Shown in pieces: positions 1-64,000 of a stretch of DNA of 64,000 nt. Under the pieces are notes generated by a model, which worked only from the letters and a program-made list of their open reading frames with translations, was not told the DNA's origin and searched no databases. Positions within the stretch are counted from its first letter, which is position 1. Each line of letters begins with the position of its first letter. This DNA is from an uncultured Amylibacter sp. (GTDB lineage: Bacteria; Pseudomonadota; Alphaproteobacteria; Rhodobacterales; Rhodobacteraceae), in the NCBI GenBank assembly GCA_947497475.1, contig CANMGS010000001.1:186001-250000 (forward strand), in the 5' to 3' direction. Both the position numbers and the translations under genes were made by a program.

Positions 1-190
1 GGTTGCTTTTGAAATCGAAGCCAAATCAAAGAATGCAAAAGATGCTTTTTTAGAAGTTGCGGAAAACAACCAAGCCGCAATTGCACTATATGAAAGCTTT
101 GGGTTTAAACGAAAAGGGACACGCAAAGATTATTACACGTCCCAAACAGGTTCCCGCATCACCGCACTTGTTATGGGTAAAACCTTTTAA
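1..190 (+). CDS. rimI: RimI-like GNAT acetyltransferase, 3' end only
   Basis: This is the last 62 codons of a gene that enters from the left edge. The readable tail contains ENNQAAIALYESFGFKRKG, the typical end of a GNAT fold (the N-x-x-A-x-x-x-Y-x-x-x-G-F acetyl-CoA motif), as in RimI, which acetylates the N-terminal alanine of ribosomal protein S18. The R-x-x-Y-Y segment that follows also fits RimI. The stop codon overlaps the 3' end of the converging SDR gene by 4 nt. The N-terminal half lies outside the window, so the choice of RimI over another GNAT is an inference. Confidence 0.7.
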   Translation, partial: VAFEIEAKSKNAKDAFLEVAENNQAAIALYESFGFKRKGTRKDYYTSQTGSRITALVMGKTF

Positions 191-903
191 CCGCGCCCAA
201 CGAATAGCATTTTATTGGCCATAATTGTCATCGACAAAACATTGGTACTCAGCGGTAAGCTTGCCATATGAAAAACAGCATTTGCTGCATCAACTGGATC
301 CATCGTATCCATTGGCCCGCTTGCATGTTTAATCAGGTTTTCTACCAATTCCGTTTTCGCGTTGCCAATATCTATTTGGCCACAACAAATATTCAGGTCG
401 CGCCCATCCAATGCAATACTTTTTGTCAAACCCGTAATGGCATGTTTCGTTGCCGTATAAGCCGCAGAATTTGCGCGCGGCGTTACCGCAGAAATTGATC
501 CGTTATTGATGATACGACCACCTGATGCTGTCATGTAACGAAACGCTTCTCGCGCGCTTAAAAACATGCCTGTCAGATTTACATCAACGGAATTTTGCCA
601 TGCTTCTAAAGACACTTCGTCAAAACGTGATCCTGGTGGAAAAATACCCGCATTGTTGAACAACGCATCTATTTGGCCAAAATGATCAACGACTTTTGCA
701 AAGCTTTCCTGAACAGCATCCTCTTTGGTTACATCGCAAACGACACTCACAGCGTTTTCGTATTTTGAACTGATCTCATCCAGTTTTTCCAAGCGACGGG
801 CCAGCATGGCTACATTCCATCCCTCGTCCAAAAACTTTTGTGCTGTTGCGGCACCAATACCACTGCTGGCACCTGTAATAATAATCGTCTGTGCCATTTT
901 CAT
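187..903 (-). CDS. SDR-family NAD(P)-dependent oxidoreductase
   Basis: A 238-residue classical short-chain dehydrogenase/reductase. Visible motifs are the dinucleotide-binding TGASSGIG (residues 10-17), NNAG (83-86), the catalytic serine in NNGSISAV (about 136-138), and YTATK giving the Tyr149/Lys153 pair. The length is normal for classical SDRs. It is a soluble cytoplasmic enzyme that reduces or oxidises a carbonyl/alcohol; the substrate cannot be read from the sequence. It is divergent from the agmatinase-family gene with only 51 bp between the starts, so the two may share a control region. Its 3' end overlaps the RimI-like stop. Confidence 0.9.
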   Translation of the reverse strand: MKMAQTIIITGASSGIGAATAQKFLDEGWNVAMLARRLEKLDEISSKYENAVSVVCDVTKEDAVQESFAKVVDHFGQIDALFNNAGIFPPGSRFDEVSLEAWQNSVDVNLTGMFLSAREAFRYMTASGGRIINNGSISAVTPRANSAAYTATKHAITGLTKSIALDGRDLNICCGQIDIGNAKTELVENLIKHASGPMDTMDPVDAANAVFHMASLPLSTNVLSMTIMANKMLFVGRG

Positions 904-954
904 GTTCCCTTGCTAAATGATTCACTTGCATGCCAAACTCTCTGGTAGAGTGTC

Positions 955-1953
955 ATGAAAGCTATACAAATGTCCAACACGTCAGATGATTTTTTCACAC
1001 CTATTTCAGGAATGGAATTGCCCCGTTTTGCAGGCATTCCCACATTCATGCGATTGCCGTCAGTATCCATAGATGATGCAAAGATTGCTGATGTAGATAT
1101 TGGGTTGATTGGCGTGCCGTGGGATGCCGGCACAACCAACAGACCGGGGCCACGTCATGGCCCGCGCCAATTGCGTGATTATTCAACTATGATCCGTGCT
1201 GTTAATGCTGCAACTGGCATCAATCCGTTTGAACTTACAAATTGTGCGGATTTAGGGGACGTGGGCGGCAATCCCGCTGATCTGCAAGATGCCATGAAAA
1301 AAATCACGGCTTATTATAAAGAAGTCAAAGCAAAGGGCATTGTGCCAATGACAGCAGGTGGTGATCATTTGACCTCGCTGCCAATATTGCGCGCTTTAGC
1401 GGAAGATGGCCCCTTGGGAATGATCCATTTTGATGCGCACACTGATTTATTCAAAGATTACTTTGGTGGATTTAAATACACACATGGAACACCTTTTCGC
1501 CGCGCAATCGAAGAAGGGTTATTAGATCCCAAACGCGTTATTCAAATTGGCATACGTGGCACTTCATATGGCGGCGAGGACATTGAGTTTGGTCGCGCCA
1601 ATGGCGTTACTATCATCGAAATCGAAGAATTCTTTGAACGCGGTGTCAAAGATGTCATGGCACAAGCCCGCGAAGTGGCTGGTGATAAACCCACCTATTG
1701 TTCATTCGATATTGATTTTGTTGATCCTGCCTATGCACCTGGCACAGGCACACCTGAAATTGGAGGCCCCAATAGTTTTCAAGCCCAACAAGTGATCCGT
1801 GAAATGGCCGGTGTTAATTTAATCGGAGCTGATCTAGTAGAGGTTTCCCCACCCTTTGATCCATCAGGCGGCACTGCATGGTTGGGTGTATCATTAATGT
1901 TTGAGATAATGTGTGTATTGGCTGACGGAATTCATAAACGAGGTTTAAGATAA
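955..1953 (+). CDS. speB: agmatinase-family ureohydrolase
   Basis: A 332-residue member of the arginase/agmatinase family. The binuclear manganese ligand motifs are all present: GGDH (residues 135-138), DAHTD (160-164) and FDIDFVDP (251-258). Family members hydrolyse a guanidino group to urea plus an amine. Agmatine to putrescine is the default guess, but close paralogues act on guanidinobutyrate, guanidinopropionate or guanidine, and sequence reading alone does not separate them. The ATG at 955 is used; ATG 970 is an in-frame alternative. It is followed after 104 bp by an SLC13-type transporter on the same strand with no terminator visible between them. Confidence 0.85.
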   Translation: MKAIQMSNTSDDFFTPISGMELPRFAGIPTFMRLPSVSIDDAKIADVDIGLIGVPWDAGTTNRPGPRHGPRQLRDYSTMIRAVNAATGINPFELTNCADLGDVGGNPADLQDAMKKITAYYKEVKAKGIVPMTAGGDHLTSLPILRALAEDGPLGMIHFDAHTDLFKDYFGGFKYTHGTPFRRAIEEGLLDPKRVIQIGIRGTSYGGEDIEFGRANGVTIIEIEEFFERGVKDVMAQAREVAGDKPTYCSFDIDFVDPAYAPGTGTPEIGGPNSFQAQQVIREMAGVNLIGADLVEVSPPFDPSGGTAWLGVSLMFEIMCVLADGIHKRGLR

Positions 1954-2057
1954 TCCGAATGTAAAGAACCTGTTCAGAACGAAAACTTGTTGCAATACAT
2001 ACAATCCCTTATAGATGTCTGAATACACAAATATCTAAGCACCAAGGAAGCCAGGTA

Positions 2058-3944
2058 ATGGAAGCAATAAGTTTAACAACAGAAATGTTGGTTGTTTTAG
2101 GATTGCTTGGCTTTACCGTATTTTTATTCGTTTCAGAAATCATCCGCGTCGATTTAGCCGCACTTTTGGTAATGGTTGTTCTCGGTGGTTTAAGCTACTT
2201 ACCTGGCTTGGGTGGCTTGGCTGATATCAACCATCTTTTCGATGGTTTTGCTTCAAATGCGGTGATATCGATTATTGCCGTTATGATCATTGGGACTGGT
2301 TTGGATAAAACAGGGTTGATGAACAAAGTTGCAGCCACGATTCTAAAATTTGGTGGCTCCACAGAAAAACGAATTGTTCCGATTGTTTCAAGCACTGTAG
2401 GTTTTATTTCCAGCTTTATGCAGAACGTTGGCGCGGCAGCATTATTCCTGCCTGTTGTTGCCCGTATTTCTGCACGTACAGAAATACCGCTTGGGCGTCT
2501 TTTAATGCCGATGGGTTTTTGTGCAATTTTGGGCGGCACGATGACAATGGTTGGGTCTTCTCCATTAATCCTGCTTAACGATCTTATCATTACCGCGAAC
2601 AAAGACTTGCCCGCAGATGCGCAAATGCAAACGTTTGGCTTATTTTCTGTGACCCCAATTGGTGTGACACTCGTCATCACTGGCATCTTATATTTCGTTA
2701 TATTAGGTCGTTGGGTTTTACCAAAAACAGCAACACGTGGTGATGCCTCATCTGGTCAATCCGTGAAAGACTATTTGAAGCGCCTATATGGCCTAAAAGC
2801 AGATATCGTAGAGGTCGTTATTCCTGAAGGAAATATCCTGATAGGCGAAACATTGGCCGATATCATGGATGCTCATCACATGTATATTGTGGGGTCTTAC
2901 TATAACGGCCAACGTTTCCTATCACCACCAGCTTCGACTGAAATCCAAGCCCCTTGTCGTTTGGCTATTCTGGGCCGTAAAAAAGTCATCCAAGAAATGG
3001 CAGATATTTACAATCTCGAAGTCAAACCAAAGATGGAAATCTTTACTGAAGATTTTGCAGCAACCAAATCGGGCATCGCAGAAATCGTGATCCCACCTGA
3101 CAGCACTCTTATCGACAAAACTGCACGCGACACGCGTTTACGTGGCACATATGGGTTAAACCTGCTTGCGATCCACCGTGGTGATCAAACATTAAGCCGT
3201 GTGGAAACAGACGAACATGAACCGACTTTAATCGGTATTGAGCCATTTCATGCAGGCGATACATTGGTTGTTCACAGCCAATGGGAAGCTTTGACACGTG
3301 TTGCAAATGACCGCGACTTTGTGGTTGTAACATCTGATTTTCCGCGCGAAGAATTACGCCCACAAAAAGTGGGTTGGGCATTGTTATTCTTTACAATCGC
3401 ATTGTGCTTGATCCTATTCACAGACGTCCGTCTTTCATTAGCATTATTGGTTGGTGCAGTCGGTATGATCATATCACGTGTTCTAAGCGTTGACGAAGCC
3501 TATGGGGCAGTTGGGTGGAATACCGTGTTCCTACTGGCCAGTTTGATCCCCTTGGGGCAAGCTGTTCAATCCACAGGGACAGCTGAATGGATTGCACAAC
3601 AAACATTAATCCTTCTAGATGGCTGGCCTATCTGGGCGCTTCAAACTGGTGTCGCGATTTTAGCAACCATCTTTACGCTTGTTATGTCTAATGTTGGCGC
3701 AACAGTTCTATTGGTTCCGCTTGCTGTATCCATCGCAATGGCTGCTGGTGGTGACCCTGCAATCTTTGCGATGACTGTCGCAATCTCCACTTCAAATTCA
3801 TTCTTGATCCCAACACACCAAGTTAACGCATTGATCATGGGACCTGCGGGCTATCGTGTGGTAGATTTCGTGAAAACAGGCGGTTTGATGACAGTACTGT
3901 TCTTGATCGTATCAATGACAATGATGAACGTGGTATTTGGATAA
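2058..3944 (+). CDS. SLC13/DASS-family permease with central TrkA-C domains
   Basis: A 628-residue inner-membrane transporter. Residues 1-230 are a first block of hydrophobic segments, about 240-430 is a hydrophilic insert with the look of two TrkA-C (RCK_C) domains, and 440-628 is a second transmembrane block containing the SNVGATVLLVPLA and STSNSFLIPTHQVNALIMG segments expected of divalent-anion:Na+ symporters. The substrate is not determined: sulfate, dicarboxylate or another anion are possible. A good ribosome site (AGGAAG about 10 nt upstream) precedes the ATG. The two-block layout with cytosolic regulatory domains is the usual one for this bacterial subfamily. Confidence 0.87.
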   Translation: MEAISLTTEMLVVLGLLGFTVFLFVSEIIRVDLAALLVMVVLGGLSYLPGLGGLADINHLFDGFASNAVISIIAVMIIGTGLDKTGLMNKVAATILKFGGSTEKRIVPIVSSTVGFISSFMQNVGAAALFLPVVARISARTEIPLGRLLMPMGFCAILGGTMTMVGSSPLILLNDLIITANKDLPADAQMQTFGLFSVTPIGVTLVITGILYFVILGRWVLPKTATRGDASSGQSVKDYLKRLYGLKADIVEVVIPEGNILIGETLADIMDAHHMYIVGSYYNGQRFLSPPASTEIQAPCRLAILGRKKVIQEMADIYNLEVKPKMEIFTEDFAATKSGIAEIVIPPDSTLIDKTARDTRLRGTYGLNLLAIHRGDQTLSRVETDEHEPTLIGIEPFHAGDTLVVHSQWEALTRVANDRDFVVVTSDFPREELRPQKVGWALLFFTIALCLILFTDVRLSLALLVGAVGMIISRVLSVDEAYGAVGWNTVFLLASLIPLGQAVQSTGTAEWIAQQTLILLDGWPIWALQTGVAILATIFTLVMSNVGATVLLVPLAVSIAMAAGGDPAIFAMTVAISTSNSFLIPTHQVNALIMGPAGYRVVDFVKTGGLMTVLFLIVSMTMMNVVFG

Positions 3945-3985
3945 TATCGAAACCAAACGATTAAATCGCATACCGTTCAAATAAA

Positions 3986-4010
3986 ATGACCTTACGGCAA
4001 GTTAGGTCAT
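3986..4010. repeat. inverted repeat downstream of the SLC13 gene
   Basis: ATGACCT and AGGTCAT form a perfect 7-bp stem around an 11-nt loop, 42 nt after the SLC13 stop. No T-run follows on either strand, so it is at best a weak transcript end or a processing hairpin. Confidence 0.4.
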
Positions 4011-4122
4011 AATATTGCCATAATTCCGCCCTATAACAGCCTTAGATGTCCCAATTTAGGCGTTCGTGTGTCATGTGTATTATGACATGCAAGTTTATGT
4101 AATGAGTTATAGGAGTATGGTC

Positions 4123-4311
4123 ATGGAAGGCCAATTTTCAAACTACAGCACTCAAGCAAGCAATACTGCTTATCATCCAAAACTTTTAGAAACATTAGAA
4201 GAGCGTGTGTTCTTTCATGATGTTTTGAATGATTTAGATATTCTAGAAAAACAAAAGGCTGCACCTGCTGAACCAAAGCAGGCTGATATCCACATCACAG
4301 TGATGCTTTAA
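4123..4311 (+). CDS. small conserved-type hypothetical protein
   Basis: A 62-residue acidic cytoplasmic protein (LETLEERVFFHDVLNDLDIL core) of unknown function. An in-frame reading frame extends upstream to 4066, but AGGAG at 4111-4115 lies 7 nt before the ATG at 4123 and decides this start. The predicted amphipathic helices suggest a small adaptor or regulatory protein. It converges on the helicase gene with a 4-nt gap. Confidence 0.6.
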   Translation: MEGQFSNYSTQASNTAYHPKLLETLEERVFFHDVLNDLDILEKQKAAPAEPKQADIHITVML

Positions 4312-4315
4312 TGCT

Positions 4316-5839
4316 TTAAGCCGTATCAATCGGCGGTTCTAGTGTCAGCTCTAATACAGGAGGTGGCGCATTTTTTAGATCGCTTGTATCAAGCGGCTCT
4401 GTTGGCCTGCCTAAACGATAACGTGTAACCCAATATAACCGTGTTTGCGCACGCGTAATCGCGACATAAGCCAAACGCTTCCACATAGCTATTCCTGCCT
4501 CTGTACGTCCGGCACGTGCAGCTGCATATATATCTGGTGCAAAAACCTGTACTTGCTCCCATTGCGACCCTTGTGCTTTGTGAATTGTGCAAGCAGCTCC
4601 ATGTAAAAATGTTGCTCCCATACGCGCGGCATAGGGGATAAACGGCTCTTCCTGATCTGGTGCTTCAATTTGAATAATTGTTGCCGCTGATACCAAGGGA
4701 TCAGGTGCGCCAATCACATTCAGTCTAGAAAACCCTGGCTTTCGCCCCTCACCCAAATAAACAACTTGCGCACCCTTGATCAAACCTCGTGCTTCTAAGT
4801 CCAATCGTTTCTTTCGGTGCTTAGCGGGCAATTCAATGCCATCGCAAATAAGTGGTTCACCTGGTAGCAACATATCTGTTGGTGCTTCGTAAGCCCCACG
4901 AAATGCCTGTATCAATCGAATACGCGTAGCATTTCTCCATACTAATACAGGAGAACGTGCCATCAAGCTGGCCTCAACCCTTGGTGATACTACAACGCGG
5001 TCATCTTTATTCGCTGCTTCTTCTATCTGGCGTTCGAATTGTTCAAACGTCAGTGAAGGATCTGCCAATGCATGTGCCAAATCTAGAATGGGGTTATCTT
5101 GTTCTTGTCGGTGCACACGGCTGAGAAGAAGTCGTTTTTTTTCTGGGACCTTATCAAAAGACATCGATCCAGATTGGCCAACAGGTGCCAATTGCGCTGG
5201 ATCCCCAAACAAGATCAGTGTCGAAAAAATATCACACAGATCTTCGTACTGTTTGTCATCAAGCATAGATGACTCATCAATAAATCCGATATCTAAAGGC
5301 TCTTCGCGACGTTTCCATCCGATGATAAAATCGGAACCCCGCAAACCAGCAGTAGCCATAGCACCCGGAATTGATTTATTAGTTTTATAGAATAAAGCTG
5401 CGCGATCCAAAGCTTCATCCGTAATACCCTCAATATCTGGCCTCTCGCCATTGCCTTCTAACCATTCCGCAATTTTTTCATATTCGGGATCATACATAGG
5501 CGTATATAAAATACGGTGGATCGTCGTCGCAGCAACGCCTCGGTTACGCAAAACGCTTGCGGCTTTATTGGTGGGTGCCAATATGGCAAGCGTTCTACGA
5601 TCTTTGCGTGCCTTACCTTCATAATCCCCTGAAATGATATCAACACCTGCCTCCTGCAGTGCTTCACCAAGCTTAGCCAGTAACATTGTTTTACCTGACC
5701 CAGCTTTCCCAAGAACGGCATAAACTTGGGCATTGCTTGTTTCAGGCAATAATGTTGCGTTGTCCAAATCAACACCGGCACGCCGCAACGCTTCACTAAT
5801 AGTGTCAAAGGCAACTGCCTGGTCGTCTGAAAATTTCAT
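4316..5839 (-). CDS. RecD/Dda-like superfamily 1B DNA helicase
   Basis: A 507-residue P-loop ATPase. Walker A is GKAGSGKT (residues 44-51), the Walker B region is IGFIDESSMLDD, motif III is GDPAQLAPVG, and the C-terminal UvrD_C_2-type motif TIHKAQGSQWEQV plus YVAITRAQTRLYWV follow. This order matches RecD2 and phage Dda 5'-3' helicases rather than UvrD/Rep. The N-terminal RecBCD-specific domains are missing, so it is a stand-alone helicase, probably acting in replication-fork or recombination repair. It is a single gene with no obvious operon partner. Confidence 0.88.
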   Translation of the reverse strand: MKFSDDQAVAFDTISEALRRAGVDLDNATLLPETSNAQVYAVLGKAGSGKTMLLAKLGEALQEAGVDIISGDYEGKARKDRRTLAILAPTNKAASVLRNRGVAATTIHRILYTPMYDPEYEKIAEWLEGNGERPDIEGITDEALDRAALFYKTNKSIPGAMATAGLRGSDFIIGWKRREEPLDIGFIDESSMLDDKQYEDLCDIFSTLILFGDPAQLAPVGQSGSMSFDKVPEKKRLLLSRVHRQEQDNPILDLAHALADPSLTFEQFERQIEEAANKDDRVVVSPRVEASLMARSPVLVWRNATRIRLIQAFRGAYEAPTDMLLPGEPLICDGIELPAKHRKKRLDLEARGLIKGAQVVYLGEGRKPGFSRLNVIGAPDPLVSAATIIQIEAPDQEEPFIPYAARMGATFLHGAACTIHKAQGSQWEQVQVFAPDIYAAARAGRTEAGIAMWKRLAYVAITRAQTRLYWVTRYRLGRPTEPLDTSDLKNAPPPVLELTLEPPIDTA

Positions 5840-5937
5840 GCCTGTTGGAATCCCTTTAGGGTTTATAACAGTCTATTCTTAGATATAATTTATTGCCAGT
5901 AGATTAGGTCATTTACACTCAATCTATAACGAAAGAA

Positions 5938-5967
5938 ATGCGCAACACCCTCCAGAATGCTGCGCAT
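5938..5967 (-). terminator. possible terminator of luxI
   Basis: About 40 nt past the luxI stop, ATGCGCA and TGCGCAT form a 7-bp stem with a 16-nt loop. On the minus strand it is followed by TTTCTTT. It is plausible but not strong. Confidence 0.45.
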
Positions 5968-6005
5968 AAATGTCATCGATAAGAACCAATGCACCAAAAT
6001 ATGTT

Positions 6006-6647
6006 TTAAGCTGTTTGCTCTTGCTTGATTGTAGGAAGCTCAAACGCGCGATCAATCCAAAGTGATGAAAGTTCGGGGGTGATGCCTGTCTTTTGACTCA
6101 GAATACAACGCGTTTCTTCGCTAAAATCCCATAAGCCAACTTGGATTTTTTCTCGTCCTAATCCAGAAGATCCTATCACTTCTGGCGACCACCCTAATGT
6201 GCGATAGATACGGGAGACACGTGGGTCAAACACGCCAACAGCATGCTTCAGCTGGAACTTTAGTCCAACTTCGCAAACAGCTAACATCATGGCAGCTGAA
6301 ATACGCGCAGACTCGTCTCCTATATCAGGAGATAAACAAAAACGTGTGCATTCCCAAATCAATGGGCTGGTTATTTCACCACCTGCAACATGAGCGAAAT
6401 GATCATTCACCATACAAGAACCTGTCGTAGGCATCATACGCATAGAGCCCCCATGCGTTCCATCATGGCGGCGCCATATTGCATACAATGGGCCTAAATC
6501 ATCATATTGATCGCGTTCATGTCCATTTTTGTCGACATTTACATCCCACTTTAAACGTTCCGAGAATTGTGTGGCGCGGTCGCGAAACATTGTGTCTTTT
6601 AATTTTGGGAAATTTTCTAATTGATCAGCATAAAAATAATACAGCAT
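6006..6647 (-). CDS. luxI: acyl-homoserine-lactone synthase (LuxI family)
   Basis: A 213-residue LuxI-type autoinducer synthase. It shows the family landmarks in order: FRDRATQFSERLKW (the conserved R-x-x-x-F...W stretch), the conserved acidic YDDLGPLYAI segment, GGSMRMMPTTG (conserved arginine), and WECTRFCLSP (conserved Glu and Arg). It joins an acyl chain from acyl-ACP to S-adenosylmethionine to make an AHL signal; the chain type is not predictable here. A TAGGAG ribosome site precedes the ATG. The gene lies directly downstream of luxR on the same strand and carries a 19-bp near-palindrome 39 nt upstream of the start, the expected place for autoinduction. Confidence 0.93.
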   Translation of the reverse strand: MLYYFYADQLENFPKLKDTMFRDRATQFSERLKWDVNVDKNGHERDQYDDLGPLYAIWRRHDGTHGGSMRMMPTTGSCMVNDHFAHVAGGEITSPLIWECTRFCLSPDIGDESARISAAMMLAVCEVGLKFQLKHAVGVFDPRVSRIYRTLGWSPEVIGSSGLGREKIQVGLWDFSEETRCILSQKTGITPELSSLWIDRAFELPTIKQEQTA

Positions 6648-6685
6648 TTACAGCTCCTATTGGCTTGTTGTTAAGAGCCAAAAGG

Positions 6686-6704
6686 TTAACCAATCATTAG
6701 TTAA
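6686..6704. promoter_or_regulatory. candidate lux box in front of luxI
   Basis: TTAACCAATCATTAGTTAA is a 19-bp near-perfect palindrome; only one symmetric base pair and the centre break symmetry. It sits 39-57 nt upstream of the luxI start, between luxR and luxI, where LuxR-type proteins usually bind. Length and position fit a lux box, although the bases differ from the Vibrio consensus. Confidence 0.55.
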
Positions 6705-6738
6705 TTTTTTCTTTCCAAGGATGAAGGATATCTATCTT

Positions 6739-7434
6739 TTATATTCGAATGATACCCAAAGATGCAGCACGAGCCACAGCACTGACAGTATTTGCTGCCC
6801 CTAATTTATACCGAGCGCTTTCAATATAAACGCGCAATGTATGTTCTGAAATATTCAGATGTTCCGCAACCTGCCCACGACTACGCCCTGCACCTAAATA
6901 GGTAAGAGCATCCAATTCTCTAGGCGATAAAGATGGAACATCCGCATTGTCACTTTGGTTGCAAGTGGCCCGTATTCTTTGATGTAAATAATGCGCGACC
7001 AATAAGAGTAAGTGCATATGCTTCTCACAAAACCGCAACCAATCTAAGTCTGATGCTCTATGATTAATCGAGAATAAGGCAAGATCGCCATTAGGTCCCC
7101 TTATAGGAACAGATAATCCTTGATCCCAGACCCCACCATCAATTGCTTCGCCCAGCATTCTTCGAGCAGCTTTCGTATTCCATGACAAGCTTTTCCAGTC
7201 GTATGGTTGGAAGCGTATGAAAGCATTTTGAACGACAGGGTCGATACGATGGAATTCTGCCCCCATATAGTAATCTGCCCATTCATTAGAGTAGGTCACA
7301 ATGACAAGGGCATCATTTTCCTGCGACATCGCATGGTATGCAACATGCTCCACCTCAAGAAGCGACGTTAACCAATCAATCAAATTGTGAAAATCATCTA
7401 GAGTTATACATTTCTCTAAACGTTCACAATACAC
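6739..7434 (-). CDS. luxR: LuxR-family AHL-responsive transcriptional regulator
   Basis: The protein has an N-terminal autoinducer-binding domain (conserved Trp/Tyr/Asp pattern in EWADYYMGAEFHRIDPVV and WDQGLSVPIRG) and a C-terminal LuxR/GerE helix-turn-helix (LSPRELDALTYLGAG...VAEHLNISEHTLRVYIESA). Bound to AHL it should control luxI just downstream. Start choice: an ATG at 7521 would add 29 residues rich in Trp, Arg, Lys and Cys, but that stretch overlaps a more protein-like small frame (7424-7609). I therefore prefer the GTG at 7434, which overlaps the small gene's stop and gives a normal 231-residue LuxR. The start is uncertain; the identity is not. Confidence 0.88.
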   Translation of the reverse strand: MYCERLEKCITLDDFHNLIDWLTSLLEVEHVAYHAMSQENDALVIVTYSNEWADYYMGAEFHRIDPVVQNAFIRFQPYDWKSLSWNTKAARRMLGEAIDGGVWDQGLSVPIRGPNGDLALFSINHRASDLDWLRFCEKHMHLLLLVAHYLHQRIRATCNQSDNADVPSLSPRELDALTYLGAGRSRGQVAEHLNISEHTLRVYIESARYKLGAANTVSAVARAASLGIIRI

Positions 7435-7609
7435 TTCTAACTTTGTCTGTACGACATCCAACAAACACTTTTTCCCCAACTTCTGGCGCCATCTCTTTAG
7501 CTGCCACATGGATAGTTGCATTTAATTGGTCGGCTAAAACACTCATTTGATTGTTCTCCGCGTACTTGCGCAAATCCGCCAATACATCGATCATCCATAC
7601 TTCTTTCAC
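7424..7609 (-). CDS. small hypothetical protein upstream of luxR
   Basis: A 61-residue frame starting at GTG 7609 (GGGAG 6 nt upstream; ATG 7594 is an alternative) and ending inside the 5' end of luxR. The N-terminal part (VLADLRKYAENNQMSVLADQ, then an amphipathic helix) reads like a folded helical protein, unlike the overlapping luxR extension. Overlap with the luxR start suggests translational coupling. Function unknown; a partner or modulator of LuxR is conceivable but not shown. Confidence 0.5.
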   Translation of the reverse strand: MKEVWMIDVLADLRKYAENNQMSVLADQLNATIHVAAKEMAPEVGEKVFVGCRTDKVRSVL

Positions 7610-7628
7610 TCTAATCTCCCGAAGAATA

Positions 7629-7645
7629 GTTAACAGAAAGTTAAC
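7629..7645. promoter_or_regulatory. double GTTAAC site upstream of the luxR transcription unit
   Basis: Two GTTAAC palindromes (7629-7634 and 7640-7645) lie exactly 11 bp apart, one helical turn, about 20 nt before the small gene that leads luxR. The half-site TTAAC is also the arm of the palindrome before luxI. It may be a regulator site of the same or a related protein. Confidence 0.35.
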
Positions 7646-7771
7646 GTAAGATTAGCATTTTCGCACAAAACGGATAACTCGCAATTACCACATACCCATA
7701 AATAGCGAGGCACGTTAGCGTAAGGCATTGTTTTCAAATTACAAAGATTATTAAGATTGGTGCGAAATGCA

Positions 7772-7798
7772 AAAAGGCGCCAATATTTGACGCCTTTT
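7772..7798 (-). terminator. terminator of ppaC
   Basis: AAAAGGCG and CGCCTTTT form a perfect 8-bp stem with an 11-nt loop, 21 nt past the ppaC stop. Read on the minus strand, the right arm runs into five T residues. Confidence 0.7.
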
Positions 7799-7819
7799 AG
7801 AGATCAGATATGTAAAACT

Positions 7820-8734
7820 TTAAACGTTTAGGTTTGGGATAATCTGTTTCTTACGTGAAACAATGCCCGGCAACACAACTGCATCACCATCAACACTTGC
7901 ATCAAATGATTTCTCTGCCACTGATTTTACCAAGTCATTTGGCACAAGCAATGTTGCTTCTTCCTTTAGAATATCCACAACGAACAGCAAAACCTGATCA
8001 ACACCATCTTCTGATGCGACAGCAGTCATACTATCAAGTAAACTATCTTTGCGTGACAAAACTGTTTCTGGACTTGTTGTTTCCAAAACTGAAACGCGAA
8101 ACTTTGTACCGCCTACTTCGTATTCCTTACTATCTAGACGTAAAAGTTCTGCGTCAGAGAAATGTGAAACATCAGATTTCGCAGCAAACATTTCGCCAGC
8201 ATATGTTGGAATATCCAAACCAAGCTCGCCTGCCAATTGGTTCGCCAATTCAACATCAAAATCAGTTGTTGTTGGGCTACGGAATTCAAGCGTATCAGAC
8301 AAAATACATGACAGTATCAAACCTTTGATCGCATCAGGCGCTGTTTCAAGGTCATCACCCATCATGTCAGCCATAACAGTCGCAGTTGATGCCATAGGTG
8401 CAATTGTAATGTTAATCGGCTGGCTTGTTTTTAAGCCCCCCACCAACATATGGTGGTCAATGATTTCGATGATCGTTGAATCGTTAATACCATCGGGCAA
8501 CTCAGCAGGATTGTTTGTATCAACAACAACAACCATATCATCAGCCGTCACTTCTTCTAGCAAAGCTGGCGTTTCATAGCCCCAACGTTCCAGTACGAAA
8601 GCGGCTTCCGTGTTTGGTGTACCCAATACATAAGGTGTTGCTTCTACGTCTTTTGTTCCAAGGAACCAGCTCCATATAATTGCGGAACCTGTTGCGTCTG
8701 TGTCGGGGGCTTTATGCCCAAAAACTTTGATCAT
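7820..8734 (-). CDS. ppaC: manganese-dependent inorganic pyrophosphatase (DHH family)
   Basis: A 304-residue family II pyrophosphatase. Metal ligands are visible in GHKAPDTDATGSA (His7, Asp11, Asp13), VDTN (Asp72) and IDHH (93-95); the C-terminal DHHA2 domain ends in the conserved SRKKQIIP (Arg/Lys that bind pyrophosphate). It hydrolyses pyrophosphate to phosphate in the cytoplasm and drives biosynthetic reactions. The length is normal. It is a single-gene unit with its own terminator. Confidence 0.95.
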   Translation of the reverse strand: MIKVFGHKAPDTDATGSAIIWSWFLGTKDVEATPYVLGTPNTEAAFVLERWGYETPALLEEVTADDMVVVVDTNNPAELPDGINDSTIIEIIDHHMLVGGLKTSQPINITIAPMASTATVMADMMGDDLETAPDAIKGLILSCILSDTLEFRSPTTTDFDVELANQLAGELGLDIPTYAGEMFAAKSDVSHFSDAELLRLDSKEYEVGGTKFRVSVLETTSPETVLSRKDSLLDSMTAVASEDGVDQVLLFVVDILKEEATLLVPNDLVKSVAEKSFDASVDGDAVVLPGIVSRKKQIIPNLNV

Positions 8735-8825
8735 GTCTGTGCCATTTTGCTAAGAATTTCGTGGCTCTTATAGGCTGCACCAACAACTATGTCACCCCAA
8801 TGTTTTCGCGTAAAACGTCGCGTTC

Positions 8826-10205
8826 TCAACCTAAATGTGCGATTGCATTGGCATAATAAGTGATCAATTGCAGTTCCTTTGAATCAAGACGGTATTTACC
8901 ATGCTCTAAAATTAATGCCTTACGTAACACAAGCATTCGCAACCCAACCTCTACAGCATATTCAAAGTTCTTATGTGGAATATGCATATAAGCACCTTTA
9001 GCAAGCAAACGTTCTAATGCTCGGTTACACTTTTCGATGACTTCTTCTTTGCTCAATGCTTTTTTCTGATTGGTCAGGAAAATACGTGCGACTAAGGAAG
9101 CTGGTAAAATTGGGATCACCCGCCCTACGCTATCCATCAGATTTTTACCCAATGCTTTTGTCAAAGCTTCGTGGCTGCGAAAACTATTATCCTTTAAGAA
9201 CACTTTTAGTGAAACAGGTGCACCAAAGCTAACACTTGCATATCCAAAACGATAGAACTTACCCGTAATACGCAAAGCGAAATGACGGAAGATAAACTTT
9301 AAAAAGGTAAACACCTTGAATATAAGTCCCGTTTTTTCGCCACGGTCCGACGCTAATAAAACACGGTCTTCAAGCACGCGATCGTAATTCAATCCAACAG
9401 GTACGAAACAAATATCGCGACTGGTTTCTGCATCAAATCCAGACACCATGTAATTTAACAAGCCAAGTTTTGCAGGCTTCAATTTACCATCACGCGATAA
9501 ACCACCTTCTGGAAAGACAGCTTGTGCTACGCCTGCTTCTGTCGCCATTTGCACATAGCGCGCCAACACACGGCGATATAATAAGTTCCGAGATTTGCGA
9601 CGGATAAAATAGGCCCCCATGCTGCGGATCAATTGTTTTAACGGCCATACGCGCGCCCATTCGCCAACAGCATAAGACAAAGCAGATCTTGAGGCTGCCA
9701 AATACGTTACGAGGATATAGTCCATATTGGAGCGGTGATTCATCACGAACACAACCGTTGCCTCTGGATCGATCGCTTTTAGTGCTTCTTCATCCACATA
9801 GCCCAACCGCACGCGGTATAATGCTCGCGATAACCAACGCGTTGCTTTAATCGCAAAACCGAAATAGCCCATTGCGGAAAACGACGGAACAATCTCTCGC
9901 GCATATCGATATGCCATATGCTCTGCCACACGGTATGGAACGCCTTCTGTTTTCGAATGCTCAAGAACAGCTTCAATCACCTGTGGATCATAAGCTAAAC
10001 GCTCTACCATCACACGGCGTTGCATCAATTTGAACGGCTGGATTTTCAATTGCAGCTTATCATTCAAAACAGCGATGGCTTTATCCATACGGCGCGTCAA
10101 ATACCACCGCACTGTCGGCATCAAAATTCTGTCCAACAAACCTATCAGGGCTAATATACCAGCCAACCAAACGGTCCAGGTGGGAATCTCTATTGTTTCG
10201 AACAT
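8826..10205 (-). CDS. PlsB-like glycerol-3-phosphate acyltransferase
   Basis: A 459-residue membrane-associated acyltransferase. One N-terminal hydrophobic segment (about 10-24) anchors it. The acyltransferase signature NHRSNMD (His157, Asp162, the HX4D motif) and FPEGGLSRDG (230-239) match the PlsB/LPLAT superfamily, and the RRKSRNLLYRR segment between them resembles PlsB more than PlsC. It is much shorter than E. coli PlsB (807 aa) but common in alphaproteobacteria. Likely role: acylation of glycerol-3-phosphate in phospholipid synthesis. It is divergent from the aldo/keto reductase with a 54-bp gap. Confidence 0.85.
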   Translation of the reverse strand: MFETIEIPTWTVWLAGILALIGLLDRILMPTVRWYLTRRMDKAIAVLNDKLQLKIQPFKLMQRRVMVERLAYDPQVIEAVLEHSKTEGVPYRVAEHMAYRYAREIVPSFSAMGYFGFAIKATRWLSRALYRVRLGYVDEEALKAIDPEATVVFVMNHRSNMDYILVTYLAASRSALSYAVGEWARVWPLKQLIRSMGAYFIRRKSRNLLYRRVLARYVQMATEAGVAQAVFPEGGLSRDGKLKPAKLGLLNYMVSGFDAETSRDICFVPVGLNYDRVLEDRVLLASDRGEKTGLIFKVFTFLKFIFRHFALRITGKFYRFGYASVSFGAPVSLKVFLKDNSFRSHEALTKALGKNLMDSVGRVIPILPASLVARIFLTNQKKALSKEEVIEKCNRALERLLAKGAYMHIPHKNFEYAVEVGLRMLVLRKALILEHGKYRLDSKELQLITYYANAIAHLG

Positions 10206-10259
10206 GTATAGACCGTATCAGGATAACAAGAATGAAAAAGCAAAAATAAGAGACAGGCC

Positions 10260-11243
10260 ATGAAGTATCGTAAATTAGGGGCAAATGGCCCACAAATTAG
10301 TGCAATCGGTCTAGGCTGCATGAGTCTTTCAGGTTTTTTTGGCCCAACGGATGAAAACACAAGCCAAAAGTGCCTTGCAGCGGCTGTGGATATGGGCATC
10401 GATTTTCTGGATATCGCAGATATTTATGGCATGGGACAGTCCGAAGAAATCGTTGGACGTTTTCTAGGTGGGCAATCACGTGGCCTGAAAATTGCAACGA
10501 AGTGCGGAATTGATGTAGGGCCACCACGCAAGTTCGACAACTCAGAGCCTTATATTCGCAATGCGTTACGCGGTTCGTTCAAGCGCTTAGGCGTTGATTA
10601 TGTAGACGTTTATTACATCCACCGCCGCGAAGCAGACCGCCCGATTGAAGAGGTTGCCGAAACTATGGGCAAGCTGATCAAAGAAGGTAAAATTGGCGGC
10701 TGGGGGCTATCAGAGGTCGGGCCAACCTCTATTCGCCGCGCTCATGCTGTGACGCCCCTATGTGCTGTTCAAAACGAATACTCTTTATGGACCCGTCTGC
10801 CAGAAGTGGGCGTGGTGCAAACATGCGAAGCTTTGGGTATTACATTTGTTCCGTTCTCACCTGTTGGTCGGGGAATATTTGCGCAAAATTACCCAGTATT
10901 GTCCGAACTTGATCCAAAAGACTTCCGCCATGCAATTCCCCGGTTCCAAGAACCGAATTATTCAGACAACTGCCGTATGATTGATGGGTTCAAAGCTTTT
11001 TGTGCTGATAAAGGCTGGACAGTGCCAGCGGCAGCACTTGCGTGGATATTAGATCAAAACGATACGATGGTTCCAATTCCCGCCACACGTTATGCCAGTC
11101 ACGTAGAAGAATGGGCACAAGCCACAGAAATTTCATTTACAGATGATGATCGTGCACAGATTGACCGCTTATTGCCAATCGGGTTTGCTTATGGGGACCG
11201 TTACAACGATGCTTTGTGGAACGGTCCCGAAAAATACGCTTAA
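10260..11243 (+). CDS. aldo/keto reductase
   Basis: A 327-residue TIM-barrel oxidoreductase. The catalytic tetrad is visible: Asp51 and Tyr56 in DIADIYG, Lys81 in ATKCG and His121 in YYIHR; the NADPH-binding end (PIPATRYASHVEEWA) is near residue 275. It is close to the YhdN/IolS-type group by general layout. Substrate unknown. Its stop overlaps the converging cytochrome c' stop by 4 nt. Confidence 0.92.
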   Translation: MKYRKLGANGPQISAIGLGCMSLSGFFGPTDENTSQKCLAAAVDMGIDFLDIADIYGMGQSEEIVGRFLGGQSRGLKIATKCGIDVGPPRKFDNSEPYIRNALRGSFKRLGVDYVDVYYIHRREADRPIEEVAETMGKLIKEGKIGGWGLSEVGPTSIRRAHAVTPLCAVQNEYSLWTRLPEVGVVQTCEALGITFVPFSPVGRGIFAQNYPVLSELDPKDFRHAIPRFQEPNYSDNCRMIDGFKAFCADKGWTVPAAALAWILDQNDTMVPIPATRYASHVEEWAQATEISFTDDDRAQIDRLLPIGFAYGDRYNDALWNGPEKYA

Positions 11244-11704
11244 CGCTTAACGCGGAACTTAGAGTGGCACGCCTTACAGGTCTTGCCCATATCACCAAGA
11301 ACGCCAGCAACAACTGAATTGTCTGATGCGCCTGCCAAAGTCTTGGTTGCTTTGGCCGCTGCATCCTCTAGTTGTTTTGCAATAGCTACAAATTCGGCGT
11401 TGTTTGTCCAAATTGCTGGTCCTGCTTCACTTGGGTCATCCGTAGAACCCTCTGGGAATTGAGCGGCAAAGCCTGCCATCTCTTTTGCTACTTTTTGGGT
11501 TGCAGCAGAGGCCTTAGCCCCATCATATGCAACATCACCCTTCGCCATACCTGACAATAGTTTCATAGTGCCGCCAACATGGCCCATTACATCCATACGC
11601 TCTTTTACGATACCAGTGGCGCCATCGTGCGCTGTTGTTGTCGTGATAGAAATCGCTAGCGTGGCTGTTATTGTAGCTGCGATAAGCCCAGATTTCCTTA
11701 ACAT
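11240..11704 (-). CDS. cytochrome c' (periplasmic)
   Basis: A 154-residue exported class II cytochrome c. The signal peptide (MLRKSGLIAATITATLAIS...) is cleaved near Ala-His; the haem site CKACH is at the extreme C-terminus (Cys143, Cys146, His147), as usual for the four-helix cytochrome c' fold. An in-frame extension reaches 11776, but GGAG 5-6 nt before ATG 11704 and the signal peptide decide this start. Family members bind NO and protect against nitrosative stress. NnrU at 27.6 kb is another denitrification-associated protein, but it is not linked here. Confidence 0.88.
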   Translation of the reverse strand: MLRKSGLIAATITATLAISITTTTAHDGATGIVKERMDVMGHVGGTMKLLSGMAKGDVAYDGAKASAATQKVAKEMAGFAAQFPEGSTDDPSEAGPAIWTNNAEFVAIAKQLEDAAAKATKTLAGASDNSVVAGVLGDMGKTCKACHSKFRVKR

Positions 11705-11803
11705 AATAACTCCCATATTTTTAAAGCAGAGTAATATGTTTCGAAAATTTAGAAAGACCAAATTCTCTATAAGCAATCACATATGCGTCATAAATATAAT
11801 GAG

Positions 11804-12553
11804 TTACTTTTTATGAGAAAACTCTAAGACATTCGTCAATTTATCTTTAGATACCAAAAGGCGACCGCAATCATCTTGCTCACCAACGGGCCCTTTTTGA
11901 CAATAATCGTAGGCCCCCATATCAAGATTTAATGCCATATGGGGTTCTAAACCTGTTTGTAATTGCACGGCAGCATCATAAAGCGTCTCGGATATTTCTG
12001 TTTCCCAAATGCTAAAATTTCCATCTGATAATGTCACAAACAAACGGCGCTTAAATTTTGGCGCATTAGGCACATCGTTTAAATCTAATTGACCATTAGA
12101 AATCAAAAGATGCGATTGTAATACGGTCAAACGACTTTCAAGCGCTTTCTCTATAAATGCGCGACGCGAATCCACATCTTTCAAATTATAGTTAACGCCG
12201 TCAACCTTCACATCATCGGCGCGGTAAATATTTGGCTTACCATCAGGGGCTATGATCAAAACGCCATCCCAATTTTGATAACGCCTGCTGACCTGAACAC
12301 CGTCTTTGATCACCAAACCTTCGATGCCAAAACGATCTCCGCTAGAATATGTTCCTGCTACAGTCAGCAAATGATCTGGGCTTTGTACAATTTCATCTGG
12401 TAAAACACGTAAATTAACAGAAGTAGGTTGCTCACATGACTGAAGCAGTATCCCTGCCCCTGTTGGACAAGATGCTGTATCAAGCGCACTTACAGGAGCT
12501 GCAATGGTGATTGCAGCCATCCATCCAATGTATTTCGCTTTGCTTGCAAGCAT
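11804..12553 (-). CDS. exported hypothetical protein, possibly NAGPA-like
   Basis: A 249-residue protein with a Sec signal peptide (hydrophobic core residues 9-20, cleavage after VSA). The mature part has two cysteine pairs (near residues 29 and 39, and near 214 and 224) compatible with disulfides, and segments such as GLVIKDGVQVS and HLLISNGQLDL reminiscent of phosphodiester glycosidase (NAGPA) domains. I do not recognise it firmly. It is on the same strand as, and 89 bp downstream of, the DUF1989 gene, with a ribosome site of its own (GGAGAATT). Confidence 0.6.
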   Translation of the reverse strand: MLASKAKYIGWMAAITIAAPVSALDTASCPTGAGILLQSCEQPTSVNLRVLPDEIVQSPDHLLTVAGTYSSGDRFGIEGLVIKDGVQVSRRYQNWDGVLIIAPDGKPNIYRADDVKVDGVNYNLKDVDSRRAFIEKALESRLTVLQSHLLISNGQLDLNDVPNAPKFKRRLFVTLSDGNFSIWETEISETLYDAAVQLQTGLEPHMALNLDMGAYDYCQKGPVGEQDDCGRLLVSKDKLTNVLEFSHKK

Positions 12554-12642
12554 AGCAATTCTCCTAGTCGTCCACAGAAACTTACCTATTTTTTCAAAGC
12601 TGCCAAATTGTTACATAGCAAAAATAGGTAAAAAACAGCCGA

Positions 12643-13521
12643 TCATTCAATCCCATGACTTCGTGAGTATCCATTTAACGCTGGTGGCACCCATTCCTGC
12701 AACATCCCCTCTTTTGGTTTATATATTTCTACCTTCAAAGGATAACATTGCGCAGCATCACTTGAATGCGATGCACTACAATCCCCCCCAGGACATGCAG
12801 ATAGGCCGCCCAACAAATTAATCTCGGCAAAAAGCTCGATAAAATCACCCGGGCGTACGGGACTCGCTTTCATGAAATACTGCTTGGTATCTGGCATAAA
12901 TCCTGTACACATAAAGACGTTCAAAACGTCATGCACATAGCGTTCAGCTTCCTCTAATGACAGACCACGTTCATCGGCTAAGGCACGTGTAAGGTTAGAA
13001 TGGCAACAATAATGATAATCAACACCGTTCAATACATCATGCGTATAGGGATCACAGCGTGTTCCAATCACGTCGTGTACTGAGCCACCATATTGATCCC
13101 ATCCATACCAATCTAATGTATCATACGTTACAGTCGCCATCGGGCGCATTGTAGGAAAACTGGACCACATTTGATCCCCTGTACTGATATGTGTCCCATG
13201 TAATGCACGCGTCTTACCCGAATAGAATTTTTCATCCAGATTATCCGCATTCCAAAGGTTCAAATCTCCGACCTGTGATCCCTCAATACTAACAATGCGA
13301 AAAAAACAACCCGCGGGGACTATAAAACAACGTGCATCCCGAGGTGGAATGATAACCTCATCAATAAGCGTCATATCATTGCGAGCCGATTGATAAGTAT
13401 CCATCTGAGGTTTTGGCAAAGTATCAATCGGATAACAAACAGTCGGTTCGACATCCTTTAAGGCCTGCGCATTTTGCGGCCCAGAATTTTGCGTTTTATA
13501 CTTCATATCCGTTTCTTTCAT
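12643..13521 (-). CDS. DUF1989 / urea-carboxylase-associated family protein
   Basis: A 292-residue cytoplasmic protein with the DUF1989 hallmarks: IPPRDARCFIVPAGCFFRIV, GSQVGDLNLWNADN, and a cysteine/histidine-rich stretch (YHYCCHSNL and CPGGDCSA) that suggests a metal site. Relatives occur beside urea carboxylase/allophanate hydrolase genes and are tied to carboxyguanidine or urea degradation; no such partner is adjacent here. An agmatinase-family hydrolase lies 11 kb away, which makes nitrogen salvage a loose possibility. ATG 13506 is an alternative start. Confidence 0.8.
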   Translation of the reverse strand: MKETDMKYKTQNSGPQNAQALKDVEPTVCYPIDTLPKPQMDTYQSARNDMTLIDEVIIPPRDARCFIVPAGCFFRIVSIEGSQVGDLNLWNADNLDEKFYSGKTRALHGTHISTGDQMWSSFPTMRPMATVTYDTLDWYGWDQYGGSVHDVIGTRCDPYTHDVLNGVDYHYCCHSNLTRALADERGLSLEEAERYVHDVLNVFMCTGFMPDTKQYFMKASPVRPGDFIELFAEINLLGGLSACPGGDCSASHSSDAAQCYPLKVEIYKPKEGMLQEWVPPALNGYSRSHGIE

Positions 13522-13645
13522 TAGGTTTATAAAAAGAGTGGCACAGAAAAATCGAACAGCAAAGTAGAACTGATCAGCTGAGCCAATTTTATTGACAAGC
13601 CTTGCGGGGTTGGTCAGGTTGCCCAGTATTATAAGGGGACTTTTT

Positions 13646-16321
13646 ATGGCTGCTATTTCAATACTTGGATTACTGCTGGGCGCTTATCTTTTACTGATGC
13701 CACTTATTGCATTTTTAAAGGCAAAAGGTGCTGAAAATGAGTTGCGCAATCTACGTGCAGAAGTAGAGCGTTTAAAAATCGAGGCCGAGCAAGCCCCTAC
13801 ATCAACATACAAAAAATCTTCAAAAGCTAAAGTTGCGGCACAAGAAAACGTCGAGCCCCAAAAGGTCAAAACACCCAAAACAGAAGCTCCTACCCCAAAA
13901 GCACCATGGACACCACCAGAGCAAAAACAGACACAGCAATCTACTGCGCCTGTTTCAGCACCAACTTCGCCTCCTGAACCTACATTTGTTGACGAATTAA
14001 TCGCGCGCGCAATAAACAGTATCACTGAAAATTGGATCATTTGGCTATCCGCTGTATCACTCGCATGTGGTGGTTTGTTTTTTGTCCAATACGGCATCGA
14101 AAATGGATATCTAGGCCCAGTTGCCCGCGTCATAAGCGCATTAGCATTCGGCATAGCCTTAATCATAGGTGCCGAATACTTACGCCGCAAACCCAATATG
14201 GGTATGCAGGGCTGGTTCACAGTTCCTGTTGCACTTGCAGCGGGGGGCGTTGCATCCCTTTATGGCGGCAATGTCGCCGCACATATTCTATACGATCTGA
14301 CCAGCCAATCCGTAGCGTTTGGTGCGCTTGTTCTTGTCTCATTTATCGCCGTTGCAGGCAGTCTGATTTATGGCCCTGTATTGGCTGTTATCGGAATATT
14401 AGGGGCATATGTATCACCAATACTGGTATCAACAGGTGCTGGCGCCCATCCAATTCTATACCTCTACTTTTTGATCATCCTCGCCTCAGCCTTAGCCGTT
14501 GAACGTTATCAACGCTGGGCTTGGCTTTCCGCCATAGCGGTTACATTCACTTTGCTATGGGGCGTCCTATTAAATCTAGACATTCCGAACGAGCCATATT
14601 TGGCACTTTATGTCGTCGCCACTATTTTGGGTGTCACAACAGTTCCAGCCTTTGGTATTCGCCCTACTTGGGATGATACCGATATGCTCAATCCAGATAC
14701 ATTGAGCAACTTATCTACCCACTATCCAACTATATTAACAGTCTTCGCATCCATCGGCGGCACAGCATTACTCAGCTTGGCAGCCCCACAATCCTTGATC
14801 CTGTGGCAAGTCACACTCATGGCCTTACTTGGTCTGATTGTATGGTCTATTTACTGGAACCACCGCGCACAGAACCTAGATCAACTGCCGCTTATCTTTG
14901 TGGCTGGCTTGCTTGTCACTGTTTCACTCTTCAGCCCAATTGGCTGGCTAAACTTCTTACCTGAAGTCACACGTTTCTTTACTTACACAAGTACAGTTAC
15001 AATCGCTGCGTTGGCATTTCTTATTGCATCGTTCTGGCGCACACCACGTTCTGTACGCCCACTTTATTGGATCGCAAGCGGTACTTTAGCGCCACTTTTG
15101 ATCTTTGCGATCACCTATATCAGCTGGCACCAAGCAACACAGATACCCGAGAACACATGGATACTTTCAGCCACGCTCTTAGCTGTATTCTTGGGTGGGT
15201 CAGCATTGCTTATGCTAAGCAGCAAAATCAGACATCGCCGCATCGGATCTGATCTTTATTTCGCTGGCACATTAATTGCCGCTGGGTTCATTGCTTACCT
15301 GACATTGCCAACAGATTTATATGCCCATGGCACAGCCGCACTTGCACTTGCTGCTTTATCTCTTGTCATTCGGTTCAAATATTATTGGACAGGCCTTTTG
15401 GTCTGGGCGTTTGTCACAGTCACAACAGGATTGGTCATTGCGGACCTATTACCAAACTATGCAATGGACGAACCATTCTTACCTGTATTCGTTGTCTTTG
15501 GTGCAATCATTGCTCTGTTAGCCGCTGGATACACAATGGCGCAGAAAGCGAGCCTACCAGACCGTGTTGTTCTATTCGAAACAGCAACACTCTTAACAAT
15601 CGCCCTATTGACTTGCGTGGTCATCACACGGCTCGTTCCTGAAAACACTTACAGCATAGACCATATGTCATTCGGCCTATACTCAACAGTTTGGATCATG
15701 CTAGCTGGTGTACAATTCCGACGTACCCTGATCCAAGATGGAATGAATAAAATCCGCATTGCACTTGCATATGTCTATTCTTTCCTTGGGCTCGCAACAT
15801 TCGCTGTTGGTGTAATGATGTCACCGCTGTTCTTTGGAAAAATCAGAGGCATCTTCCCTGTCGACAGTGTAATGATTGCCTATGCATTACCTGCAATAAC
15901 AGCATATGCGCTTTATCATTTCAAATTACTGCCAAACTTTGTAACGCAAAAAATCGCAGTAATTTTCACATCTGTAATCGGAGCCTTTATCACAATCCAA
16001 GAAATACGCCGTTTTTGGCATGGCTCACGTGTTTATTTGGATCGTGGTGTAGAAGTCGGAGAACTCTACACTTACACAGTCATCCTTTTGACCGCGACCG
16101 TTACCACTATCGTACTCGCGATCACACGTAAAAATCCAATCTTACGCAAAGTGGGTATGGGGCTGGCCGCCCTAACAGCCGCAAAAGTGTTCTTATGGGA
16201 TACCGCAGGCATGCAGGGTTTGGCACGGGCGACAGTGTTTATCGCTCTTGGATTAACGTTGGCCGGTGTTGGTTGGCTATTGCAGATGTCACAAACACCT
16301 GAAGACACAGAAAAGGATTAA
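13646..16321 (+). CDS. DUF2339 polytopic membrane protein
   Basis: An 891-residue inner-membrane protein. A first TM segment is followed by a charged coiled-coil (ENELRNLRAEVERLKIEAE), a Lys/Pro/Thr-rich linker, and then well over twenty hydrophobic segments to the C-terminus. This is the DUF2339 layout; function is unknown in the family. The open frame reaches back to a TTG at 13592, but AAGGGG at 13633-13638 with 7-nt spacing favours ATG 13646. The stop overlaps the converging flavoprotein stop by 4 nt. Confidence 0.88.
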   Translation: MAAISILGLLLGAYLLLMPLIAFLKAKGAENELRNLRAEVERLKIEAEQAPTSTYKKSSKAKVAAQENVEPQKVKTPKTEAPTPKAPWTPPEQKQTQQSTAPVSAPTSPPEPTFVDELIARAINSITENWIIWLSAVSLACGGLFFVQYGIENGYLGPVARVISALAFGIALIIGAEYLRRKPNMGMQGWFTVPVALAAGGVASLYGGNVAAHILYDLTSQSVAFGALVLVSFIAVAGSLIYGPVLAVIGILGAYVSPILVSTGAGAHPILYLYFLIILASALAVERYQRWAWLSAIAVTFTLLWGVLLNLDIPNEPYLALYVVATILGVTTVPAFGIRPTWDDTDMLNPDTLSNLSTHYPTILTVFASIGGTALLSLAAPQSLILWQVTLMALLGLIVWSIYWNHRAQNLDQLPLIFVAGLLVTVSLFSPIGWLNFLPEVTRFFTYTSTVTIAALAFLIASFWRTPRSVRPLYWIASGTLAPLLIFAITYISWHQATQIPENTWILSATLLAVFLGGSALLMLSSKIRHRRIGSDLYFAGTLIAAGFIAYLTLPTDLYAHGTAALALAALSLVIRFKYYWTGLLVWAFVTVTTGLVIADLLPNYAMDEPFLPVFVVFGAIIALLAAGYTMAQKASLPDRVVLFETATLLTIALLTCVVITRLVPENTYSIDHMSFGLYSTVWIMLAGVQFRRTLIQDGMNKIRIALAYVYSFLGLATFAVGVMMSPLFFGKIRGIFPVDSVMIAYALPAITAYALYHFKLLPNFVTQKIAVIFTSVIGAFITIQEIRRFWHGSRVYLDRGVEVGELYTYTVILLTATVTTIVLAITRKNPILRKVGMGLAALTAAKVFLWDTAGMQGLARATVFIALGLTLAGVGWLLQMSQTPEDTEKD

Positions 16322-17973
16322 ACAGCGCGCCCAGCTTGGCGACCCGAGAAGATACATCCGCCAAGGAATGTGCCTTCTAGGGCGTTATAGCCGTGGTAAC
16401 CACCGCCACCAAAGCCAGAAACTTCACCCGCTGCGTATAGCCCTTTGAACACGTTGCCATCTGGGCGCAATACTTGACCGTCAAGGTTCGTATGCAAACC
16501 ACCTAATGACTTGCGCGTCAAAACGTTCAAACGCACTGCAATCAAAGGGCCATTATCAGCATCTAAAATCTCATGCGGTTTCGCAGTACGGATCAGTTTA
16601 TCACCAAGATAGTTCCGCGCCCCACGGACCGCAGTGACCTGTGCATCTTTCGAATACTTATTCGTAATCTGCAAATCACGTGCTTCGATCTGTGATTTTA
16701 TATGATCAAATGACACTGGCGCCTTTGGTGTAAGCGCATTCATCGCATCAACGATTTCCTCCAAAGTGTCCTTAACGATGAAATCCGCACCATGTTCTTT
16801 GAATGCTTCAACAGCTGGTGTGGCTCCTTTACCAAGGCGTGATTTCAAAACTTCTTTCCACTTCGCAGAGGTCAGATCAGGGTTCTGTTCGGACCCAGAC
16901 AAAGCAAACTCTTTTTCAATAATCTTCTGTGTCAGAATAAACCAACTGTGTTCATGACCAGCAGACAGGATGCGCTTCAACGTACCCAATGAATCAAACC
17001 CAGGCAAATACGGTGCTTCCATACGGTCACCATTGCCGTCGAACCACATAGAACTTGGGCCAGGCAACACGCGAATACCATGGTTTGGCCAAATCGGATC
17101 CCAATTGTCCAAACCTTCTGTGTAATGCCACATGCGGTCGCCATTGATAATCTCAGCACCCGCTGCTTCAGCAACACCGTGCATTTTACCGTCAACATAA
17201 TCTGGCACACCCGCCACCATCTTTTTCGGTGCCTTGCCCAAACGATCCTCTGGCCAGTAGCTGCGCACCAAATCATGGTTGCCGCCAATTCCGCCCGTCG
17301 TCAGCACAATCGCATCAGCGGAATAAGAGAAGTCACCTTTTACAGTACGGTTCGTGCTTTTACCGCGATCTGCGTTATCTTCTTCAAGGATATCACCAGA
17401 CACGCCCTTAACCGTATCACCGTCCACATCTAACCCCGTGACACGGTGGCGGAATGCAAATGTAAGCTTCCCAGCTTTTTCAGCAGCCAGAACAAGGCGT
17501 TCAAATACATCCACAACACCCGTACCTGTGCCCCAAGTAATATGGAAACGCGGGACAGAGTTACCGTGACCAGATGCATGTTCACCACCACGCTCAGCCC
17601 ACCCCACAACTGGGAACCAACGCATGCCTAGGCCATGCAACCAAGAATGCATTTCACCAGCTGCGAAATCCAAATAGGCTTCTGCGAATTTCTTTGGGTT
17701 TTCATCCTCAGGACGGTCGAACTGTGCCGAGCCATACCAATCACTTGCAGCCAACGCGCGGCTGTCTTTGATACCCAAACGGCGTTGTTCTGGTGTATCC
17801 ACCATAAATAAGCCACCCAGTGACCAAAACGCCTGACCACCCAACGATTGGCGTCCTTCTTGGTCCAACATCAATACCGATTTACCACGTTGAGTTGCTT
17901 CATAAGCTGCAACCATACCAGCAAGCCCAGCGCCTACGATGATTACGTCGAATGTGTCTTGAGTGGTGGCCAT
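16318..17973 (-). CDS. FAD-binding dehydrogenase, fumarate reductase/ketosteroid-dehydrogenase type
   Basis: A 551-residue flavoprotein. The N-terminal FAD motif is DVIIVGAGLAGMVAAYEA (GxGxxG near residues 16-21), followed by the substrate-domain pattern TTGGIGGNHDLVRSYWP and the C-terminal AAGEVSGFGGGGYHGYNALE flavin motif. It belongs to the FAD_binding_2 superfamily; the substrate is unknown. GGGAG precedes the ATG by 8 nt. It is divergently placed relative to nothing and runs in the same direction as the sdh operon, but the strong terminator at 18051-18076 separates the two. Confidence 0.87.
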   Translation of the reverse strand: MATTQDTFDVIIVGAGLAGMVAAYEATQRGKSVLMLDQEGRQSLGGQAFWSLGGLFMVDTPEQRRLGIKDSRALAASDWYGSAQFDRPEDENPKKFAEAYLDFAAGEMHSWLHGLGMRWFPVVGWAERGGEHASGHGNSVPRFHITWGTGTGVVDVFERLVLAAEKAGKLTFAFRHRVTGLDVDGDTVKGVSGDILEEDNADRGKSTNRTVKGDFSYSADAIVLTTGGIGGNHDLVRSYWPEDRLGKAPKKMVAGVPDYVDGKMHGVAEAAGAEIINGDRMWHYTEGLDNWDPIWPNHGIRVLPGPSSMWFDGNGDRMEAPYLPGFDSLGTLKRILSAGHEHSWFILTQKIIEKEFALSGSEQNPDLTSAKWKEVLKSRLGKGATPAVEAFKEHGADFIVKDTLEEIVDAMNALTPKAPVSFDHIKSQIEARDLQITNKYSKDAQVTAVRGARNYLGDKLIRTAKPHEILDADNGPLIAVRLNVLTRKSLGGLHTNLDGQVLRPDGNVFKGLYAAGEVSGFGGGGYHGYNALEGTFLGGCIFSGRQAGRAV

Positions 17974-18050
17974 GTGAAATCTCCCAAAATATCAGGCATA
18001 ACCTAACCCTAACGTTAAGCGTACAGAAGTGAAACCTAACGTAACGAAAA

Positions 18051-18076
18051 CAAAAAAGGGCGCATAAAAGCGCCCT
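18051..18076 (-). terminator. terminator of the sdh operon
   Basis: GGGCGC-ATAAAA-GCGCCC, a perfect 6-bp GC stem, lies 24 nt past the sdhB stop and runs into six T residues on the minus strand. Confidence 0.88.
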
Positions 18077-18099
18077 CAAATTCGGTATTTAAGAATGGA

Positions 18100-18879
18100 T
18101 TAAAGCGTACGCTCAACCATTTTCTTTTTGATCTCTGCAATCGCCAACGCTGGGTTCAAACCCTTAGGGCATGTTTTTGCACAGTTCATAATTGTGTGAC
18201 AACGGTACAATTTGAACGGATCTTGCAGATCATCCAAACGTTCACCCGTTGCCTCATCACGGCTATCAATGATCCAACGGTATGCGTGTAACAACGCTGC
18301 TGGCCCAAGGTAACGATCACCATTCCACCAGTATGATGGACAGGATGTCGAACAACATGCGCACATAACGCATTCGTAAAGACCATCCAATTTCTTGCGA
18401 TCTTCAATAGACTGACGCCACTCTTTCGCTGGTTTGTTCGTCTTCGTTTCCAACCACGGCATGATACTTGCGTGTTGGGCATAGAAATGCGTCAGATCGG
18501 GGATCAAATCCTTCACCACAGGCATGTGCGGCAATGGATAGATTTTCACGTCACCCTTCACTTCGTCCAAACCGTAAATACAGGCCAAAGTGTTGATGCC
18601 ATCGATGTTCATCGCACAAGAGCCACAAATACCTTCACGACATGAACGGCGGAATGTCAAAGTTGGATCGATTTCATTCTTAATCTTGATCAATGCGTCC
18701 AAAATCATCGGGCCGCATTTATCCATATCTAGGAAATAAACGTCCAAACGCGGATTTTCACCTGTGTCAGGGTCAAAACGATAGATTTTAAACTTACGGA
18801 CATTGGTCGCACCTTCTGGTTTTGGCCATGTCTTACCCGTTGTCATACGGGAGTTTTTTGGAAGGGCTAATTCTACCAT
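18100..18879 (-). CDS. sdhB: succinate dehydrogenase iron-sulfur subunit
   Basis: A 259-residue SdhB. The [2Fe-2S] ligands are in [15 protein letters not shown], the [4Fe-4S] in [17 protein letters not shown] and the [3Fe-4S] in [17 protein letters not shown]. It carries electrons from SdhA flavin to ubiquinone through SdhCD. It is the last gene of the operon, preceded by two small lipoprotein genes and an AAGGA ribosome site. The length is standard for alphaproteobacteria. Confidence 0.98.
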
Positions 18880-18903
18880 TTTCTTATCCTTTGCCTTATG
18901 CCG

Positions 18904-19203
18904 TTACAATGTTAACGGCTGGGTCGGTTTTTCGCCAGACTTGGCGACAACACATTCTTCATAAACTTCATTCGGGTCGCGGCCTTTTAAATAGTCCGAC
19001 GATAATTCTATACCTATGCCAACACCTGTGCGCACACGTTTGCCAATGCCCACACCAACGCCAACATTAACATCTGGCTTCACAGCAGATCGCGCACGAT
19101 CTGTGCATATAGCCATTGCACGATCAACAGTGATCGGCTCAGGCTTTGTGCAAGCAGTTAAGCCAACCGTTGCAGCGACACCAATGCAAACACTCCGCAT
19201 CAT
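18904..19203 (-). CDS. small lipoprotein inside the sdh operon (second)
   Basis: A 99-residue predicted lipoprotein: MMRSVCIGVAATVGLTAC has a lipobox (LTAC) and the mature part is rich in Val-Gly alternation (VGVGVGIGKRVRTGVGIGI). The start ATG at 19203 overlaps the stop of the preceding gene (ATGA), with AGGGG 6 nt upstream, so translation is coupled. Function unknown. Such small genes between sdhA and sdhB recur in Rhodobacterales by general knowledge; whether they aid complex II is not shown. Confidence 0.72.
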   Translation of the reverse strand: MMRSVCIGVAATVGLTACTKPEPITVDRAMAICTDRARSAVKPDVNVGVGVGIGKRVRTGVGIGIELSSDYLKGRDPNEVYEECVVAKSGEKPTQPLTL

Positions 19204-19526
19204 GACAGCCCCTGCAGCAACGCTGGCAAACCTTTGACAGCAATGCATTTCACAGTCTCAGGACGACTTGCAACCTCAACAACAATCTCGGCAGCTTTCA
19301 CCTGATTGCCAGTGCTTGCAGCAGCCGTAACAGCCAAAAGTTCCTGCAAAGATGCATTATCAATCACACAGTCCGTGACAGGTTTCACAGGCACACCCGG
19401 AAACTGCTTGGCCACAATCGGATCAATCGCATCGCGGGCTTTATCACGCGCAACCTCTTCGCCCACCGAACAACCCATCAGGGCCACAGCAGCAACGCTC
19501 AGATATGTTGCGCGTAAGATTTGCAT
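19200..19526 (-). CDS. small lipoprotein inside the sdh operon (first)
   Basis: A 108-residue predicted lipoprotein. The signal peptide [19 protein letters not shown] ends in the lipobox LMGC; the mature helical domain contains two cysteines (TDCVID and VKCIAV) that may form a disulfide. The start codon overlaps the sdhA stop by one base (TAATG). Its place in the operon implies co-expression with complex II; function unknown. Confidence 0.75.
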   Translation of the reverse strand: MQILRATYLSVAAVALMGCSVGEEVARDKARDAIDPIVAKQFPGVPVKPVTDCVIDNASLQELLAVTAAASTGNQVKAAEIVVEVASRPETVKCIAVKGLPALLQGLS

Positions 19527-21352
19527 TAATATACGCGTGCTTTTGGTGCGATTTTCTTCAAGTCGATGCCGCCATCTTCTTGTTTCGTCAATGGATCAAG
19601 GTGAACATCACGGTATGACAATTTAACCTTGTGATCCTTAACGCGCATCAAGCTGTGTTTACGCCAGTTCTTATCATCACGATCTGGGTAATCTTCGTGG
19701 GCATGCGCACCACGGCTTTCTTTACGCGCTTCCGCACCAACGATTGTCGCCAATGCGTTTGGCATCAAGTTTGTCAGCTCTAATGTTTCCATCAGATCAG
19801 AGTTCCAGATCATAGAGCGATCTGTCACTTTCAGATCAGTCATCTTCTTAGCGATGGCTTCCATCTTCACGCAACCTTCGGCCAATGTTTTGTCTGTACG
19901 GAACACCGCTGCATCAGCTTGCATTGTTTTTTGCATCTCAAGACGCAAATCAGCCGTTGTAACCGCACCATCTGCATGACGCAGACCATCAAAGCGTGCC
20001 ATTGATTTCTCAACTGACTTCTCATTGATTGGCTCATTCGGTGTTTTCGGATCAACCACTTCTGCCGCTTTAATCGCAGCCGCACGTCCAAACACAACCA
20101 AATCGATTAAGCTGTTAGAGCCCAAACGGTTCGCACCGTGAACAGACGCACAACCCGCTTCGCCCACAGCCATAAGGCCCGGCAAAATGCGGTCATGATC
20201 TTTTGCAGTTGGATCCAGAACTTCACCCCAATAGTTCGTTGGGATACCGCCCATATTGTAGTGCACCGTCGGCAATACTGGGATCGGCTCTTTGTTCACA
20301 TCTACACCTGCAAAGATTTTTGCAGATTCAGAAATACCTGGCAGACGCTCTGCCAATGTTTCAGGTGGCAAGTGGTTTAGGTGCAAATGGATATGATCCC
20401 CCTCTTCACCCATACCGCGACCTTCGCGAATTTCCATTGTCATACAACGCGATACAACATCACGCGATGCAAGGTCTTTATATGTCGGCGCATAACGTTC
20501 CATGAAACGTTCGCCTTCGGAGTTGGTCAAATAACCACCCTCACCACGTGCACCCTCTGTAATCAAACAACCAGAGCCGTAAATACCAGTTGGATGGAAT
20601 TGAACGAATTCCATATCTTGCAGCGCCAAACCTTGACGCGCAACCATACCGCCGCCGTCACCTGTACATGTGTGTGCAGATGTAGCAGAGAAATATGAAC
20701 GACCATAACCGCCTGTTGCCAATACAACCATTTTCGCATTGAAACGGTGGATCGTACCATCGTCTAGTTTCCAAGCAATGATACCTTGGCAACGACCATC
20801 TTCGGTCATGATCAAATCAGTTGCGAAATACTCAATATAGAATTCCGCATTGTTCTTAAGCGATTGACCATAAAGCGTGTGCAAAATCGCGTGACCCGTA
20901 CGGTCAGCCGCCGCACAAGTACGCTGTACTGATGGACCTTCACCAAATTCAGTTGTGTGACCACCGAACGGGCGTTGGTAAATCTTACCCTCTTCCGTAC
21001 GAGAGAATGGCACACCGTAATGTTCCAACTCATAAACAGCCTTTGGCGCTTCACGCACCAAGTATTCCATAGCGTCCGTATCACCCAACCAGTCAGAACC
21101 CTTCACTGTATCGTAAAGGTGCCACTGCCAGTGGTCATTTGGTGTTGTACCAACATCCATATTTGCAAGGGATGCCGCGATACCACCTTGGGCCGCTACA
21201 GTGTGCGAACGTGTTGGGAAAACTTTCGTGACACAAGCTGTCTTTAGACCTTGTTCTGCCATGCCAAGTGTCGCGCGCAAACCCGCGCCACCCGCACCGA
21301 CAACAACAACGTCATATTCGTGATCGATATATTCGTAAGTAGTCATTTTCAA
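19526..21352 (-). CDS. sdhA: succinate dehydrogenase flavoprotein subunit
   Basis: A 608-residue SdhA. FAD motif [17 protein letters not shown] (residues 14-30), the covalent-flavin histidine in [11 protein letters not shown] (His50), substrate residues in [21 protein letters not shown] and [11 protein letters not shown], and the C-terminal YRDVHLDP. It oxidises succinate to fumarate at the cytoplasmic face of the membrane. It lies 9 bp after sdhD with an AGAATTTG leader; the stop overlaps the first lipoprotein start. Confidence 0.98.
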
Positions 21353-21361
21353 ATTCTCCGA

Positions 21362-21742
21362 TCAGGCGCCAAAGGCCATTTTGGCAACCGCAAAAGCGCC
21401 CGCGAACCCTATGCCCCAGCATAGAAGTTTTGTTGAAACCAGTAGAACCACTAACGTAGCTTTACCGTGTACATAATCCACGATCACCTCTTGCAAGCCA
21501 CCTGCAAGGTGGATGAAGCTGATCATGATAAATAGAATAGTTGTAATTGCAGTGAATGGGCTTTGAAACGCTGCCAAAACCTCAGCATGTGTACCACCAA
21601 TCAACGGGGCAACTTTCCACAAGAAACACAACATCAAAGGGATCAAGGCAACGGACGTTACACGGCTGATCCACCAATCATGTGAACCTTCTTTTGCGGA
21701 ACCCAGACCGATCACACGGCCCATATCTGTTTTATAACTCAT
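21362..21742 (-). CDS. sdhD: succinate dehydrogenase membrane anchor
   Basis: A 126-residue protein with three hydrophobic segments (about 28-47, 58-83 and 96-122). The SFIHLAGGLQEVIVDYVHG stretch is typical of SdhD in alphaproteobacteria. Together with SdhC it binds haem b and ubiquinone. It sits between sdhC and sdhA on the same strand. Confidence 0.93.
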   Translation of the reverse strand: MSYKTDMGRVIGLGSAKEGSHDWWISRVTSVALIPLMLCFLWKVAPLIGGTHAEVLAAFQSPFTAITTILFIMISFIHLAGGLQEVIVDYVHGKATLVVLLVSTKLLCWGIGFAGAFAVAKMAFGA

Positions 21743-21754
21743 AACGCCGCTCCC

Positions 21755-22147
21755 CTAGCCTGCTGCCAAGCACATGATGCTTGCCGCTGTTAATACAAAG
21801 CTTAGCACAACAATGGCCCAGCCCCAGAAATCCACAGACTTCAATTCATAGCCTTTACCAAAGTCCATAACGATGTGGCGAATACCGCCCAAGAAATGGA
21901 ACCAAAGCGCCCAAAGGGATCCGAACATGATCAGAAGGCCTAACCAAGAGGTCAGCAAACCGTTCACAAAGTCAAAGTACCCCGCACTTGTCGATGCAGC
22001 CAGCAACCACCACACAATTAAAACAGCCGCAAGTGCCAGACCGACACCTGTGATGCGGTTTACAATTGAAGTGACCATGTTGATTTGACGGCGGTAAATG
22101 CTGATATGGGGTGAGAGCGGGCGATTGCCCCGGTTCACGTCGGCCAT
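21755..22147 (-). CDS. sdhC: succinate dehydrogenase cytochrome b556 subunit
   Basis: A 130-residue protein. It begins with the family signature RPLSPHISIYRRQINMVTSI, has three transmembrane segments, and carries the haem-ligand histidine in HFLGGIRHIVMD. It is the first gene of the sdh operon; the 240 bp upstream are shared with the divergent phzF-like gene and should hold both promoters. Confidence 0.96.
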   Translation of the reverse strand: MADVNRGNRPLSPHISIYRRQINMVTSIVNRITGVGLALAAVLIVWWLLAASTSAGYFDFVNGLLTSWLGLLIMFGSLWALWFHFLGGIRHIVMDFGKGYELKSVDFWGWAIVVLSFVLTAASIMCLAAG

Positions 22148-22387
22148 TTTTGATTTCCCTTATTGTTGGCTTTTATAGCTGGTATTCATTTATACTATAT
22201 ATCCAGAGAGTCACGAGCGAACACGTCAAAATTTTGCCGATTTAGCACAATAAAACGCCGCAGTTGGTTAGTTTTTTTCCTATAATCACATTTTTGAATA
22301 GAAAAGCGCACAAAAAGTCATGACGCATACAATAGACATTTCACCCTGAAACCGTTTTATTTTTCGATAAACATTCTGGAGACACCA

Positions 22388-23218
22388 ATGGAAATTCAAC
22401 GCATCTCAGCTTTTTCACACGGCAATATCGGCGGCAATCCAGCGGGCGTTGTTATTTGCGATGAACTTCCTTCTACAGAAATCATGCAAGCAAGTGCTGC
22501 AGAGGTTGGCTATTCAGAAACCGTTTTTGCGATGCCAAAAGATGGGGCATGGCGCGCGCGTTACTTTTCCCCAGAATCCGAGGTGCCGTTTTGCGGTCAC
22601 GCGACCATCGCATTGGGGGCGGCCCTTGCCCAAGCTTATGGGGATGGCACGTATAACCTTACCTTAAATGACGCCAATATAAGTGTCCGTGGTGCGGCCC
22701 AAGACGATCTATATAGTGCCGCCTTAGTATCACCGCCCACACATAGCAAAGCTTTGTCGGATGACGAGATTACAGCCACCCTTGCCTTGCTTGGATATAC
22801 CGCAGACCAGCTTGACCTTCGTATTCCCCCTGCCCGCGCCCATGGTGGGGCTGATCATTATGTGCTGGCTCTGAAAAACCGCAAAGATTTGGCTGCATTG
22901 AATTACGATTTGGATGAGGGTCGAACATTCATGAATGAACGTAGCATTGTTACAATCATGGTGGTCCATATCGAAGCTGATCAAGTATTTCACAGCCGCA
23001 ATGCTTTTGCCAGCGGCGGTGTTTTTGAAGACCCTGCAACAGGGGCCGCGACTGCAGCGTTTTCGGGATATCTGCGTGACATAGGCTGGCCCCATCAGGG
23101 TAAAATTCAAATCACCCAAGGTGAAGACATGGGATTGCCATCGGATATTACGGCTGAGTTTTCAGATGAGGTGGGTAGCCCGATTACGGTGTCTGGGACG
23201 GCTCGAAATATGGTTTGA
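22388..23218 (+). CDS. PhzF-family isomerase
   Basis: A 276-residue PhzF/diaminopimelate-epimerase-fold protein. Hallmarks: GNPAGVV near the start, the catalytic Glu in GYSETVF, RYFSPESEVPFCGHATIALG, and FEDPATGAATAAFSGYL near the end. PhzF members isomerise small acids, but the substrate of this one is unknown and there is no phenazine cluster here. CTGGAG precedes the ATG. It is divergent from sdhC. Confidence 0.9.
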   Translation: MEIQRISAFSHGNIGGNPAGVVICDELPSTEIMQASAAEVGYSETVFAMPKDGAWRARYFSPESEVPFCGHATIALGAALAQAYGDGTYNLTLNDANISVRGAAQDDLYSAALVSPPTHSKALSDDEITATLALLGYTADQLDLRIPPARAHGGADHYVLALKNRKDLAALNYDLDEGRTFMNERSIVTIMVVHIEADQVFHSRNAFASGGVFEDPATGAATAAFSGYLRDIGWPHQGKIQITQGEDMGLPSDITAEFSDEVGSPITVSGTARNMV

Positions 23219-23545
23219 AAACTGATTTTCTGGAGGTGTCCCAGTTGGGACATCATATCAACTCGTTGAAATAAAATATTATTAATCTAACTTAGACATA
23301 GGATGGCTTCAGCCGAACTCTTCAAGGAACGTTTGCGTCGATTTCGATATTAAACCCAAACTAGATAGTAGAAATTTATATTTTCTCTAATGCTTAATAA
23401 TGTCCTTTTCCCGAGATGGTCTTTTTTACATGCTTTAGTATTCTCGGAAACTTGATTTGCCTATCTATAGAGCGCAGCCTATCGTATACATTAGTTAAAT
23501 CTCATATATGTTTATGTAGATTATAAACTCTGGGGGGAGTAAATA
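23219..23545. other. 327-bp AT-rich intergenic region before the autotransporter
   Basis: No gene is visible. TGTCCCA-GT-TGGGACA (23237-23252) is a 7-bp hairpin 18 nt after the phzF-like stop and could be a weak terminator or an operator. The remainder is AT-rich leader and must hold the autotransporter promoter. Confidence 0.6.
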
Positions 23546-25591
23546 GTGCGGCAGATAATCATCGGGGTCTTTACCCGTATAAAATTAAGTGCGGCTTTAA
23601 CATTAAAAGTAATTCGTAAAACAAAGGCGGTGAATTCCCCTAAGTGCTATTTTGCAAAGTCATCATGCCAGAAGACACTTATCACTTCCACCGCGCTATT
23701 ATCTTGCATGGTATTTATTGCATTGCCCCAAAACGCGCAGGCGCAGAGCTTTACTGTTCCTGAAAACGGCACCTTGATCGGCAATCAAAGCTTGGGACCA
23801 GGTGATACAGGCACGATTGAAAGCGGCGGTTTATTACAAAATAACGGTACATCTATTAGCATCGCTGGCGGCGGAGCTTCTACAGTTATCAATAACGGGT
23901 CTATTGCCTCAACAACTGCTCGAGGGGTGGATATAGGTAACGGCCCAGGCTCAACCGTTATCAATAATGGCACCATTACCACCAATACTTCTGAGGCTAT
24001 TCTTGCAGATAGCCTTCAATCTGGTTTTACCATTGTTAATACAGGCACTCTTATTACCACTGGTGGGAGTAGTGAAACATTTGATTTAGGTGGAGACTCG
24101 TCTACTTTTGACAATAGCGGGGCAGTTATTAACAATGGTAACAGTCCCAATTCCTCGGCTGTCCGCTTTAGGGGCGATAACAATACTGGCGTCAATAGCG
24201 GCACTATTTCTTCTACAGGTAATAACGGAACAGGCCTTTCTTTTAGTGGCGGGGATAATAACACTTTCGCAAATACGGGAACGATCACTGCTTCGGGCGT
24301 AGACGGCGTTGCTGTTAATTTTTTCGGTTCTACAACAAATACTTTCACCAATAACGGTATAATTTCCGCAACAGGTGGGGCCACACAGGCCATCGTCGGT
24401 GGAACAGGTGATCAAACACTTAATCTTGGCGCGGGTTCACAGATTATCGGTGCCATTGATCTGGGAGATGGTACAGATACTGTCAATATTCTGGGTAACG
24501 GCCCTTCGAGTGTGCTGACGTTTACGAATACCGAAAACATTAACCTTGCGGGCAATGTTTCTGGGGTGGTTATCGGCGATACGGCGAGCATTGTAGATTC
24601 AACAGGGCAGGCTTTTTTGGCACAAACCGTTAGCACAGTGAATACAGCTATCCACAACACAATTCATAACCGTGTTAATGCGAACTTTGAAACGGCACCT
24701 CAAACAGTTTCATCGAATACTGTAAGCAGCAAAAATGACAAAAATACAAGTTCAGCATCATTCTTTGGTAATAACAGATCAGGTACATGGGCTGGTGTTT
24801 TTGGCTCGGCATTGGAACGGGACGGCGAAGGTGCAATATTATCATATAAGCAAAATTATTATGGCTTGATCGGCGGATATGAACGGGACACGGATTTCGG
24901 CCAACTTGGTTTTGTAGGTGGGTTTAGTTCCAGCGCAATTGAAACAAATGTTCAATCCATTGATACAGATGTTCTCAGCTTTTTCGGCGGGGTCTATGGT
25001 CAGTTTCCTGTAGGGGCTGCTACGATTAGCTCAAGTCTTATTGGCGGGTATGAGAGTTATGATAATGATCGTACCGTGACAAATAATTTGGGTGCGACTG
25101 AAACCGCAAGTTCTGATTTCAACAACATTTTTATCAGTGCGTCTCTTGGTGCTAGTGCAGCCTATAAGCTTAATCAGAATTTTGAATTGCGCCCTTCTGG
25201 TGCGCTGACCTACACGGCTTCATTTTTTGATAATTATACCGAAAGTGGCACAACCTCTTCAAACCTCTCTATTGATAGCCGTACAGTGCAGACTCTAAAC
25301 ATTCGTGCCCAGATGGCTGGTGCGTTTATTTACGATAATACAGAACTGGAACTTCGCACCGGATTTGACGGACGTTTTAGTAATGATGGTGACATTGGCG
25401 CATCATTGGCCGGAACTAATTTTCAATTTGCGGCAAGCGATGATGATAGTGTTGAAGGCGGCTTTGTTGGAATTGGCTTAAAAATAGATAGAGGCAATGG
25501 TTTTACCTTTGTAGCGGATACCGAATATCGCAAGGCCAGTGGCGGCGAGGATCAATTTTCTGGCCGATTAATTGCGTCGTATAGTTTCTAA
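23546..25591 (+). CDS. autotransporter (type Va) with beta-helix passenger
   Basis: A 681-residue outer-membrane autotransporter. It starts at GTG 23546, 7 nt after a GGGGGGAG ribosome site. The signal peptide is unusually long (about 66 residues, ending PQNAQA). The passenger (about 70-380) is built of repeats of the form V-I-N-N-G-x-I, alternating with Gly/Asn/Ser/Thr runs, a right-handed beta-helix pattern. The C-terminal 260 residues (from about SGTWAGVFGSALERDGEG) form the 12-strand beta-barrel ending in the terminal aromatic motif SYSF. A role in adhesion or surface attachment is likely; no protease or lipase motif is seen. Confidence 0.88.
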   Translation: MRQIIIGVFTRIKLSAALTLKVIRKTKAVNSPKCYFAKSSCQKTLITSTALLSCMVFIALPQNAQAQSFTVPENGTLIGNQSLGPGDTGTIESGGLLQNNGTSISIAGGGASTVINNGSIASTTARGVDIGNGPGSTVINNGTITTNTSEAILADSLQSGFTIVNTGTLITTGGSSETFDLGGDSSTFDNSGAVINNGNSPNSSAVRFRGDNNTGVNSGTISSTGNNGTGLSFSGGDNNTFANTGTITASGVDGVAVNFFGSTTNTFTNNGIISATGGATQAIVGGTGDQTLNLGAGSQIIGAIDLGDGTDTVNILGNGPSSVLTFTNTENINLAGNVSGVVIGDTASIVDSTGQAFLAQTVSTVNTAIHNTIHNRVNANFETAPQTVSSNTVSSKNDKNTSSASFFGNNRSGTWAGVFGSALERDGEGAILSYKQNYYGLIGGYERDTDFGQLGFVGGFSSSAIETNVQSIDTDVLSFFGGVYGQFPVGAATISSSLIGGYESYDNDRTVTNNLGATETASSDFNNIFISASLGASAAYKLNQNFELRPSGALTYTASFFDNYTESGTTSSNLSIDSRTVQTLNIRAQMAGAFIYDNTELELRTGFDGRFSNDGDIGASLAGTNFQFAASDDDSVEGGFVGIGLKIDRGNGFTFVADTEYRKASGGEDQFSGRLIASYSF

Positions 25592-25747
25592 ACGATGATT
25601 AGGCTAAGTTAGTTTCATTTTTATGGTTGCGCTAATTGATCGAGGCCGATTTTGTGAAGAACTCTCTCTTAGTTCGCCAAAACGAATGCCTGCTTTTATC
25701 CGTCATAACTGACATTAGACAGTCCACTAAAATAAATTACAGAATTA

Positions 25748-26467
25748 TTACTTTTTAGATTTACTACGGGCTATCAGCTTTTGCACCAACGGGCCAATAT
25801 CGTTGACGACTTTCACAACGCCCCTGGAATTTGGGTGGATCCGATCCAAGAGCATGAAACGATAATTTATGCGGGTTTGTTCCTGATCCTTATACAAAGT
25901 AGCGAAAAAGTTTGGGTACAATAAAATATCGAATTCTTTGGCTAAATCAGGATAGATTCTGTTAAAAGAAGCCTCAAATTCTGCTGGGTATTTCTTGTTT
26001 GCCTTCACCCCAACAAGCAGGACTGGAATGTTGCGGCTCTTTGCAATTTTGATCATGCGACTAAGATTATTACGTATGATACTTGGCTCAACTTTGCGCA
26101 GCATATCATTACCACCAAGCTCAATAATAAGGGCATCTATATTTGGTGTAAGCGCCCCTTGGATACGCGTAAGCCCGCCTGTGGTTGTGCGCCCCGATCG
26201 ACCTTCATTAATCAGCAATACATCCTCGCCCCGCTCTGTCAGCCAATTTTGAAGGACAGGGACAAATCCTTTCTGTTTCCGTAAACCGAACCCTTTTGTC
26301 AGGCTATCCCCTAAGACAGCGACAACAGTTGTTTCTGCAAAAGAAATTGCAGGCGCTGAAAGGGCTATGGCTACTATTAATAAGGACTTTACTGCTTTTT
26401 TTCTGAGCCGAGTAAGAACTGGGTAATAATGATGCTTTGATTTTTGCTTTTGTGCAACGAACGCCAT
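25748..26467 (-). CDS. arylesterase / SGNH-family lipase (TesA-like)
   Basis: A 239-residue exported hydrolase. After a signal anchor (about residues 28-44, cleaved at SFA), block I is VVAVLGDSLTKGFGL (nucleophile Ser), block III is IELGGNDML (Gly/Asn) and block V is DRIHPNSRG (catalytic Asp/His). This is the TesA/GDSL arylesterase type, a periplasmic esterase/thioesterase. The basic N-terminus before the hydrophobic core is longer than usual, so the start may be an internal one. Confidence 0.87.
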   Translation of the reverse strand: MAFVAQKQKSKHHYYPVLTRLRKKAVKSLLIVAIALSAPAISFAETTVVAVLGDSLTKGFGLRKQKGFVPVLQNWLTERGEDVLLINEGRSGRTTTGGLTRIQGALTPNIDALIIELGGNDMLRKVEPSIIRNNLSRMIKIAKSRNIPVLLVGVKANKKYPAEFEASFNRIYPDLAKEFDILLYPNFFATLYKDQEQTRINYRFMLLDRIHPNSRGVVKVVNDIGPLVQKLIARSKSKK

Positions 26468-26783
26468 CCGTAAATACCTGTTGTTTCTAATAGTAGTGGG
26501 TCAGCAAAACACTTAGCGTTAAGCACGCATTCGGCAAGCTTATGTCATTCGCCCTATTCGTTAAATTTACTGGACCTCCACTAAACGCATAGCTTAGCCC
26601 ACCATTAATCAATTAAATCAATAAAGATGTGTGTTTATATGTGGCTCTCGTGGACTGAATCTGACCCTATGCTTGTCTAAAAAGATTAGATATTCATCAT
26701 TTTTATTGTGAACCATTGAAACCCTAGTGCGTTAAATGGGTTGTATATTTTCATAGGTTTTCAGTCATTATGACTGTCTGCTT
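26468..26783. other. 316-bp intergenic region with the left direct repeat
   Basis: No gene is visible. It holds the left copy of a 22-bp direct repeat (26547-26568) and AT-rich sequence leading to the 3' end of the lipoprotein gene. Confidence 0.6.
26547..26568. repeat. 22-bp direct repeat, left copy
   Basis: The shared core CCCTATTCGTTAAATTT is preceded by ATTCG here and by ATTCA in the right copy (27369-27390): 21 of 22 bases identical. The two copies enclose the AT-rich lipoprotein gene. Confidence 0.75.
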
Positions 26784-27251
26784 TTAGTATGAAATATTGC
26801 CAGTGCGAACTGACTTTTTAGAAAAATCTAGGCTTATTTGCGTCAACTCTGAAGGAACAGAGCCATTCAATGGCCTACAATGTCCTTGCTCATTCCTAAA
26901 ATCCACATTCGGCTTCACCTTTTTAAAAAATGATAAATCCGATATTATTGGTTTTTTATTGAACACAAGGCTGGCTGATTTTAACAGCGTTTTATATGAA
27001 GTTGTATAATAAGACATATACGGTGGTAGCGTCCACAAACCACATATTAAGTCAGCACTATTCTCCTTAATGCTGAATATCCCGACTTTCATATCCCCGA
27101 TTGCTGCATTTGTTACATGGACATTAACATCGTATAATATTAGGTTTTGCGGCACTTCAGATATTACAGTATTTTTCGAAATCACAGTGCTATTGCAAGC
27201 GCTCGTAATTAATAGAAAAATAATTGCAGTAAAGTTTTGCATTGAAATCAT
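26784..27251 (-). CDS. AT-rich hypothetical lipoprotein, likely acquired
   Basis: A 155-residue predicted lipoprotein: MISMQNFTAIIFLLITSAC has a lipobox-like ITSAC. The remainder has no motif I recognise. Codon use is strongly AT-ending, clearly unlike the neighbours. The gene is isolated and flanked by a 22-bp direct repeat, which suggests arrival as a small insert. ATG 27242 is an alternative start. Confidence 0.65.
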   Translation of the reverse strand: MISMQNFTAIIFLLITSACNSTVISKNTVISEVPQNLILYDVNVHVTNAAIGDMKVGIFSIKENSADLICGLWTLPPYMSYYTTSYKTLLKSASLVFNKKPIISDLSFFKKVKPNVDFRNEQGHCRPLNGSVPSELTQISLDFSKKSVRTGNISY

Positions 27252-27368
27252 TATATTTATTCTTTCTCAGAAACTTATTAAAAAAATACTCACTAGCCGT
27301 CTTTTACACACTAAACGTTACTACTTCTCAGACTGAAACCCAATTTCCGCTTTGCTCCTATAACAGAT

Positions 27369-27390
27369 ATTCACCCTATTCGTTAAATTT
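27369..27390. repeat. 22-bp direct repeat, right copy
   Basis: It matches the copy at 26547-26568 with one difference; the copies are 822 bp apart and border the lipoprotein gene and its upstream region. Confidence 0.75.
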
Positions 27391-27408
27391 GGAATACCCC
27401 TATAAAGC

Positions 27409-27432
27409 AAAAAACGAGCGTTACTGCTCGCT
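27409..27432 (-). terminator. terminator of the nnrU-DUF1737 unit
   Basis: GCGAGC-AGTAAC-GCTCGT on the minus strand (last pair G-U) sits directly after the DUF1737 stop and is followed by six T residues. Confidence 0.82.
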
Positions 27433-27636
27433 TCACAACCCACCCAACTTTAGATCACGCGAATATTCGAAATCCGCTTCCTTCGTCACCGCCTGTGCCA
27501 CACGCATCACGCCGCGTTTGGCGTCAAAGGCATAGGATGGGCTTCCGTGCAGTTCCCAGCCTTCGGATAAGGCTTTGGTCACACGGTGGCAGAATTCTGA
27601 TGTGTCGTCTTCGGTTATACAGCGGTAAGCTTTCAT
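27433..27636 (-). CDS. DUF1737-type small protein
   Basis: A 67-residue protein beginning MKAYRCITEDDTSEFCHRVT, with the W-E-L-H-G-S-P core typical of DUF1737. Function unknown. An upstream in-frame extension exists, but AGGAAA 7 nt before ATG 27636 and the 4-nt ATGA overlap with the nnrU stop fix this start and indicate translational coupling. GSPSYAFDAKRGVMRVAQA is the conserved second half. Confidence 0.8.
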   Translation of the reverse strand: MKAYRCITEDDTSEFCHRVTKALSEGWELHGSPSYAFDAKRGVMRVAQAVTKEADFEYSRDLKLGGL

Positions 27637-28211
27637 GCGTAATTTCCTAAGAATGGATTGTATCCTAAAGTCACATGAATAGCGGCAATCACCGTAAATA
27701 CAACGGCTGAAATAACCAGCAATTTCACATCCCCAGAAATTGGCCCAGTTGCGGGACGCACCCAAGCGCCTTCGCGTTTGTTAATCAGGACCATCGATGC
27801 AACAGCCCACAAACCCAGTCCACCGAACAAGATCAAGGATGCAATATCCCCATTCACCAACAAATGCGCAGTTGCCCAAATAGCGACGCCCGTTAGCATC
27901 GGATGACGCAACCATGTCCGCATCCGTCCTTTTGATGATCCCATGCCAAGGCAAATTACAGCCGCAATCATCAACAGGTTGTTCAAATGCCCTGCCCCAG
28001 CGAATGGCGTGTAAACAGGGGTTACATCTGAGCCGCGATATCCAATCACCATCAAGATGACCGATAAAACCACCGCCCCTGCGATAATACCGCGTGCAGG
28101 GCCTTTGCCAAAACGTTCGTCCATTCCATCACGCAAGCTGGGCACCAACAGTTTCACCCAATGTGCATCGATCCAAAGAAAGACACCCAAAAGCAGCAAA
28201 ACTGTATACAT
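27633..28211 (-). CDS. nnrU: NnrU-family membrane protein
   Basis: A 192-residue inner-membrane protein with five to six hydrophobic segments. The RTWLRHPMLTGVAIWATAHLLVNGD stretch is the NnrU/MddA-like signature (methyltransferase-like membrane fold). Named from denitrification clusters, but many Rhodobacterales carry it without nir/nor genes and its role is open. It is transcribed with the downstream DUF1737 gene. Confidence 0.85.
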   Translation of the reverse strand: MYTVLLLLGVFLWIDAHWVKLLVPSLRDGMDERFGKGPARGIIAGAVVLSVILMVIGYRGSDVTPVYTPFAGAGHLNNLLMIAAVICLGMGSSKGRMRTWLRHPMLTGVAIWATAHLLVNGDIASLILFGGLGLWAVASMVLINKREGAWVRPATGPISGDVKLLVISAVVFTVIAAIHVTLGYNPFLGNYA

Positions 28212-28370
28212 GATTATATCCTTATAACGGTTGGTTGGTGCCCTAATACCACTCTATCGACATCTATATTGCAACAGACATAACGCCGCTGCGCACGTAT
28301 GATTAATAAGATTTTACCAATTTTGGCGAAATCATTGAAACCAATCAGAACACCATCAGAAAGGTTTCAA

Positions 28371-28688
28371 ATGCCAACTTATATGCAACGCATGATGTTC
28401 GCGCTGTCCTTTGGATTGCTCAGCGTGATCTTTATTGTCAGTACAGCTTACGCCAATCAAACATCCTGTGCCAAACGCGGTGACGTGATTGCCGAATTGA
28501 ACAACCGATATGGGGAAAGTCCGCAAAGCACAGGTCTTATGCCCAATGGCCATATGTTAGAAACTTTTGCACATCAGCAAACGGGAACATGGACGATTCT
28601 TATCACCACGCCAGAGGGAACAAGTTGTATGATCGCATCAGGCAGTGCCTATGAAAGTCTCAAAAAGCCATCTGGGCATGGCGTATAA
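28371..28688 (+). CDS. exported hypothetical protein
   Basis: A 105-residue protein with a clear Sec signal peptide (MPTYMQRMMFALSFGLLSVI... cleaved after AYA). The mature part has two cysteines (SCAKRGD and TSCMIASG) that could pair. An in-frame extension reaches 28299, but AAAGG 7 nt before ATG 28371 and the signal peptide choose this start. Function unknown; such short proteins with an ETFAHQQTGTWTILITTPEG core recur in Rhodobacterales by my recollection. Confidence 0.7.
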   Translation: MPTYMQRMMFALSFGLLSVIFIVSTAYANQTSCAKRGDVIAELNNRYGESPQSTGLMPNGHMLETFAHQQTGTWTILITTPEGTSCMIASGSAYESLKKPSGHGV

Positions 28689-28782
28689 ACCAGCAAAACG
28701 TCGCGTTTGGGCTAAATTCCCCCGAATGTGACTTGCTCTTTCCGCGTATAGGCGGTACCCAGCCTCCGACGAAAACTCATAG

Positions 28783-29760
<978 letters not shown>

Positions 29761-29782
29761 GTTAAATAAACCTTAAGAATTT

Positions 29783-29814
29783 AAACGCGGTACATGAGTG
29801 CCGCGTTTTTATTT
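29783..29814 (+). terminator. terminator of mdh
   Basis: An 11-bp stem (AAACGCGGTAC with GTGCCGCGTTT, one G-U pair) around the tetraloop ATGA begins 23 nt after the mdh stop and runs into a T-rich tract. Confidence 0.9.
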
Positions 29815-29893
29815 TCAGGCCGAATCTGACTGTTTATCATTAAATTTAGGGTATTTTAGCTAAATTAAGCGACATATTGTTATAAACCCAATA

Positions 29894-29930
29894 TTTGTGA
29901 TCACAAAAAATAAACGTGTGATCACAAAAT
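29894..29930. promoter_or_regulatory. two GTGATCAC operators upstream of sucC
   Basis: TTTGTGATCACAAA (29894-29907) is a perfect palindrome; a second, less extended site GTGTGATCACAAAA begins at 29916. Centres are 21 bp apart, two helical turns, about 110-130 nt before sucC. The same palindrome overlaps the start of the gntR gene at 42273-42288. Confidence 0.7.
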
Positions 29931-30032
29931 CTAATAAATATCTATTAATAGTAAAAAACTGTTTTTTTCACTTCTACCCTTCCGATTCTTCTGTAACGAT
30001 ACCCTAGATTATTTAACCTAAGGGAAGAATCC

Positions 30033-31226
30033 ATGAACATTCATGAATATCAAGCCAAACAGCTGTTAAAGGCATATGGGGCTCCAGTCTCAGACGGCCG
30101 TGTCGTAATGAACGCAGGCGAAGCAAAAGCAAAAGCCGCAGAAATGGATGGCCCACTTTGGGTTGTAAAAGCGCAAATCCACGCAGGTGGGCGCGGCAAA
30201 GGCACATTTAAAGAAGCAGAAGCTGGCGAAAAAGGCGGCGTACGTTTGGCATTTTCCGTAGAAGAAGCCGCAGAAGAAGCCGAAAAAATGTTGGGCAAAA
30301 CATTGGTCACACACCAAACAGGCCCAATTGGAAAACAAGTCAACCGCATCTACATCGAAGACGGGTCAGACATTGAAACAGAATTATACCTTGCAGTCCT
30401 ATTGGACCGTGTGACATCGCGCATTGCTTTCGTAGCCTCTACAGAAGGTGGCATGGACATCGAGGCAGTCGCCGCAGAAACGCCAGAAAAAATTATCACA
30501 CTGACAATTGATCCCTCAACAGGTTTCACAAAAGAAAATGGTAAAGCCGTAGCCGATGCATTGAAATTAACAGGTGGTGCCGTTGATCAATGTGTTGAAC
30601 TGACTTCAAACTTGTACCGTATGTTCGTTGAAAAAGACATGGACATGCTTGAAATCAACCCGTTGATCGTAATGCCGGGCAACAACCTAAAATGCTTAGA
30701 CGCGAAAATGGGCTTTGATGGCAACGCTTTGTTCCGCCAAGCAGACATTTTAGAATTGCGCGACGAAACAGAAGAAGATGAAAAAGAGCTGGAAGCGTCT
30801 AAATACGATCTAAGCTATATCGCACTTGATGGCGAAATCGGTTGTATGGTGAATGGTGCTGGTCTTGCGATGGCCACAATGGACATCATCAAGTTGAAAG
30901 GCGCTGAGCCTGCAAACTTCTTGGACGTGGGTGGCGGTGCTACTGCTGAAAAAGTAACAGCAGCATTCAAAATCATCACATCTGATCCAAACGTTAAAGG
31001 TATCCTTGTGAATATCTTCGGCGGTATCATGCGTTGTGATGTAATCGCAGAAGGCGTGGTTCAAGCCGTAAAAGAAGTCGGCCTACAAGTGCCACTGGTT
31101 GTGCGCCTAGAAGGTACGAAAGTGCAAGAAGGCAAAGACATTATCAACAACAGCCCGTTGGATGTAATCGCAGCGGATGATCTGGATGATGCCGCAGAAA
31201 AAATCGTTAAAGCGGTGAAAGGTTAA
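30033..31226 (+). CDS. sucC: succinyl-CoA synthetase beta subunit (ADP-forming)
   Basis: A 397-residue ATP-grasp protein starting [16 protein letters not shown], the family opening. ATP-grasp residues in [14 protein letters not shown] and the C-terminal [17 protein letters not shown] are visible. With SucD it makes ATP or GTP from succinyl-CoA. AAGGGAAG precedes the ATG. It is the first gene of the suc operon and its 5' region holds the GTGATCAC pair. Confidence 0.98.
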
Positions 31227-31230
31227 TCAC

Positions 31231-32130
31231 ATGTCAATTCTAATCAACAAAGACACTAAGATCCTCGTACAAGGCCTAACTGGTAAAACAGGCACCTTCC
31301 ACACAGAACAAGCGCTTGCGTATCACGGCACCCAAATGGTTGGTGGTACACACCCGAAAAAAGGTGGCACAAACTGGGCTGCTGCAAGCGGTCAAGAACT
31401 GCCAATCTTTGCATCTGTTGCAGAAGGTAAAGAAGCAACAGGCGCCACAGCCTCTGTGATCTATGTTCCACCAGCAGGTGCAGCTGCAGCCATCGAAGAA
31501 GCAATTGATGCAGGCATCGAATTGATCACATGTATCACCGAAGGCATTCCAGTGATGGATATGGTGCGCGTGAAAGACAAATTGGACAAATCCAATTCCC
31601 GTCTAATCGGCGGCAACTGTCCAGGCCTTATGACACCAGATGAATGTAAAATCGGCATCATGCCAGGGTCCATCTTCAAAAAAGGCTCTGTTGGCGTACT
31701 ATCACGCTCAGGCACTTTGACATATGAAGCCGTGTTCCAAACAACAAACGCGGGCCTTGGTCAATCAAGCGCGGTTGGCATTGGCGGCGACCCTATCAAA
31801 GGCACAGAGTTCATTGATATCTTAGAGCTGTACCTAGCGGACGATGAAACGCAATCCATCATCATGATCGGCGAAATCGGTGGTTCCGCCGAGGAAGATG
31901 CCGCACAATTCCTAATCGATGAGGCCAAAAAAGGCCGCAAGAAACCAGTCGCTGGTTTCATCGCAGGTGTAACAGCGCCTCCAGGCCGCCGTATGGGTCA
32001 CGCTGGTGCGATCGTTGCAGGCGGCAAAGGCGACGCTGGCAGCAAAATCGAAGCCATGCGTTCAGCAGGTATCGTTGTATCCGACAGCCCAGCGGGCTTA
32101 GGCGAAGCTGTTCTAAAAGCAATCGGTTAA
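31231..32130 (+). CDS. sucD: succinyl-CoA synthetase alpha subunit
   Basis: A 299-residue CoA-binding subunit. The Rossmann CoA-binding part contains [17 protein letters not shown]; the phosphorylated histidine is in [16 protein letters not shown]. It starts 4 bp after the sucC stop, so the pair is co-translated. The length is standard. Confidence 0.98.
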
Positions 32131-32215
32131 TCATGGTCGAAAGTTTATTAATTCAAGCTGGCAATGCGTGTAAAAATGCCTAAAAGCGAAAACACAAAGG
32201 CATATTATAGCACAA

Positions 32216-32227
32216 ATGCATAAAGGA
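32216..32227. repeat. 12-bp direct repeat before the methyltransferase
   Basis: ATGCATAAAGGA occurs here and again at 32955-32966, on either side of the methyltransferase gene. It includes the ribosome-binding AAAGGA. Confidence 0.45.
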
Positions 32228-32235
32228 TTAAGATA

Positions 32236-32952
32236 ATGGGAACAAAGACCTATGAGGCAAAGGGAAACCGACACCTCGATGTAGAGCAAGTAGAGCTCTT
32301 ACCCTACCATAAAGAAGTAGGTAAATTAGCACTCAAACACGCTTCCAATGGAAGCGTGTTAGACATCGGCTCGGGAATGGGGCAATTAGAGTTGTTCTTA
32401 TCCCAAAACGGCTTTAAAGGCGAAGTACATGTTGCAGACGCTTACGATGTTTGCATTGAAGCCTCTAGCGATTATGACATTGTTAAAGGCCACTACAAAT
32501 TATCAGAGACGGAATTTAATCCACACCTTGCTATTGACCGCAAATTCGATGTTGTAGTCATGTCGCATGTGCTTGAACACATTCATAATCCGTCACGAGC
32601 TCTTGAAAATGTATTATCTCTTCTGAATGAAGATGGTGTTCTAATCGTGGCTGTTCCCAACCCATCTAGACCACTTGTTTTCTTCGGTAACATTTTCAAA
32701 TTCCACTACGCCAACCGTGGACATGTTCAAGCTTGGGATCCGTCACATTGGCGTATTTTCCTAGAACAAGCCATGAAGCTTAATGTTCTAGAATACGCAT
32801 CTGATTTCATAGATTTCCCTAAACATCGTAAGTTGCCTCTCCTGCAAAAATTAGGAGTTCTTCTTGCGAAGCCATTCCCATGGTGGAGCTTTTCAAACAT
32901 AGCAGCCATCCAAGCCAGAAAAGCTGGCGATGAGCGTATTGGGTTGCTCTGA
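32236..32952 (+). CDS. class I SAM-dependent methyltransferase inserted in the suc operon
   Basis: A 238-residue protein. Motif I is VLDIGSGMGQLE (residues about 41-52), the acidic post-I region is HVADAY, and MSHVLEHIHNPSRALENVL matches the Methyltransf_23/MetW-UbiG-like group. The substrate is unknown. It sits between sucD and sucA, an order not expected for the TCA cluster, and is bordered by a 12-bp direct repeat that includes its ribosome site, hinting at insertion into the operon. It is probably transcribed with suc genes. Confidence 0.85.
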   Translation: MGTKTYEAKGNRHLDVEQVELLPYHKEVGKLALKHASNGSVLDIGSGMGQLELFLSQNGFKGEVHVADAYDVCIEASSDYDIVKGHYKLSETEFNPHLAIDRKFDVVVMSHVLEHIHNPSRALENVLSLLNEDGVLIVAVPNPSRPLVFFGNIFKFHYANRGHVQAWDPSHWRIFLEQAMKLNVLEYASDFIDFPKHRKLPLLQKLGVLLAKPFPWWSFSNIAAIQARKAGDERIGLL

Positions 32953-32954
32953 AG

Positions 32955-32966
32955 ATGCATAAAGGA
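32955..32966. repeat. 12-bp direct repeat after the methyltransferase
   Basis: This is the second copy of ATGCATAAAGGA (first at 32216-32227). It begins 3 nt after the methyltransferase stop. Confidence 0.45.
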
Positions 32967-33032
32967 AGCTTAAAATTACGCGAATTGGAAAGTCCTTATT
33001 TCGCAGATGCCAAAAAGCTTCCAATAAAATTC

Positions 33033-33058
33033 AACCATGGCCTTTCGGGGCCATGGTT
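33033..33058. repeat. 10-bp perfect hairpin in front of sucA
   Basis: AACCATGGCC and GGCCATGGTT pair perfectly around a 6-nt loop, ending 20 nt before the sucA start. No T-run follows, so it is more likely an mRNA stability or processing element, or a weak attenuator, than a terminator. Confidence 0.6.
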
Positions 33059-33078
33059 CTCACGAAAGGATCGTCTAA

Positions 33079-36021
33079 ATGACCAAACAGCCATCTAACT
33101 CTCAATTCCATGCAGAAAGTTTTCTACAAGGACATAATGCGGAATATGTAGAACAACTTCACGCCAACTATGTGAAGAACCCGTCGTCGGTTGATGAAAG
33201 TTGGGCAGCTTTCTTTCGCGAACTGAATGAAGATGCATCCCAAGTCACGGCAGAGGCTGCAGGCCCATCATGGGGTCGCCCCGATTGGCCTCCAATGCCA
33301 AATGATGAATTAACGGCTGCACTCGATGGTCAGTGGGCCGAAGATCCTAAAAAAGCGATCACAGAAAAAGCCCAAAGCGTTGGCGCTGTTTTAACCGAAG
33401 ACCAAGTTCAACGTGCGGTACTCGATTCAATCCGTGCTTTGATGGTGATCCGTGCTTACCGTATTCGCGGTCACTTGGCAGCTAATCTTGACCCACTGGG
33501 ATTGAAGAAGCAGGAACCACATCCAGAATTAGATCCAGCATTCTATGGCTTCACCGAAGCGGACATGGATCGCCCTATTTTCCTAGACAATGTTTTGGGC
33601 ATGCAAATGGCATCCATGCGCGACATTGTTACAAAACTACGCAAAACATATTGCGGTACATTTGCCCTGCAATACATGCACATTTCCAACCCAGAAGAAG
33701 CCTCTTGGTTGAAAGAGCGTATTGAATCCTATGACAAAGAGCATTTCTTTACCAAAGAAGGCCGCAAAGCCATTTTGCAAAAAATGGTCGAAGCAGAGGG
33801 TTTTGAAAAATTCTGTCACGTCAAATATTCAGGCACAAAACGGTTTGGCCTAGATGGCGGCGAAGCTCTCATTCCAGCCATGGAACAAATGATCAAACGT
33901 GGCGGTGCTTTAGGTGTGAAAGACATCATCGTTGGCATGCCACACCGTGGACGTCTGAACGTTCTGTCAAACGTGATGGGTAAACCATTCCGCGCCATCT
34001 TTAACGAATTCTTCGGTGGTTCGTACAAACCTGACGAAGTTGAAGGATCAGGCGACGTGAAATACCACCTTGGTGCGTCCTCTGACCGCGAATTCGATGG
34101 CAATTCAGTTCACCTATCATTGACTGCCAATCCATCGCACCTAGAAGCTGTAAATCCAGTGGTCTTGGGCAAAGCACGTGCCAAAGGTGATCAACAAGGC
34201 CGTGACCGTGGTGCCGTTATGCCAATCCTTCTGCATGGCGACGCTGCATTCGCGGGCCAAGGTGTGGTTGCGGAGTGTTTCGGTTTGTCTGGCCTGAAGG
34301 GTCACATCACAGGCGGCACAATCCATATCGTTGTAAATAATCAAATCGGTTTCACAACATCACCACATGACAGCCGTTCATCCCCTTACCCAACCGATAT
34401 TTCCTTAATGGTGGAGGCACCGATTTTCCACGTTAACGGTGACGATCCAGAGGCGGTTGTACATGCCGCTAAAATCGCAACAGAATACCGCCAGAAATTC
34501 CGTAAAGATGTTGTTTTGGATATCTTCTGTTACCGCCGCTTCGGTCATAACGAAGGCGATGAACCAATGTTCACACAACCGCAAATGTACAAACAGATCA
34601 AGCAACAAAAAACATCGCTAGCGATTTACACAGAACGCTTGGTGAAAGACGGTTTGATCCCAGAAGGTGAAATCGAAGATCTAAAAGCATCCTTCCAAGC
34701 TAAACTGAATGAAGAGTTTGAAGCTGGTAAAAACTACAAACCAAACAAAGCTGATTGGCTGGACGGTCGTTGGAAGCATCTGGAAAGCAAAGACCCAGAA
34801 TACCAGCGCGGCAAAACCTTCATTACGAAAAAGCGCTTCAAAGAAATCGGCGATGCATTAACGAAGTTGCCAGAGGATTGGACACCGCACAAAACCATTT
34901 CTCGTATCTTAGAAGCCAAAGCAGAAACACTGAAAAAAGGTAAAGGCATCGATTGGGCCACTGCCGAAGCGCTTGCATTTGGTGCCTTGCAATACGAAGG
35001 CTTCCCAGTCCGCCTTTCAGGTCAGGACTGTACACGCGGCACATTCAGCCATCGCCATTCTGGTATTCTAGACCAGAATACTGGTGAAAAATACTATCCG
35101 CTGAACAACATTTGCGAAGACCAAGCAAATTACGAAGTGATCGACAGCATGCTGTCTGAATACGCTGTCCTTGGGTACGAATATGGCTACTCTCTAGCCG
35201 AACCAAACGCGCTAACACTTTGGGAAGCACAATTTGGTGATTTCACCAATGGCGCGCAAATCATGATCGACCAATTCATCAGTTCTGGTGAAAGTAAATG
35301 GTTGCGCATGTCGGGCCTCGTAATGCTCTTGCCACATGGCATGGAAGGTCAAGGTCCAGAGCACAGCTCTGCGCGTCCAGAGCGTTTCTTGCAAATGTGT
35401 GCCGAAGACAACTGGGTGATTGCCAATGTGACAACACCAGCAAACTACTTCCACATATTGCGTCGTCAAATGAAACGCACATACCGCAAACCACTCGTGA
35501 TCATGACACCAAAATCATTGCTGCGTCACAAAATGGCCGTCAGCACGATTGATGATTTCACAGGTGACAGCAGTTTCCACCGTGTCCTTTGGGACGACGC
35601 ACAGCTTGGCAATTCAGACACAAAACTTGTCGCAGACAGCAAAATCAAACGCGTGGTGATGTGTTCAGGTAAAGTCTACTTTGATCTTCTGGCTGAACGT
35701 GACGCACGTGGTATAGATGACATCTACATCTTACGTGTCGAACAACTTTACCCAGTGCCGATGATGGCGATGACCGAGGAACTGAAACGCTTCAAAAACG
35801 CAGATGTTGTTTGGTGCCAAGAAGAGCCGCACAACCAAGGCTACTGGAGCCATATCAACCCTTACATCGAACAGGTTCTTGTTGAGCTTGATCACAAAAA
35901 CAACCGTCCAACATTCGCTGGACGCCCAGCCGCTGCTGCCCCTGCAACAGGGTTGGCCAGCGCACATAAAATACAACAAGACGCGCTCGTTAACGATGCG
36001 CTTACCCTAGGAGGTAAATAA
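33079..36021 (+). CDS. sucA: 2-oxoglutarate dehydrogenase E1 component
   Basis: A 980-residue thiamine-diphosphate enzyme. The N-terminal [17 protein letters not shown] motif binds the partner subunit; [18 protein letters not shown] and the ThDP motif [11 protein letters not shown] followed by NNQIGFTT are visible, and [20 protein letters not shown] with [16 protein letters not shown] lie in the pyrimidine-binding part. It decarboxylates 2-oxoglutarate and passes succinyl to the lipoyl arm of SucB. AAAGGA lies upstream, after the hairpin at 33033-33058. Confidence 0.98.
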
Positions 36022-36022
36022 G

Positions 36023-37528
36023 ATGACTGAAGTACGTGTTCCAACCCTAGGAGAAAGCGTTTCCGAAGCAACCGTTGCCACTTGGTTCAAAAAAGTCGGT
36101 GATACCGTTGCCCAGGACGAAATGATCTGTGAACTTGAAACAGACAAAGTGACAGTAGAGGTGCCATCCCCATTCGCTGGCACATTGACAGAAATCGTCG
36201 CTGCCGAAGGCGAAACAGTGGGCGTTGATGCTCTATTGGCAAACATCACCGAAGGCGACGCAGCCCCTGCCCCAGCAGCCGAAGAAAAACCAGCGGCTGC
36301 AGCGGCACCTGCATCTGGCGGCGATGATGCCGTGAAAATCATGGTTCCAGCTTTAGGTGAAAGTGTATCTGAAGCCACAGTCGGCACTTGGTTCAAAAAG
36401 GTTGGCGATAGCGTCACAGCCGACGAAATGCTGTGCGAACTGGAAACAGACAAAGTTTCCGTAGAAGTATCCTCACCCGCCACAGGTGTAATCACCGAAA
36501 TCCTAGCCGAAGACGGCGCAACCGTTGCCGCAGGCGGACAACTTGGCGTGATTTCTGGTTCTGCATCAGGCGCAACCCCTGCCCCAGCTCCTGCTGCCGC
36601 AGCACCTGCAGCGGCCTCATCTGACGGTGTTAAAAACGCACCGTCCGCTGAAAAGCTTATGGCAGAAAACAACATGTCAGCTGATCAAGTCACAGGCACA
36701 GGCCGCGACGGTCGTGTTATGAAAGAAGACGTTCAGGCCGCAATGGCAGCCCCAACTGCCGCAGCCGTTGTTCCGCCAGCAGCGGCACCAGTGGCAGCCC
36801 CACGTGCAGCCCCAGCGCCTGAACAAGCAGCACGCGAAGAACGTGTGAAAATGACCCGTCTACGTCAAACAATTGCACGTCGCTTGAAAGAAAGCCAAAA
36901 CACAGCCGCTATGCTGACCACGTATAACGAGGTCGACATGTCCGCAGTGATGGCACTGCGCACAGAATACAAAGACGTATTCTTGAAAAAACACGGCGTT
37001 AAGATGGGCTTTATGTCCTTCTTCACCAAAGCGTGCTGTCACGCGTTAAAAGAAGTGCCAGAAGTGAACGCTGAAATCGACGGCACAGACATCGTTTACA
37101 AAAGCTATGTGAACATGGGCATTGCCGCAGGCACTCCAACAGGTTTGGTTGTTCCAGTGATCCGCGACGCAGACCAGCTGTCTTTCTCTGAAATCGAAAA
37201 AGCAATCGCGGAAAAAGGCGCCCGCGCCCGCGACGGAAAACTGTCCATGGCAGAGATGCAGGGCGGCAGCTTTACCATCTCAAACGGCGGCGTATACGGA
37301 TCATTGATGTCATCCCCAATCTTGAACCCACCACAATCGGGTATCTTGGGCATGCATACGATCCAAAAGCGCCCTGTTGTGGTAAACGATGAAATCGTCA
37401 TCCGCCCGATGATGTATCTGGCACTCAGCTATGACCACCGCATCGTGGACGGCAAAGGCGCTGTGACCTTCCTAGTGCGCGTGAAAGAGGCGCTGGAAGA
37501 TCCACGTCGCTTGTTGATGGATCTTTAA
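36023..37528 (+). CDS. sucB: dihydrolipoamide succinyltransferase E2 with two lipoyl domains
   Basis: A 501-residue E2. Two lipoyl domains (residues about 2-76 and 104-178), each with the lipoylated lysine in ELETDKV, are joined by Ala/Pro/Glu linkers. A peripheral subunit-binding domain ([20 protein letters not shown]) and the catalytic domain with [13 protein letters not shown] (active-site His/Asp) follow. E. coli SucB has one lipoyl domain; two are seen in several alphaproteobacteria. It starts 1 nt after the sucA stop with AGGAGGT inside sucA. Confidence 0.97.
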
Positions 37529-37540
37529 GGCGTCATAAAT

Positions 37541-37882
37541 ATGAACTTGGCTCTTTTTGCGATAAAACTGCAATTAGCCCTCCTAACAGTGCTATTTTTA
37601 GCTCTGTTAGGATTAGCTTGGTACACAGGCGCAGATGCACTATTTTTAAGTGGCTCTCAGCTCATAGACCTCATTATAACAGTGATACTCTTTAACTTTA
37701 TACATAAAGAGCACCGCTGGGCTGCTGTAATCTATGTAGTCTTCACAGTGATATCATATTTCAAATTCATCTCATCAAATTTTGATGTCTTCTCAATCAT
37801 TCCATTTGCGAATGCCGTACTGTCAATGGTTGCAACATATGGCCTTTTCACATGGTGGCGAAATGAGCGTGTCAAATCATGA
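37541..37882 (+). CDS. small polytopic membrane protein
   Basis: A 113-residue inner-membrane protein with about four hydrophobic segments (8-28, 37-53, 60-78, 86-104) and a positively charged C-terminal end. No family recognised. It begins 12 nt after sucB and its stop overlaps the next start (ATGA), so it belongs to the suc-lpd operon. Confidence 0.7.
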   Translation: MNLALFAIKLQLALLTVLFLALLGLAWYTGADALFLSGSQLIDLIITVILFNFIHKEHRWAAVIYVVFTVISYFKFISSNFDVFSIIPFANAVLSMVATYGLFTWWRNERVKS

Positions 37883-38505
37883 TCATCTTCGACCACATAG
37901 GCATCGCAGCCCCATCCCTTTCAGAAGGCATCGTTTATTTCCAAGCCGCCACAGGTTTGGATATCCCCAAAGGCGGCGAACATCCTTTGATGTCTACGCA
38001 CAACCACCTTACAGCTCTTGGCCCTGATACATTCGCCGAAGTCATCGCGATAAACCCCGATGCCCCTGCCATTGATCGCCCGCGTTGGTTCAACCTCGAT
38101 AACACGACAAAGCCACAAGTTGCATGGCTGCTGCGCACCGATGATATCGAAGGCTGCATAACCAAAGCAGCGGATATCGGCATCGATTTAGGACGCGCCT
38201 TAAACTTAGAGCGCGATCATCTGAAATGGCGGTTCACAGTCCGCGATAATGGCACGATCCCAATGGATGGCGCTGCCCCGCTGTTGTTGCAATGGGATAC
38301 CAAAGGCCCGCATCCAGCAAGTGGTATGACTGATCTTGGGTTGCGGTTGAATGCTATCACCATAAAAACCCCTCAGGCTGAAAAGCTGACCCAATTGCTT
38401 GGCACTTTGGGGTTAACAGACAAGCCTGAGATCATCCAATCAGATGAAACCAATGTCAGCGTTGCATTGCAAACCGCAGACAACAGAAAGGTAACCCTTT
38501 CATGA
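37879..38505 (+). CDS. VOC-superfamily (glyoxalase-like) protein
   Basis: A 208-residue protein starting MIIFDHIGIAAPSLSEGIVYF, a glyoxalase-like (VOC) betaalphabetabetabeta start with a His in the metal position, and HTHNHLTALG-type second ligands in STHNHLTALGPDTFAEVIAI. It fits the glyoxalase_3 group; substrate unknown. It is translationally coupled to both neighbours by 4-nt overlaps. Confidence 0.8.
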   Translation: MIIFDHIGIAAPSLSEGIVYFQAATGLDIPKGGEHPLMSTHNHLTALGPDTFAEVIAINPDAPAIDRPRWFNLDNTTKPQVAWLLRTDDIEGCITKAADIGIDLGRALNLERDHLKWRFTVRDNGTIPMDGAAPLLLQWDTKGPHPASGMTDLGLRLNAITIKTPQAEKLTQLLGTLGLTDKPEIIQSDETNVSVALQTADNRKVTLS

Positions 38506-38891
38506 CACCAGAAATCATAACGCTTGCCCTTGCTGGCATCTTACAAGTCGTTCAGATATTTTTATATGTCCCACATGCTATCAAACAGGTTGGCCACGAT
38601 GCTGCTTATAGCCCCCGTGATGAAGGCAGTGAATTGACAGGTCGTGCAGGTCGCGTTCAACGTGCCATGAACAATCACTTCGAAGGGTTAATCCTGTTCA
38701 CAATCGCTGTCGTTGTTGTCACTTTGGGCGATGCCTCTAACCTTGTTACGCAAATCTGTGCATGGACCTATGTCGCAGCGCGCGTACTCTATATTCCAGC
38801 CTATGTCTTTGGATGGGTGCCATGGCGTTCCCATATTTGGACGGTAGGTCTTTTGGCGACAACCATCATGATGATTGCAGCACTCTTATGA
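38502..38891 (+). CDS. MAPEG-family membrane protein
   Basis: A 129-residue four-helix membrane protein. The GRAGRVQRAMNNHFEGLILFT stretch and the ARVLYIPAYVFGW segment are the MAPEG signatures (eicosanoid/glutathione-metabolism fold). The bacterial role is not known. It overlaps the VOC stop by 4 nt. Confidence 0.85.
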   Translation: MTPEIITLALAGILQVVQIFLYVPHAIKQVGHDAAYSPRDEGSELTGRAGRVQRAMNNHFEGLILFTIAVVVVTLGDASNLVTQICAWTYVAARVLYIPAYVFGWVPWRSHIWTVGLLATTIMMIAALL

Positions 38892-38941
38892 TTTTTGCCA
38901 CGCTCATAAATGGCGCAATGCGCGCAATCGTTCATAAATGG

Positions 38942-38996
38942 TACCATACCGTGTGCCATACGCATGCCATACGCGTGCCATACACATTCCATACGC
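38942..38996. repeat. five-unit 11-bp tandem repeat upstream of lpd
   Basis: Units 38942-38952, 38953-38963, 38964-38974, 38975-38985 and 38986-38996 follow the pattern RTGCCATACGC (the first and last are degenerate). The 11-bp period is close to one helical turn, so each CCATAC faces the same side of the DNA. Confidence 0.75.
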
Positions 38997-39008
38997 CGAT
39001 TTTCGGCG
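38994..39008. repeat. short hairpin before the lpd ribosome site
   Basis: CGCCGA-TTT-TCGGCG is a perfect 6-bp stem that touches the last tandem unit, 22 nt before the lpd start. It may influence translation initiation. Confidence 0.5.
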
Positions 39009-39030
39009 AAAACACGAAAGGTTAACCCCC

Positions 39031-40419
39031 ATGTCAGACTATGATGTTATCGTAATTGGCGGCGGCCCAGGCGGGTATGTCTGTGCTATTCGCTGCGCGC
39101 AATTAGGTCTAAAAACAGCCTGTGTCGAAGGCCGTGAAACACTGGGCGGCACCTGTTTAAACGTGGGCTGTATCCCGTCAAAAGCATTGCTGCATGCATC
39201 GCATTCTTACCATGAAGCCACACATAATTTCACTAAAATGGGCTTGATGGGTAAATCCCCATCCGTCGATTTCGGCAAGATGCAAGGCTACAAAGATGGC
39301 GTTGTTGAAGGTAACACCAAAGGCATCGAATTCTTGTTTAAAAAGAACAAGATAGACTGGATCAAAGGCTACGGTACAATCACAGCAGCAGGTGAAGTCA
39401 CCGTTGATGGCACAGCGCATAAAGCCAAAAATATCGTAATCGCAACAGGATCAGAACCGTCCTCTCTTCCGGGCGTAGAAGTGGACGAAAAAACGGTTGT
39501 GACATCCACTGGCGCATTGGCCTTGCCAAAAATTCCAAAATCAATGGTCGTGATCGGCGCAGGTGTCATCGGCCTTGAAATGGGCAGCGTATATGCGCGT
39601 CTGGGTTCTGAAGTGACGGTCGTTGAATTCTTGGATCACATAACACCTGGTATGGATGCAGAGATTTCCAAGACATTCCAAAGAATGCTGAAAAAACAAG
39701 GCTTTAAATTTATCATGGGTGCCGCGGTTCAATCCGTGGACACATCCAAAGGCAAAGCCAAAGTGAACTATAAGCTGCGCAAAAATGACAAAGAAGAAAC
39801 CATTGACGCGGACGTTGTTCTGGTGGCCACTGGCCGCAAGCCATTTACTGATGGTTTAGGATTTGAAGCGCTAGGCGGCACCATTTCAAAACGCGGTCAG
39901 ATTGAGGCTGACGATCACTGGCGCACCAACGTTGCAGGCGTTTACGCCATCGGCGACGTGATCGATGGCCCAATGCTGGCACATAAAGCCGAAGACGAAG
40001 GTATGGCTGTGGCAGAGGTGATTGCGGGTAAGCACGGTCACGTTAACTATAATGTAATACCTGGTGTGATATACACAGCCCCAGAAGTTGCGAATGTCGG
40101 CAAAACCGAAGAAGAGCTTAAAGAAGCTGGTGTCGATTACAAAATCGGTAAATTCAGCTTTATGGGCAACGCCCGTGCCAAAGCTATTTTCCAAGGCGAT
40201 GGTTTCGTGAAATTGCTGGCTGACGCCAAAACGGACCGCATTCTGGGCTGTCACTTGATCGGCCCAGCAGCTGGTGACTTGATCCATGAGATTTGTGTGG
40301 CGATGGAATTTGGCGCAAGCGCGCAGGATTTGGCACTAACCTGCCACGCGCACCCAACCTTCTCTGAGGCTATGCGTGAAGCCGCATTGGCTTGTGGTGA
40401 CGGCGCCATTCACGCCTAA
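39031..40419 (+). CDS. lpd: dihydrolipoamide dehydrogenase
   Basis: A 462-residue flavoprotein. FAD motif [20 protein letters not shown], the redox disulfide [16 protein letters not shown], the NAD motif [20 protein letters not shown] and the C-terminal catalytic [10 protein letters not shown] (His-Glu pair). It reoxidises the lipoyl arm of SucB. The frame reaches back to 38938, but that stretch translates the tandem repeat; ATG 39031 begins the true [10 protein letters not shown]. Confidence 0.97.
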
Positions 40420-40436
40420 CCCATTACATATAATGT

Positions 40437-40477
40437 AAAAAACGCCCTAATGCTTAAAACATTAGGGCGTTTTTATT
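40437..40477. terminator. strong terminator after lpd
   Basis: AACGCCCTAATG and CATTAGGGCGTT form a perfect 12-bp stem with a 7-nt loop, flanked by A and T runs, 18 nt after the lpd stop. It ends the suc-lpd operon and could work in both directions. Confidence 0.95.
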
Positions 40478-40631
40478 TGGCCTAATAAGGGAATAATGGC
40501 CACGATCAGCAAAGGGGGAAAGCTGATCTTTCAATGCCCTTTATACGTTCAAAACCGTAAATAGATCATAAATAATCTTCACAAAAACGTCAGTTATTTA
40601 ATTCAAAGTTGCTGTATGAAAGCAATAATGT

Positions 40632-41648
40632 ATGCGTTGCTTTATGACTAAAATGCCTACATCTGTTTACCGCTATATCTTCAACAAATCTTATCGTCAG
40701 CAAATCGTTGTTGTCGCTTTGACGCTTATATTATTGCCACTGGCCCCTGTTCCCCTTGAGTTGCAAAGACGTATATTGGATGATGCTGTCGCCCAAAAAG
40801 ATACTGATATGCTACTTAAATTAGGCGGGTTTTACATCCTTGCCATGCTTGTTGCCGCAGGCTTTAAATTCGCAATGCGTGCCCAGCGCGAATTGATTTC
40901 GGCACGTATTGTACGTGCTTTGCGCGGCTCGGTATTTTACCACACATACACAGCCGCACCCGCTTTACCCAAAGGCCGAAACGTTGGGGATATTGATGAA
41001 GTAGATGAAGGTGCCGTTGTTTCTATGATGTCATCAGAGGTTGAAAAGCTAGGGGGGTTCGCAGGCTCTGCTATATCTGGCCCACTGTTTGAAATAGGCA
41101 CATTGGTCTTTGTCTTGGGATATATGTTTTGGGTCGAACCTTTGGTCGCATCTATTGCACTGGGCTTATATTCCCCGCAATTCTTTATCGTTCCTTATTT
41201 TCAAAGGAAAATGAACCTTTTGGCTCAAGAAAAAGCTCTGCGTATGCGCGATCTGGGATCATTCATCGTGGACAATCCAGAAGAAGAGCTATTGCGCGCC
41301 GCAGCGCCTAAAAGTTTTGTAAATCTGGTCGAAGATATTTTGCGTATTCGAACACGGTACATCTTGAACAAAAACGTAATGAAAACCATTAATAATCTCC
41401 TAATCGCATTAGGCCCGTTTGGTGTGATTTCTTATGGCGGTTATCTGGTCATCCAAGGCCAAGCAGAGATTGGTGTAATACTGGCTTTCGTTTCTGGGCT
41501 GGAACGTTTAGGTGGTCCAATCCGCGATCTGGTGGGCTCTTACAGCTCAATAACCGATGCGCGCATCCGCTACGCCACTTTGTTACAAGCTTTCCCACAT
41601 ATGGAAGATACAGAAATTAACGCACCAACATCCGTAACCCTTGCGTAA
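40632..41648 (+). CDS. ABC transporter transmembrane-domain protein without an ATPase domain
   Basis: A 338-residue membrane protein resembling the TMD of ABC exporters: the first helix VVALTLILLPLAPVPLELQRRILDDAV, later LRGSVFYHTY and IVDNPEEELLRAAAPKSF (coupling-helix like), and a C-terminal TMD end. It stops just after the TMD; no Walker A, signature or Walker B follows, and no ATPase gene is nearby. It is either a truncated exporter or a TMD-only protein. The start (ATG 40632 or 40644) is uncertain. Its 3' end overlaps the converging gntR stop by 32 nt. Confidence 0.75.
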   Translation: MRCFMTKMPTSVYRYIFNKSYRQQIVVVALTLILLPLAPVPLELQRRILDDAVAQKDTDMLLKLGGFYILAMLVAAGFKFAMRAQRELISARIVRALRGSVFYHTYTAAPALPKGRNVGDIDEVDEGAVVSMMSSEVEKLGGFAGSAISGPLFEIGTLVFVLGYMFWVEPLVASIALGLYSPQFFIVPYFQRKMNLLAQEKALRMRDLGSFIVDNPEEELLRAAAPKSFVNLVEDILRIRTRYILNKNVMKTINNLLIALGPFGVISYGGYLVIQGQAEIGVILAFVSGLERLGGPIRDLVGSYSSITDARIRYATLLQAFPHMEDTEINAPTSVTLA

Positions 41649-42267
41649 CATCCGCACGGATAGCCAATCGCAATGTTGGCTCATCCCCTGCGCGTAGCGC
41701 GGCGATAACTTGGCGATGATGATCTGAGGCTTCGCGGCGTTGTAATTTAGAGTACAACATCGTCATAGTCGGCCCCAATTGCAGCCAAACCGTTTCGACC
41801 ATGGCCAACATCGCTGGCGCTTGGGCACGCAGATAAAGCGTACGGTGGAATTCAAGATTACGGCGTACATAAGTGACAGGCTCATTCTTCACGATCGCCT
41901 CTGATATCAAGCTGTTGATCGAATAAAGCCGCTCGATCAACGCCATATGTGCCCTAGGTTGTGCTCTGCTGGCCATTTCAGGCTCTATAAGTGCACGTAT
42001 GGCCGCAAGTTCCTCAATACGCTCCGTAGAAAGCACAGGCGCTGTTACACGCCCCGTAGAGGACACAGAAACGGCCCCTTCCGCCGATAAGCGCCGAACC
42101 GCTTCGCGGGCGGGCGTCATACTGGCCTCGTATTTATCAGCGATACCACGAATGGTCAGTGCCTGACCCGCTTGGATTTCGCCATGCATGATCTCTCCAC
42201 GCAATTTACGGTAAACACGTTCATGATGCGGTATTGATTTTTCAGGGGTACGTTCAGCGCTAGACAT
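41617..42267 (-). CDS. GntR/FCD-family transcriptional regulator
   Basis: A 216-residue regulator: winged HTH (IMHGEIQAGQALTIRGIADK followed by ...TPAREAVRRLSAEGAV) and a C-terminal FCD ligand-binding domain with conserved metal-type His/Asp positions. A TTG-started frame reaches 42291, but ATG 42267 is better. A perfect 16-bp palindrome TTTTGTGATCACAAAA (42273-42288) lies 6 nt upstream and is repeated upstream of sucC, pointing to autoregulation plus control of suc. The ligand is unknown; FCD proteins usually sense carboxylic acids. Confidence 0.88.
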   Translation of the reverse strand: MSSAERTPEKSIPHHERVYRKLRGEIMHGEIQAGQALTIRGIADKYEASMTPAREAVRRLSAEGAVSVSSTGRVTAPVLSTERIEELAAIRALIEPEMASRAQPRAHMALIERLYSINSLISEAIVKNEPVTYVRRNLEFHRTLYLRAQAPAMLAMVETVWLQLGPTMTMLYSKLQRREASDHHRQVIAALRAGDEPTLRLAIRADVTQGLRMLVR

Positions 42268-42272
42268 AGCGC

Positions 42273-42288
42273 TTTTGTGATCACAAAA
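42273..42288. promoter_or_regulatory. perfect palindromic operator at the gntR start
   Basis: TTTTGTGATCACAAAA is a perfect 16-bp palindrome fitting the T-N-G-T-N4-A-C-N-A form of GntR/FadR-type sites. It overlaps the gntR ribosome-binding region. Confidence 0.75.
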
Positions 42289-42305
42289 CAAACAAACGTC
42301 AAGGT

Positions 42306-42992
42306 TTAGAAGGTATAGCGGTGTAATAAACTGCCGTTTTTCTTAAGCCAGTTTCGGTGCATTTTATAATCAGGGAATATGCTTTGAACCAAAGACCAAT
42401 AAGCATCTGAATGGTTCATCTCGATCAAATGGCATGCTTCATGCGCTGCGACATATGCTTGAACGGCTTTTGGTGCCATAATAAGCCGCCATGAATACAT
42501 TAAGTTGCCATCAGACGTACAAGATCCCCAACGAGAACGCGTATCGCGCATCGTGATCCGGCCAATCGGTTTATTCAAAAGATCAGCGTAATGAATAGAA
42601 GCAGAAACCATACGCTCGCGTGCCATTGTTTTGAAATATGCTTTTAACTTTGTTGGGACCTTTTCAGCTGGCCCTGGCACTTGCAAGACTTCACCATCAA
42701 ACCGTACTGTCCGCCCTGTTCCTGGCTCAATGCGGCGGTACTCCCCATCGAATAGGACCGAACCACCTATTTGTAGCGTCAAAGGCTTTAATTGTTTCGC
42801 CAAATGCTTGCGCATCCAACCCTCTTGGTCTCGTGCGAAACTCAAAGCTTCGCTCATCACGGCATATTTTGGAACTGTCAGACTGATTGACCCATCTTTA
42901 TTGGAAATGCGCAAAGAATAGCGGCGTGCCCGCGCCGAACGTTTAATAATCACAGCTATCGCTGGATCGCCAATTTCAATCTGCTCTACCAT
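42306..42992 (-). CDS. YgjP-like (M48-type) zinc metallopeptidase domain protein
   Basis: A 228-residue protein with the zinc motif AAHEACHLIEMNHSDAYW (HExxH-like HEACH plus a third His), and the conserved TRSRWGSCTSDGNLMYSW. It is the YgjP/DUF45 family, of unknown but possibly proteolytic function. It is 38 bp upstream of gntR on the same strand. Confidence 0.9.
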   Translation of the reverse strand: MVEQIEIGDPAIAVIIKRSARARRYSLRISNKDGSISLTVPKYAVMSEALSFARDQEGWMRKHLAKQLKPLTLQIGGSVLFDGEYRRIEPGTGRTVRFDGEVLQVPGPAEKVPTKLKAYFKTMARERMVSASIHYADLLNKPIGRITMRDTRSRWGSCTSDGNLMYSWRLIMAPKAVQAYVAAHEACHLIEMNHSDAYWSLVQSIFPDYKMHRNWLKKNGSLLHRYTF

Positions 42993-43139
42993 TATCTTAA
43001 TTGTAAGCTCTTTACAGCTGGGTTCAAACCACCTTTTTCACTTGAACGACAAGTTTCTTGCTTTCAGGCTTTGACAAGTCTGAAATGATATGGCAGTTGG
43101 CAACACGGATTCCATTATGACCTGTAAAGGGGACTAAAA

Positions 43140-43481
43140 ATGCCCGAAGAAGCTTGGGGTGTAAAACGAGTTTGTCCAGAAACTGGCCAACGTTTTTACG
43201 ACTTACAAAAAGATCCAATTGTCAGCCCATATACTGGCAAGGAATATGAACTGTCATTTTTCTCAAATGACAAATCTAAAACGTCTATGACGGACAAAGC
43301 TGATAAAGCCAATGTTGCAGCAGCAACTGAGGATGATCTAGCAGATGACGTAGATGTATTGGACGAAGATGATGCAGATATCGATGTGGATCTAGGCGAT
43401 GACGTTCTAGACGACGACGATGACGACACTGTGCCATTGGAAGAAATCGCAGACGTTGCGGGTCCAGAAGACGATAGTTAA
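43140..43481 (+). CDS. TIGR02300-family protein
   Basis: A 113-residue protein. The N-terminal half has GVKRVCPETGQRFYDLQKDP and PIVSPYTGKEY, the family signature, with a small cysteine motif; the C-terminal half is a low-complexity Asp/Glu tail. Function unknown; conserved in alphaproteobacteria. AAAGGGGAC precedes the ATG. A hairpin 9 nt after the stop looks like its terminator. Confidence 0.92.
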   Translation: MPEEAWGVKRVCPETGQRFYDLQKDPIVSPYTGKEYELSFFSNDKSKTSMTDKADKANVAAATEDDLADDVDVLDEDDADIDVDLGDDVLDDDDDDTVPLEEIADVAGPEDDS

Positions 43482-43489
43482 GTGAAATT

Positions 43490-43514
43490 CCGCTTGGCAA
43501 ATCAAGCGGTGTTT
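43490..43514 (+). terminator. terminator of the TIGR02300 gene
   Basis: CCGCTTG-GCAAAT-CAAGCGG is a 7-bp perfect stem followed by TGTTT, starting 9 nt after the stop. A second 8-bp stem (CAGCGTAT-GAAC-ATACGCTG, 43527-43546) lies just before the tRNA. Confidence 0.72.
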
Positions 43515-43550
43515 CATAAATATCCCCAGCGTATGAACATACGCTGATTT

Positions 43551-43626
43551 GGGGCCTTAGCTCAGCTGGGAGAGCGCTTCGCTGGCAGCGAAGAGGTCAG
43601 GAGTTCGATCCTCCTAGGCTCCACCA
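43551..43626 (+). tRNA. tRNA-Ala(GGC)
   Basis: A complete 76-nt tRNA with CCA encoded. Acceptor GGGGCCT pairs with AGGCTCC (one G-U); D-arm GCTC...GAGC; anticodon stem CTTCG/CGAAG around loop CTGGCAG with anticodon GGC; T-arm AGGAG/CTCCT with TTCGATC loop. Such tRNA 3' ends often mark island boundaries, and the genes downstream are accessory; however, I found no second copy of its 3' end in the window. Confidence 0.97.
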
Positions 43627-43711
43627 ATATTCGAAATACTTTCAGTAATATTTTCAGTAGGTTAAGCGGTATTCGACTACCTCTTAAGGCTGTTGTCATC
43701 TTTTACGAAGA

Positions 43712-43735
43712 GGTCACGGGTCACCTCTCGGTCAC
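43712..43735. repeat. triple GGTCAC motif downstream of tRNA-Ala
   Basis: GGTCAC occurs at 43712-43717, 43719-43724 and 43730-43735, and the first two lie inside a GAGGT...ACCTC hairpin. It could be a recombination remnant or a tRNA-operon terminator; no function is claimed. Confidence 0.4.
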
Positions 43736-43816
43736 TCGAATTGTTTAGAAAAGCGTTGTCCAGTAGTACAGCATGCTTCCGAATAGATGCATATTACAGC
43801 TAATAGATAGGTAACC

Positions 43817-43848
43817 AATGTCCGCTATGGGGGACAAAGCAGACATCC
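43817..43848. repeat. dispersed palindromic repeat, copy A
   Basis: AATGTCCGCTATGGGGG followed by ACAAAGCAGACATCC. Arms TGTCCGCT/AGCAGACA pair with one wobble. It lies 42 nt past the stop of the molybdoenzyme gene. Confidence 0.65.
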
Positions 43849-43889
43849 ACAATTCCTAAACATTTATCGTATTTAAGGGTATTTATTGA

Positions 43890-46532
43890 TCAACTAGGTT
43901 TTGCGTATTTATCAAGGAACTCAAGAATGAGCTTTTGCTCATCTTCAGTGGCACCAGCATTAACGAACATACTTTCAGTAATGCCGCGCCATTGCTTCTT
44001 CGTATGCGCTGCAGGGTCTTGTGGCACGTGGCACAATGTACATTTTTCATAGAATATCTTTTCACCTGGTTCCATATCTGCTGTGAACGCATTGGCGATA
44101 TTTGCAGCGCGCGCCAAATCAAATTCAGCGGGGTCTAATGTCACAACCTCTTTTGATACCCTTGGCTTTGTATAAGCCATATTAGGGCCTTCAACATTTT
44201 CAGCCTTTCGCATTTTTGCAATACAGGTATTTGCTGTTGTTGCTTGGCTGAGGCCACTTGATGGACGGCTTGATGTCAGCACGTTGATAGCGCCAGAATT
44301 ACAACGGCCTTGGCTATCAAAAGAAACCCAAGCGCCTTCGTAAAGGGATACAACACCGCGCATGATATTATCATTTACGCGCGCGCCAACAATGACTGAG
44401 CCACGGTTATTGTAAAGTTCAACCAGATCACCATCTTCAATTCCATTGTCGAATGCATCATCTGCATTGATCAATAAAAACTCACGATCCTGAATGTTCA
44501 ATTCTTCGCGCAAATCCGACTGTGCGAATTGCGAGTGTATGCGATTATATGGGTGCGGGCTGACCACATGCACACTGCCTTCTTCTGCATTACCAAGGTA
44601 TTCGTCTGGTTCTATCCAAGTCGGCATTGGTGGACAGTCTGGAATATTCATATCCGCAATTGCTTGGCTAAAGATTTCTACTTTGCCAGATGGTGTTGGA
44701 AGTTGGTTCTTTTCTGGGTCTTCTCTAAATGCCCCATGACGTACCCATTCAAATTCTTCTTGTGGCTGGGGAACGCGAGCCACTCCCGTTTCCCAAAATT
44801 CTTCAAAATCCATATGTTCAGATGCAGTGGATTTATCGTAAGACTCTTCAATGATTTCTTGTCGCGTTTTGCCGTTTGTAAAGTTTTCTTCGATATCAAA
44901 GATCACTGCCAATCTGCGGAAGATTTCAAAATCATCTAAAGACTCCCCAACAGGCTCGATGATCTTTTTCATCGCATAAACCTTGTCTTTGGAATACGTG
45001 CCACCAGAACTGATTTCATCACGCTCGACCGTAGATGTTGCGGGTAAAATGATATCTGCAAACTGCGCAGATGCTGTCCACCATGGGTCCTGACAAACAA
45101 CCGTTTTCACCTTTGTCATAGCTTTCAGTAATTCGTTCGTGTCTTGTTGATGGGATGCAAAGTTGTTGCCTGCATTGTAAATCATATGCACATCAGGGAA
45201 ATTGAATGTCCCGCCGTTACGAGTGAACTCTTTCCCAGGGTTTAAGAGCATTTCATTCAGGCGAGACGCAGGACAAATACCCACAACACGGTTTCTGCCT
45301 TGTGGTATGCCCCCAGGTGCACGTGCTTGAGCAAACAAGGCACCACCTTGTCCCCAATGCCAGCTAAAGCCAACACCGCCACCAGGCAGACCAATTTGGC
45401 CTGTCATTGCAGAAAATGCTGTGATTGCCCAATACGCCATCTCTCCGTGCTGACCACGTTGTATAGCCCACGAGCCTGCAAGCTGCGTGCGTTTCTTTGC
45501 GCAAAGTTCGGCAAGGTAACGGATCGTATTTTGGGACATACCAGTGATTTTTGAAGCCCAAGCAACGTCTTTTTTTACTCCATCTTCTTTACCCATGAGG
45601 TAATCGATAAAAGGTTCCCAACCAACAGTATGAGACTTTAAGAATTCTTTATCGTGTAAGCCGTTTGTATAAACGTAATGGGACATACCTAAGAATAAAG
45701 CGGTATCCGTATTGGGTATGATCTTCATCCAACGTGCATCCAGCCATTCATCTGTCGTGGTTTTCTGCGGGTTGATGGAAATAAACTTAACACCAGCTTC
45801 TTTGATTAACTCCCATCGCGGGAACATAGAATGGTCCGTTGTACCACCTTCGGCACGGCCATTTTTATGAGGGTCCGTACCAATCAGCACAAAGACTTCC
45901 GTATTCTTAAGAACCTGCCACCATGACGTTTGTCTCGAATAAACTTCCATGTCGCCTAAAACATGCGGCATGATAACTTGCCCCGCACCACCAGAGAAAT
46001 CGCCAACTGTTACAGATGCGCCACCGATTAGGTTAAAGAAACGACCTTGCAAAACGTTTGGTGTTAAAACGCCACCATGTGCCCAACCACCATAAGACGT
46101 AGAAAAAATGCCTTCGTTTCCATGCTCTTCAATGGTTTCCAGTATGGCACGACTTACTAATCCAAGTGCGGTATCCCAATCCACGCGAACGAACTCATCC
46201 TTTGCGCGTAGCCAAGGCTTCACATTGCCTGTTTTATAGCCTTCGAGATAAGACTTACGAACATATGGATATTCAACACGTGTTTCGTGATAGGTTCTAC
46301 TTACAATGCCTTCGCTAATCATTTTTGTTGGTCGTGGGTCAAATTCGGTCCGTGGAATAGCTTTTGTCATCCGACCTTTTTCAACCATTGCCCAAAACGC
46401 CCCTGCCTGACCTGCAGATGGTACAAATTGAATATCTCGCCCACCAGTAGCCGCTTTGGCGAATTGAGGAACCAATCCTGTTGCTACGATTGCAGAACTT
46501 GTTTGAAGAAAGCTACGGCGAGTAATGTTCAT
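43890..46532 (-). CDS. TMAO/DMSO-reductase-type molybdoenzyme with C-terminal cytochrome c
   Basis: An 880-residue exported enzyme. The Tat signal peptide MNITRRSFLQTSSAIVATGL has the twin arginine (Arg5-Arg6). The GDFSGGAGQVIMPHVLG segment places a serine as the molybdenum ligand, as in DMSO/TMAO reductases, with no N-terminal [4Fe-4S] motif. The last 60 residues add a haem c site CTLCH (Cys831, Cys834, His835), giving a built-in electron entry point in place of a separate TorC. Start: AAAGG 7 nt before ATG 46532 and the RR motif; the frame reaches 46562. No chaperone torD or sensor torSRT is nearby. Confidence 0.86.
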   Translation of the reverse strand: MNITRRSFLQTSSAIVATGLVPQFAKAATGGRDIQFVPSAGQAGAFWAMVEKGRMTKAIPRTEFDPRPTKMISEGIVSRTYHETRVEYPYVRKSYLEGYKTGNVKPWLRAKDEFVRVDWDTALGLVSRAILETIEEHGNEGIFSTSYGGWAHGGVLTPNVLQGRFFNLIGGASVTVGDFSGGAGQVIMPHVLGDMEVYSRQTSWWQVLKNTEVFVLIGTDPHKNGRAEGGTTDHSMFPRWELIKEAGVKFISINPQKTTTDEWLDARWMKIIPNTDTALFLGMSHYVYTNGLHDKEFLKSHTVGWEPFIDYLMGKEDGVKKDVAWASKITGMSQNTIRYLAELCAKKRTQLAGSWAIQRGQHGEMAYWAITAFSAMTGQIGLPGGGVGFSWHWGQGGALFAQARAPGGIPQGRNRVVGICPASRLNEMLLNPGKEFTRNGGTFNFPDVHMIYNAGNNFASHQQDTNELLKAMTKVKTVVCQDPWWTASAQFADIILPATSTVERDEISSGGTYSKDKVYAMKKIIEPVGESLDDFEIFRRLAVIFDIEENFTNGKTRQEIIEESYDKSTASEHMDFEEFWETGVARVPQPQEEFEWVRHGAFREDPEKNQLPTPSGKVEIFSQAIADMNIPDCPPMPTWIEPDEYLGNAEEGSVHVVSPHPYNRIHSQFAQSDLREELNIQDREFLLINADDAFDNGIEDGDLVELYNNRGSVIVGARVNDNIMRGVVSLYEGAWVSFDSQGRCNSGAINVLTSSRPSSGLSQATTANTCIAKMRKAENVEGPNMAYTKPRVSKEVVTLDPAEFDLARAANIANAFTADMEPGEKIFYEKCTLCHVPQDPAAHTKKQWRGITESMFVNAGATEDEQKLILEFLDKYAKPS

Positions 46533-46649
46533 AAGACACCTTTTCGTAAAATGTATGTTCAAGAATTTAGAGCTAAATGCAGATTTGTGGCTTTAATTAT
46601 GAAGCCTTTTCAGATTCTTGCAAGTCTCGTGAAACGTTAATGCTTTCAA

Positions 46650-47858
46650 TCATAAGCCAACAAAGAATTGGATTATCACTGCGTTGGCTAAATCTACAAA
46701 GAATGCGGAGACTAAAGGTAACACAATAAACGCCATTGGTGCTGATCCATATCGCTTAGTCACAGATGACATATTAGCTATCGCTGTCGGTGTTGCACCC
46801 AATGCAAATCCTGCAAATCCCGCACTAATAACAGCTGCGGTGTAAGTACGACCCAACACAATAAATACGATGAAGACAATGAAGAGCGTTGTCATGATAA
46901 CCTGCATTACGAGGACAGTTATTAATGGCCCACCTAATTCAGCCAAAGTCCAAAGCTGCATACTCATCAATGACATCGCAAGAAAAACAGACAGGGAATA
47001 ATCAGATATGATTGCCAAACCTTTGCTTCGCGCTGGCCAAATCATTTTCGGGAAAATATACGGCACAGTATTCGACATTATGATGCCAACCAATAGACAT
47101 GGGACAAAGAGCGGTAATTTCACACCCATTTCCCCAAGGGCATAAAATGCGAATGCTCCAAATAGAATAGCAATATGGGCTGCCAGCATTCCGCGCATCA
47201 AGCTCACATGATCGACAGTTTCAGCTATCTCATTCGTATCTTCGAATTCTAAACCGACAATTGGGTCCTCATCCGAAGAACCTGATAAGTTATTTCGGTC
47301 AATCAAACGTTTTGCAATTGGACCACCAATGAGTGCTGCACAAATTAAGCCAAGGGTAGCTGCGGCAATTCCGATCTCATCTGCCGCTGCAAAGCCTGAA
47401 GTTGTCTCAATCTGTGGCCCCCAAGCTATCGCCGTTCCATGCCCGCCGATTAATGAGGCTGAACCTAGTAAAACTGACACTGGAGCTGGTAAATCAAACA
47501 ATACAGTTCCTAAAAGGCCAACAACATTTTGTAAAATCATGAAGCCAATCGTTAAACCCAATAGGATAAGCAGCAAGCGGCCTCCACGTATCAAATCAGA
47601 GATTTGAGCATTCAAGCCAATGGTCGCAAAGAAGAGTACAAGCAGGTAATCGCGCACAGCTAAATCAAAGGTGACTTGGCGGTTTGTGAAAATGAAGAAA
47701 ACCCAAACAGCAATGGCAACAACCAATCCGCCAGATACTGGTTCTGGAATGTTGTAATCTTTTAGGAATGCTACACGGCGCGTCAGAAAAGACCCTAAGA
47801 AGAAAACTATGAAACCTAGAGTAACGGCTAAGAAAGCAGGAACCTCAAGAGTAATCAT
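46650..47858 (-). CDS. gltS: GltS-type sodium/glutamate symporter
   Basis: A 402-residue inner-membrane transporter with about ten hydrophobic segments and the family motifs LGSASLIGGHGTAIAWGP and GFALGATPTAIANMSSVTKRYG, the pore loops of GltS. It imports glutamate with sodium. It runs in the direction of the molybdoenzyme gene with 117 bp between them, but a shared role is not evident. Confidence 0.9.
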   Translation of the reverse strand: MITLEVPAFLAVTLGFIVFFLGSFLTRRVAFLKDYNIPEPVSGGLVVAIAVWVFFIFTNRQVTFDLAVRDYLLVLFFATIGLNAQISDLIRGGRLLLILLGLTIGFMILQNVVGLLGTVLFDLPAPVSVLLGSASLIGGHGTAIAWGPQIETTSGFAAADEIGIAAATLGLICAALIGGPIAKRLIDRNNLSGSSDEDPIVGLEFEDTNEIAETVDHVSLMRGMLAAHIAILFGAFAFYALGEMGVKLPLFVPCLLVGIIMSNTVPYIFPKMIWPARSKGLAIISDYSLSVFLAMSLMSMQLWTLAELGGPLITVLVMQVIMTTLFIVFIVFIVLGRTYTAAVISAGFAGFALGATPTAIANMSSVTKRYGSAPMAFIVLPLVSAFFVDLANAVIIQFFVGL

Positions 47859-47933
47859 ATTGCTTCCCTTAACTCATGTGCTTCTAAGTCCGCGCCGTAT
47901 GTAAATTTACTAATCGAGATTGGAATAAAGCCG

Positions 47934-48128
47934 TTAGCTTCTTAATATCTTGCGGCGCTTTGCTTCATATTCCCCTTTTGAGATAACACCAAGATCCAAT
48001 GCTTTTTTAAGATCAATAAGCTGCTGGCCTTCAGACACAGTCGTATTGGTCACTTTTGCTCCACCGCCGCCACAAGCGACAAGAGTACCAATAAGCAGGG
48101 AAGCTGTTAAAGTCCGAAACATGATCAT
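47934..48128 (-). CDS. small SHOCT-domain lipoprotein
   Basis: A 64-residue protein: signal peptide MIMFRTLTASLLIGTLVAC with a lipobox LVAC, then a Gly/Thr linker and a C-terminal SHOCT domain (QLIDLKKALDLGVISKGEYE). SHOCT modules mediate oligomerisation. Function unknown. Confidence 0.8.
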   Translation of the reverse strand: MIMFRTLTASLLIGTLVACGGGGAKVTNTTVSEGQQLIDLKKALDLGVISKGEYEAKRRKILRS

Positions 48129-48236
48129 TTTGGGTGTTCTCCAATGAATTCATCAAATCCATAAAGGAAGTGAGAAACCATCTCAAGTGAATAGATTATG
48201 TGCCTTATGGTAAACTGGAAATAGAAACTCTATTTT

Positions 48237-48268
48237 GAACGTCTAATAAGGGCTCATTGCGGACATTC
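48237..48268. repeat. dispersed palindromic repeat, copy B
   Basis: Read on the minus strand: GAATGTCCGCAATGAGCCC followed by TTATTAGACGTTC. It abuts the stop codon of the HD phosphohydrolase gene (2 nt). Confidence 0.75.
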
Positions 48269-48269
48269 A

Positions 48270-48791
48270 TTAACTAAGTTTTTCAAATTCTTCCAAGAAC
48301 CAACCCTTTGCATCTGCAGTTCCAAGAGCTTCAATTCGATTAGTGTTCTTCACCTCCGGTGCACTGTTAGGCCATTCTTCCGGTTCACCCACCATCAGCA
48401 CCTTTTTTTCGTCTACCAATAATTGCACGTCTGCACGTTTAAGCTCTGCACAAGAGAACAATTTCGGATCAATTCCAAACCGTTCCCCTATCGCTTGCTC
48501 CATCTTCCATTCGAATTCTTTGAATTGCGGGAGCTGTGTTTTAAGTGGTGATGGTACATCGCCCAGATACGCTTCCGCTGCATCATGCAACAGTCCAATC
48601 ATAGCCAGTTTAGGATCAATTTCACGGGACACATGTACGGAATGCTCCGCGACTGAATAGAATTTGGTGCAATGCCCATTGAAGCGGCAGAGCAACGACA
48701 ACGCATGGGCAATATCTTCGATATAAATCTGGTCTGGGTCTGGGTCATCCAATGGGAACTTTTTACCTGTAAACGTTTGTATCCATGCCAT
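48270..48791 (-). CDS. HD-domain phosphohydrolase (YfbR/YfdR-like)
   Basis: A 173-residue protein with HCTKFYSVAEHSVHVS, GLLHDAAEAYLGDVPSPLK (the HD pair) and later conserved Asp. Such enzymes are 5'-deoxynucleotidases; related genes are common in prophages and islands (YfdR). It is the last gene of a three-gene minus-strand group with the 72-residue protein and the RNase-H-like protein. Confidence 0.87.
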   Translation of the reverse strand: MAWIQTFTGKKFPLDDPDPDQIYIEDIAHALSLLCRFNGHCTKFYSVAEHSVHVSREIDPKLAMIGLLHDAAEAYLGDVPSPLKTQLPQFKEFEWKMEQAIGERFGIDPKLFSCAELKRADVQLLVDEKKVLMVGEPEEWPNSAPEVKNTNRIEALGTADAKGWFLEEFEKLS

Positions 48792-48796
48792 GATAA

Positions 48797-49015
48797 TTAT
48801 TCCTTTTGCTCAATGGGCGCAGTTTGCTCCAATTCTATAGGTAGTAAAAACGATAAAGATAGGGTTGCCGCTTCCATCTTATTCTCTGCGAGAAAGTGGA
48901 CAAGGTCGCAAAGTGTTTTGCCCGTCCCATCCACGGCTCCAGCATTTGCAGCCCAACTCATATAAGTCGGGAGCTTCATCTGTATCGCAATAACGTTTGT
49001 CGTATCTAAATTCAT
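48797..49015 (-). CDS. small hypothetical protein
   Basis: A 72-residue helical protein (MKLPTYMSWAANAGAVDGTG) located 5 bp upstream of the HD gene in the same direction; the coupling suggests a shared role. No family recognised. Confidence 0.55.
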   Translation of the reverse strand: MNLDTTNVIAIQMKLPTYMSWAANAGAVDGTGKTLCDLVHFLAENKMEAATLSLSFLLPIELEQTAPIEQKE

Positions 49016-49120
49016 ACAGTTATCCTCGTTTTTAATTTCAAAAAACTATTGGATAAACTGATTTGGCAATCCTGCGCAAACCCTACGGATACATACGAAC
49101 ATCCTAATATGGCTTTTGAA

Positions 49121-49747
49121 TCACAATTCAGGATCGGGCCGAATAACCAAGCAGCGATCGTGTAGAAGTTTTGGATCATCAACCCACCCTGCCCGTAATG
49201 CACATGCGCCCGCCAATGAAAGCACCTCCGTACCCGTTACGGCGTTACACCCGCCTAAATCGGGCAATGCTTTTTGGAAGCCTCTGGCCGCATTTAAAGC
49301 ATCGCGCCAATGTTCTCCTGGAGCCGCATGGTTGGCACCCGATACAAATGCCTCCCATAGCAGCATAGAATTACCTTTGGGCCATATATTCCAATCCATT
49401 GTTGCAGTCGTATCCATACGGGCTCGGAGTTGCGTTAACGTGTAAGTCACAATGGCTAAACCGATTGTCGTCACAGTAGCTCCTGCCCCTGCCGACCATG
49501 GACGACCATTTTCGCCCTGCCGTTGTGCAGTAAGCTTAGGTAATTCTGTATTCAATGGAATAAACAACGGGCATTCAAACCCCAAAGCAGAGGGTTTACT
49601 TTTTGCTTGGTTAGCAAACGTTTCGATGAATACATCTAAATCGGTACCATGGGTTTCTTGATCACCATCTATGATGGCCCAGCCGATGTTACGCGGTGCG
49701 CCCACATCAATAGCGCCAATGATAATATCGGTTGGAATATCTTGCAT
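49121..49747 (-). CDS. hypothetical protein, RNase-H-like fold
   Basis: A 208-residue cytoplasmic protein. It starts with IIIGAIDVGAPRNIGWAIID and has an acidic residue in LGFECPLFIP and one late (GTEVLSLAGAC), a spacing reminiscent of RNase H/RuvC-like nucleases (DUF429-like). The assignment is weak. It opens the group with the 72-residue protein and the HD hydrolase and is divergent from an XRE gene. Confidence 0.55.
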   Translation of the reverse strand: MQDIPTDIIIGAIDVGAPRNIGWAIIDGDQETHGTDLDVFIETFANQAKSKPSALGFECPLFIPLNTELPKLTAQRQGENGRPWSAGAGATVTTIGLAIVTYTLTQLRARMDTTATMDWNIWPKGNSMLLWEAFVSGANHAAPGEHWRDALNAARGFQKALPDLGGCNAVTGTEVLSLAGACALRAGWVDDPKLLHDRCLVIRPDPEL

Positions 49748-49850
49748 TTATGAAGCCTGCTTTGTTTTTTAATAATTTTCACAACAAATACAAAGTCTAC
49801 CTTAAATTTGCAAACACTTTCGAAGCTTAGTCGGTTTATAAGATTACCCT

Positions 49851-49866
49851 TTGAAGTCTACTTCAA
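49851..49866. promoter_or_regulatory. palindromic operator at the XRE gene start
   Basis: TTGAAG-TCTA-CTTCAA is a perfect 16-bp inverted repeat whose end is 3 nt from the ATG of the XRE gene. A degenerate version (AAAGTCTACCTT, 49792-49803) lies about 60 bp upstream, toward the divergent gene. Confidence 0.7.
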
Positions 49867-49869
49867 GGT

Positions 49870-50211
49870 ATGAACGAACAAATCAAATCCTATTTAGCGA
49901 GCCAACTACGCTCGTTTCGCCGCCAAGCTAAACTCACTCAAGAAGAGTTGGGCGTACGCATCCATCGCACTGGCGAAGCCGTTTCTAATATAGAGCGCGG
50001 CAAGAGCGTACCTACCTTAGAGACGCTTGTAGCATTGTCGGAAACGCTATCCATTCCACTCCGGGATTTTTTCCCGACTGGAGCGTTTGATGATGATGTT
50101 AGCCAGAACCGTCTAAAACTTGAAGCAGAAGCCGCATCAATGTTGCGCGGCCTCACAGATGCACAACTGCATGTGGCATTAAAACAGATAAAAGCACTGG
50201 AAGACTATTAA
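49870..50211 (+). CDS. XRE-family (Cro/C1-type) transcriptional regulator
   Basis: A 113-residue protein with an N-terminal HTH (LRSFRRQAKLTQEELGVRIHR and TGEAVSNIERGKSVPTLETL) and a short helical C-terminal part. Its start overlaps a perfect palindrome, an arrangement seen in phage-type repressors that regulate themselves. It is divergent from the RNase-H-like gene. Confidence 0.88.
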   Translation: MNEQIKSYLASQLRSFRRQAKLTQEELGVRIHRTGEAVSNIERGKSVPTLETLVALSETLSIPLRDFFPTGAFDDDVSQNRLKLEAEAASMLRGLTDAQLHVALKQIKALEDY

Positions 50212-50214
50212 ACA

Positions 50215-50245
50215 AATGTCTGCTATGAGCCAAAATTAGACATTC
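50215..50245. repeat. dispersed palindromic repeat, copy C
   Basis: AATGTCTGCTATGAGCC followed by AAAATTAGACATTC. AATGTCT and AGACATT are the arms. It begins 4 nt after the XRE stop. Confidence 0.75.
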
Positions 50246-50268
50246 AGAATTGTCTGATTATGTTAATG

Positions 50269-50562
50269 TTAAGGCCATTCCATGATAGGTTTTTTATAGT
50301 GCTCAATAATTTGGATAAAATCATCTAGAACACATTCTTCTAAATTGTATATATAATGGTTTGGAGGTTGCTCCTCAATTTGAATATCATATTTTTCTGC
50401 CGGTAATTTACCTTCAAGAGTTAAAACTGAAAAAGTTGCTGATATACCCTCTAACATAAAACACGTACCGTGCTGTTCTATCTCTTGCGATCCATACAAT
50501 GTAATAGAGCCATATGTATTTTCTACTGTATCTATAAGCTTTTGAATCTCTAAACTACGCAT
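50269..50562 (-). CDS. hypothetical protein
   Basis: A 97-residue protein with an alternating beta-rich pattern (TYGSITLYGSQEIEQHGTC, then LEECVLDDFIQIIEHYKKP). No family recognised. The ribosome site is weak (GGTAAG). AT-rich codons suggest recent acquisition. Confidence 0.5.
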   Translation of the reverse strand: MRSLEIQKLIDTVENTYGSITLYGSQEIEQHGTCFMLEGISATFSVLTLEGKLPAEKYDIQIEEQPPNHYIYNLEECVLDDFIQIIEHYKKPIMEWP

Positions 50563-50661
50563 TTTTTCTTACCAGAATAAGTTCTAATAATATTTTAAAC
50601 TTGTATGAATTACGACATCGTAATGCAACGCTTACTATGTCCGGCTATTCAGCCATTTGCT

Positions 50662-50693
50662 AATGTCCGCAATGAGCCCTTATACGACATTCG
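50662..50693. repeat. dispersed palindromic repeat, copy D
   Basis: AATGTCCGCAATGAGCCC followed by TTATACGACATTCG; AATGTC and GACATT form the arms. Confidence 0.75.
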
Positions 50694-50812
50694 ATTTTTG
50701 GTATGATAAATGTGCTTACGACCCAAAGCTGCCGTTCAAGACCTGAAATTTTTAGAGGCGTAGGATCCCGAAAGCAGGCATTGGAGATATAGAGCAAACA
50801 TACATCTTGATG

Positions 50813-50847
50813 AAAAAAATCCCGCAAACCAAAAGGCAACGGGATTT
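50813..50847 (-). terminator. terminator of the outer-membrane protein gene
   Basis: AAATCCCG and CGGGATTT pair (8 bp) around a loop that can pair further (GCC with GG), followed by a run of T residues on the minus strand, 23 nt after the stop. Confidence 0.85.
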
Positions 50848-50869
50848 GAAAACGCAATTTTAAACGGTG

Positions 50870-51427
50870 CTAGAATTTATATATGCCACCTAAAGCAACA
50901 CGTGTATTTGTGAAGCCGTAATCACCACCAACTAATGGTGCGTCAAAAATAGTACCGCTATCTACCAATGCTTCTACGCGTACAGCAAAGTGATTTGAAA
51001 TATCATATTCCGCACCTAGACCGAAGGTTATACCAGTGCCATGCCCATCATTACCATTTACATCTGACTGGAAATCTTGGCGTACAGCGCCAATAACACC
51101 ATATGCTTTTACAACACCAAAATCTTTACCTGCTTGTACTTTAAAACGAAGCTGTTCACCATCCTGAGTAAAGCCTGCAACACCTACTTCTTGGCCAGGC
51201 TGATATTCAAGCTCAAAGCCATAAAAGAAGCTTGGTTGGTTAATTCTTACACCAGCAAATCCAGAAAATGCTGTATCAGACCCTTCAGATGGAAAGTCTC
51301 GGAACTCATGGTCATTATGTGCAAAAGCTAAACCAGCATAAAACTGATGTTTAGCGGTCTCTTCAGCATAAGCTGTAGCTCCGACCATACACAGCGATGA
51401 AGCCATTAAAATAAACTTCATTTTCAT
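50870..51427 (-). CDS. outer-membrane beta-barrel protein
   Basis: A 185-residue protein with a signal peptide (MKMKFILMASSLCMVGATAYA) and alternating beta strands ending in the terminal aromatic motif IYKF. It resembles the 8-strand OmpA/OmpW-like barrels of Rhodobacterales. Lys/Asp-rich loops and a Gly-rich turn suggest a porin-like or adhesion role, which is not decided. Confidence 0.85.
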   Translation of the reverse strand: MKMKFILMASSLCMVGATAYAEETAKHQFYAGLAFAHNDHEFRDFPSEGSDTAFSGFAGVRINQPSFFYGFELEYQPGQEVGVAGFTQDGEQLRFKVQAGKDFGVVKAYGVIGAVRQDFQSDVNGNDGHGTGITFGLGAEYDISNHFAVRVEALVDSGTIFDAPLVGGDYGFTNTRVALGGIYKF

Positions 51428-52000
51428 TTTAATCCCCTTTAAGATTTACGTTGGTGAATTTATTGATTTATATGACAAAAGCAACAATTTTCTTATTTAG
51501 ATGATATTTCTCAATCATGAGCATCAATGAAGGCTTTAACTTTATCTAGAAGGAATAACGCCACCAATCCCACACCTCACTCCCCCACGATCCCCGAGAC
51601 CGTTGCATGGAGAGCGTCAGGGGGCTGTAGCGTGGCGCACAGGGTGGCACAGTCGTAGCCTTCGAGACGATCAGCACCCGAGACTCCCGCCACTGGCCCT
51701 GACTTTCGCCTCGCCGCAGCAGAGTTTGGAGGAAAGCTGATACGTTTCTTAGAAATAGAGTAGCTCCCTCAGCCCCTGCCAAAGTTATCCAGTGTAAAAT
51801 GCCATAAGGTTTTGCCTTTTTCATGCAGACCTTTGCCTTTATGGACACATAGGTTTGCCTTTGGGTCTCAAATTCGCCCTAAAGCGGTCAATTACTCAAA
51901 TTATCAGATGTCTGCTTTGAGCCCAAATTTACTGAATACCGTATCACAACGAACGTCCGTTCTCAGTAGACAGATATAATATTAGTTGTATTGTGCAACT
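51428..52000. other. 573-bp intergenic region with a GC-rich block
   Basis: No gene is supported. From about 51550 to 51735 the composition jumps to roughly 60% GC, unlike its neighbours, with translations in several frames but no family I recognise. The right part holds a half copy of the dispersed repeat (51907-51937) and the MarR operator. Confidence 0.55.
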
Positions 52001-52001
52001 A
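51983..52001. promoter_or_regulatory. MarR-type operator across the start of the MarR-GNAT gene
   Basis: TAGTTG and CAACTA are perfect 6-bp arms with 7 nt between. The site ends on the A of the ATG (52001), so binding would block both transcription and translation start. Confidence 0.6.
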
Positions 52002-52966
52002 TGTATCCAATACTCACAACGCCTCGCATTGATAAAATACGCTCTGCTGCACGACATGTTGTACGCGAGTTGGGTTTTATGCAAACTGGACTTGCTGGTA
52101 CAGACCTATCGCCTTCGGCTGTGCATACGATCATAGAGATTGGTTATTGCACAGTGACCAATGCAAGCGGCCTTGGGGCGCTGCTACATTTAGAAAAATC
52201 CAGTGTCAGCCGCCTTATTCAAAAGCTGGAGAATGAAGGTCTGATCGAAGTCGGGCCTGATCCAAATGATAGACGGTCACGAGTTCTTACCTTGACGCCA
52301 GATGGGAAAAGCTTGCTTGGCAAAATTGAAGGCTATGCACGGCGACAACTTAGGTTTGCACTAAATGTTCTTTCAACGAGCGATGTGGCGCAAATCGAAA
52401 AAGGTCTTGGCCTGTTTGCAAAGGCATTAGCAACAGAAAATCAACTTACTTTGAAAGATCGTGCAGAAATAGAGGTGCATGAAGGCTACCGTTCGGGTGT
52501 AATTGCATCGGTGACGCACTTGCATGCATCTTTTTACTCCAAAAACTACGAATTCGGTGCTGTTTTCGAGCGTAAAGTTGCAACTGAAATGTCGGAGTTC
52601 ATGGCAAGAATCGACAAACCTATCAATACAACATTTTCTGCCTATCAGGGCGACGAGTTACTTGGCTCAGTGTCCATTGATGGCGAAGACCTTGGAGAAG
52701 GCATCAGTCACTTGCGATGGTTCATCGTCAACCCAAGGGCGCAAGGTATGGGGATCGGGAACCTTCTTCTTGATAAAGCCACGTCCTACGTAGACCAAAT
52801 TGCCGTAGATCGCACTAGGCTCTGGACGTTCAAAGGGCTAGATGCAGCGCGCCACCTATACGAAAAGCATGGCTTTAAATTAACCCATGAGACACCTGGC
52901 ACACAATGGGGCAAAGAAGTCATCGAGCAAGAGTATGTACGAAAGAGGACATTACCCAAGCAATAG
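52001..52966 (+). CDS. MarR-family regulator fused to a GNAT acetyltransferase
   Basis: A 321-residue fusion. Residues 1-145 are a MarR winged HTH (LGALLHLEKSSVSRLIQKLENEGLI and DPNDRRSRVLTLTPDGK); residues about 160-310 are a GNAT domain (FIVNPRAQGMGIGNLLLDKA, the acetyl-CoA loop). This bifunctional architecture is known in bacteria. The frame reaches back to a TTG at 51986 but ATG 52001 is better. The protein probably senses a small molecule and may acetylate it. Confidence 0.9.
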   Translation: MYPILTTPRIDKIRSAARHVVRELGFMQTGLAGTDLSPSAVHTIIEIGYCTVTNASGLGALLHLEKSSVSRLIQKLENEGLIEVGPDPNDRRSRVLTLTPDGKSLLGKIEGYARRQLRFALNVLSTSDVAQIEKGLGLFAKALATENQLTLKDRAEIEVHEGYRSGVIASVTHLHASFYSKNYEFGAVFERKVATEMSEFMARIDKPINTTFSAYQGDELLGSVSIDGEDLGEGISHLRWFIVNPRAQGMGIGNLLLDKATSYVDQIAVDRTRLWTFKGLDAARHLYEKHGFKLTHETPGTQWGKEVIEQEYVRKRTLPKQ

Positions 52967-52971
52967 TTAAC

Positions 52972-53011
52972 GGCAGCTTTGTCCCCCAGAGCTGACTTTC
53001 ACTAAGCTGCC
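52972..53011. repeat. hairpin with a degenerate copy of the dispersed repeat
   Basis: GGCAGCTT (52972-52979) and AAGCTGCC (53004-53011) pair perfectly. The loop carries GTCCCCCAGAGCTGAC, whose complement TGGGGGACAAAGC is shared with copy A. It lies 6 nt past the MarR-GNAT stop and overlaps the stop of the next minus-strand gene. Confidence 0.5.
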
Positions 53012-53169
53012 AATTCAACTATAACCCAATCAGGATTTTCGAATTTCCCATCTTGTTCAATTGCCCAATCAATATAGCTGATTTCGACAGATGTTGATCG
53101 TGCAATTATATCTGCACCGGCCTCGATGCTGTCGCCATTGCATCTGTCGGTCAATCGATATAGCCGCAT
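53002..53169 (-). CDS. small hypothetical protein
   Basis: A 55-residue acidic protein (MRLYRLTDRCNGDSIEAGAD) starting at ATG 53169 with GGGA 10 nt upstream. The frame extends to 53256 but the extra part is hydrophobic and unlikely. No family recognised; it may belong to the integrative element. Confidence 0.45.
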   Translation of the reverse strand: MRLYRLTDRCNGDSIEAGADIIARSTSVEISYIDWAIEQDGKFENPDWVIVELAA

Positions 53170-53263
53170 TTTACTGTCCCATTGAAACCCAAAAATCTCA
53201 AAAAAACACACCGTAAATTTGGGCACAATTATTCCCGTTTCATACAATAAAAGCACTGCATGC

Positions 53264-53400
53264 TGTCTATATGTCTATAGGCAAAGAGCAATCCGCGCGC
53301 GTACGCGGAGATATACTCCCCCTCAGGTACATAACCGTGCCCGAGGGAGGTATCACCGAGCGGCATGAGCGTGCCATCGGCTATGTATATAGCTAGACGG
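53264..53400. other. structured intergenic module at the element's left side
   Basis: Begins with TGTCTATATGTCTATAG (two 8-bp units), then TCCGCG-CGCGTA-CGCGGA, CCCTC...GAGGG and GGCA...TGCC hairpins, and ends with the inverse CTATGTATATAGCTAGAC. It contains GGGAGGTATCACCGAGCG (53345-53362), matching a partner at 55313-55330 in 16 of 18 bases. Possibly an attachment site or an RNA. Confidence 0.55.
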
Positions 53401-53811
53401 TCATGGCCACTGCCGATACCTTATCCGTTTCATAGATGGTTGCACTTTTTCAAAGAACGTTTGCACCAGAAGTCTCTGCGATCTTGTTGTGTATCTGTCC
53501 CGTTTAAAGCCGACAAGGCGGCAGGGTAATGGCTCCAATATATTCCCATGGATATTATAATGAGGATATTCACCTTTAATCTCGGGATGTAGATAGGCCG
53601 CGACAATTACATCTGATTTAGAAACATAAAACCCGCACCAAGACTCAACAGCGTGTTTTATGTCTGAGAGTTTATTTGTTCGGTGAATTGTTTTTTGTTG
53701 TGCATCTAACCATTCGTAAACTGCCCGAATACAATTATCATCTATGTGTAGCGCATCTGGTAATTTCAGTGCTTCGCGTTTGCCACGTTCTATATCTTCT
53801 TTGCTAAGCAT
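53401..53811 (-). CDS. hypothetical protein downstream of the integrase
   Basis: A 136-residue hydrophilic protein (MLSKEDIERGKREALKLPDA; KHAVESWCGFYVSKSDVIVA). The frame reaches 53895 inside int, but AAGGA (at the int stop) 7 nt before ATG 53811 fixes the start. It is co-transcribed with int. Function unknown. Confidence 0.6.
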   Translation of the reverse strand: MLSKEDIERGKREALKLPDALHIDDNCIRAVYEWLDAQQKTIHRTNKLSDIKHAVESWCGFYVSKSDVIVAAYLHPEIKGEYPHYNIHGNILEPLPCRLVGFKRDRYTTRSQRLLVQTFFEKVQPSMKRIRYRQWP

Positions 53812-53815
53812 AATC

Positions 53816-55057
53816 TTATCCTTTCGTTGAGTAGACTGCATCGAGGGTTTCAAGTGCTTCAGCACCCCCTCGTACTGCTTGTGTGTAATGACCAAGTGTT
53901 ATTGCTGGATTGGAATGGCCGGCCAATTTTGCCACGAGCCCCACTTCAACACCTTGAGCCTGCAAAGTGCTGACAAATGAGTGACGCGCTGAATGGTGGG
54001 TGACATACCGCACCCCTGCCCGCTCGAATGCGGGTTTCCAATAGCGGTGCAGATAGTTTGCATAGATTATCGGCCCGCCAGCACCAACCGGCTGTTGCGG
54101 CCATGCACGGCGTTTACCCGGCCCTGCAAAGACGCGGTAGAGATCACCATCTAATCTTGGGCAAATCAAACGCCATTCGAGCAACATCTGGCGCAAAGTT
54201 TGCATCATGGGGATTTCGCGTGTGCCCGCCTCGGTTTTAGTTTGATCCGTTGTTGTCCCATCGCGTTCCAAAACGCGCTTTATGGTAATGATATTGCGTT
54301 CAAAATCCACATCATCCCATAATAATCCCAACTGCTCGGATACACGCACCCCAGTCAGAAACGGGAACGCATAGAATATCCCCCATTTCTCCGTTTTAGA
54401 GAACTCAATAAAGTTACTGACTTCATCAGGCGTCAGAATATCCTTCTTGGGTTTATGTTTACGCCTGGCCAAGTTACGGGGTTTCTTGCACACGGGTACA
54501 TCAAAATCTTCTTCAGCTAATGCCAAAATAGCTTGGAGCATTTTCATGACTTCATTCGCAGTAAATTCACCCACCTCTACGCGTATCTGATTATGCCATT
54601 GTCGCAATCGCGCCGTAGTCAATGCAGAGACATTGTAATCACCCAGCATTTGCAAAAGTTTGGTATCGCGATGGGGTTTTTCGCCAGTAATCGCATAATG
54701 GGTTCTTTCCTGCGGTGTGCCCTTCAACAAAGGCCCAACTATAATCTTCACCAGAGATTTATAAGTTCTAAGAGTTTGACCTTTAATTTCTGTTGCTTTG
54801 AATTCCAGCCAATGTTCAACGGCTTCAGCCACAGTAGGGTTTGTTTTAGGGCTAAAATATTGGCCCCCAATATGTTGTGCAAGCAACGCGTCTCGCGCCA
54901 ATTCAGCATCTGCTTTGGTGTCAAATGAACGGCGAACTTTACCACCTGTTTCTGGACACCGATAATTGATTGTGTGTTTTTTAGATTTACGCAACTTGCC
55001 ATTCACGTCAGTACGTTTGCGGTTCCACACACCTAAAGTGATCTTGAGGTTATCCAT
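53816..55057 (-). CDS. int: tyrosine recombinase (phage-type integrase)
   Basis: A 413-residue integrase. The N-terminal SAM-like domain is near residues 50-160; catalytic Arg in FLTGVRVSEQLGLLWDD, HxxR in HHSARHSF, and His plus Tyr nucleophile in AGHSNPAITLGHYTQ are complete. It drives site-specific integration of the element. Start: AAAGGG 8 nt before ATG 55057. It is the left module of a compact element with primase and VapE genes to its right. Confidence 0.93.
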   Translation of the reverse strand: MDNLKITLGVWNRKRTDVNGKLRKSKKHTINYRCPETGGKVRRSFDTKADAELARDALLAQHIGGQYFSPKTNPTVAEAVEHWLEFKATEIKGQTLRTYKSLVKIIVGPLLKGTPQERTHYAITGEKPHRDTKLLQMLGDYNVSALTTARLRQWHNQIRVEVGEFTANEVMKMLQAILALAEEDFDVPVCKKPRNLARRKHKPKKDILTPDEVSNFIEFSKTEKWGIFYAFPFLTGVRVSEQLGLLWDDVDFERNIITIKRVLERDGTTTDQTKTEAGTREIPMMQTLRQMLLEWRLICPRLDGDLYRVFAGPGKRRAWPQQPVGAGGPIIYANYLHRYWKPAFERAGVRYVTHHSARHSFVSTLQAQGVEVGLVAKLAGHSNPAITLGHYTQAVRGGAEALETLDAVYSTKG

Positions 55058-55449
55058 GTTGCAGCCCTTTCCAATTTGAAAAAGCTTCAAAAAAACATAT
55101 CAAAAATTTCTCAAAATATGTGGCTCGGTGACACATGAATGACCAAAGGGTATTAAAAATACCAATGGAAAATTTCGAGGATGCTTCAAAATACGCTCCC
55201 GATTGATCCAAAAAAACGGGCCGCGGAAATGTAAATTTTGCACCCCCAACGAAGAGGTCAGCTTTGTGACAGATTTTCTGTTCTACACGTTCTATATGTT
55301 CTATATATTTTAGGGAGGTATCGCAGAGCGAGAGACGGCTCTGCGACGAGCCGTTAGGGGTTAACGAAATACCCCGAACATATAGAACACCCAGAACAAG
55401 AACTGAAATAAGGGGGCACGAATGCCCCCCCGATAATAGTATTATGTAA
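55058..55449. other. 392-bp intergenic region upstream of int, origin-like
   Basis: No gene. It contains the int promoter and a dense set of repeats at 55280-55390 (three 9-bp direct repeats, an inverted 13-bp pair and hairpins), described separately. Confidence 0.6.
55280..55388. repeat. iteron-like repeats, inverted 13-mer and alternative hairpins
   Basis: Direct repeats GTTCTACAC, GTTCTATAT, GTTCTATAT (55280-55306) abut each other. GTTCTATATGTTC (55289-55301) is matched by its exact inverse at 55376-55388. Between them TCGCAGAGC/GCTCTGCGA (9-bp stem) competes with ACGGCTC/GAGCCGT (7-bp stem), followed by GGGGT/ACCCC. It has the look of a plasmid or satellite origin, or of an attachment site. 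Confidence 0.6.
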
Positions 55450-55779
55450 TTAGGCATTTCCTCTCGCCCGCTGGAAAAGCATTCGAATAGTCTTCAGGTA
55501 ACTCATATTTATCGAACTTCCGTCGTCTAAATATGCTCCAAAACAGGTGGTAAAACCTTCATTCCCCAAAGTCCTCCACCCAACGATTGAACGGCTTTTT
55601 ATGCTGGCTGTCTTTTCTGACCGGCTGTTAAATAGAAAAGTAAGCAATTCACATATATCTTTATCAAGAATGAACTCGCCTACTGGGCGTTTATACAGCC
55701 AAGGACGCAGTAACTTTATTAATGCCGCTTGAGTTTCAAAGCTCCCCATTGGGGTATGTATTATTGTTTTATTAGTCAT
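55450..55779 (-). CDS. DCL/DUF3223-like protein
   Basis: A 109-residue protein. The C-terminal half GFTTCFGAYLDDGSSINMSY matches the end of DCL/DUF3223 domains (aromatic-Cys-Phe ... DGS ... S-Y). The N-terminus is TPMGSFETQAALIKLLRPWL. Bacterial function is unknown. Start: AAGGA 7-8 nt before ATG 55779; the frame reaches 55848. Confidence 0.6.
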   Translation of the reverse strand: MTNKTIIHTPMGSFETQAALIKLLRPWLYKRPVGEFILDKDICELLTFLFNSRSEKTASIKSRSIVGWRTLGNEGFTTCFGAYLDDGSSINMSYLKTIRMLFQRARGNA

Positions 55780-55877
55780 ATTTTTTCCTTTCTTAAGGAT
55801 TGGGTTGAACGCAAACATCATGCCCACGCCGATGTCAGACCAGCCCATTGGTGCTGACCAGTTTGGTTGTGTGGTTT

Positions 55878-57509
55878 CTAGAAGAGTGTTTCGTCAGGCA
55901 GCTCTGTGGGTCGCCTGTAACCTTGGAGAGATCGATCACCGATACGGATGCGCGATGGCCCATCCCACCCTAGTTGCCGCATATTCTCAGCAATGCGTTT
56001 TGGATGAAAACTTTGACGCTGTCCCGCAGGAATATGTAGGTAGCTTTCCCCGTATAGTGTTTCAGTAAACACCCGTTCTTCGCCCGACACTGCGATGCCT
56101 TTCACAGCAGAGAGAACATCCAACCATGGATCAGTTTGCATACGCCCAGTTTGAGCTTCAGTGGCAGCCTTGATTAGTTCTTCAGGTAGGTGAATAAGAA
56201 AGCCTTGTTGTTCCAACTGGCTGGCTTCAGCCCACAGTTGGTCGCGGTCACGATGCAATCGAGCCAAATCTATTTCACCCGTCTTGATGGGTAAAAATCT
56301 ACGATTACCAGTAGTATCTTTCAGATAGAAACTTTCATTGGTTGTGCCAACAAAGATCACCTGACGTGGCCAAGCTTCCCGAAAATGTGCATACGCCCGT
56401 CTGGCGCGATCAACCTGACGTGTGATGAAGGATTTCATGCGACTGGTTTCAATGCGGTTCATACCGTCCATTTCAGCAATCTCAAAAATCCAAATGCCTT
56501 CAACGCCTTCCATTTGCGTTTTATCATCGCGAGATAGAATACTTTGATCACTGAAGAACTCATCGCTTGCTAAAATTCGCAAAGCAGTAGATTTACCCGA
56601 ACCCTGATTACCTTCAATAACGACCATAATATCGTATTTAACACCCGGATTTCGGATACGCCGCACTCCAGCCACCAGCATCATTTGGCCAGCGAACCTG
56701 TGCAATTCTGTATCTTCTGCCCTGAAATAATCAGAGAAGAGTGTATCCAGTCTTTTGATACCGTCCCACTGTAATGTATCCAGATAATCTTGAACTGGAT
56801 GAAATGGGTTTTTTAATGCAATAATTGTTACTGCATCCAAAACATTTTGGCGAAATGGATCGAAGTCAAAATCATTAATGATGCGATCACGAATGATCGC
56901 ACAGGCTTTATCTGTAATTTCCCCATTGTAGAGTTGAACTACATGACCAGATATTGTTAAGCGATTGCGAAATTGATCATAACGGCAATCCAGCCCCAAC
57001 TTAATAAGTGCGAAGATTGTATTACGCAAAGTTCTGAGTGGTTTGCCGTCTTTGTTGACGTCTGGAAAATTCGCATCAACGGCCAACATCGCCCGCACGA
57101 CTTGCCGCCAAGCATAACTCGGCGAACTTGGCCGTCCCAACACATGTGCAGAAATCTTATATATTGGGTTGATTAAAAGACCCGCAATCAGCTCTAGAGG
57201 CACATCCATTTTATACAACTGACAAGCAAGGGCGAATGTAGCATGACTACGTGAGTTATAATGCGCGTCTTTGGAGCCTATTGGATTTGCAAGATTATCT
57301 CCATGATCAATAAGTTCATGTAACCGTTCCGAAAGCTCGACGCCCAATTCATCTTTGTGACGGGGGATAATCTGTGCATTCGGCTCTAGTATTGCCAATT
57401 TACTATGTGAAGCCACATTAAGGGTCGCATCTTGGCCCTTTTTAAAGTAAGGTTCAAAAGCAGTAATGCTATGTATTTGCAAATTTTGGTCAAGATCATT
57501 TGATGACAT
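55878..57509 (-). CDS. VapE/VirE-family ATPase (replication-associated)
   Basis: A 543-residue protein. The C-terminal VirE domain (PF05272) has Walker A GNQGSGKST, then GIWIFEIAEMDGMNRIE and VIFVGTTNESFYLKDTTGNR. In phages and satellites this protein acts with a primase in element replication. Start: GGAGG 9 nt before ATG 57509, overlapping the primase stop by 14 nt, so translation is coupled; the frame reaches 57551. Confidence 0.9.
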   Translation of the reverse strand: MSSNDLDQNLQIHSITAFEPYFKKGQDATLNVASHSKLAILEPNAQIIPRHKDELGVELSERLHELIDHGDNLANPIGSKDAHYNSRSHATFALACQLYKMDVPLELIAGLLINPIYKISAHVLGRPSSPSYAWRQVVRAMLAVDANFPDVNKDGKPLRTLRNTIFALIKLGLDCRYDQFRNRLTISGHVVQLYNGEITDKACAIIRDRIINDFDFDPFRQNVLDAVTIIALKNPFHPVQDYLDTLQWDGIKRLDTLFSDYFRAEDTELHRFAGQMMLVAGVRRIRNPGVKYDIMVVIEGNQGSGKSTALRILASDEFFSDQSILSRDDKTQMEGVEGIWIFEIAEMDGMNRIETSRMKSFITRQVDRARRAYAHFREAWPRQVIFVGTTNESFYLKDTTGNRRFLPIKTGEIDLARLHRDRDQLWAEASQLEQQGFLIHLPEELIKAATEAQTGRMQTDPWLDVLSAVKGIAVSGEERVFTETLYGESYLHIPAGQRQSFHPKRIAENMRQLGWDGPSRIRIGDRSLQGYRRPTELPDETLF

Positions 57510-58074
57510 AAGCAAGTGCCTCCGTCCGACCAGCCGCACGTTTTTTCTCATTTGGCCAATTTACTGTACCAGGTAGCCGCATAATCCGATCCACATTGAA
57601 ACAATCATCAGCGCCAAGTGTCAGCGCAAGCCCACGATTTATTGCTTCGGCTTTTTCCATATCGTGCAGAGGTTCATCAAGTTTCCAAAAAGCTTGATAA
57701 CCACCGCCCGAAAATAAAATAATTGTTGGCTTTGGTGTGATACTTTGCAATCTCGCTAAGGCACTTGCGCGTGGGTCATCCAAATCAACATGAAATGAAG
57801 TTACACATTCAATATCAGATTTCTTAGCCTTCCTGTTGGTCACAGCTGGTTTTAATGCGTTGACGTGGAAATAGATGTTAAATTTCTCACGGTTCTTTTG
57901 CGCAATCCATTCGAGCATTCCAGTGTGATCATTCTTTGCGAATGTTTTAGCAGCGATCTTTCCCGTTGGAGAAATAACCACAAGTGTTCGAAAGTCGAAG
58001 GGACTAATGATGTTCAGAAAAGGAACGATTTGACTTTTATTTGGGCGTAATGGTTCCATAACTTGCTTAGCCAT
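57496..58074 (-). CDS. RepB-like AEP primase
   Basis: A 192-residue primase. The catalytic FHVDLDD (Asp pair) is followed by IILFSGGGYQAFWKLDEPL and DRIMRLPGTVNWPN, the archaeo-eukaryotic primase pattern. With the VapE ATPase downstream it forms a primase-helicase pair. Start: GGAGGG 7 nt before ATG 58074, overlapping the AlpA stop by 8 nt. Confidence 0.85.
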   Translation of the reverse strand: MAKQVMEPLRPNKSQIVPFLNIISPFDFRTLVVISPTGKIAAKTFAKNDHTGMLEWIAQKNREKFNIYFHVNALKPAVTNRKAKKSDIECVTSFHVDLDDPRASALARLQSITPKPTIILFSGGGYQAFWKLDEPLHDMEKAEAINRGLALTLGADDCFNVDRIMRLPGTVNWPNEKKRAAGRTEALAYVIK

Positions 58075-58276
58075 TACCCTGCCCTCCAAACGCCGCGATT
58101 GCATCGCGCACTTCGGACAGGACAACACGTTTTCGCTTTGAAAACGGTCGATAAGATTTTACAAACCCAGCGTTTTCAGCACGCCGGAGTGTAGACGCGG
58201 GAATTCCCAACGCCTTGGCTGCCTGCGGCAGCGTTAGATAACGACAATCGCAATCATTGGTTTTTTGGTTAATCAT
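58067..58276 (-). CDS. AlpA/excisionase-like helix-turn-helix protein
   Basis: A 69-residue DNA-binding protein with an MerR/AlpA-type HTH (LTLPQAAKALGIPASTLRRA) and a basic tail (SKRKRVVLSEVRDA). Such proteins activate int or act as excisionase. ATGGAG precedes the ATG. Its stop overlaps the primase start. Confidence 0.82.
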   Translation of the reverse strand: MINQKTNDCDCRYLTLPQAAKALGIPASTLRRAENAGFVKSYRPFSKRKRVVLSEVRDAIAAFGGQGNG

Positions 58277-58366
58277 TTGATAACTCCATTTTTGTTTGGA
58301 GTACCGGGTCCGATACCTTGGGGCCTAATTAACGGAGGAATTAACTTTACAAAATAATCAAACTTT

Positions 58367-58383
58367 GGGGGAACTAGCTCCCC
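58367..58383 (-). terminator. hairpin at the end of the two-gene unknown unit
   Basis: GGGGAGCTAGTTCCCC on the minus strand (GGGGA paired with TCCCC) begins at the stop codon of the preceding gene. The T-run is poor, so it is only a possible terminator. Confidence 0.4.
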
Positions 58384-58740
58384 TCAAAAGAAAGTAAAGT
58401 TATGGCGTCCAATTGGCGGTATTTTTGGCTCGTCGTTGCTCGGAGATGCCAACAATCCCAACGAAGCTTTGTTCTTCTTGGAGCGTTTGATGTTTTCGGG
58501 TAGCACCTTTTCGATACCGCCGTCACGTAAACCTAGTGCCCTAGAAAACCATTCCTTAGTGAACTTTGGCGGCAGAGCAACTTCGCCCTTATGGATACCA
58601 AAAGTGACGTCAAGAAAGTCTCTGTGAAATTGAATTACAGAGTCGTTTTGCTCAGACACTTGCCAGCGACGCCAGTGAAGATACCACTTCAATTGAGCTT
58701 GCCTAGTATTTACTTGCGCACTGCGCGCTGCGGCTCTCAT
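58384..58740 (-). CDS. unknown protein, element cargo 2
   Basis: A 118-residue basic protein (QLKWYLHWRRWQVSEQNDSV; PPKFTKEWFSRALGLRDGG). No family recognised. Its start overlaps the stop of the upstream unknown gene (ATGA), so the two are coupled. It could be regulatory, defence or a structural interference factor, none of which is shown. Confidence 0.6.
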   Translation of the reverse strand: MRAAARSAQVNTRQAQLKWYLHWRRWQVSEQNDSVIQFHRDFLDVTFGIHKGEVALPPKFTKEWFSRALGLRDGGIEKVLPENIKRSKKNKASLGLLASPSNDEPKIPPIGRHNFTFF

Positions 58741-59126
58741 GCCCTTCTATCATCTTCATTCGACATCAAAGGGTTGCATACGAAACCGTGGCACGCAGCC
58801 AAAAGTGTCCAAGCCTGAATAAATTCGTCATCGATTTTTTTGGCATCAATTTTATCTCTCGTGAAATTCAGGCCTTTTACGGCCAAATCATAAAATAACT
58901 TTAAATTTTCGTGATCTTCTGAAACCCTGTAAGGAATTAAAAACAGATCTTCAAAATTGACTTCACCATCTTCCATAAATCTTTTTGTTTTCTTGTCTAT
59001 TGCGTCTTGTTTAGTCTGGAATTTCACTCCTGTGATGTCATTTTTCATAATAGTCCAAATATAGTCGAAAAATTCTTCTCGAGATTTGGGGCGCAGATAT
59101 TTCACATGGTCGAAATAATACGGCAA
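58737..59126 (-). CDS. unknown protein, element cargo 1
   Basis: A 129-residue helical protein (FDYIWTIMKNDITGVKFQTK; FEDLFLIPYRVSEDHENLKL). No family recognised. It is the first gene of the pair and sits at the right side of the integrative element, where cargo genes often lie. Confidence 0.6.
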   Translation of the reverse strand: MPYYFDHVKYLRPKSREEFFDYIWTIMKNDITGVKFQTKQDAIDKKTKRFMEDGEVNFEDLFLIPYRVSEDHENLKLFYDLAVKGLNFTRDKIDAKKIDDEFIQAWTLLAACHGFVCNPLMSNEDDRRA

Positions 59127-59300
59127 ACTCTCCTACAGCCTTGTCATTTTGACATCATCATACTGCCATCCGGCACGCGAGCAATCAAAGCCTGATTATC
59201 AATGGCGGAAAATTATACAGGTAGTCATTGAAAAATAAACAAATTGGGCGGAAAGTGGTCATTGCGCTAATAGCAGTCTTTTAGTTGCCTCGATGTAACG

Positions 59301-59332
59301 AACGTCTGCTTATGAGCCCAAACTAGACATTC
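59301..59332. repeat. dispersed palindromic repeat, copy F
   Basis: AACGTCTGCTTATGAGCCC followed by AAACTAGACATTC, 35 nt before the NYN gene's stop. It lies at the right side of the integrative element, mirrored by the degenerate copy at 52972-53011 on the left. Confidence 0.72.
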
Positions 59333-59367
59333 ACATAAGCTTTCTTCGGATCTCAAAATCTCACCTG

Positions 59368-60078
59368 TCAAATCAATCGTGCAGATAGAATTTTCCCAAT
59401 CTTGCGAATTTCAAACTGATCGAGATTGCTAACAAGATCACTAAGTTTTTTACATCCATAGGTACGAGTATCAAAATCTGAATTTGTAGCCATGATTTGT
59501 TTACCCAAAGCAGAAAGTGAATACCAATCATCATCCTGCTCGATTTTCTCCATTGCTGCAATAATCAGTGGAGCCGCATTAATTGCAGGAAGTTTGTTAC
59601 TTTTACTCTTTGTTCCACTCTTCGTTGGGATAGGTTCGTCTATTATGTTTTCTATAAGTACAAAACGGTTGCAAACATTACGTAGGCTTTCAGGTGTCTT
59701 ACGTTCACCAATGCCAATAACTTCCAAACCTTGTTCACGTATACGGTTAGCAAGAGCTGTAAAATCGCTGTCAGAGCTAACCAGAACAAACCCGTCGAAA
59801 CGACCTGCATGTAAAATATCCATCGCATCAATTACTAAACCGATATCACTAGCATTTTTACCTTTGGTATTTGCCGTTTCTTGGTGTGCAACTAGCCCGT
59901 GTTCACGAACGGTATCGGCCCAACCTCGAAGTTGTTCACTAGACCAGTCGCCATAAACACGTCTCAAAGCTAATTCACCAAACGTTGCTATCTCCTTAAG
60001 AATTGCTTTTGCATGTTTAGCAGGAATGTTGTCTGCATCGATAAGGACAGCATATAGTGGGCGGTTTCGTGTGAGCAT
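59368..60078 (-). CDS. NYN-domain (LabA-like) putative RNase with a LOTUS-like tail
   Basis: A 236-residue protein. The NYN domain has AVLIDADNIPAKHAKAIL and VIDAMDILHAGRFDGFVLVS, then SSDSDFTALANRIREQG, carrying the conserved Asp residues of PIN-like nucleases. A linker and a C-terminal OST-HTH/LOTUS-like domain (residues about 165-236) complete it. It probably degrades RNA. It follows the racemase gene by 9 nt with AAGGA overlapping the racemase stop. Confidence 0.86.
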   Translation of the reverse strand: MLTRNRPLYAVLIDADNIPAKHAKAILKEIATFGELALRRVYGDWSSEQLRGWADTVREHGLVAHQETANTKGKNASDIGLVIDAMDILHAGRFDGFVLVSSDSDFTALANRIREQGLEVIGIGERKTPESLRNVCNRFVLIENIIDEPIPTKSGTKSKSNKLPAINAAPLIIAAMEKIEQDDDWYSLSALGKQIMATNSDFDTRTYGCKKLSDLVSNLDQFEIRKIGKILSARLI

Positions 60079-60087
60079 TTGAGTTCC

Positions 60088-61209
60088 TTAAATTAAAGTA
60101 AGGTTAGGAGTAAGTTGAAGCGCGGCATTATCTTTTGGAGGCCGCCTTCTATTATGGACAACCTTTTTAATATTAGGAGCATTCATTGCTCGCATCAGCG
60201 CACTATAATTCGGGCGAAGTTTAACCTCAGCTCCAATCGCAAGGCTAACAGCGCCTGTATCAAGGACCATATGGTCACTGGTAGCCCCAATGAATGAAAT
60301 ATTTATTGGTAATGAAAGACCCTCAATATCTGTATCTTGGTATCCAATTGCTAGAATGGACTGCATCGCTTTACTGTTATCAATCACGACGTGGATCGCA
60401 GATGGTTTAGGCCCGCCCGTGCGCCAACAGTTACGTTCAGGTTTGACTTTTGTTTCAATAACTTCTGCAACAATGGTAAATGCATCAGTGAATAAACCAT
60501 CAATTCTAGCACCAGTAATTGGATCAACGCCAAGTAAGATTGACTCACCTAATCTCAAGTTATTGATCCTACCTACGTACTTACAATTGAATGCCCAAGG
60601 TAGATTTGCAGAGTTGCCGCCTGAGACCATTTCGAGTGATACATCGCATTCTGCTTCAAGATTATTAATAAAGTTAGAGAGCTCAATCATTGTTTTATGA
60701 TCAGGAACAATGCTGTTTAGACACGCAAAATTAGCGCCAATGCCCTTCAAAGTAATATTGGGAGTTATTAACACATCACGAACAAAGCCCTTAAGATCAT
60801 CTGGTTGTATACCTTCTCGCAAGTCACCCATTTCGACCATCAAGACAACATTGTGCCTTGTATTCATATGCTGTGCAGATTTTGAAAGCATCTGAATGAC
60901 GTCTAATTCTGTATTAAAACTTGTATCGCACCCTTTAATGACACGCCCCGCTTGGCTTTGCATAGGTGTACGAATAAGCGACATGGGGCATTTAATTCCA
61001 GATTGTCGTATCCGCTCAATATTTTCTATACGTGCATCCGCCAACTCAGATACACCACCATCAAGCATTGCTTGAGCAATTTCTGGGTGCCCACAAACAG
61101 CTTTAGTCACACCTGTGACGCGTACACTGCGCCGACTAAGCCTTTGAACTAAATGCCGTGTATTATGCCTGATTTTCTTTAGGTTTATCTCGATACGTGG
61201 TGCTGTCAT
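60088..61209 (-). CDS. PLP-dependent alanine/ornithine racemase-family enzyme
   Basis: A 373-residue type III PLP enzyme. The PLP lysine is in VTGVTKAVCG (near residue 36); VLMVEMGDLREG and EMVSGGNSANLPW follow, as in the YhfX/Orr group. It should racemise an amino acid, with ornithine, alanine or lysine as candidates. It starts in an ATGA overlap with the DUF1611 gene and is followed closely by the NYN gene. Confidence 0.88.
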   Translation of the reverse strand: MTAPRIEINLKKIRHNTRHLVQRLSRRSVRVTGVTKAVCGHPEIAQAMLDGGVSELADARIENIERIRQSGIKCPMSLIRTPMQSQAGRVIKGCDTSFNTELDVIQMLSKSAQHMNTRHNVVLMVEMGDLREGIQPDDLKGFVRDVLITPNITLKGIGANFACLNSIVPDHKTMIELSNFINNLEAECDVSLEMVSGGNSANLPWAFNCKYVGRINNLRLGESILLGVDPITGARIDGLFTDAFTIVAEVIETKVKPERNCWRTGGPKPSAIHVVIDNSKAMQSILAIGYQDTDIEGLSLPINISFIGATSDHMVLDTGAVSLAIGAEVKLRPNYSALMRAMNAPNIKKVVHNRRRPPKDNAALQLTPNLTLI

Positions 61210-62393
61210 TCCGCTGCTACTAAGGGATGTTTTCGAAGCAGAGGAAAAGCTTTGAAAACCATATCTAACAGCTCAATCTCTGGGCGCACTAAGGCATCTG
61301 TTACGGGTAAAGCCAGTTCTTTTGAAAAGTCTTTGATAGCTGTGTCTATTTGGATGTCCTTTAAGCCTTCATGATTGATCGTTAAGCCGATAACTTTTGC
61401 GTCCGAGAACATTTCGATCAACTTAATTTCGTTTTTTGGATCAGGCATTGGCATGTTTGGGAAGTCACATCTATGCGCACGATTTGGAGCGTGCTGCAAG
61501 ATAACGGCGTTGGGTTGGCTACCACGTAAAATAAAGGCAGAAGTGCAAAATGCAGGATGGCTCAAAGCACCTTGCCCTTCAATGAGAATAACGTCTGGTT
61601 GTTCAGCATCAGAAGCTCTAACAATTGCCCCTTCAAGCTCACCAGAACAAAATTGCGGAGGGATCGCATCCATAGCGACACCATAGAGGGCACCTTGCAT
61701 CAAGCCTGTTTGACCAGTTCCGACCAGCACTGTTTTTATTCCCCATTCATTCAAAGCGCGAGCTAATACTGTTGCTGTCGTCCGTTTGCCAATTGCACAA
61801 TCTGTTCCAAGGATAGCTATTCGAATAGCCGATACCTTTTCGATGCTACTATTGAACAGGCGCATGTCTTTACTTGGTCGTGGTTTTCGAATGTCACGAA
61901 TGGATATTTTTCCTGCTACCTTTGCTGCCTCTACAATTTCTGGATCATCACTAAGATATTCGTGTAATCCACTGACAATGTTCATACCCAATGCAATGGC
62001 ATCTAATACGACCTCCCGATCCGCTAACGACAACTTTCCGTTAGAGGGTGCCATACCATAGATCAAAGTATCGGGAGTTTTGGTTTCGTTGATTGCGGCA
62101 GCTTCAAGGCCATCAAAAACACCAATACCGTTGGGTGTTGCATCCAAGAGTTGTCCACTGTCTTGACCTGCACATGTGCTGTCGATAACCGAAACTATAT
62201 TGTAAGCTTCGGAATGGCGCACAAGCCCATTTGCTGTTTTCCCATCAATTTTTGCAAAGTTACCTTCACAGTAAACGATAGCGGTTGGGGGTTGCTTACG
62301 GTTTTTATTTTTGCTGCCAGAATTGTTCTTTAGACTTTTTTTAGATTGTAATTCTTGTGCTGTATAAGCTTTGTTATTGAGTTGCGTTTTCAT
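61206..62393 (-). CDS. DUF1611-family (DgcN-like) protein
   Basis: A 395-residue protein. The NAD-like N-terminal domain (AIVYCEGNFAKIDGKTANGL) is followed by a P-loop-like GTDCAIGKRTTATVLARAL and IEGQGALSHPAF, the DUF1611 core. DgcN, a family member, is tied to N-acetylation of D-glutamate by published work as I recall. Start: AAGGA 8-9 nt before ATG 62393; the frame reaches 62435. A basic, low-complexity N-terminal extension (about 30 residues) precedes the domain. Confidence 0.83.
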   Translation of the reverse strand: MKTQLNNKAYTAQELQSKKSLKNNSGSKNKNRKQPPTAIVYCEGNFAKIDGKTANGLVRHSEAYNIVSVIDSTCAGQDSGQLLDATPNGIGVFDGLEAAAINETKTPDTLIYGMAPSNGKLSLADREVVLDAIALGMNIVSGLHEYLSDDPEIVEAAKVAGKISIRDIRKPRPSKDMRLFNSSIEKVSAIRIAILGTDCAIGKRTTATVLARALNEWGIKTVLVGTGQTGLMQGALYGVAMDAIPPQFCSGELEGAIVRASDAEQPDVILIEGQGALSHPAFCTSAFILRGSQPNAVILQHAPNRAHRCDFPNMPMPDPKNEIKLIEMFSDAKVIGLTINHEGLKDIQIDTAIKDFSKELALPVTDALVRPEIELLDMVFKAFPLLRKHPLVAAE

Positions 62394-62479
62394 GTCATAT
62401 CCTTTTAAGTCGTGCTGCTGTTTGCAAACCTGCAACCGCTGCCACGTCTATTTTTGAAAGTTTTGGATTATGCCTTAGT

Positions 62480-63286
62480 CTAATTTCTTAGAGTGCATTT
62501 CCCACTTGATTTTTCGAAATTTCGATTGCATTCCCATCGATTTCCAACGCGGCTTAGATGTGCGTTCTTTGGCAATTGAATTGCTGTACAGGCACCGTCT
62601 ATTTCGGAAAAGCCTCGTCCACATTTCCATCCAGGCCCGTAAGATGCATCGTCGAAATATGCGTTTTTCGGAATATCGACCAAATCACAGGTATCGTTAT
62701 TCTTAAGATATCCACGTTCACAAACCCAAGGTTCGCCATAGCCTGATGAATTTAGATAGGCGTTTTTAGGCACGATAATTGCAACACAATTATCAGGTGT
62801 CTTCACAAAACCTCGTTCACACGACCAGCTTGGGCTATACACATCACCAGATAAAAATGCATGTTTTGGTAAAACAATGGGCTCACACGTTTTATCTATC
62901 TTTTCGTACCCACGTGCACAGCGCCACCCAGTACCATATGAATCAAGATATCCATTCTTAGGAATAAAAATTTCTTCGCAAAAAGAATTTTGTCTCTCTT
63001 TAAATCCATGATGACATTCCCAGCCAATCCCATAAGACTTCATAGTCGCATATGCATTTTCAGGAACTTTAACTGGAACACATTTACCATCGATATCTCT
63101 GAAAGAAATATCACATTCCCACCCATTACCATAACTCTTTGTATGTGCGTTCTCAGGAACCTGAAGCTTTGTAATTTGCGCAACCGCTTGTGATGTTATC
63201 GTTGATATAAGAGGAATGGCGCAAACCATGAGTACTTTAGTGGCCTTACTGTACATGTAAGGTTTTAGCCATTTGGCGGGTATCAT
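62480..63286 (-). CDS. secreted cysteine-rich repeat protein
   Basis: A 268-residue exported protein. After a signal peptide (cleavage near SQAVA) there are seven repeats of 28-33 residues of the form P-x-N-A-x-Y/F ... G-x-G/S-W-x-C-x-x-G-F/Y ... C, e.g. PKNAYLNSSGYGEPWVCERG. Each repeat has two cysteines, so intra-repeat disulfides are likely. Function unknown. Start: AAAGGA 7 nt before ATG 63286; the frame reaches 63427 but the start of the mature-type signal decides this one. Confidence 0.75.
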   Translation of the reverse strand: MIPAKWLKPYMYSKATKVLMVCAIPLISTITSQAVAQITKLQVPENAHTKSYGNGWECDISFRDIDGKCVPVKVPENAYATMKSYGIGWECHHGFKERQNSFCEEIFIPKNGYLDSYGTGWRCARGYEKIDKTCEPIVLPKHAFLSGDVYSPSWSCERGFVKTPDNCVAIIVPKNAYLNSSGYGEPWVCERGYLKNNDTCDLVDIPKNAYFDDASYGPGWKCGRGFSEIDGACTAIQLPKNAHLSRVGNRWECNRNFEKSSGKCTLRN

Positions 63287-63326
63287 AATAAATCCTTTAG
63301 CGGAGAGAGGCGCCCGCATAGTTATG

Positions 63327-63596
63327 TTAATTTTTGAGTATTCGTTCTTGATCAATTGAAAGTGCAGTTTCGATATCTTTTGGGTCAATAGGGCGCATTT
63401 CCATTTTACCAGCCCCTTTTTGTCCAAAGATCCAAATATGCACAGCTGTTTTGCGATAAGCTAGAAAACTAAGGTTCTCTAAAACATCCTCATTAACAAT
63501 TACGCCATAATCTCCTGCAGGTAACTCATCTGAATATCCCGCCAAGAAAAATGGATAGACAAAGGTCACGATCGTAGTTGTCGTGCGCGAAGCCAT
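63327..63596 (-). CDS. small hypothetical protein
   Basis: An 89-residue protein starting MASRTTTTIVTFVYPFFLAG, then LPAGDYGVIVNEDVLENLSF and an IDPKDIETALSID end. Similar short proteins (TIVTF...LPAG.Y.V..DEE) are familiar from alphaproteobacterial accessory regions; function unknown. Start: GGAAGG 7 nt before ATG 63596. Confidence 0.68.
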   Translation of the reverse strand: MASRTTTTIVTFVYPFFLAGYSDELPAGDYGVIVNEDVLENLSFLAYRKTAVHIWIFGQKGAGKMEMRPIDPKDIETALSIDQERILKN

Positions 63597-63795
63597 CGGC
63601 AACCTTCCAATAATGCCAAACCCCATCAAAGAGGCATAGCGTTCGAATTTCCTTGATAGTACATTGGCATTTTAACATGGCTCAGATAGCCAGTTCATCA
63701 AAACTACTAATGCTTGTTGATGCTACCCTAGCTCATATCAAGTAAACTAACAATGGATATAATATTTTCAAATATTTTAAGGGTAAGCATGAAGT

Positions 63796-64000
63796 TCAAT
63801 TTTGCTTATTGAACCAGTCTAAATTAAATTGATCTAATTCTAAATCAGGAAGAATATTAGCAGCGTATTTAGATCTTAACGCGTAAAGTGGTGACGTAAT
63901 TACTTCAAGCACTTCGGCTCCTTGATTTGAATAGATATGATATTCTTTTGGGCGATGAGAAAAGTCTACATGTATCTCTGCCTTGATTTCATTGAGTTTC
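63796..64000 (-). CDS. hypothetical protein, 3' end only
   Basis: The last 67 codons of a minus-strand gene that continues past the right edge. The tail is HVDFSHRPKEYHIYSNQGAE followed by VLEVITSPLYALRSKYAANI. No family recognised. Confidence 0.5.
   Translation of the reverse strand, partial: KLNEIKAEIHVDFSHRPKEYHIYSNQGAEVLEVITSPLYALRSKYAANILPDLELDQFNLDWFNKQN

Follow-up and report, generated by a model that had tools for sequence, protein, structure and literature searches.

The genes at 53002-59126 of the window (the whole 64,000-nucleotide stretch analysed) form the excision-replication core in the middle of a ~21.65 kb island at a tRNA-Ala gene, and not a whole element, as an earlier note on this DNA had proposed in describing a compact 6-kb unit with those boundaries. 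The larger island is probably helper-dependent: judged from its sequence, it would excise with its integrase (Int) and AlpA protein and replicate with its primase and VapE helicase from an iteron origin. Its integration, replication and cargo genes bear out the part of the earlier description that called it an integrative element.

Extent and target of the island

We found a perfect 46-bp direct repeat (cores 100% identical), one copy of which forms the 3' end of tRNA-Ala(GGC) while the other lies just beyond the window (Table 1); no third exact copy occurs in the 38 kb inspected. Because this tRNA 3' end recurs on the far side, we take the ~21.65 kb from att core to att core as the integrated unit. 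A right arm of ~200 bp is conserved in G025 and G009, which supports the island reading, as is a left arm in other relatives. GGTCACC is not enriched in the window (3 found against 4.5 expected, not above chance), and therefore an arm role for such repeats is suggested only by position.

The ends of the 6-kb stretch were rejected as element ends: 52960-53830 and 58280-59400 have no exact direct repeat of more than 10 bp in common, and with mismatches allowed the best pair is 17 nt long at 82%. A 78-bp stretch common to G025 (59131-59208) was first read as the right end and was replaced by the 46-bp tRNA copy 6 kb beyond. The HD, 208-aa and XRE genes were first read as chromosomal because G165 has the same gene order, a reading rejected since in G165 they are likewise flanked by tRNA-Ala on one side and a second tRNA copy on the other. 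The single orientation reported earlier holds for the core, which is on the minus strand, but the island as a whole carries genes on both strands. Counting against the helper-dependent reading, int lies ~10 kb from both island ends.

The earlier note had recommended comparison with empty sites. The island is absent from G018, the nearest genome by flanking DNA (left flank 88–94%, right flank 89%), where neither integrase nor VapE found a match. The tRNA and right flank are present there with 6.5 kb of other genes between them, so that G018 falls short of a clean empty site and counts to that extent against the helper-dependent reading. In G021 a different integrase-like protein, judged by eye, stands at tRNA-Ala.

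Core genes, cargo and candidate origin

Table 1. Features of the island, in window coordinates.
Feature	Position	Strand	Evidence
tRNA-Ala (GGC), integration target	43551..43626	+	ARAGORN; Rfam RF00005
attL core, 46 bp	43582..43627	+	identical attR at G000:C1:251189-251234 (window coordinate 65189-65234)
Left end (att arm), GGTCAC-type repeats	43628..43741	+	L048 74% over 95 bp; L121, L043 70-71%
TorA/DmsA-like molybdoenzyme, C-terminal CxxCH stretch, cargo	43890..46562	-	PF00384 1.6e-49, PF01568 1e-23; 35% to TorA
Sodium/glutamate symporter, cargo	46650..47858	-	PF03616 4.8e-105
HD-domain (YfbR-like) protein, also in G165 island	48270..48791	-	PF12917 3.9e-6; 70% in L043
208-aa protein, also in G165 island	49121..49747	-	60% in L043; no Pfam family at 0.01
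XRE regulator, candidate repressor, tRNA side	49870..50211	+	PF01381 1.9e-11; XRE relatives in L043, L050, L051, L069, L075, L121
Outer-membrane beta-barrel protein, cargo	50870..51427	-	PF13505 1.1e-15
MarR-GNAT fusion, cargo	51986..52966	+	PF01047, PF00583
Small protein, 84 aa as listed, start probably internal	53002..53256	-	L043 39%, L048 48%, L050 40%
19-nt motif AGGGAGGTATCRCMGAGCG	53344..53362	+	second copy 55312-55330; 0 in 100 shuffles
Unknown protein, about 135 aa, immediately after int	53401..53811	-	no family found in profile scans
Tyrosine integrase; R238, K274, H355, R358, H381, Y391 present	53816-55057	-	PF00589 1.6e-19
Candidate replication origin	55289..55388		three 9-bp iterons (TTCTAYAYR, 55281-55307) + inverted copy 55379-55387
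132-aa protein, weakly DUF3223/HamC-like	55450..55848	-	PADLOC 'HamC2/HamC, DUF3223 domain' E=0.0044; 34% relative in L065
VapE-type helicase	55878-57509 (probable start 57509; longest frame to 57551)	-	PF05272 1.6e-70; phrog_256 1e-88
RepB-type AEP primase	57496-58074	-	PF16793 1.4e-10; 44% to small primases of Pseudomonas phages
AlpA/Xis-like small HTH protein	58067-58276	-	phrog_66 'excisionase and transcriptional regulator' 6.6e-6; 71% in G025 island
118-aa unknown cargo	58384..58740	-	no family found in profile scans
129-aa unknown cargo	58737..59126	-	24% relative upstream of primase in L073
NYN-LOTUS nuclease-like protein, cargo	59368..60078	-	PF01936 6.6e-39, PF12872 1.2e-14
Alanine-racemase-like (60088-61209) + DUF1611 (61206-62435) pair, cargo	60088..62435	-	Pfam scan

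Profile matches uphold integrase, VapE, primase and AlpA from the earlier gene list and leave its DCL/DUF3223-like protein weak at best, since the 132-aa protein has no Pfam family at 0.1. Int, AlpA, primase and VapE each have an unbroken reading frame; about 3 kb separates int from AlpA, both of which are internal to the island. Two further matches fall below cut-off, AlpA against HTH_17 (PF12728; 20.9 bits, cut-off 27) and the VapE protein against DUF5906 (PF19263; 26.0 bits, cut-off 27.6). The translational overlaps described earlier can be read off directly: 8 nt for AlpA/primase, 14 nt for primase/VapE taking the inferred VapE start, and 4 nt (ATGA) for the 129-aa/118-aa pair. That L049 shares the primase/VapE split was considered and rejected, as both proteins lie in one open frame in seven of nine relatives, L049 included.

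Among the smaller genes, the 84-aa ORF is probably real because it has relatives in three family islands, and the 208-aa protein is one that we take to be DUF429-like. A phage origin of torA was rejected, the best-covering matched records resembling host DNA.

The candidate origin has a fold z of -6.87 (0 of 200 shuffles as extreme), and its inverted repeat arose in 0 of 60 shuffles. It also contains the second copy of the 19-nt motif, which was rejected as a family-wide signal, a looser form being unmatched in most of seven sequences compared. Counting against the origin, the spacer between the window iterons is not A+T-rich (G+C 0.51), the 132-aa gene stands between VapE and the iterons, and the iterons are unlike the motif of other VapE loci.

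A family with interchangeable replication modules

Similar gene sets do occur in other genomes, as had been expected: a related integrase defines a family of 35 alphaproteobacterial loci, 29 of them with a replication module. A tRNA 3' end (tRNA-Ala, tRNA-Gly or tRNA-Val) faces int in 23 loci, and the sequence examined shows no tRNA in the other 12; within that sequence, a second att copy is present in 6 of the 23. Islands of this integrase family that have two att copies are between about 7.7 and 31 kb long, and their tRNA end lies on the outer side of int. AlpA lies at most 4.5 kb upstream of int in 21/35 loci, and the order AlpA-replication-int recurs across the family.

The modules are interchangeable, with at least four primase/helicase combinations and three helicase classes. 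Mapped on the integrase tree, module type shows no phylogenetic signal (17 changes over 30 labelled tips; shuffles 14.4 ± 1.3), whereas host genus tracks that tree (18 changes vs 26.9). The excess of neighbours differing in replicator class has a fraction of 0.035. Strict co-inheritance of AlpA with int was rejected: AlpA identity is 51–91% across 13 close int pairs.

Inverted repeats occur 3' of the helicase in 17 of 29 family loci against 4 of 56 controls, the 17 including L055 and L078, whose repeats are short hairpins; the other 12 lack a significant one, which counts against the origin reading. Loci of one helicase class share more 8-mers than loci of different classes (17.9 vs 10.8; 0 of 5000 permutations), with no such effect in a control region. 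These tests leave aside L077 and six loci lacking a recognised module, and L060 and L072 are labelled from the helicase half alone. Iteron sequence thus tends to follow helicase class, and the candidate origin may move with its initiator.

We would tentatively entertain a wider possibility: that this is a widespread alphaproteobacterial satellite family in which initiator and iteron origin form cassettes that are interchangeable on an Int-AlpA chassis. Such cassettes would be replaced more quickly than the integrase changes, and between nearest relatives at a rate above chance, because sharing a replicator is punished by phage counter-defences or by incompatibility of the replicons of tandem islands at one tRNA. 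No description of the family in Rhodobacterales or Rhizobiales was found by title or abstract start, a search whose coverage mostly excludes subscription papers. To our knowledge, many genomic islands have no known means of movement. These islands, in marine and soil hosts, combine a clear chassis with defined ends and a candidate origin. With replicator cassettes swapped under a slowly changing integrase, they offer a natural experiment on the reasons for replication-module exchange among satellites and islands. Related islands with the same integrase and different replication genes may help to explain how helper-dependent islands evolve. Their cargo includes metabolic genes in the window and, in relatives, proteins matching anti-phage models (Drt3a/b, type II methyltransferases, AriA-like).

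Predicted cycle, alternatives and known systems

How might the island move? A signal would relieve the candidate XRE repressor, AlpA would act as the directionality factor for excision, and recombination between the two 46-bp cores by Int would release a circular form and leave the tRNA site restored. Replication would then be initiated by primase and VapE at the inverted iterons; a vehicle belonging to another element, a phage capsid being the likeliest, would carry the DNA out of the cell, and in the next host Int would integrate it at tRNA-Ala. Between islands, initiator and cognate origin would be swapped as a single cassette. Packaging by a phage is plausible, although the scanned island proteins include none recognisable as serving packaging, capsid remodelling or phage interference. 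Among pattern matches in IMG/VR none was a relative of the integrase (0/76 and 0/57), which counts against the helper-dependent reading.

Exit by conjugation, from an oriT in cis with the help of a plasmid or ICE and with replication serving maintenance, is rather unlikely. The island proteins scanned show no recognisable packaging gene, the size is free of a small-capsid limit, and SGI1, which replicates with its helper plasmid, is reported to do so when triggered by IncC helpers (PMC7433901), all of which would suit this route. However, no relaxase was found among the own-island proteins scanned with Pfam or among the 25 commonest of 79 Pfam families in 114 ORFs of relatives, and AlpA, primase-helicase and inverted-iteron origin make a satellite-like set. 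The relatives' survey took 114 of 116 ORFs of at least 90 aa from ten loci and nine islands, two long L054 proteins being omitted, and its tallies are the 25 commonest of 89 PHROGs, 79 Pfam and 135 PADLOC families.

Nor is it likely that the island, once mobile, is now fixed, excising rarely or never and kept for its cargo. The cargo is large and includes metabolic genes, and of 33 genomes in the genus just two have the integrase family; but the intact core frames and identical att cores count against a fixed island, and relatives that do look decayed differ from it (in G165 no replication module was recognised, in G340 only a fragment of one).

It is very unlikely that the island is what remains of a larger temperate prophage stripped of structural genes. 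Relatives of VapE are common in phage records generally, and the small primase has some there too; the integrase is 23–30% identical in the 12 phage records listed. In agreement with the earlier statement that structural genes are missing, none of the own-island proteins scanned with Pfam and PHROGs was recognisable as a capsid, lysis or conjugation protein, a set that leaves aside ORFs 47934-48128, 48797-49015 and 63327-63629 (64, 72 and 100 aa), and no structural gene appears among the 25 commonest of 89 PHROGs in nine islands (114 ORFs). The idea of a compact PICMI-like phage satellite with 53002-59126 as the whole mobile unit is already contradicted and now barely credible. The presence of int, AlpA and primase within 6 kb, together with the gene overlaps, does resemble PICMI115 (six genes, 6110 bases; PMC10803314), but the repeats lie at 43582 and 65189, and two-att relatives are larger (about 7.7–31 kb), the tRNA end lying on the outer side of int.

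The tRNA-Ala island departs from the published definitions of PICIs in size and of PICMIs in site. P4-like satellites carry psu, sid and delta besides int, AlpA and alpha; neither Pfam nor PHROGs picked up a psu, sid or delta family in the island's own proteins, which places the island outside that group.

PICIs (phage-inducible chromosomal islands, compared here for their Gram-negative lineage) combine an integrase, a replication module and a master regulator, typically in about 12–15 kb, without structural or lytic genes, use att sites never used by prophages, and have an origin 3' of the initiator in which two iteron sets flank an A+T-rich region; their induction and packaging depend on a phage (PMC6092414). 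The island likewise has an integrase, an AlpA-type regulator, primase and replication initiator, accessory genes and two iteron sets beyond the initiator gene, and none of its scanned proteins was recognisable as structural or lytic. It differs in its 21.65 kb, internal int, cargo on both strands and iteron spacer, and neither terS nor a PICI-type morphogenesis gene was recognised in it.

PICMIs, in which AlpA triggers excision, integrate at fis in Vibrionaceae (PMC10803314). The island shares with them a marine host, int, AlpA, primase and the lack of a recognised capsid-remodelling gene, but sits at tRNA-Ala in Rhodobacterales with 21.65 kb, much of it cargo, and a RepB-type primase plus VapE; of that paper's Pfam models, int PF00589 matched and AlpA PF12728 stayed below cut-off, and on the primase side it was the VapE protein that came close to DUF5906 (PF19263), also below cut-off. 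I55-type tmRNA islands, found on jumbo phages, have AlpA/Int and no transfer genes, with intY downstream of tmRNA and alpA near the opposite end, and range from <20 to >70 kb (PMC12595487). The island agrees with them in its tyrosine integrase and AlpA, its variable cargo, its size, its lack of recognised transfer genes and the direct repeats that it has at a tRNA-like gene. The target, the mid-element position of int and AlpA and the primase-helicase-iteron module do not, and, unlike I55-type islands, the own-island proteins gave no RadC, YqaJ or Gp2-like match in Pfam scans.

Hitchers, integrative helper-dependent elements in general, have a site-specific integrase and att repeats, lack their own transfer machinery and are moved by a helper element (PMC11389934); the island shares the integrase and repeats and, as far as its scanned proteins go, the lack of transfer machinery. 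Replication-module exchange was already described for PLE of Vibrio cholerae, where cognate specificity of RepA_N initiators was tested and phage-nuclease selection proposed with experiments (PMC8263062). In our family, too, initiator and cognate iteron origin covary and are apparently swapped between related elements, with primase-helicases of three helicase classes in place of RepA_N, and similar cognate specificity and phage-nuclease selection are no more than conceivable.

Extent and content of the island

A satellite-like element of about 6 kb had been proposed here in an earlier note. Gene calls and family scans bear out its gene content: all named core genes lie on the minus strand, with the claimed translational overlaps (8 nt between AlpA and primase, 14 nt between primase and VapE, ATGA in the 129/118-aa pair). 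The gene for the DCL/DUF3223-like protein is likewise present on that strand, but its family assignment is only weakly matched. The 6-kb boundaries were wrong: the proposed ends carry no exact direct repeat longer than 10 bp, and the real att cores flank about 21.65 kb. The core consists of the last 45 bases of the sole tRNA of the window (tRNA-Ala(GGC), ARAGORN) plus one more, and is repeated perfectly 1.2 kb beyond the window end; the 38 kb inspected held no further exact copy. The ~200 bp preceding the second core are 71–78% identical to island right ends in G025 and G009, genomes of the genus group, and ~100 bp past the tRNA are 70–74% similar to left ends of other islands.

In G018, the nearest genome by its flanks (88% over 1190 bp on the left, 89% over 5.9 kb on the right), the tRNA and right flank are kept with other genes between, and thus the island is absent. 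The site is not a clean empty one, though: 6.5 kb of other genes (DnaK/DnaJ-like and Fe-alcohol dehydrogenase, by eye) replace the island. Among 33 genus genomes, extra core copies occur in five (G000, which carries the window at C1:186001-250000, G001, G009, G024 and G025), and the integrase at E <= 1e-40 in only two. G000 and G025 belong to one genus group. G021 carries another integrase-like protein, of 623 aa, and a resolvase-like gene (identified by eye) after this tRNA-Ala, which may thus be an insertion hot spot.

From the tRNA, the island encodes a TorA/DmsA-like enzyme, a glutamate symporter, an HD protein, a 208-aa protein, an XRE regulator, a 97-aa unknown, a beta-barrel protein and MarR-GNAT; then the core (84-aa and ~135-aa proteins, int, candidate origin, 132-aa protein, VapE, primase, AlpA, 118-aa and 129-aa proteins); and finally NYN-LOTUS, alanine-racemase-like and DUF1611 proteins and two unknowns. 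The integrase has all of the catalytic residues R-K-H-R-H-Y, and the 192-aa primase shares ~44% identity with small primases of Pseudomonas phages. The TorA-like reductase carries a CxxCH stretch at its C terminus, a feature also of reductases to which a cytochrome c domain is fused. NYN-LOTUS may be portable cargo, because an 83% identical copy in G014 has a different neighbourhood, adjoining ATPase-like ORFs (by eye). A 78-bp stretch between gene calls, single-copy in G000, has relatives in the G025 island (82%) and G024 (74% over 58 bp). Two dispersed repeats recur at 85–91% identity at other places in G000 as well as in G018.

Coordinates of the features discussed (window positions above 64,000 lie past its end)
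Feature	Sequence	Coordinates
tRNA-Ala(GGC)	window	43551-43626
First att core	window	43582-43627
Second att core	window (G000:C1:251189-251234)	65189-65234
TorA-like reductase	window	43890-46562
Dispersed repeats	window	51765-51912; 59245-59331
Proposed 6-kb element	window	53002-59126
35-36-bp stretch 5' of int	window; L053; L052	55115-55150; 9310-9344; 1724-1756
Folded stretch	window	55270-55410
Inverted iterons	window	55289-55388
78-bp stretch	window; L025 (G025); L037 (G024)	59131-59208; 15261-15338; 447-504
Region of the NYN-LOTUS copy	L026 (G014)	5796-7875
623-aa integrase-like protein	L122 (G021)	1270-3141
~865-aa replication protein	L066; L079; L074	7016-9604; 7040-9646; 
~240-aa protein	L066	12370-13095
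Reverse transcriptase	L057	4412-6484

Replication modules and candidate origins

Members of this integrase family have at least four kinds of replication module between AlpA and int: RepB-type primase with VapE (nine loci and the window), Prim-Pol and a second helicase (11 loci, and two more whose contig has the helicase half alone), Prim-Pol and a third helicase (four loci), and a ~865-aa replication protein (three loci). RepB primase/VapE is a single open frame in 7/9 loci, L049 among them, is split in two in L069 as in the window, and is interrupted in L056; a split common to the window and L049 was rejected on these grounds. Two scanned copies of the ~865-aa protein had no Pfam match and matched primase PHROG phrog_35358 (4e-56 and 2e-55); four other islands have its C-terminal part joined to Prim-Pol N-termini.

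On the integrase tree, whose labelled tips number 30, at least 17 changes of module type are needed, against 14.4 ± 1.3 in label shuffles (17 was reached in 3.5% of 5000), a slight and only suggestive excess of differing neighbours. As a control, host genus follows the tree (18 changes versus 26.9, 34 tips). Thus, modules are swapped, whereas integrases for the most part keep to one host lineage. Judging from its 51–91% identity across 13 close integrase pairs, AlpA too is sometimes exchanged.

Does the origin travel with the module? Upstream of int, the stretch 55270-55410 of the window folds far better than shuffles (z -6.87, 0/200) around a candidate origin in which the 9-bp repeat TTCTAYAYR occurs three times plus one inverted copy over 100 bp (iterons GTTCTATAT; 8 occurrences in the window versus 3.1 expected). 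We tested the stretch after the helicase gene in the window and 28 relatives and found an inverted repeat matched by at most 1/60 shuffles in 17/29 loci (two being short hairpins) versus 4/56 control stretches of the same loci; the other 12 had no significant inverted repeat there (60 shuffles). The arms are often runs of short iterons. With relatedness ignored, 17.9 8-mers are shared within helicase class versus 10.8 between classes over 260 bp past the helicase (0/5000 permutations), and 12.0 versus 13.7 in a control stretch beyond int. Motifs chosen post hoc were confined to their class: GTGGCATG for VapE (6/10 loci), GGACGGAC for the third helicase (5/7) and TGGTGACG for the second (5/12). 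Thus, initiator and origin appear to travel as a pair. A possible int regulatory or binding site is a 35–36-bp stretch 5' of int that the window (where it includes GGTGACAC) and Algimonas loci (L053, L052) share at 89% identity.

The integrase family and tandem islands

Four integrases queried against 84,980 species genomes returned 35 loci (one being G025), all alphaproteobacterial, with best-segment identities of 45–80%. Beyond int, 23 have a tRNA that is encoded on the opposite strand and has its 3' end towards int (16 Gly(GCC), 6 Ala(GGC), 1 Val(TAC)); L050 has two additional tRNA-Asp on the other strand. Within the DNA inspected, the remaining 12 showed no tRNA near int and 6/23 had a second tRNA-end copy. 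The int-tRNA distance is 1.4 to 9.6 kb in the family and larger, 10.2 kb, in the window. AlpA lies upstream in 21/35 loci and a replication module in 29/35; four of the six module-less loci have less than 2 kb upstream of int, and two (L046, L053) lack a module despite room there. Phage and plasmid collections held no integrase above 60% identity (23–30% among the matches listed), and none was found in IMG/VR. A ~240-aa protein (MKDQYVGDINDYRKYALLRAL...) lies ~1.1–1.9 kb beyond int in L066 and 17 other loci (18/35), adjoining XRE-like genes at some; the L066 copy matched neither Pfam nor PHROGs. A related Shinella island (L057) encodes a reverse transcriptase (RVT_1, 3.4e-12), and ORFs of the family matched the Drt3a and Drt3b defence models.

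There are signs of tandem islands: (i) in Aliiroseovarius marinus, the integrases of L045 and L047 beside a single tRNA-Ala, with 26 kb between them; (ii) an integrase pair separated by 14 kb in Shinella SUS2 (L060, L078); (iii) three cores, two full and one partial, in Algimonas (L053); and (iv) a first island of ~31 kb over two contigs (141-bp exact overlap), then a second left arm, in G025. Both co-resident pairs examined differ in module: one combines Prim-Pol and third helicase with Prim-Pol and second helicase, the other has one module class with helicases just 38.7% identical.

Proposed cycle and relation to known satellites

How might the island move? Excision at the 46-bp cores would be the task of Int and AlpA, and replication from the iterons that of primase and VapE; a helper would package or transfer the island before reinsertion into tRNA-Ala. 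This probable cycle is read from the anatomy of the island. Carriage by phage is a tentative proposal with nearly even chances. The own-island proteins scanned (ORFs of 64, 72 and 100 aa left out) include no structural or lysis family, as the earlier note had claimed, and no conjugation family either. Conjugative mobilization of the island seems unlikely, and its immobility slightly more so.

For PICMI, AlpA is reported to be both required and enough for activation, with copy number raised by the primase (PMC10803314); a jumbo phage is described as carrying tmRNA islands with Int and AlpA and without transfer genes (PMC12595487). PICI origins are described in the same position as our candidate, but their A+T-rich spacer was not found here (PMC6092414). 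For PLE, initiator and origin are likewise described as travelling together (PMC8263062). The island appears to be a variant of helper-dependent integrative islands, and its interest rests on its interchangeable replicators.
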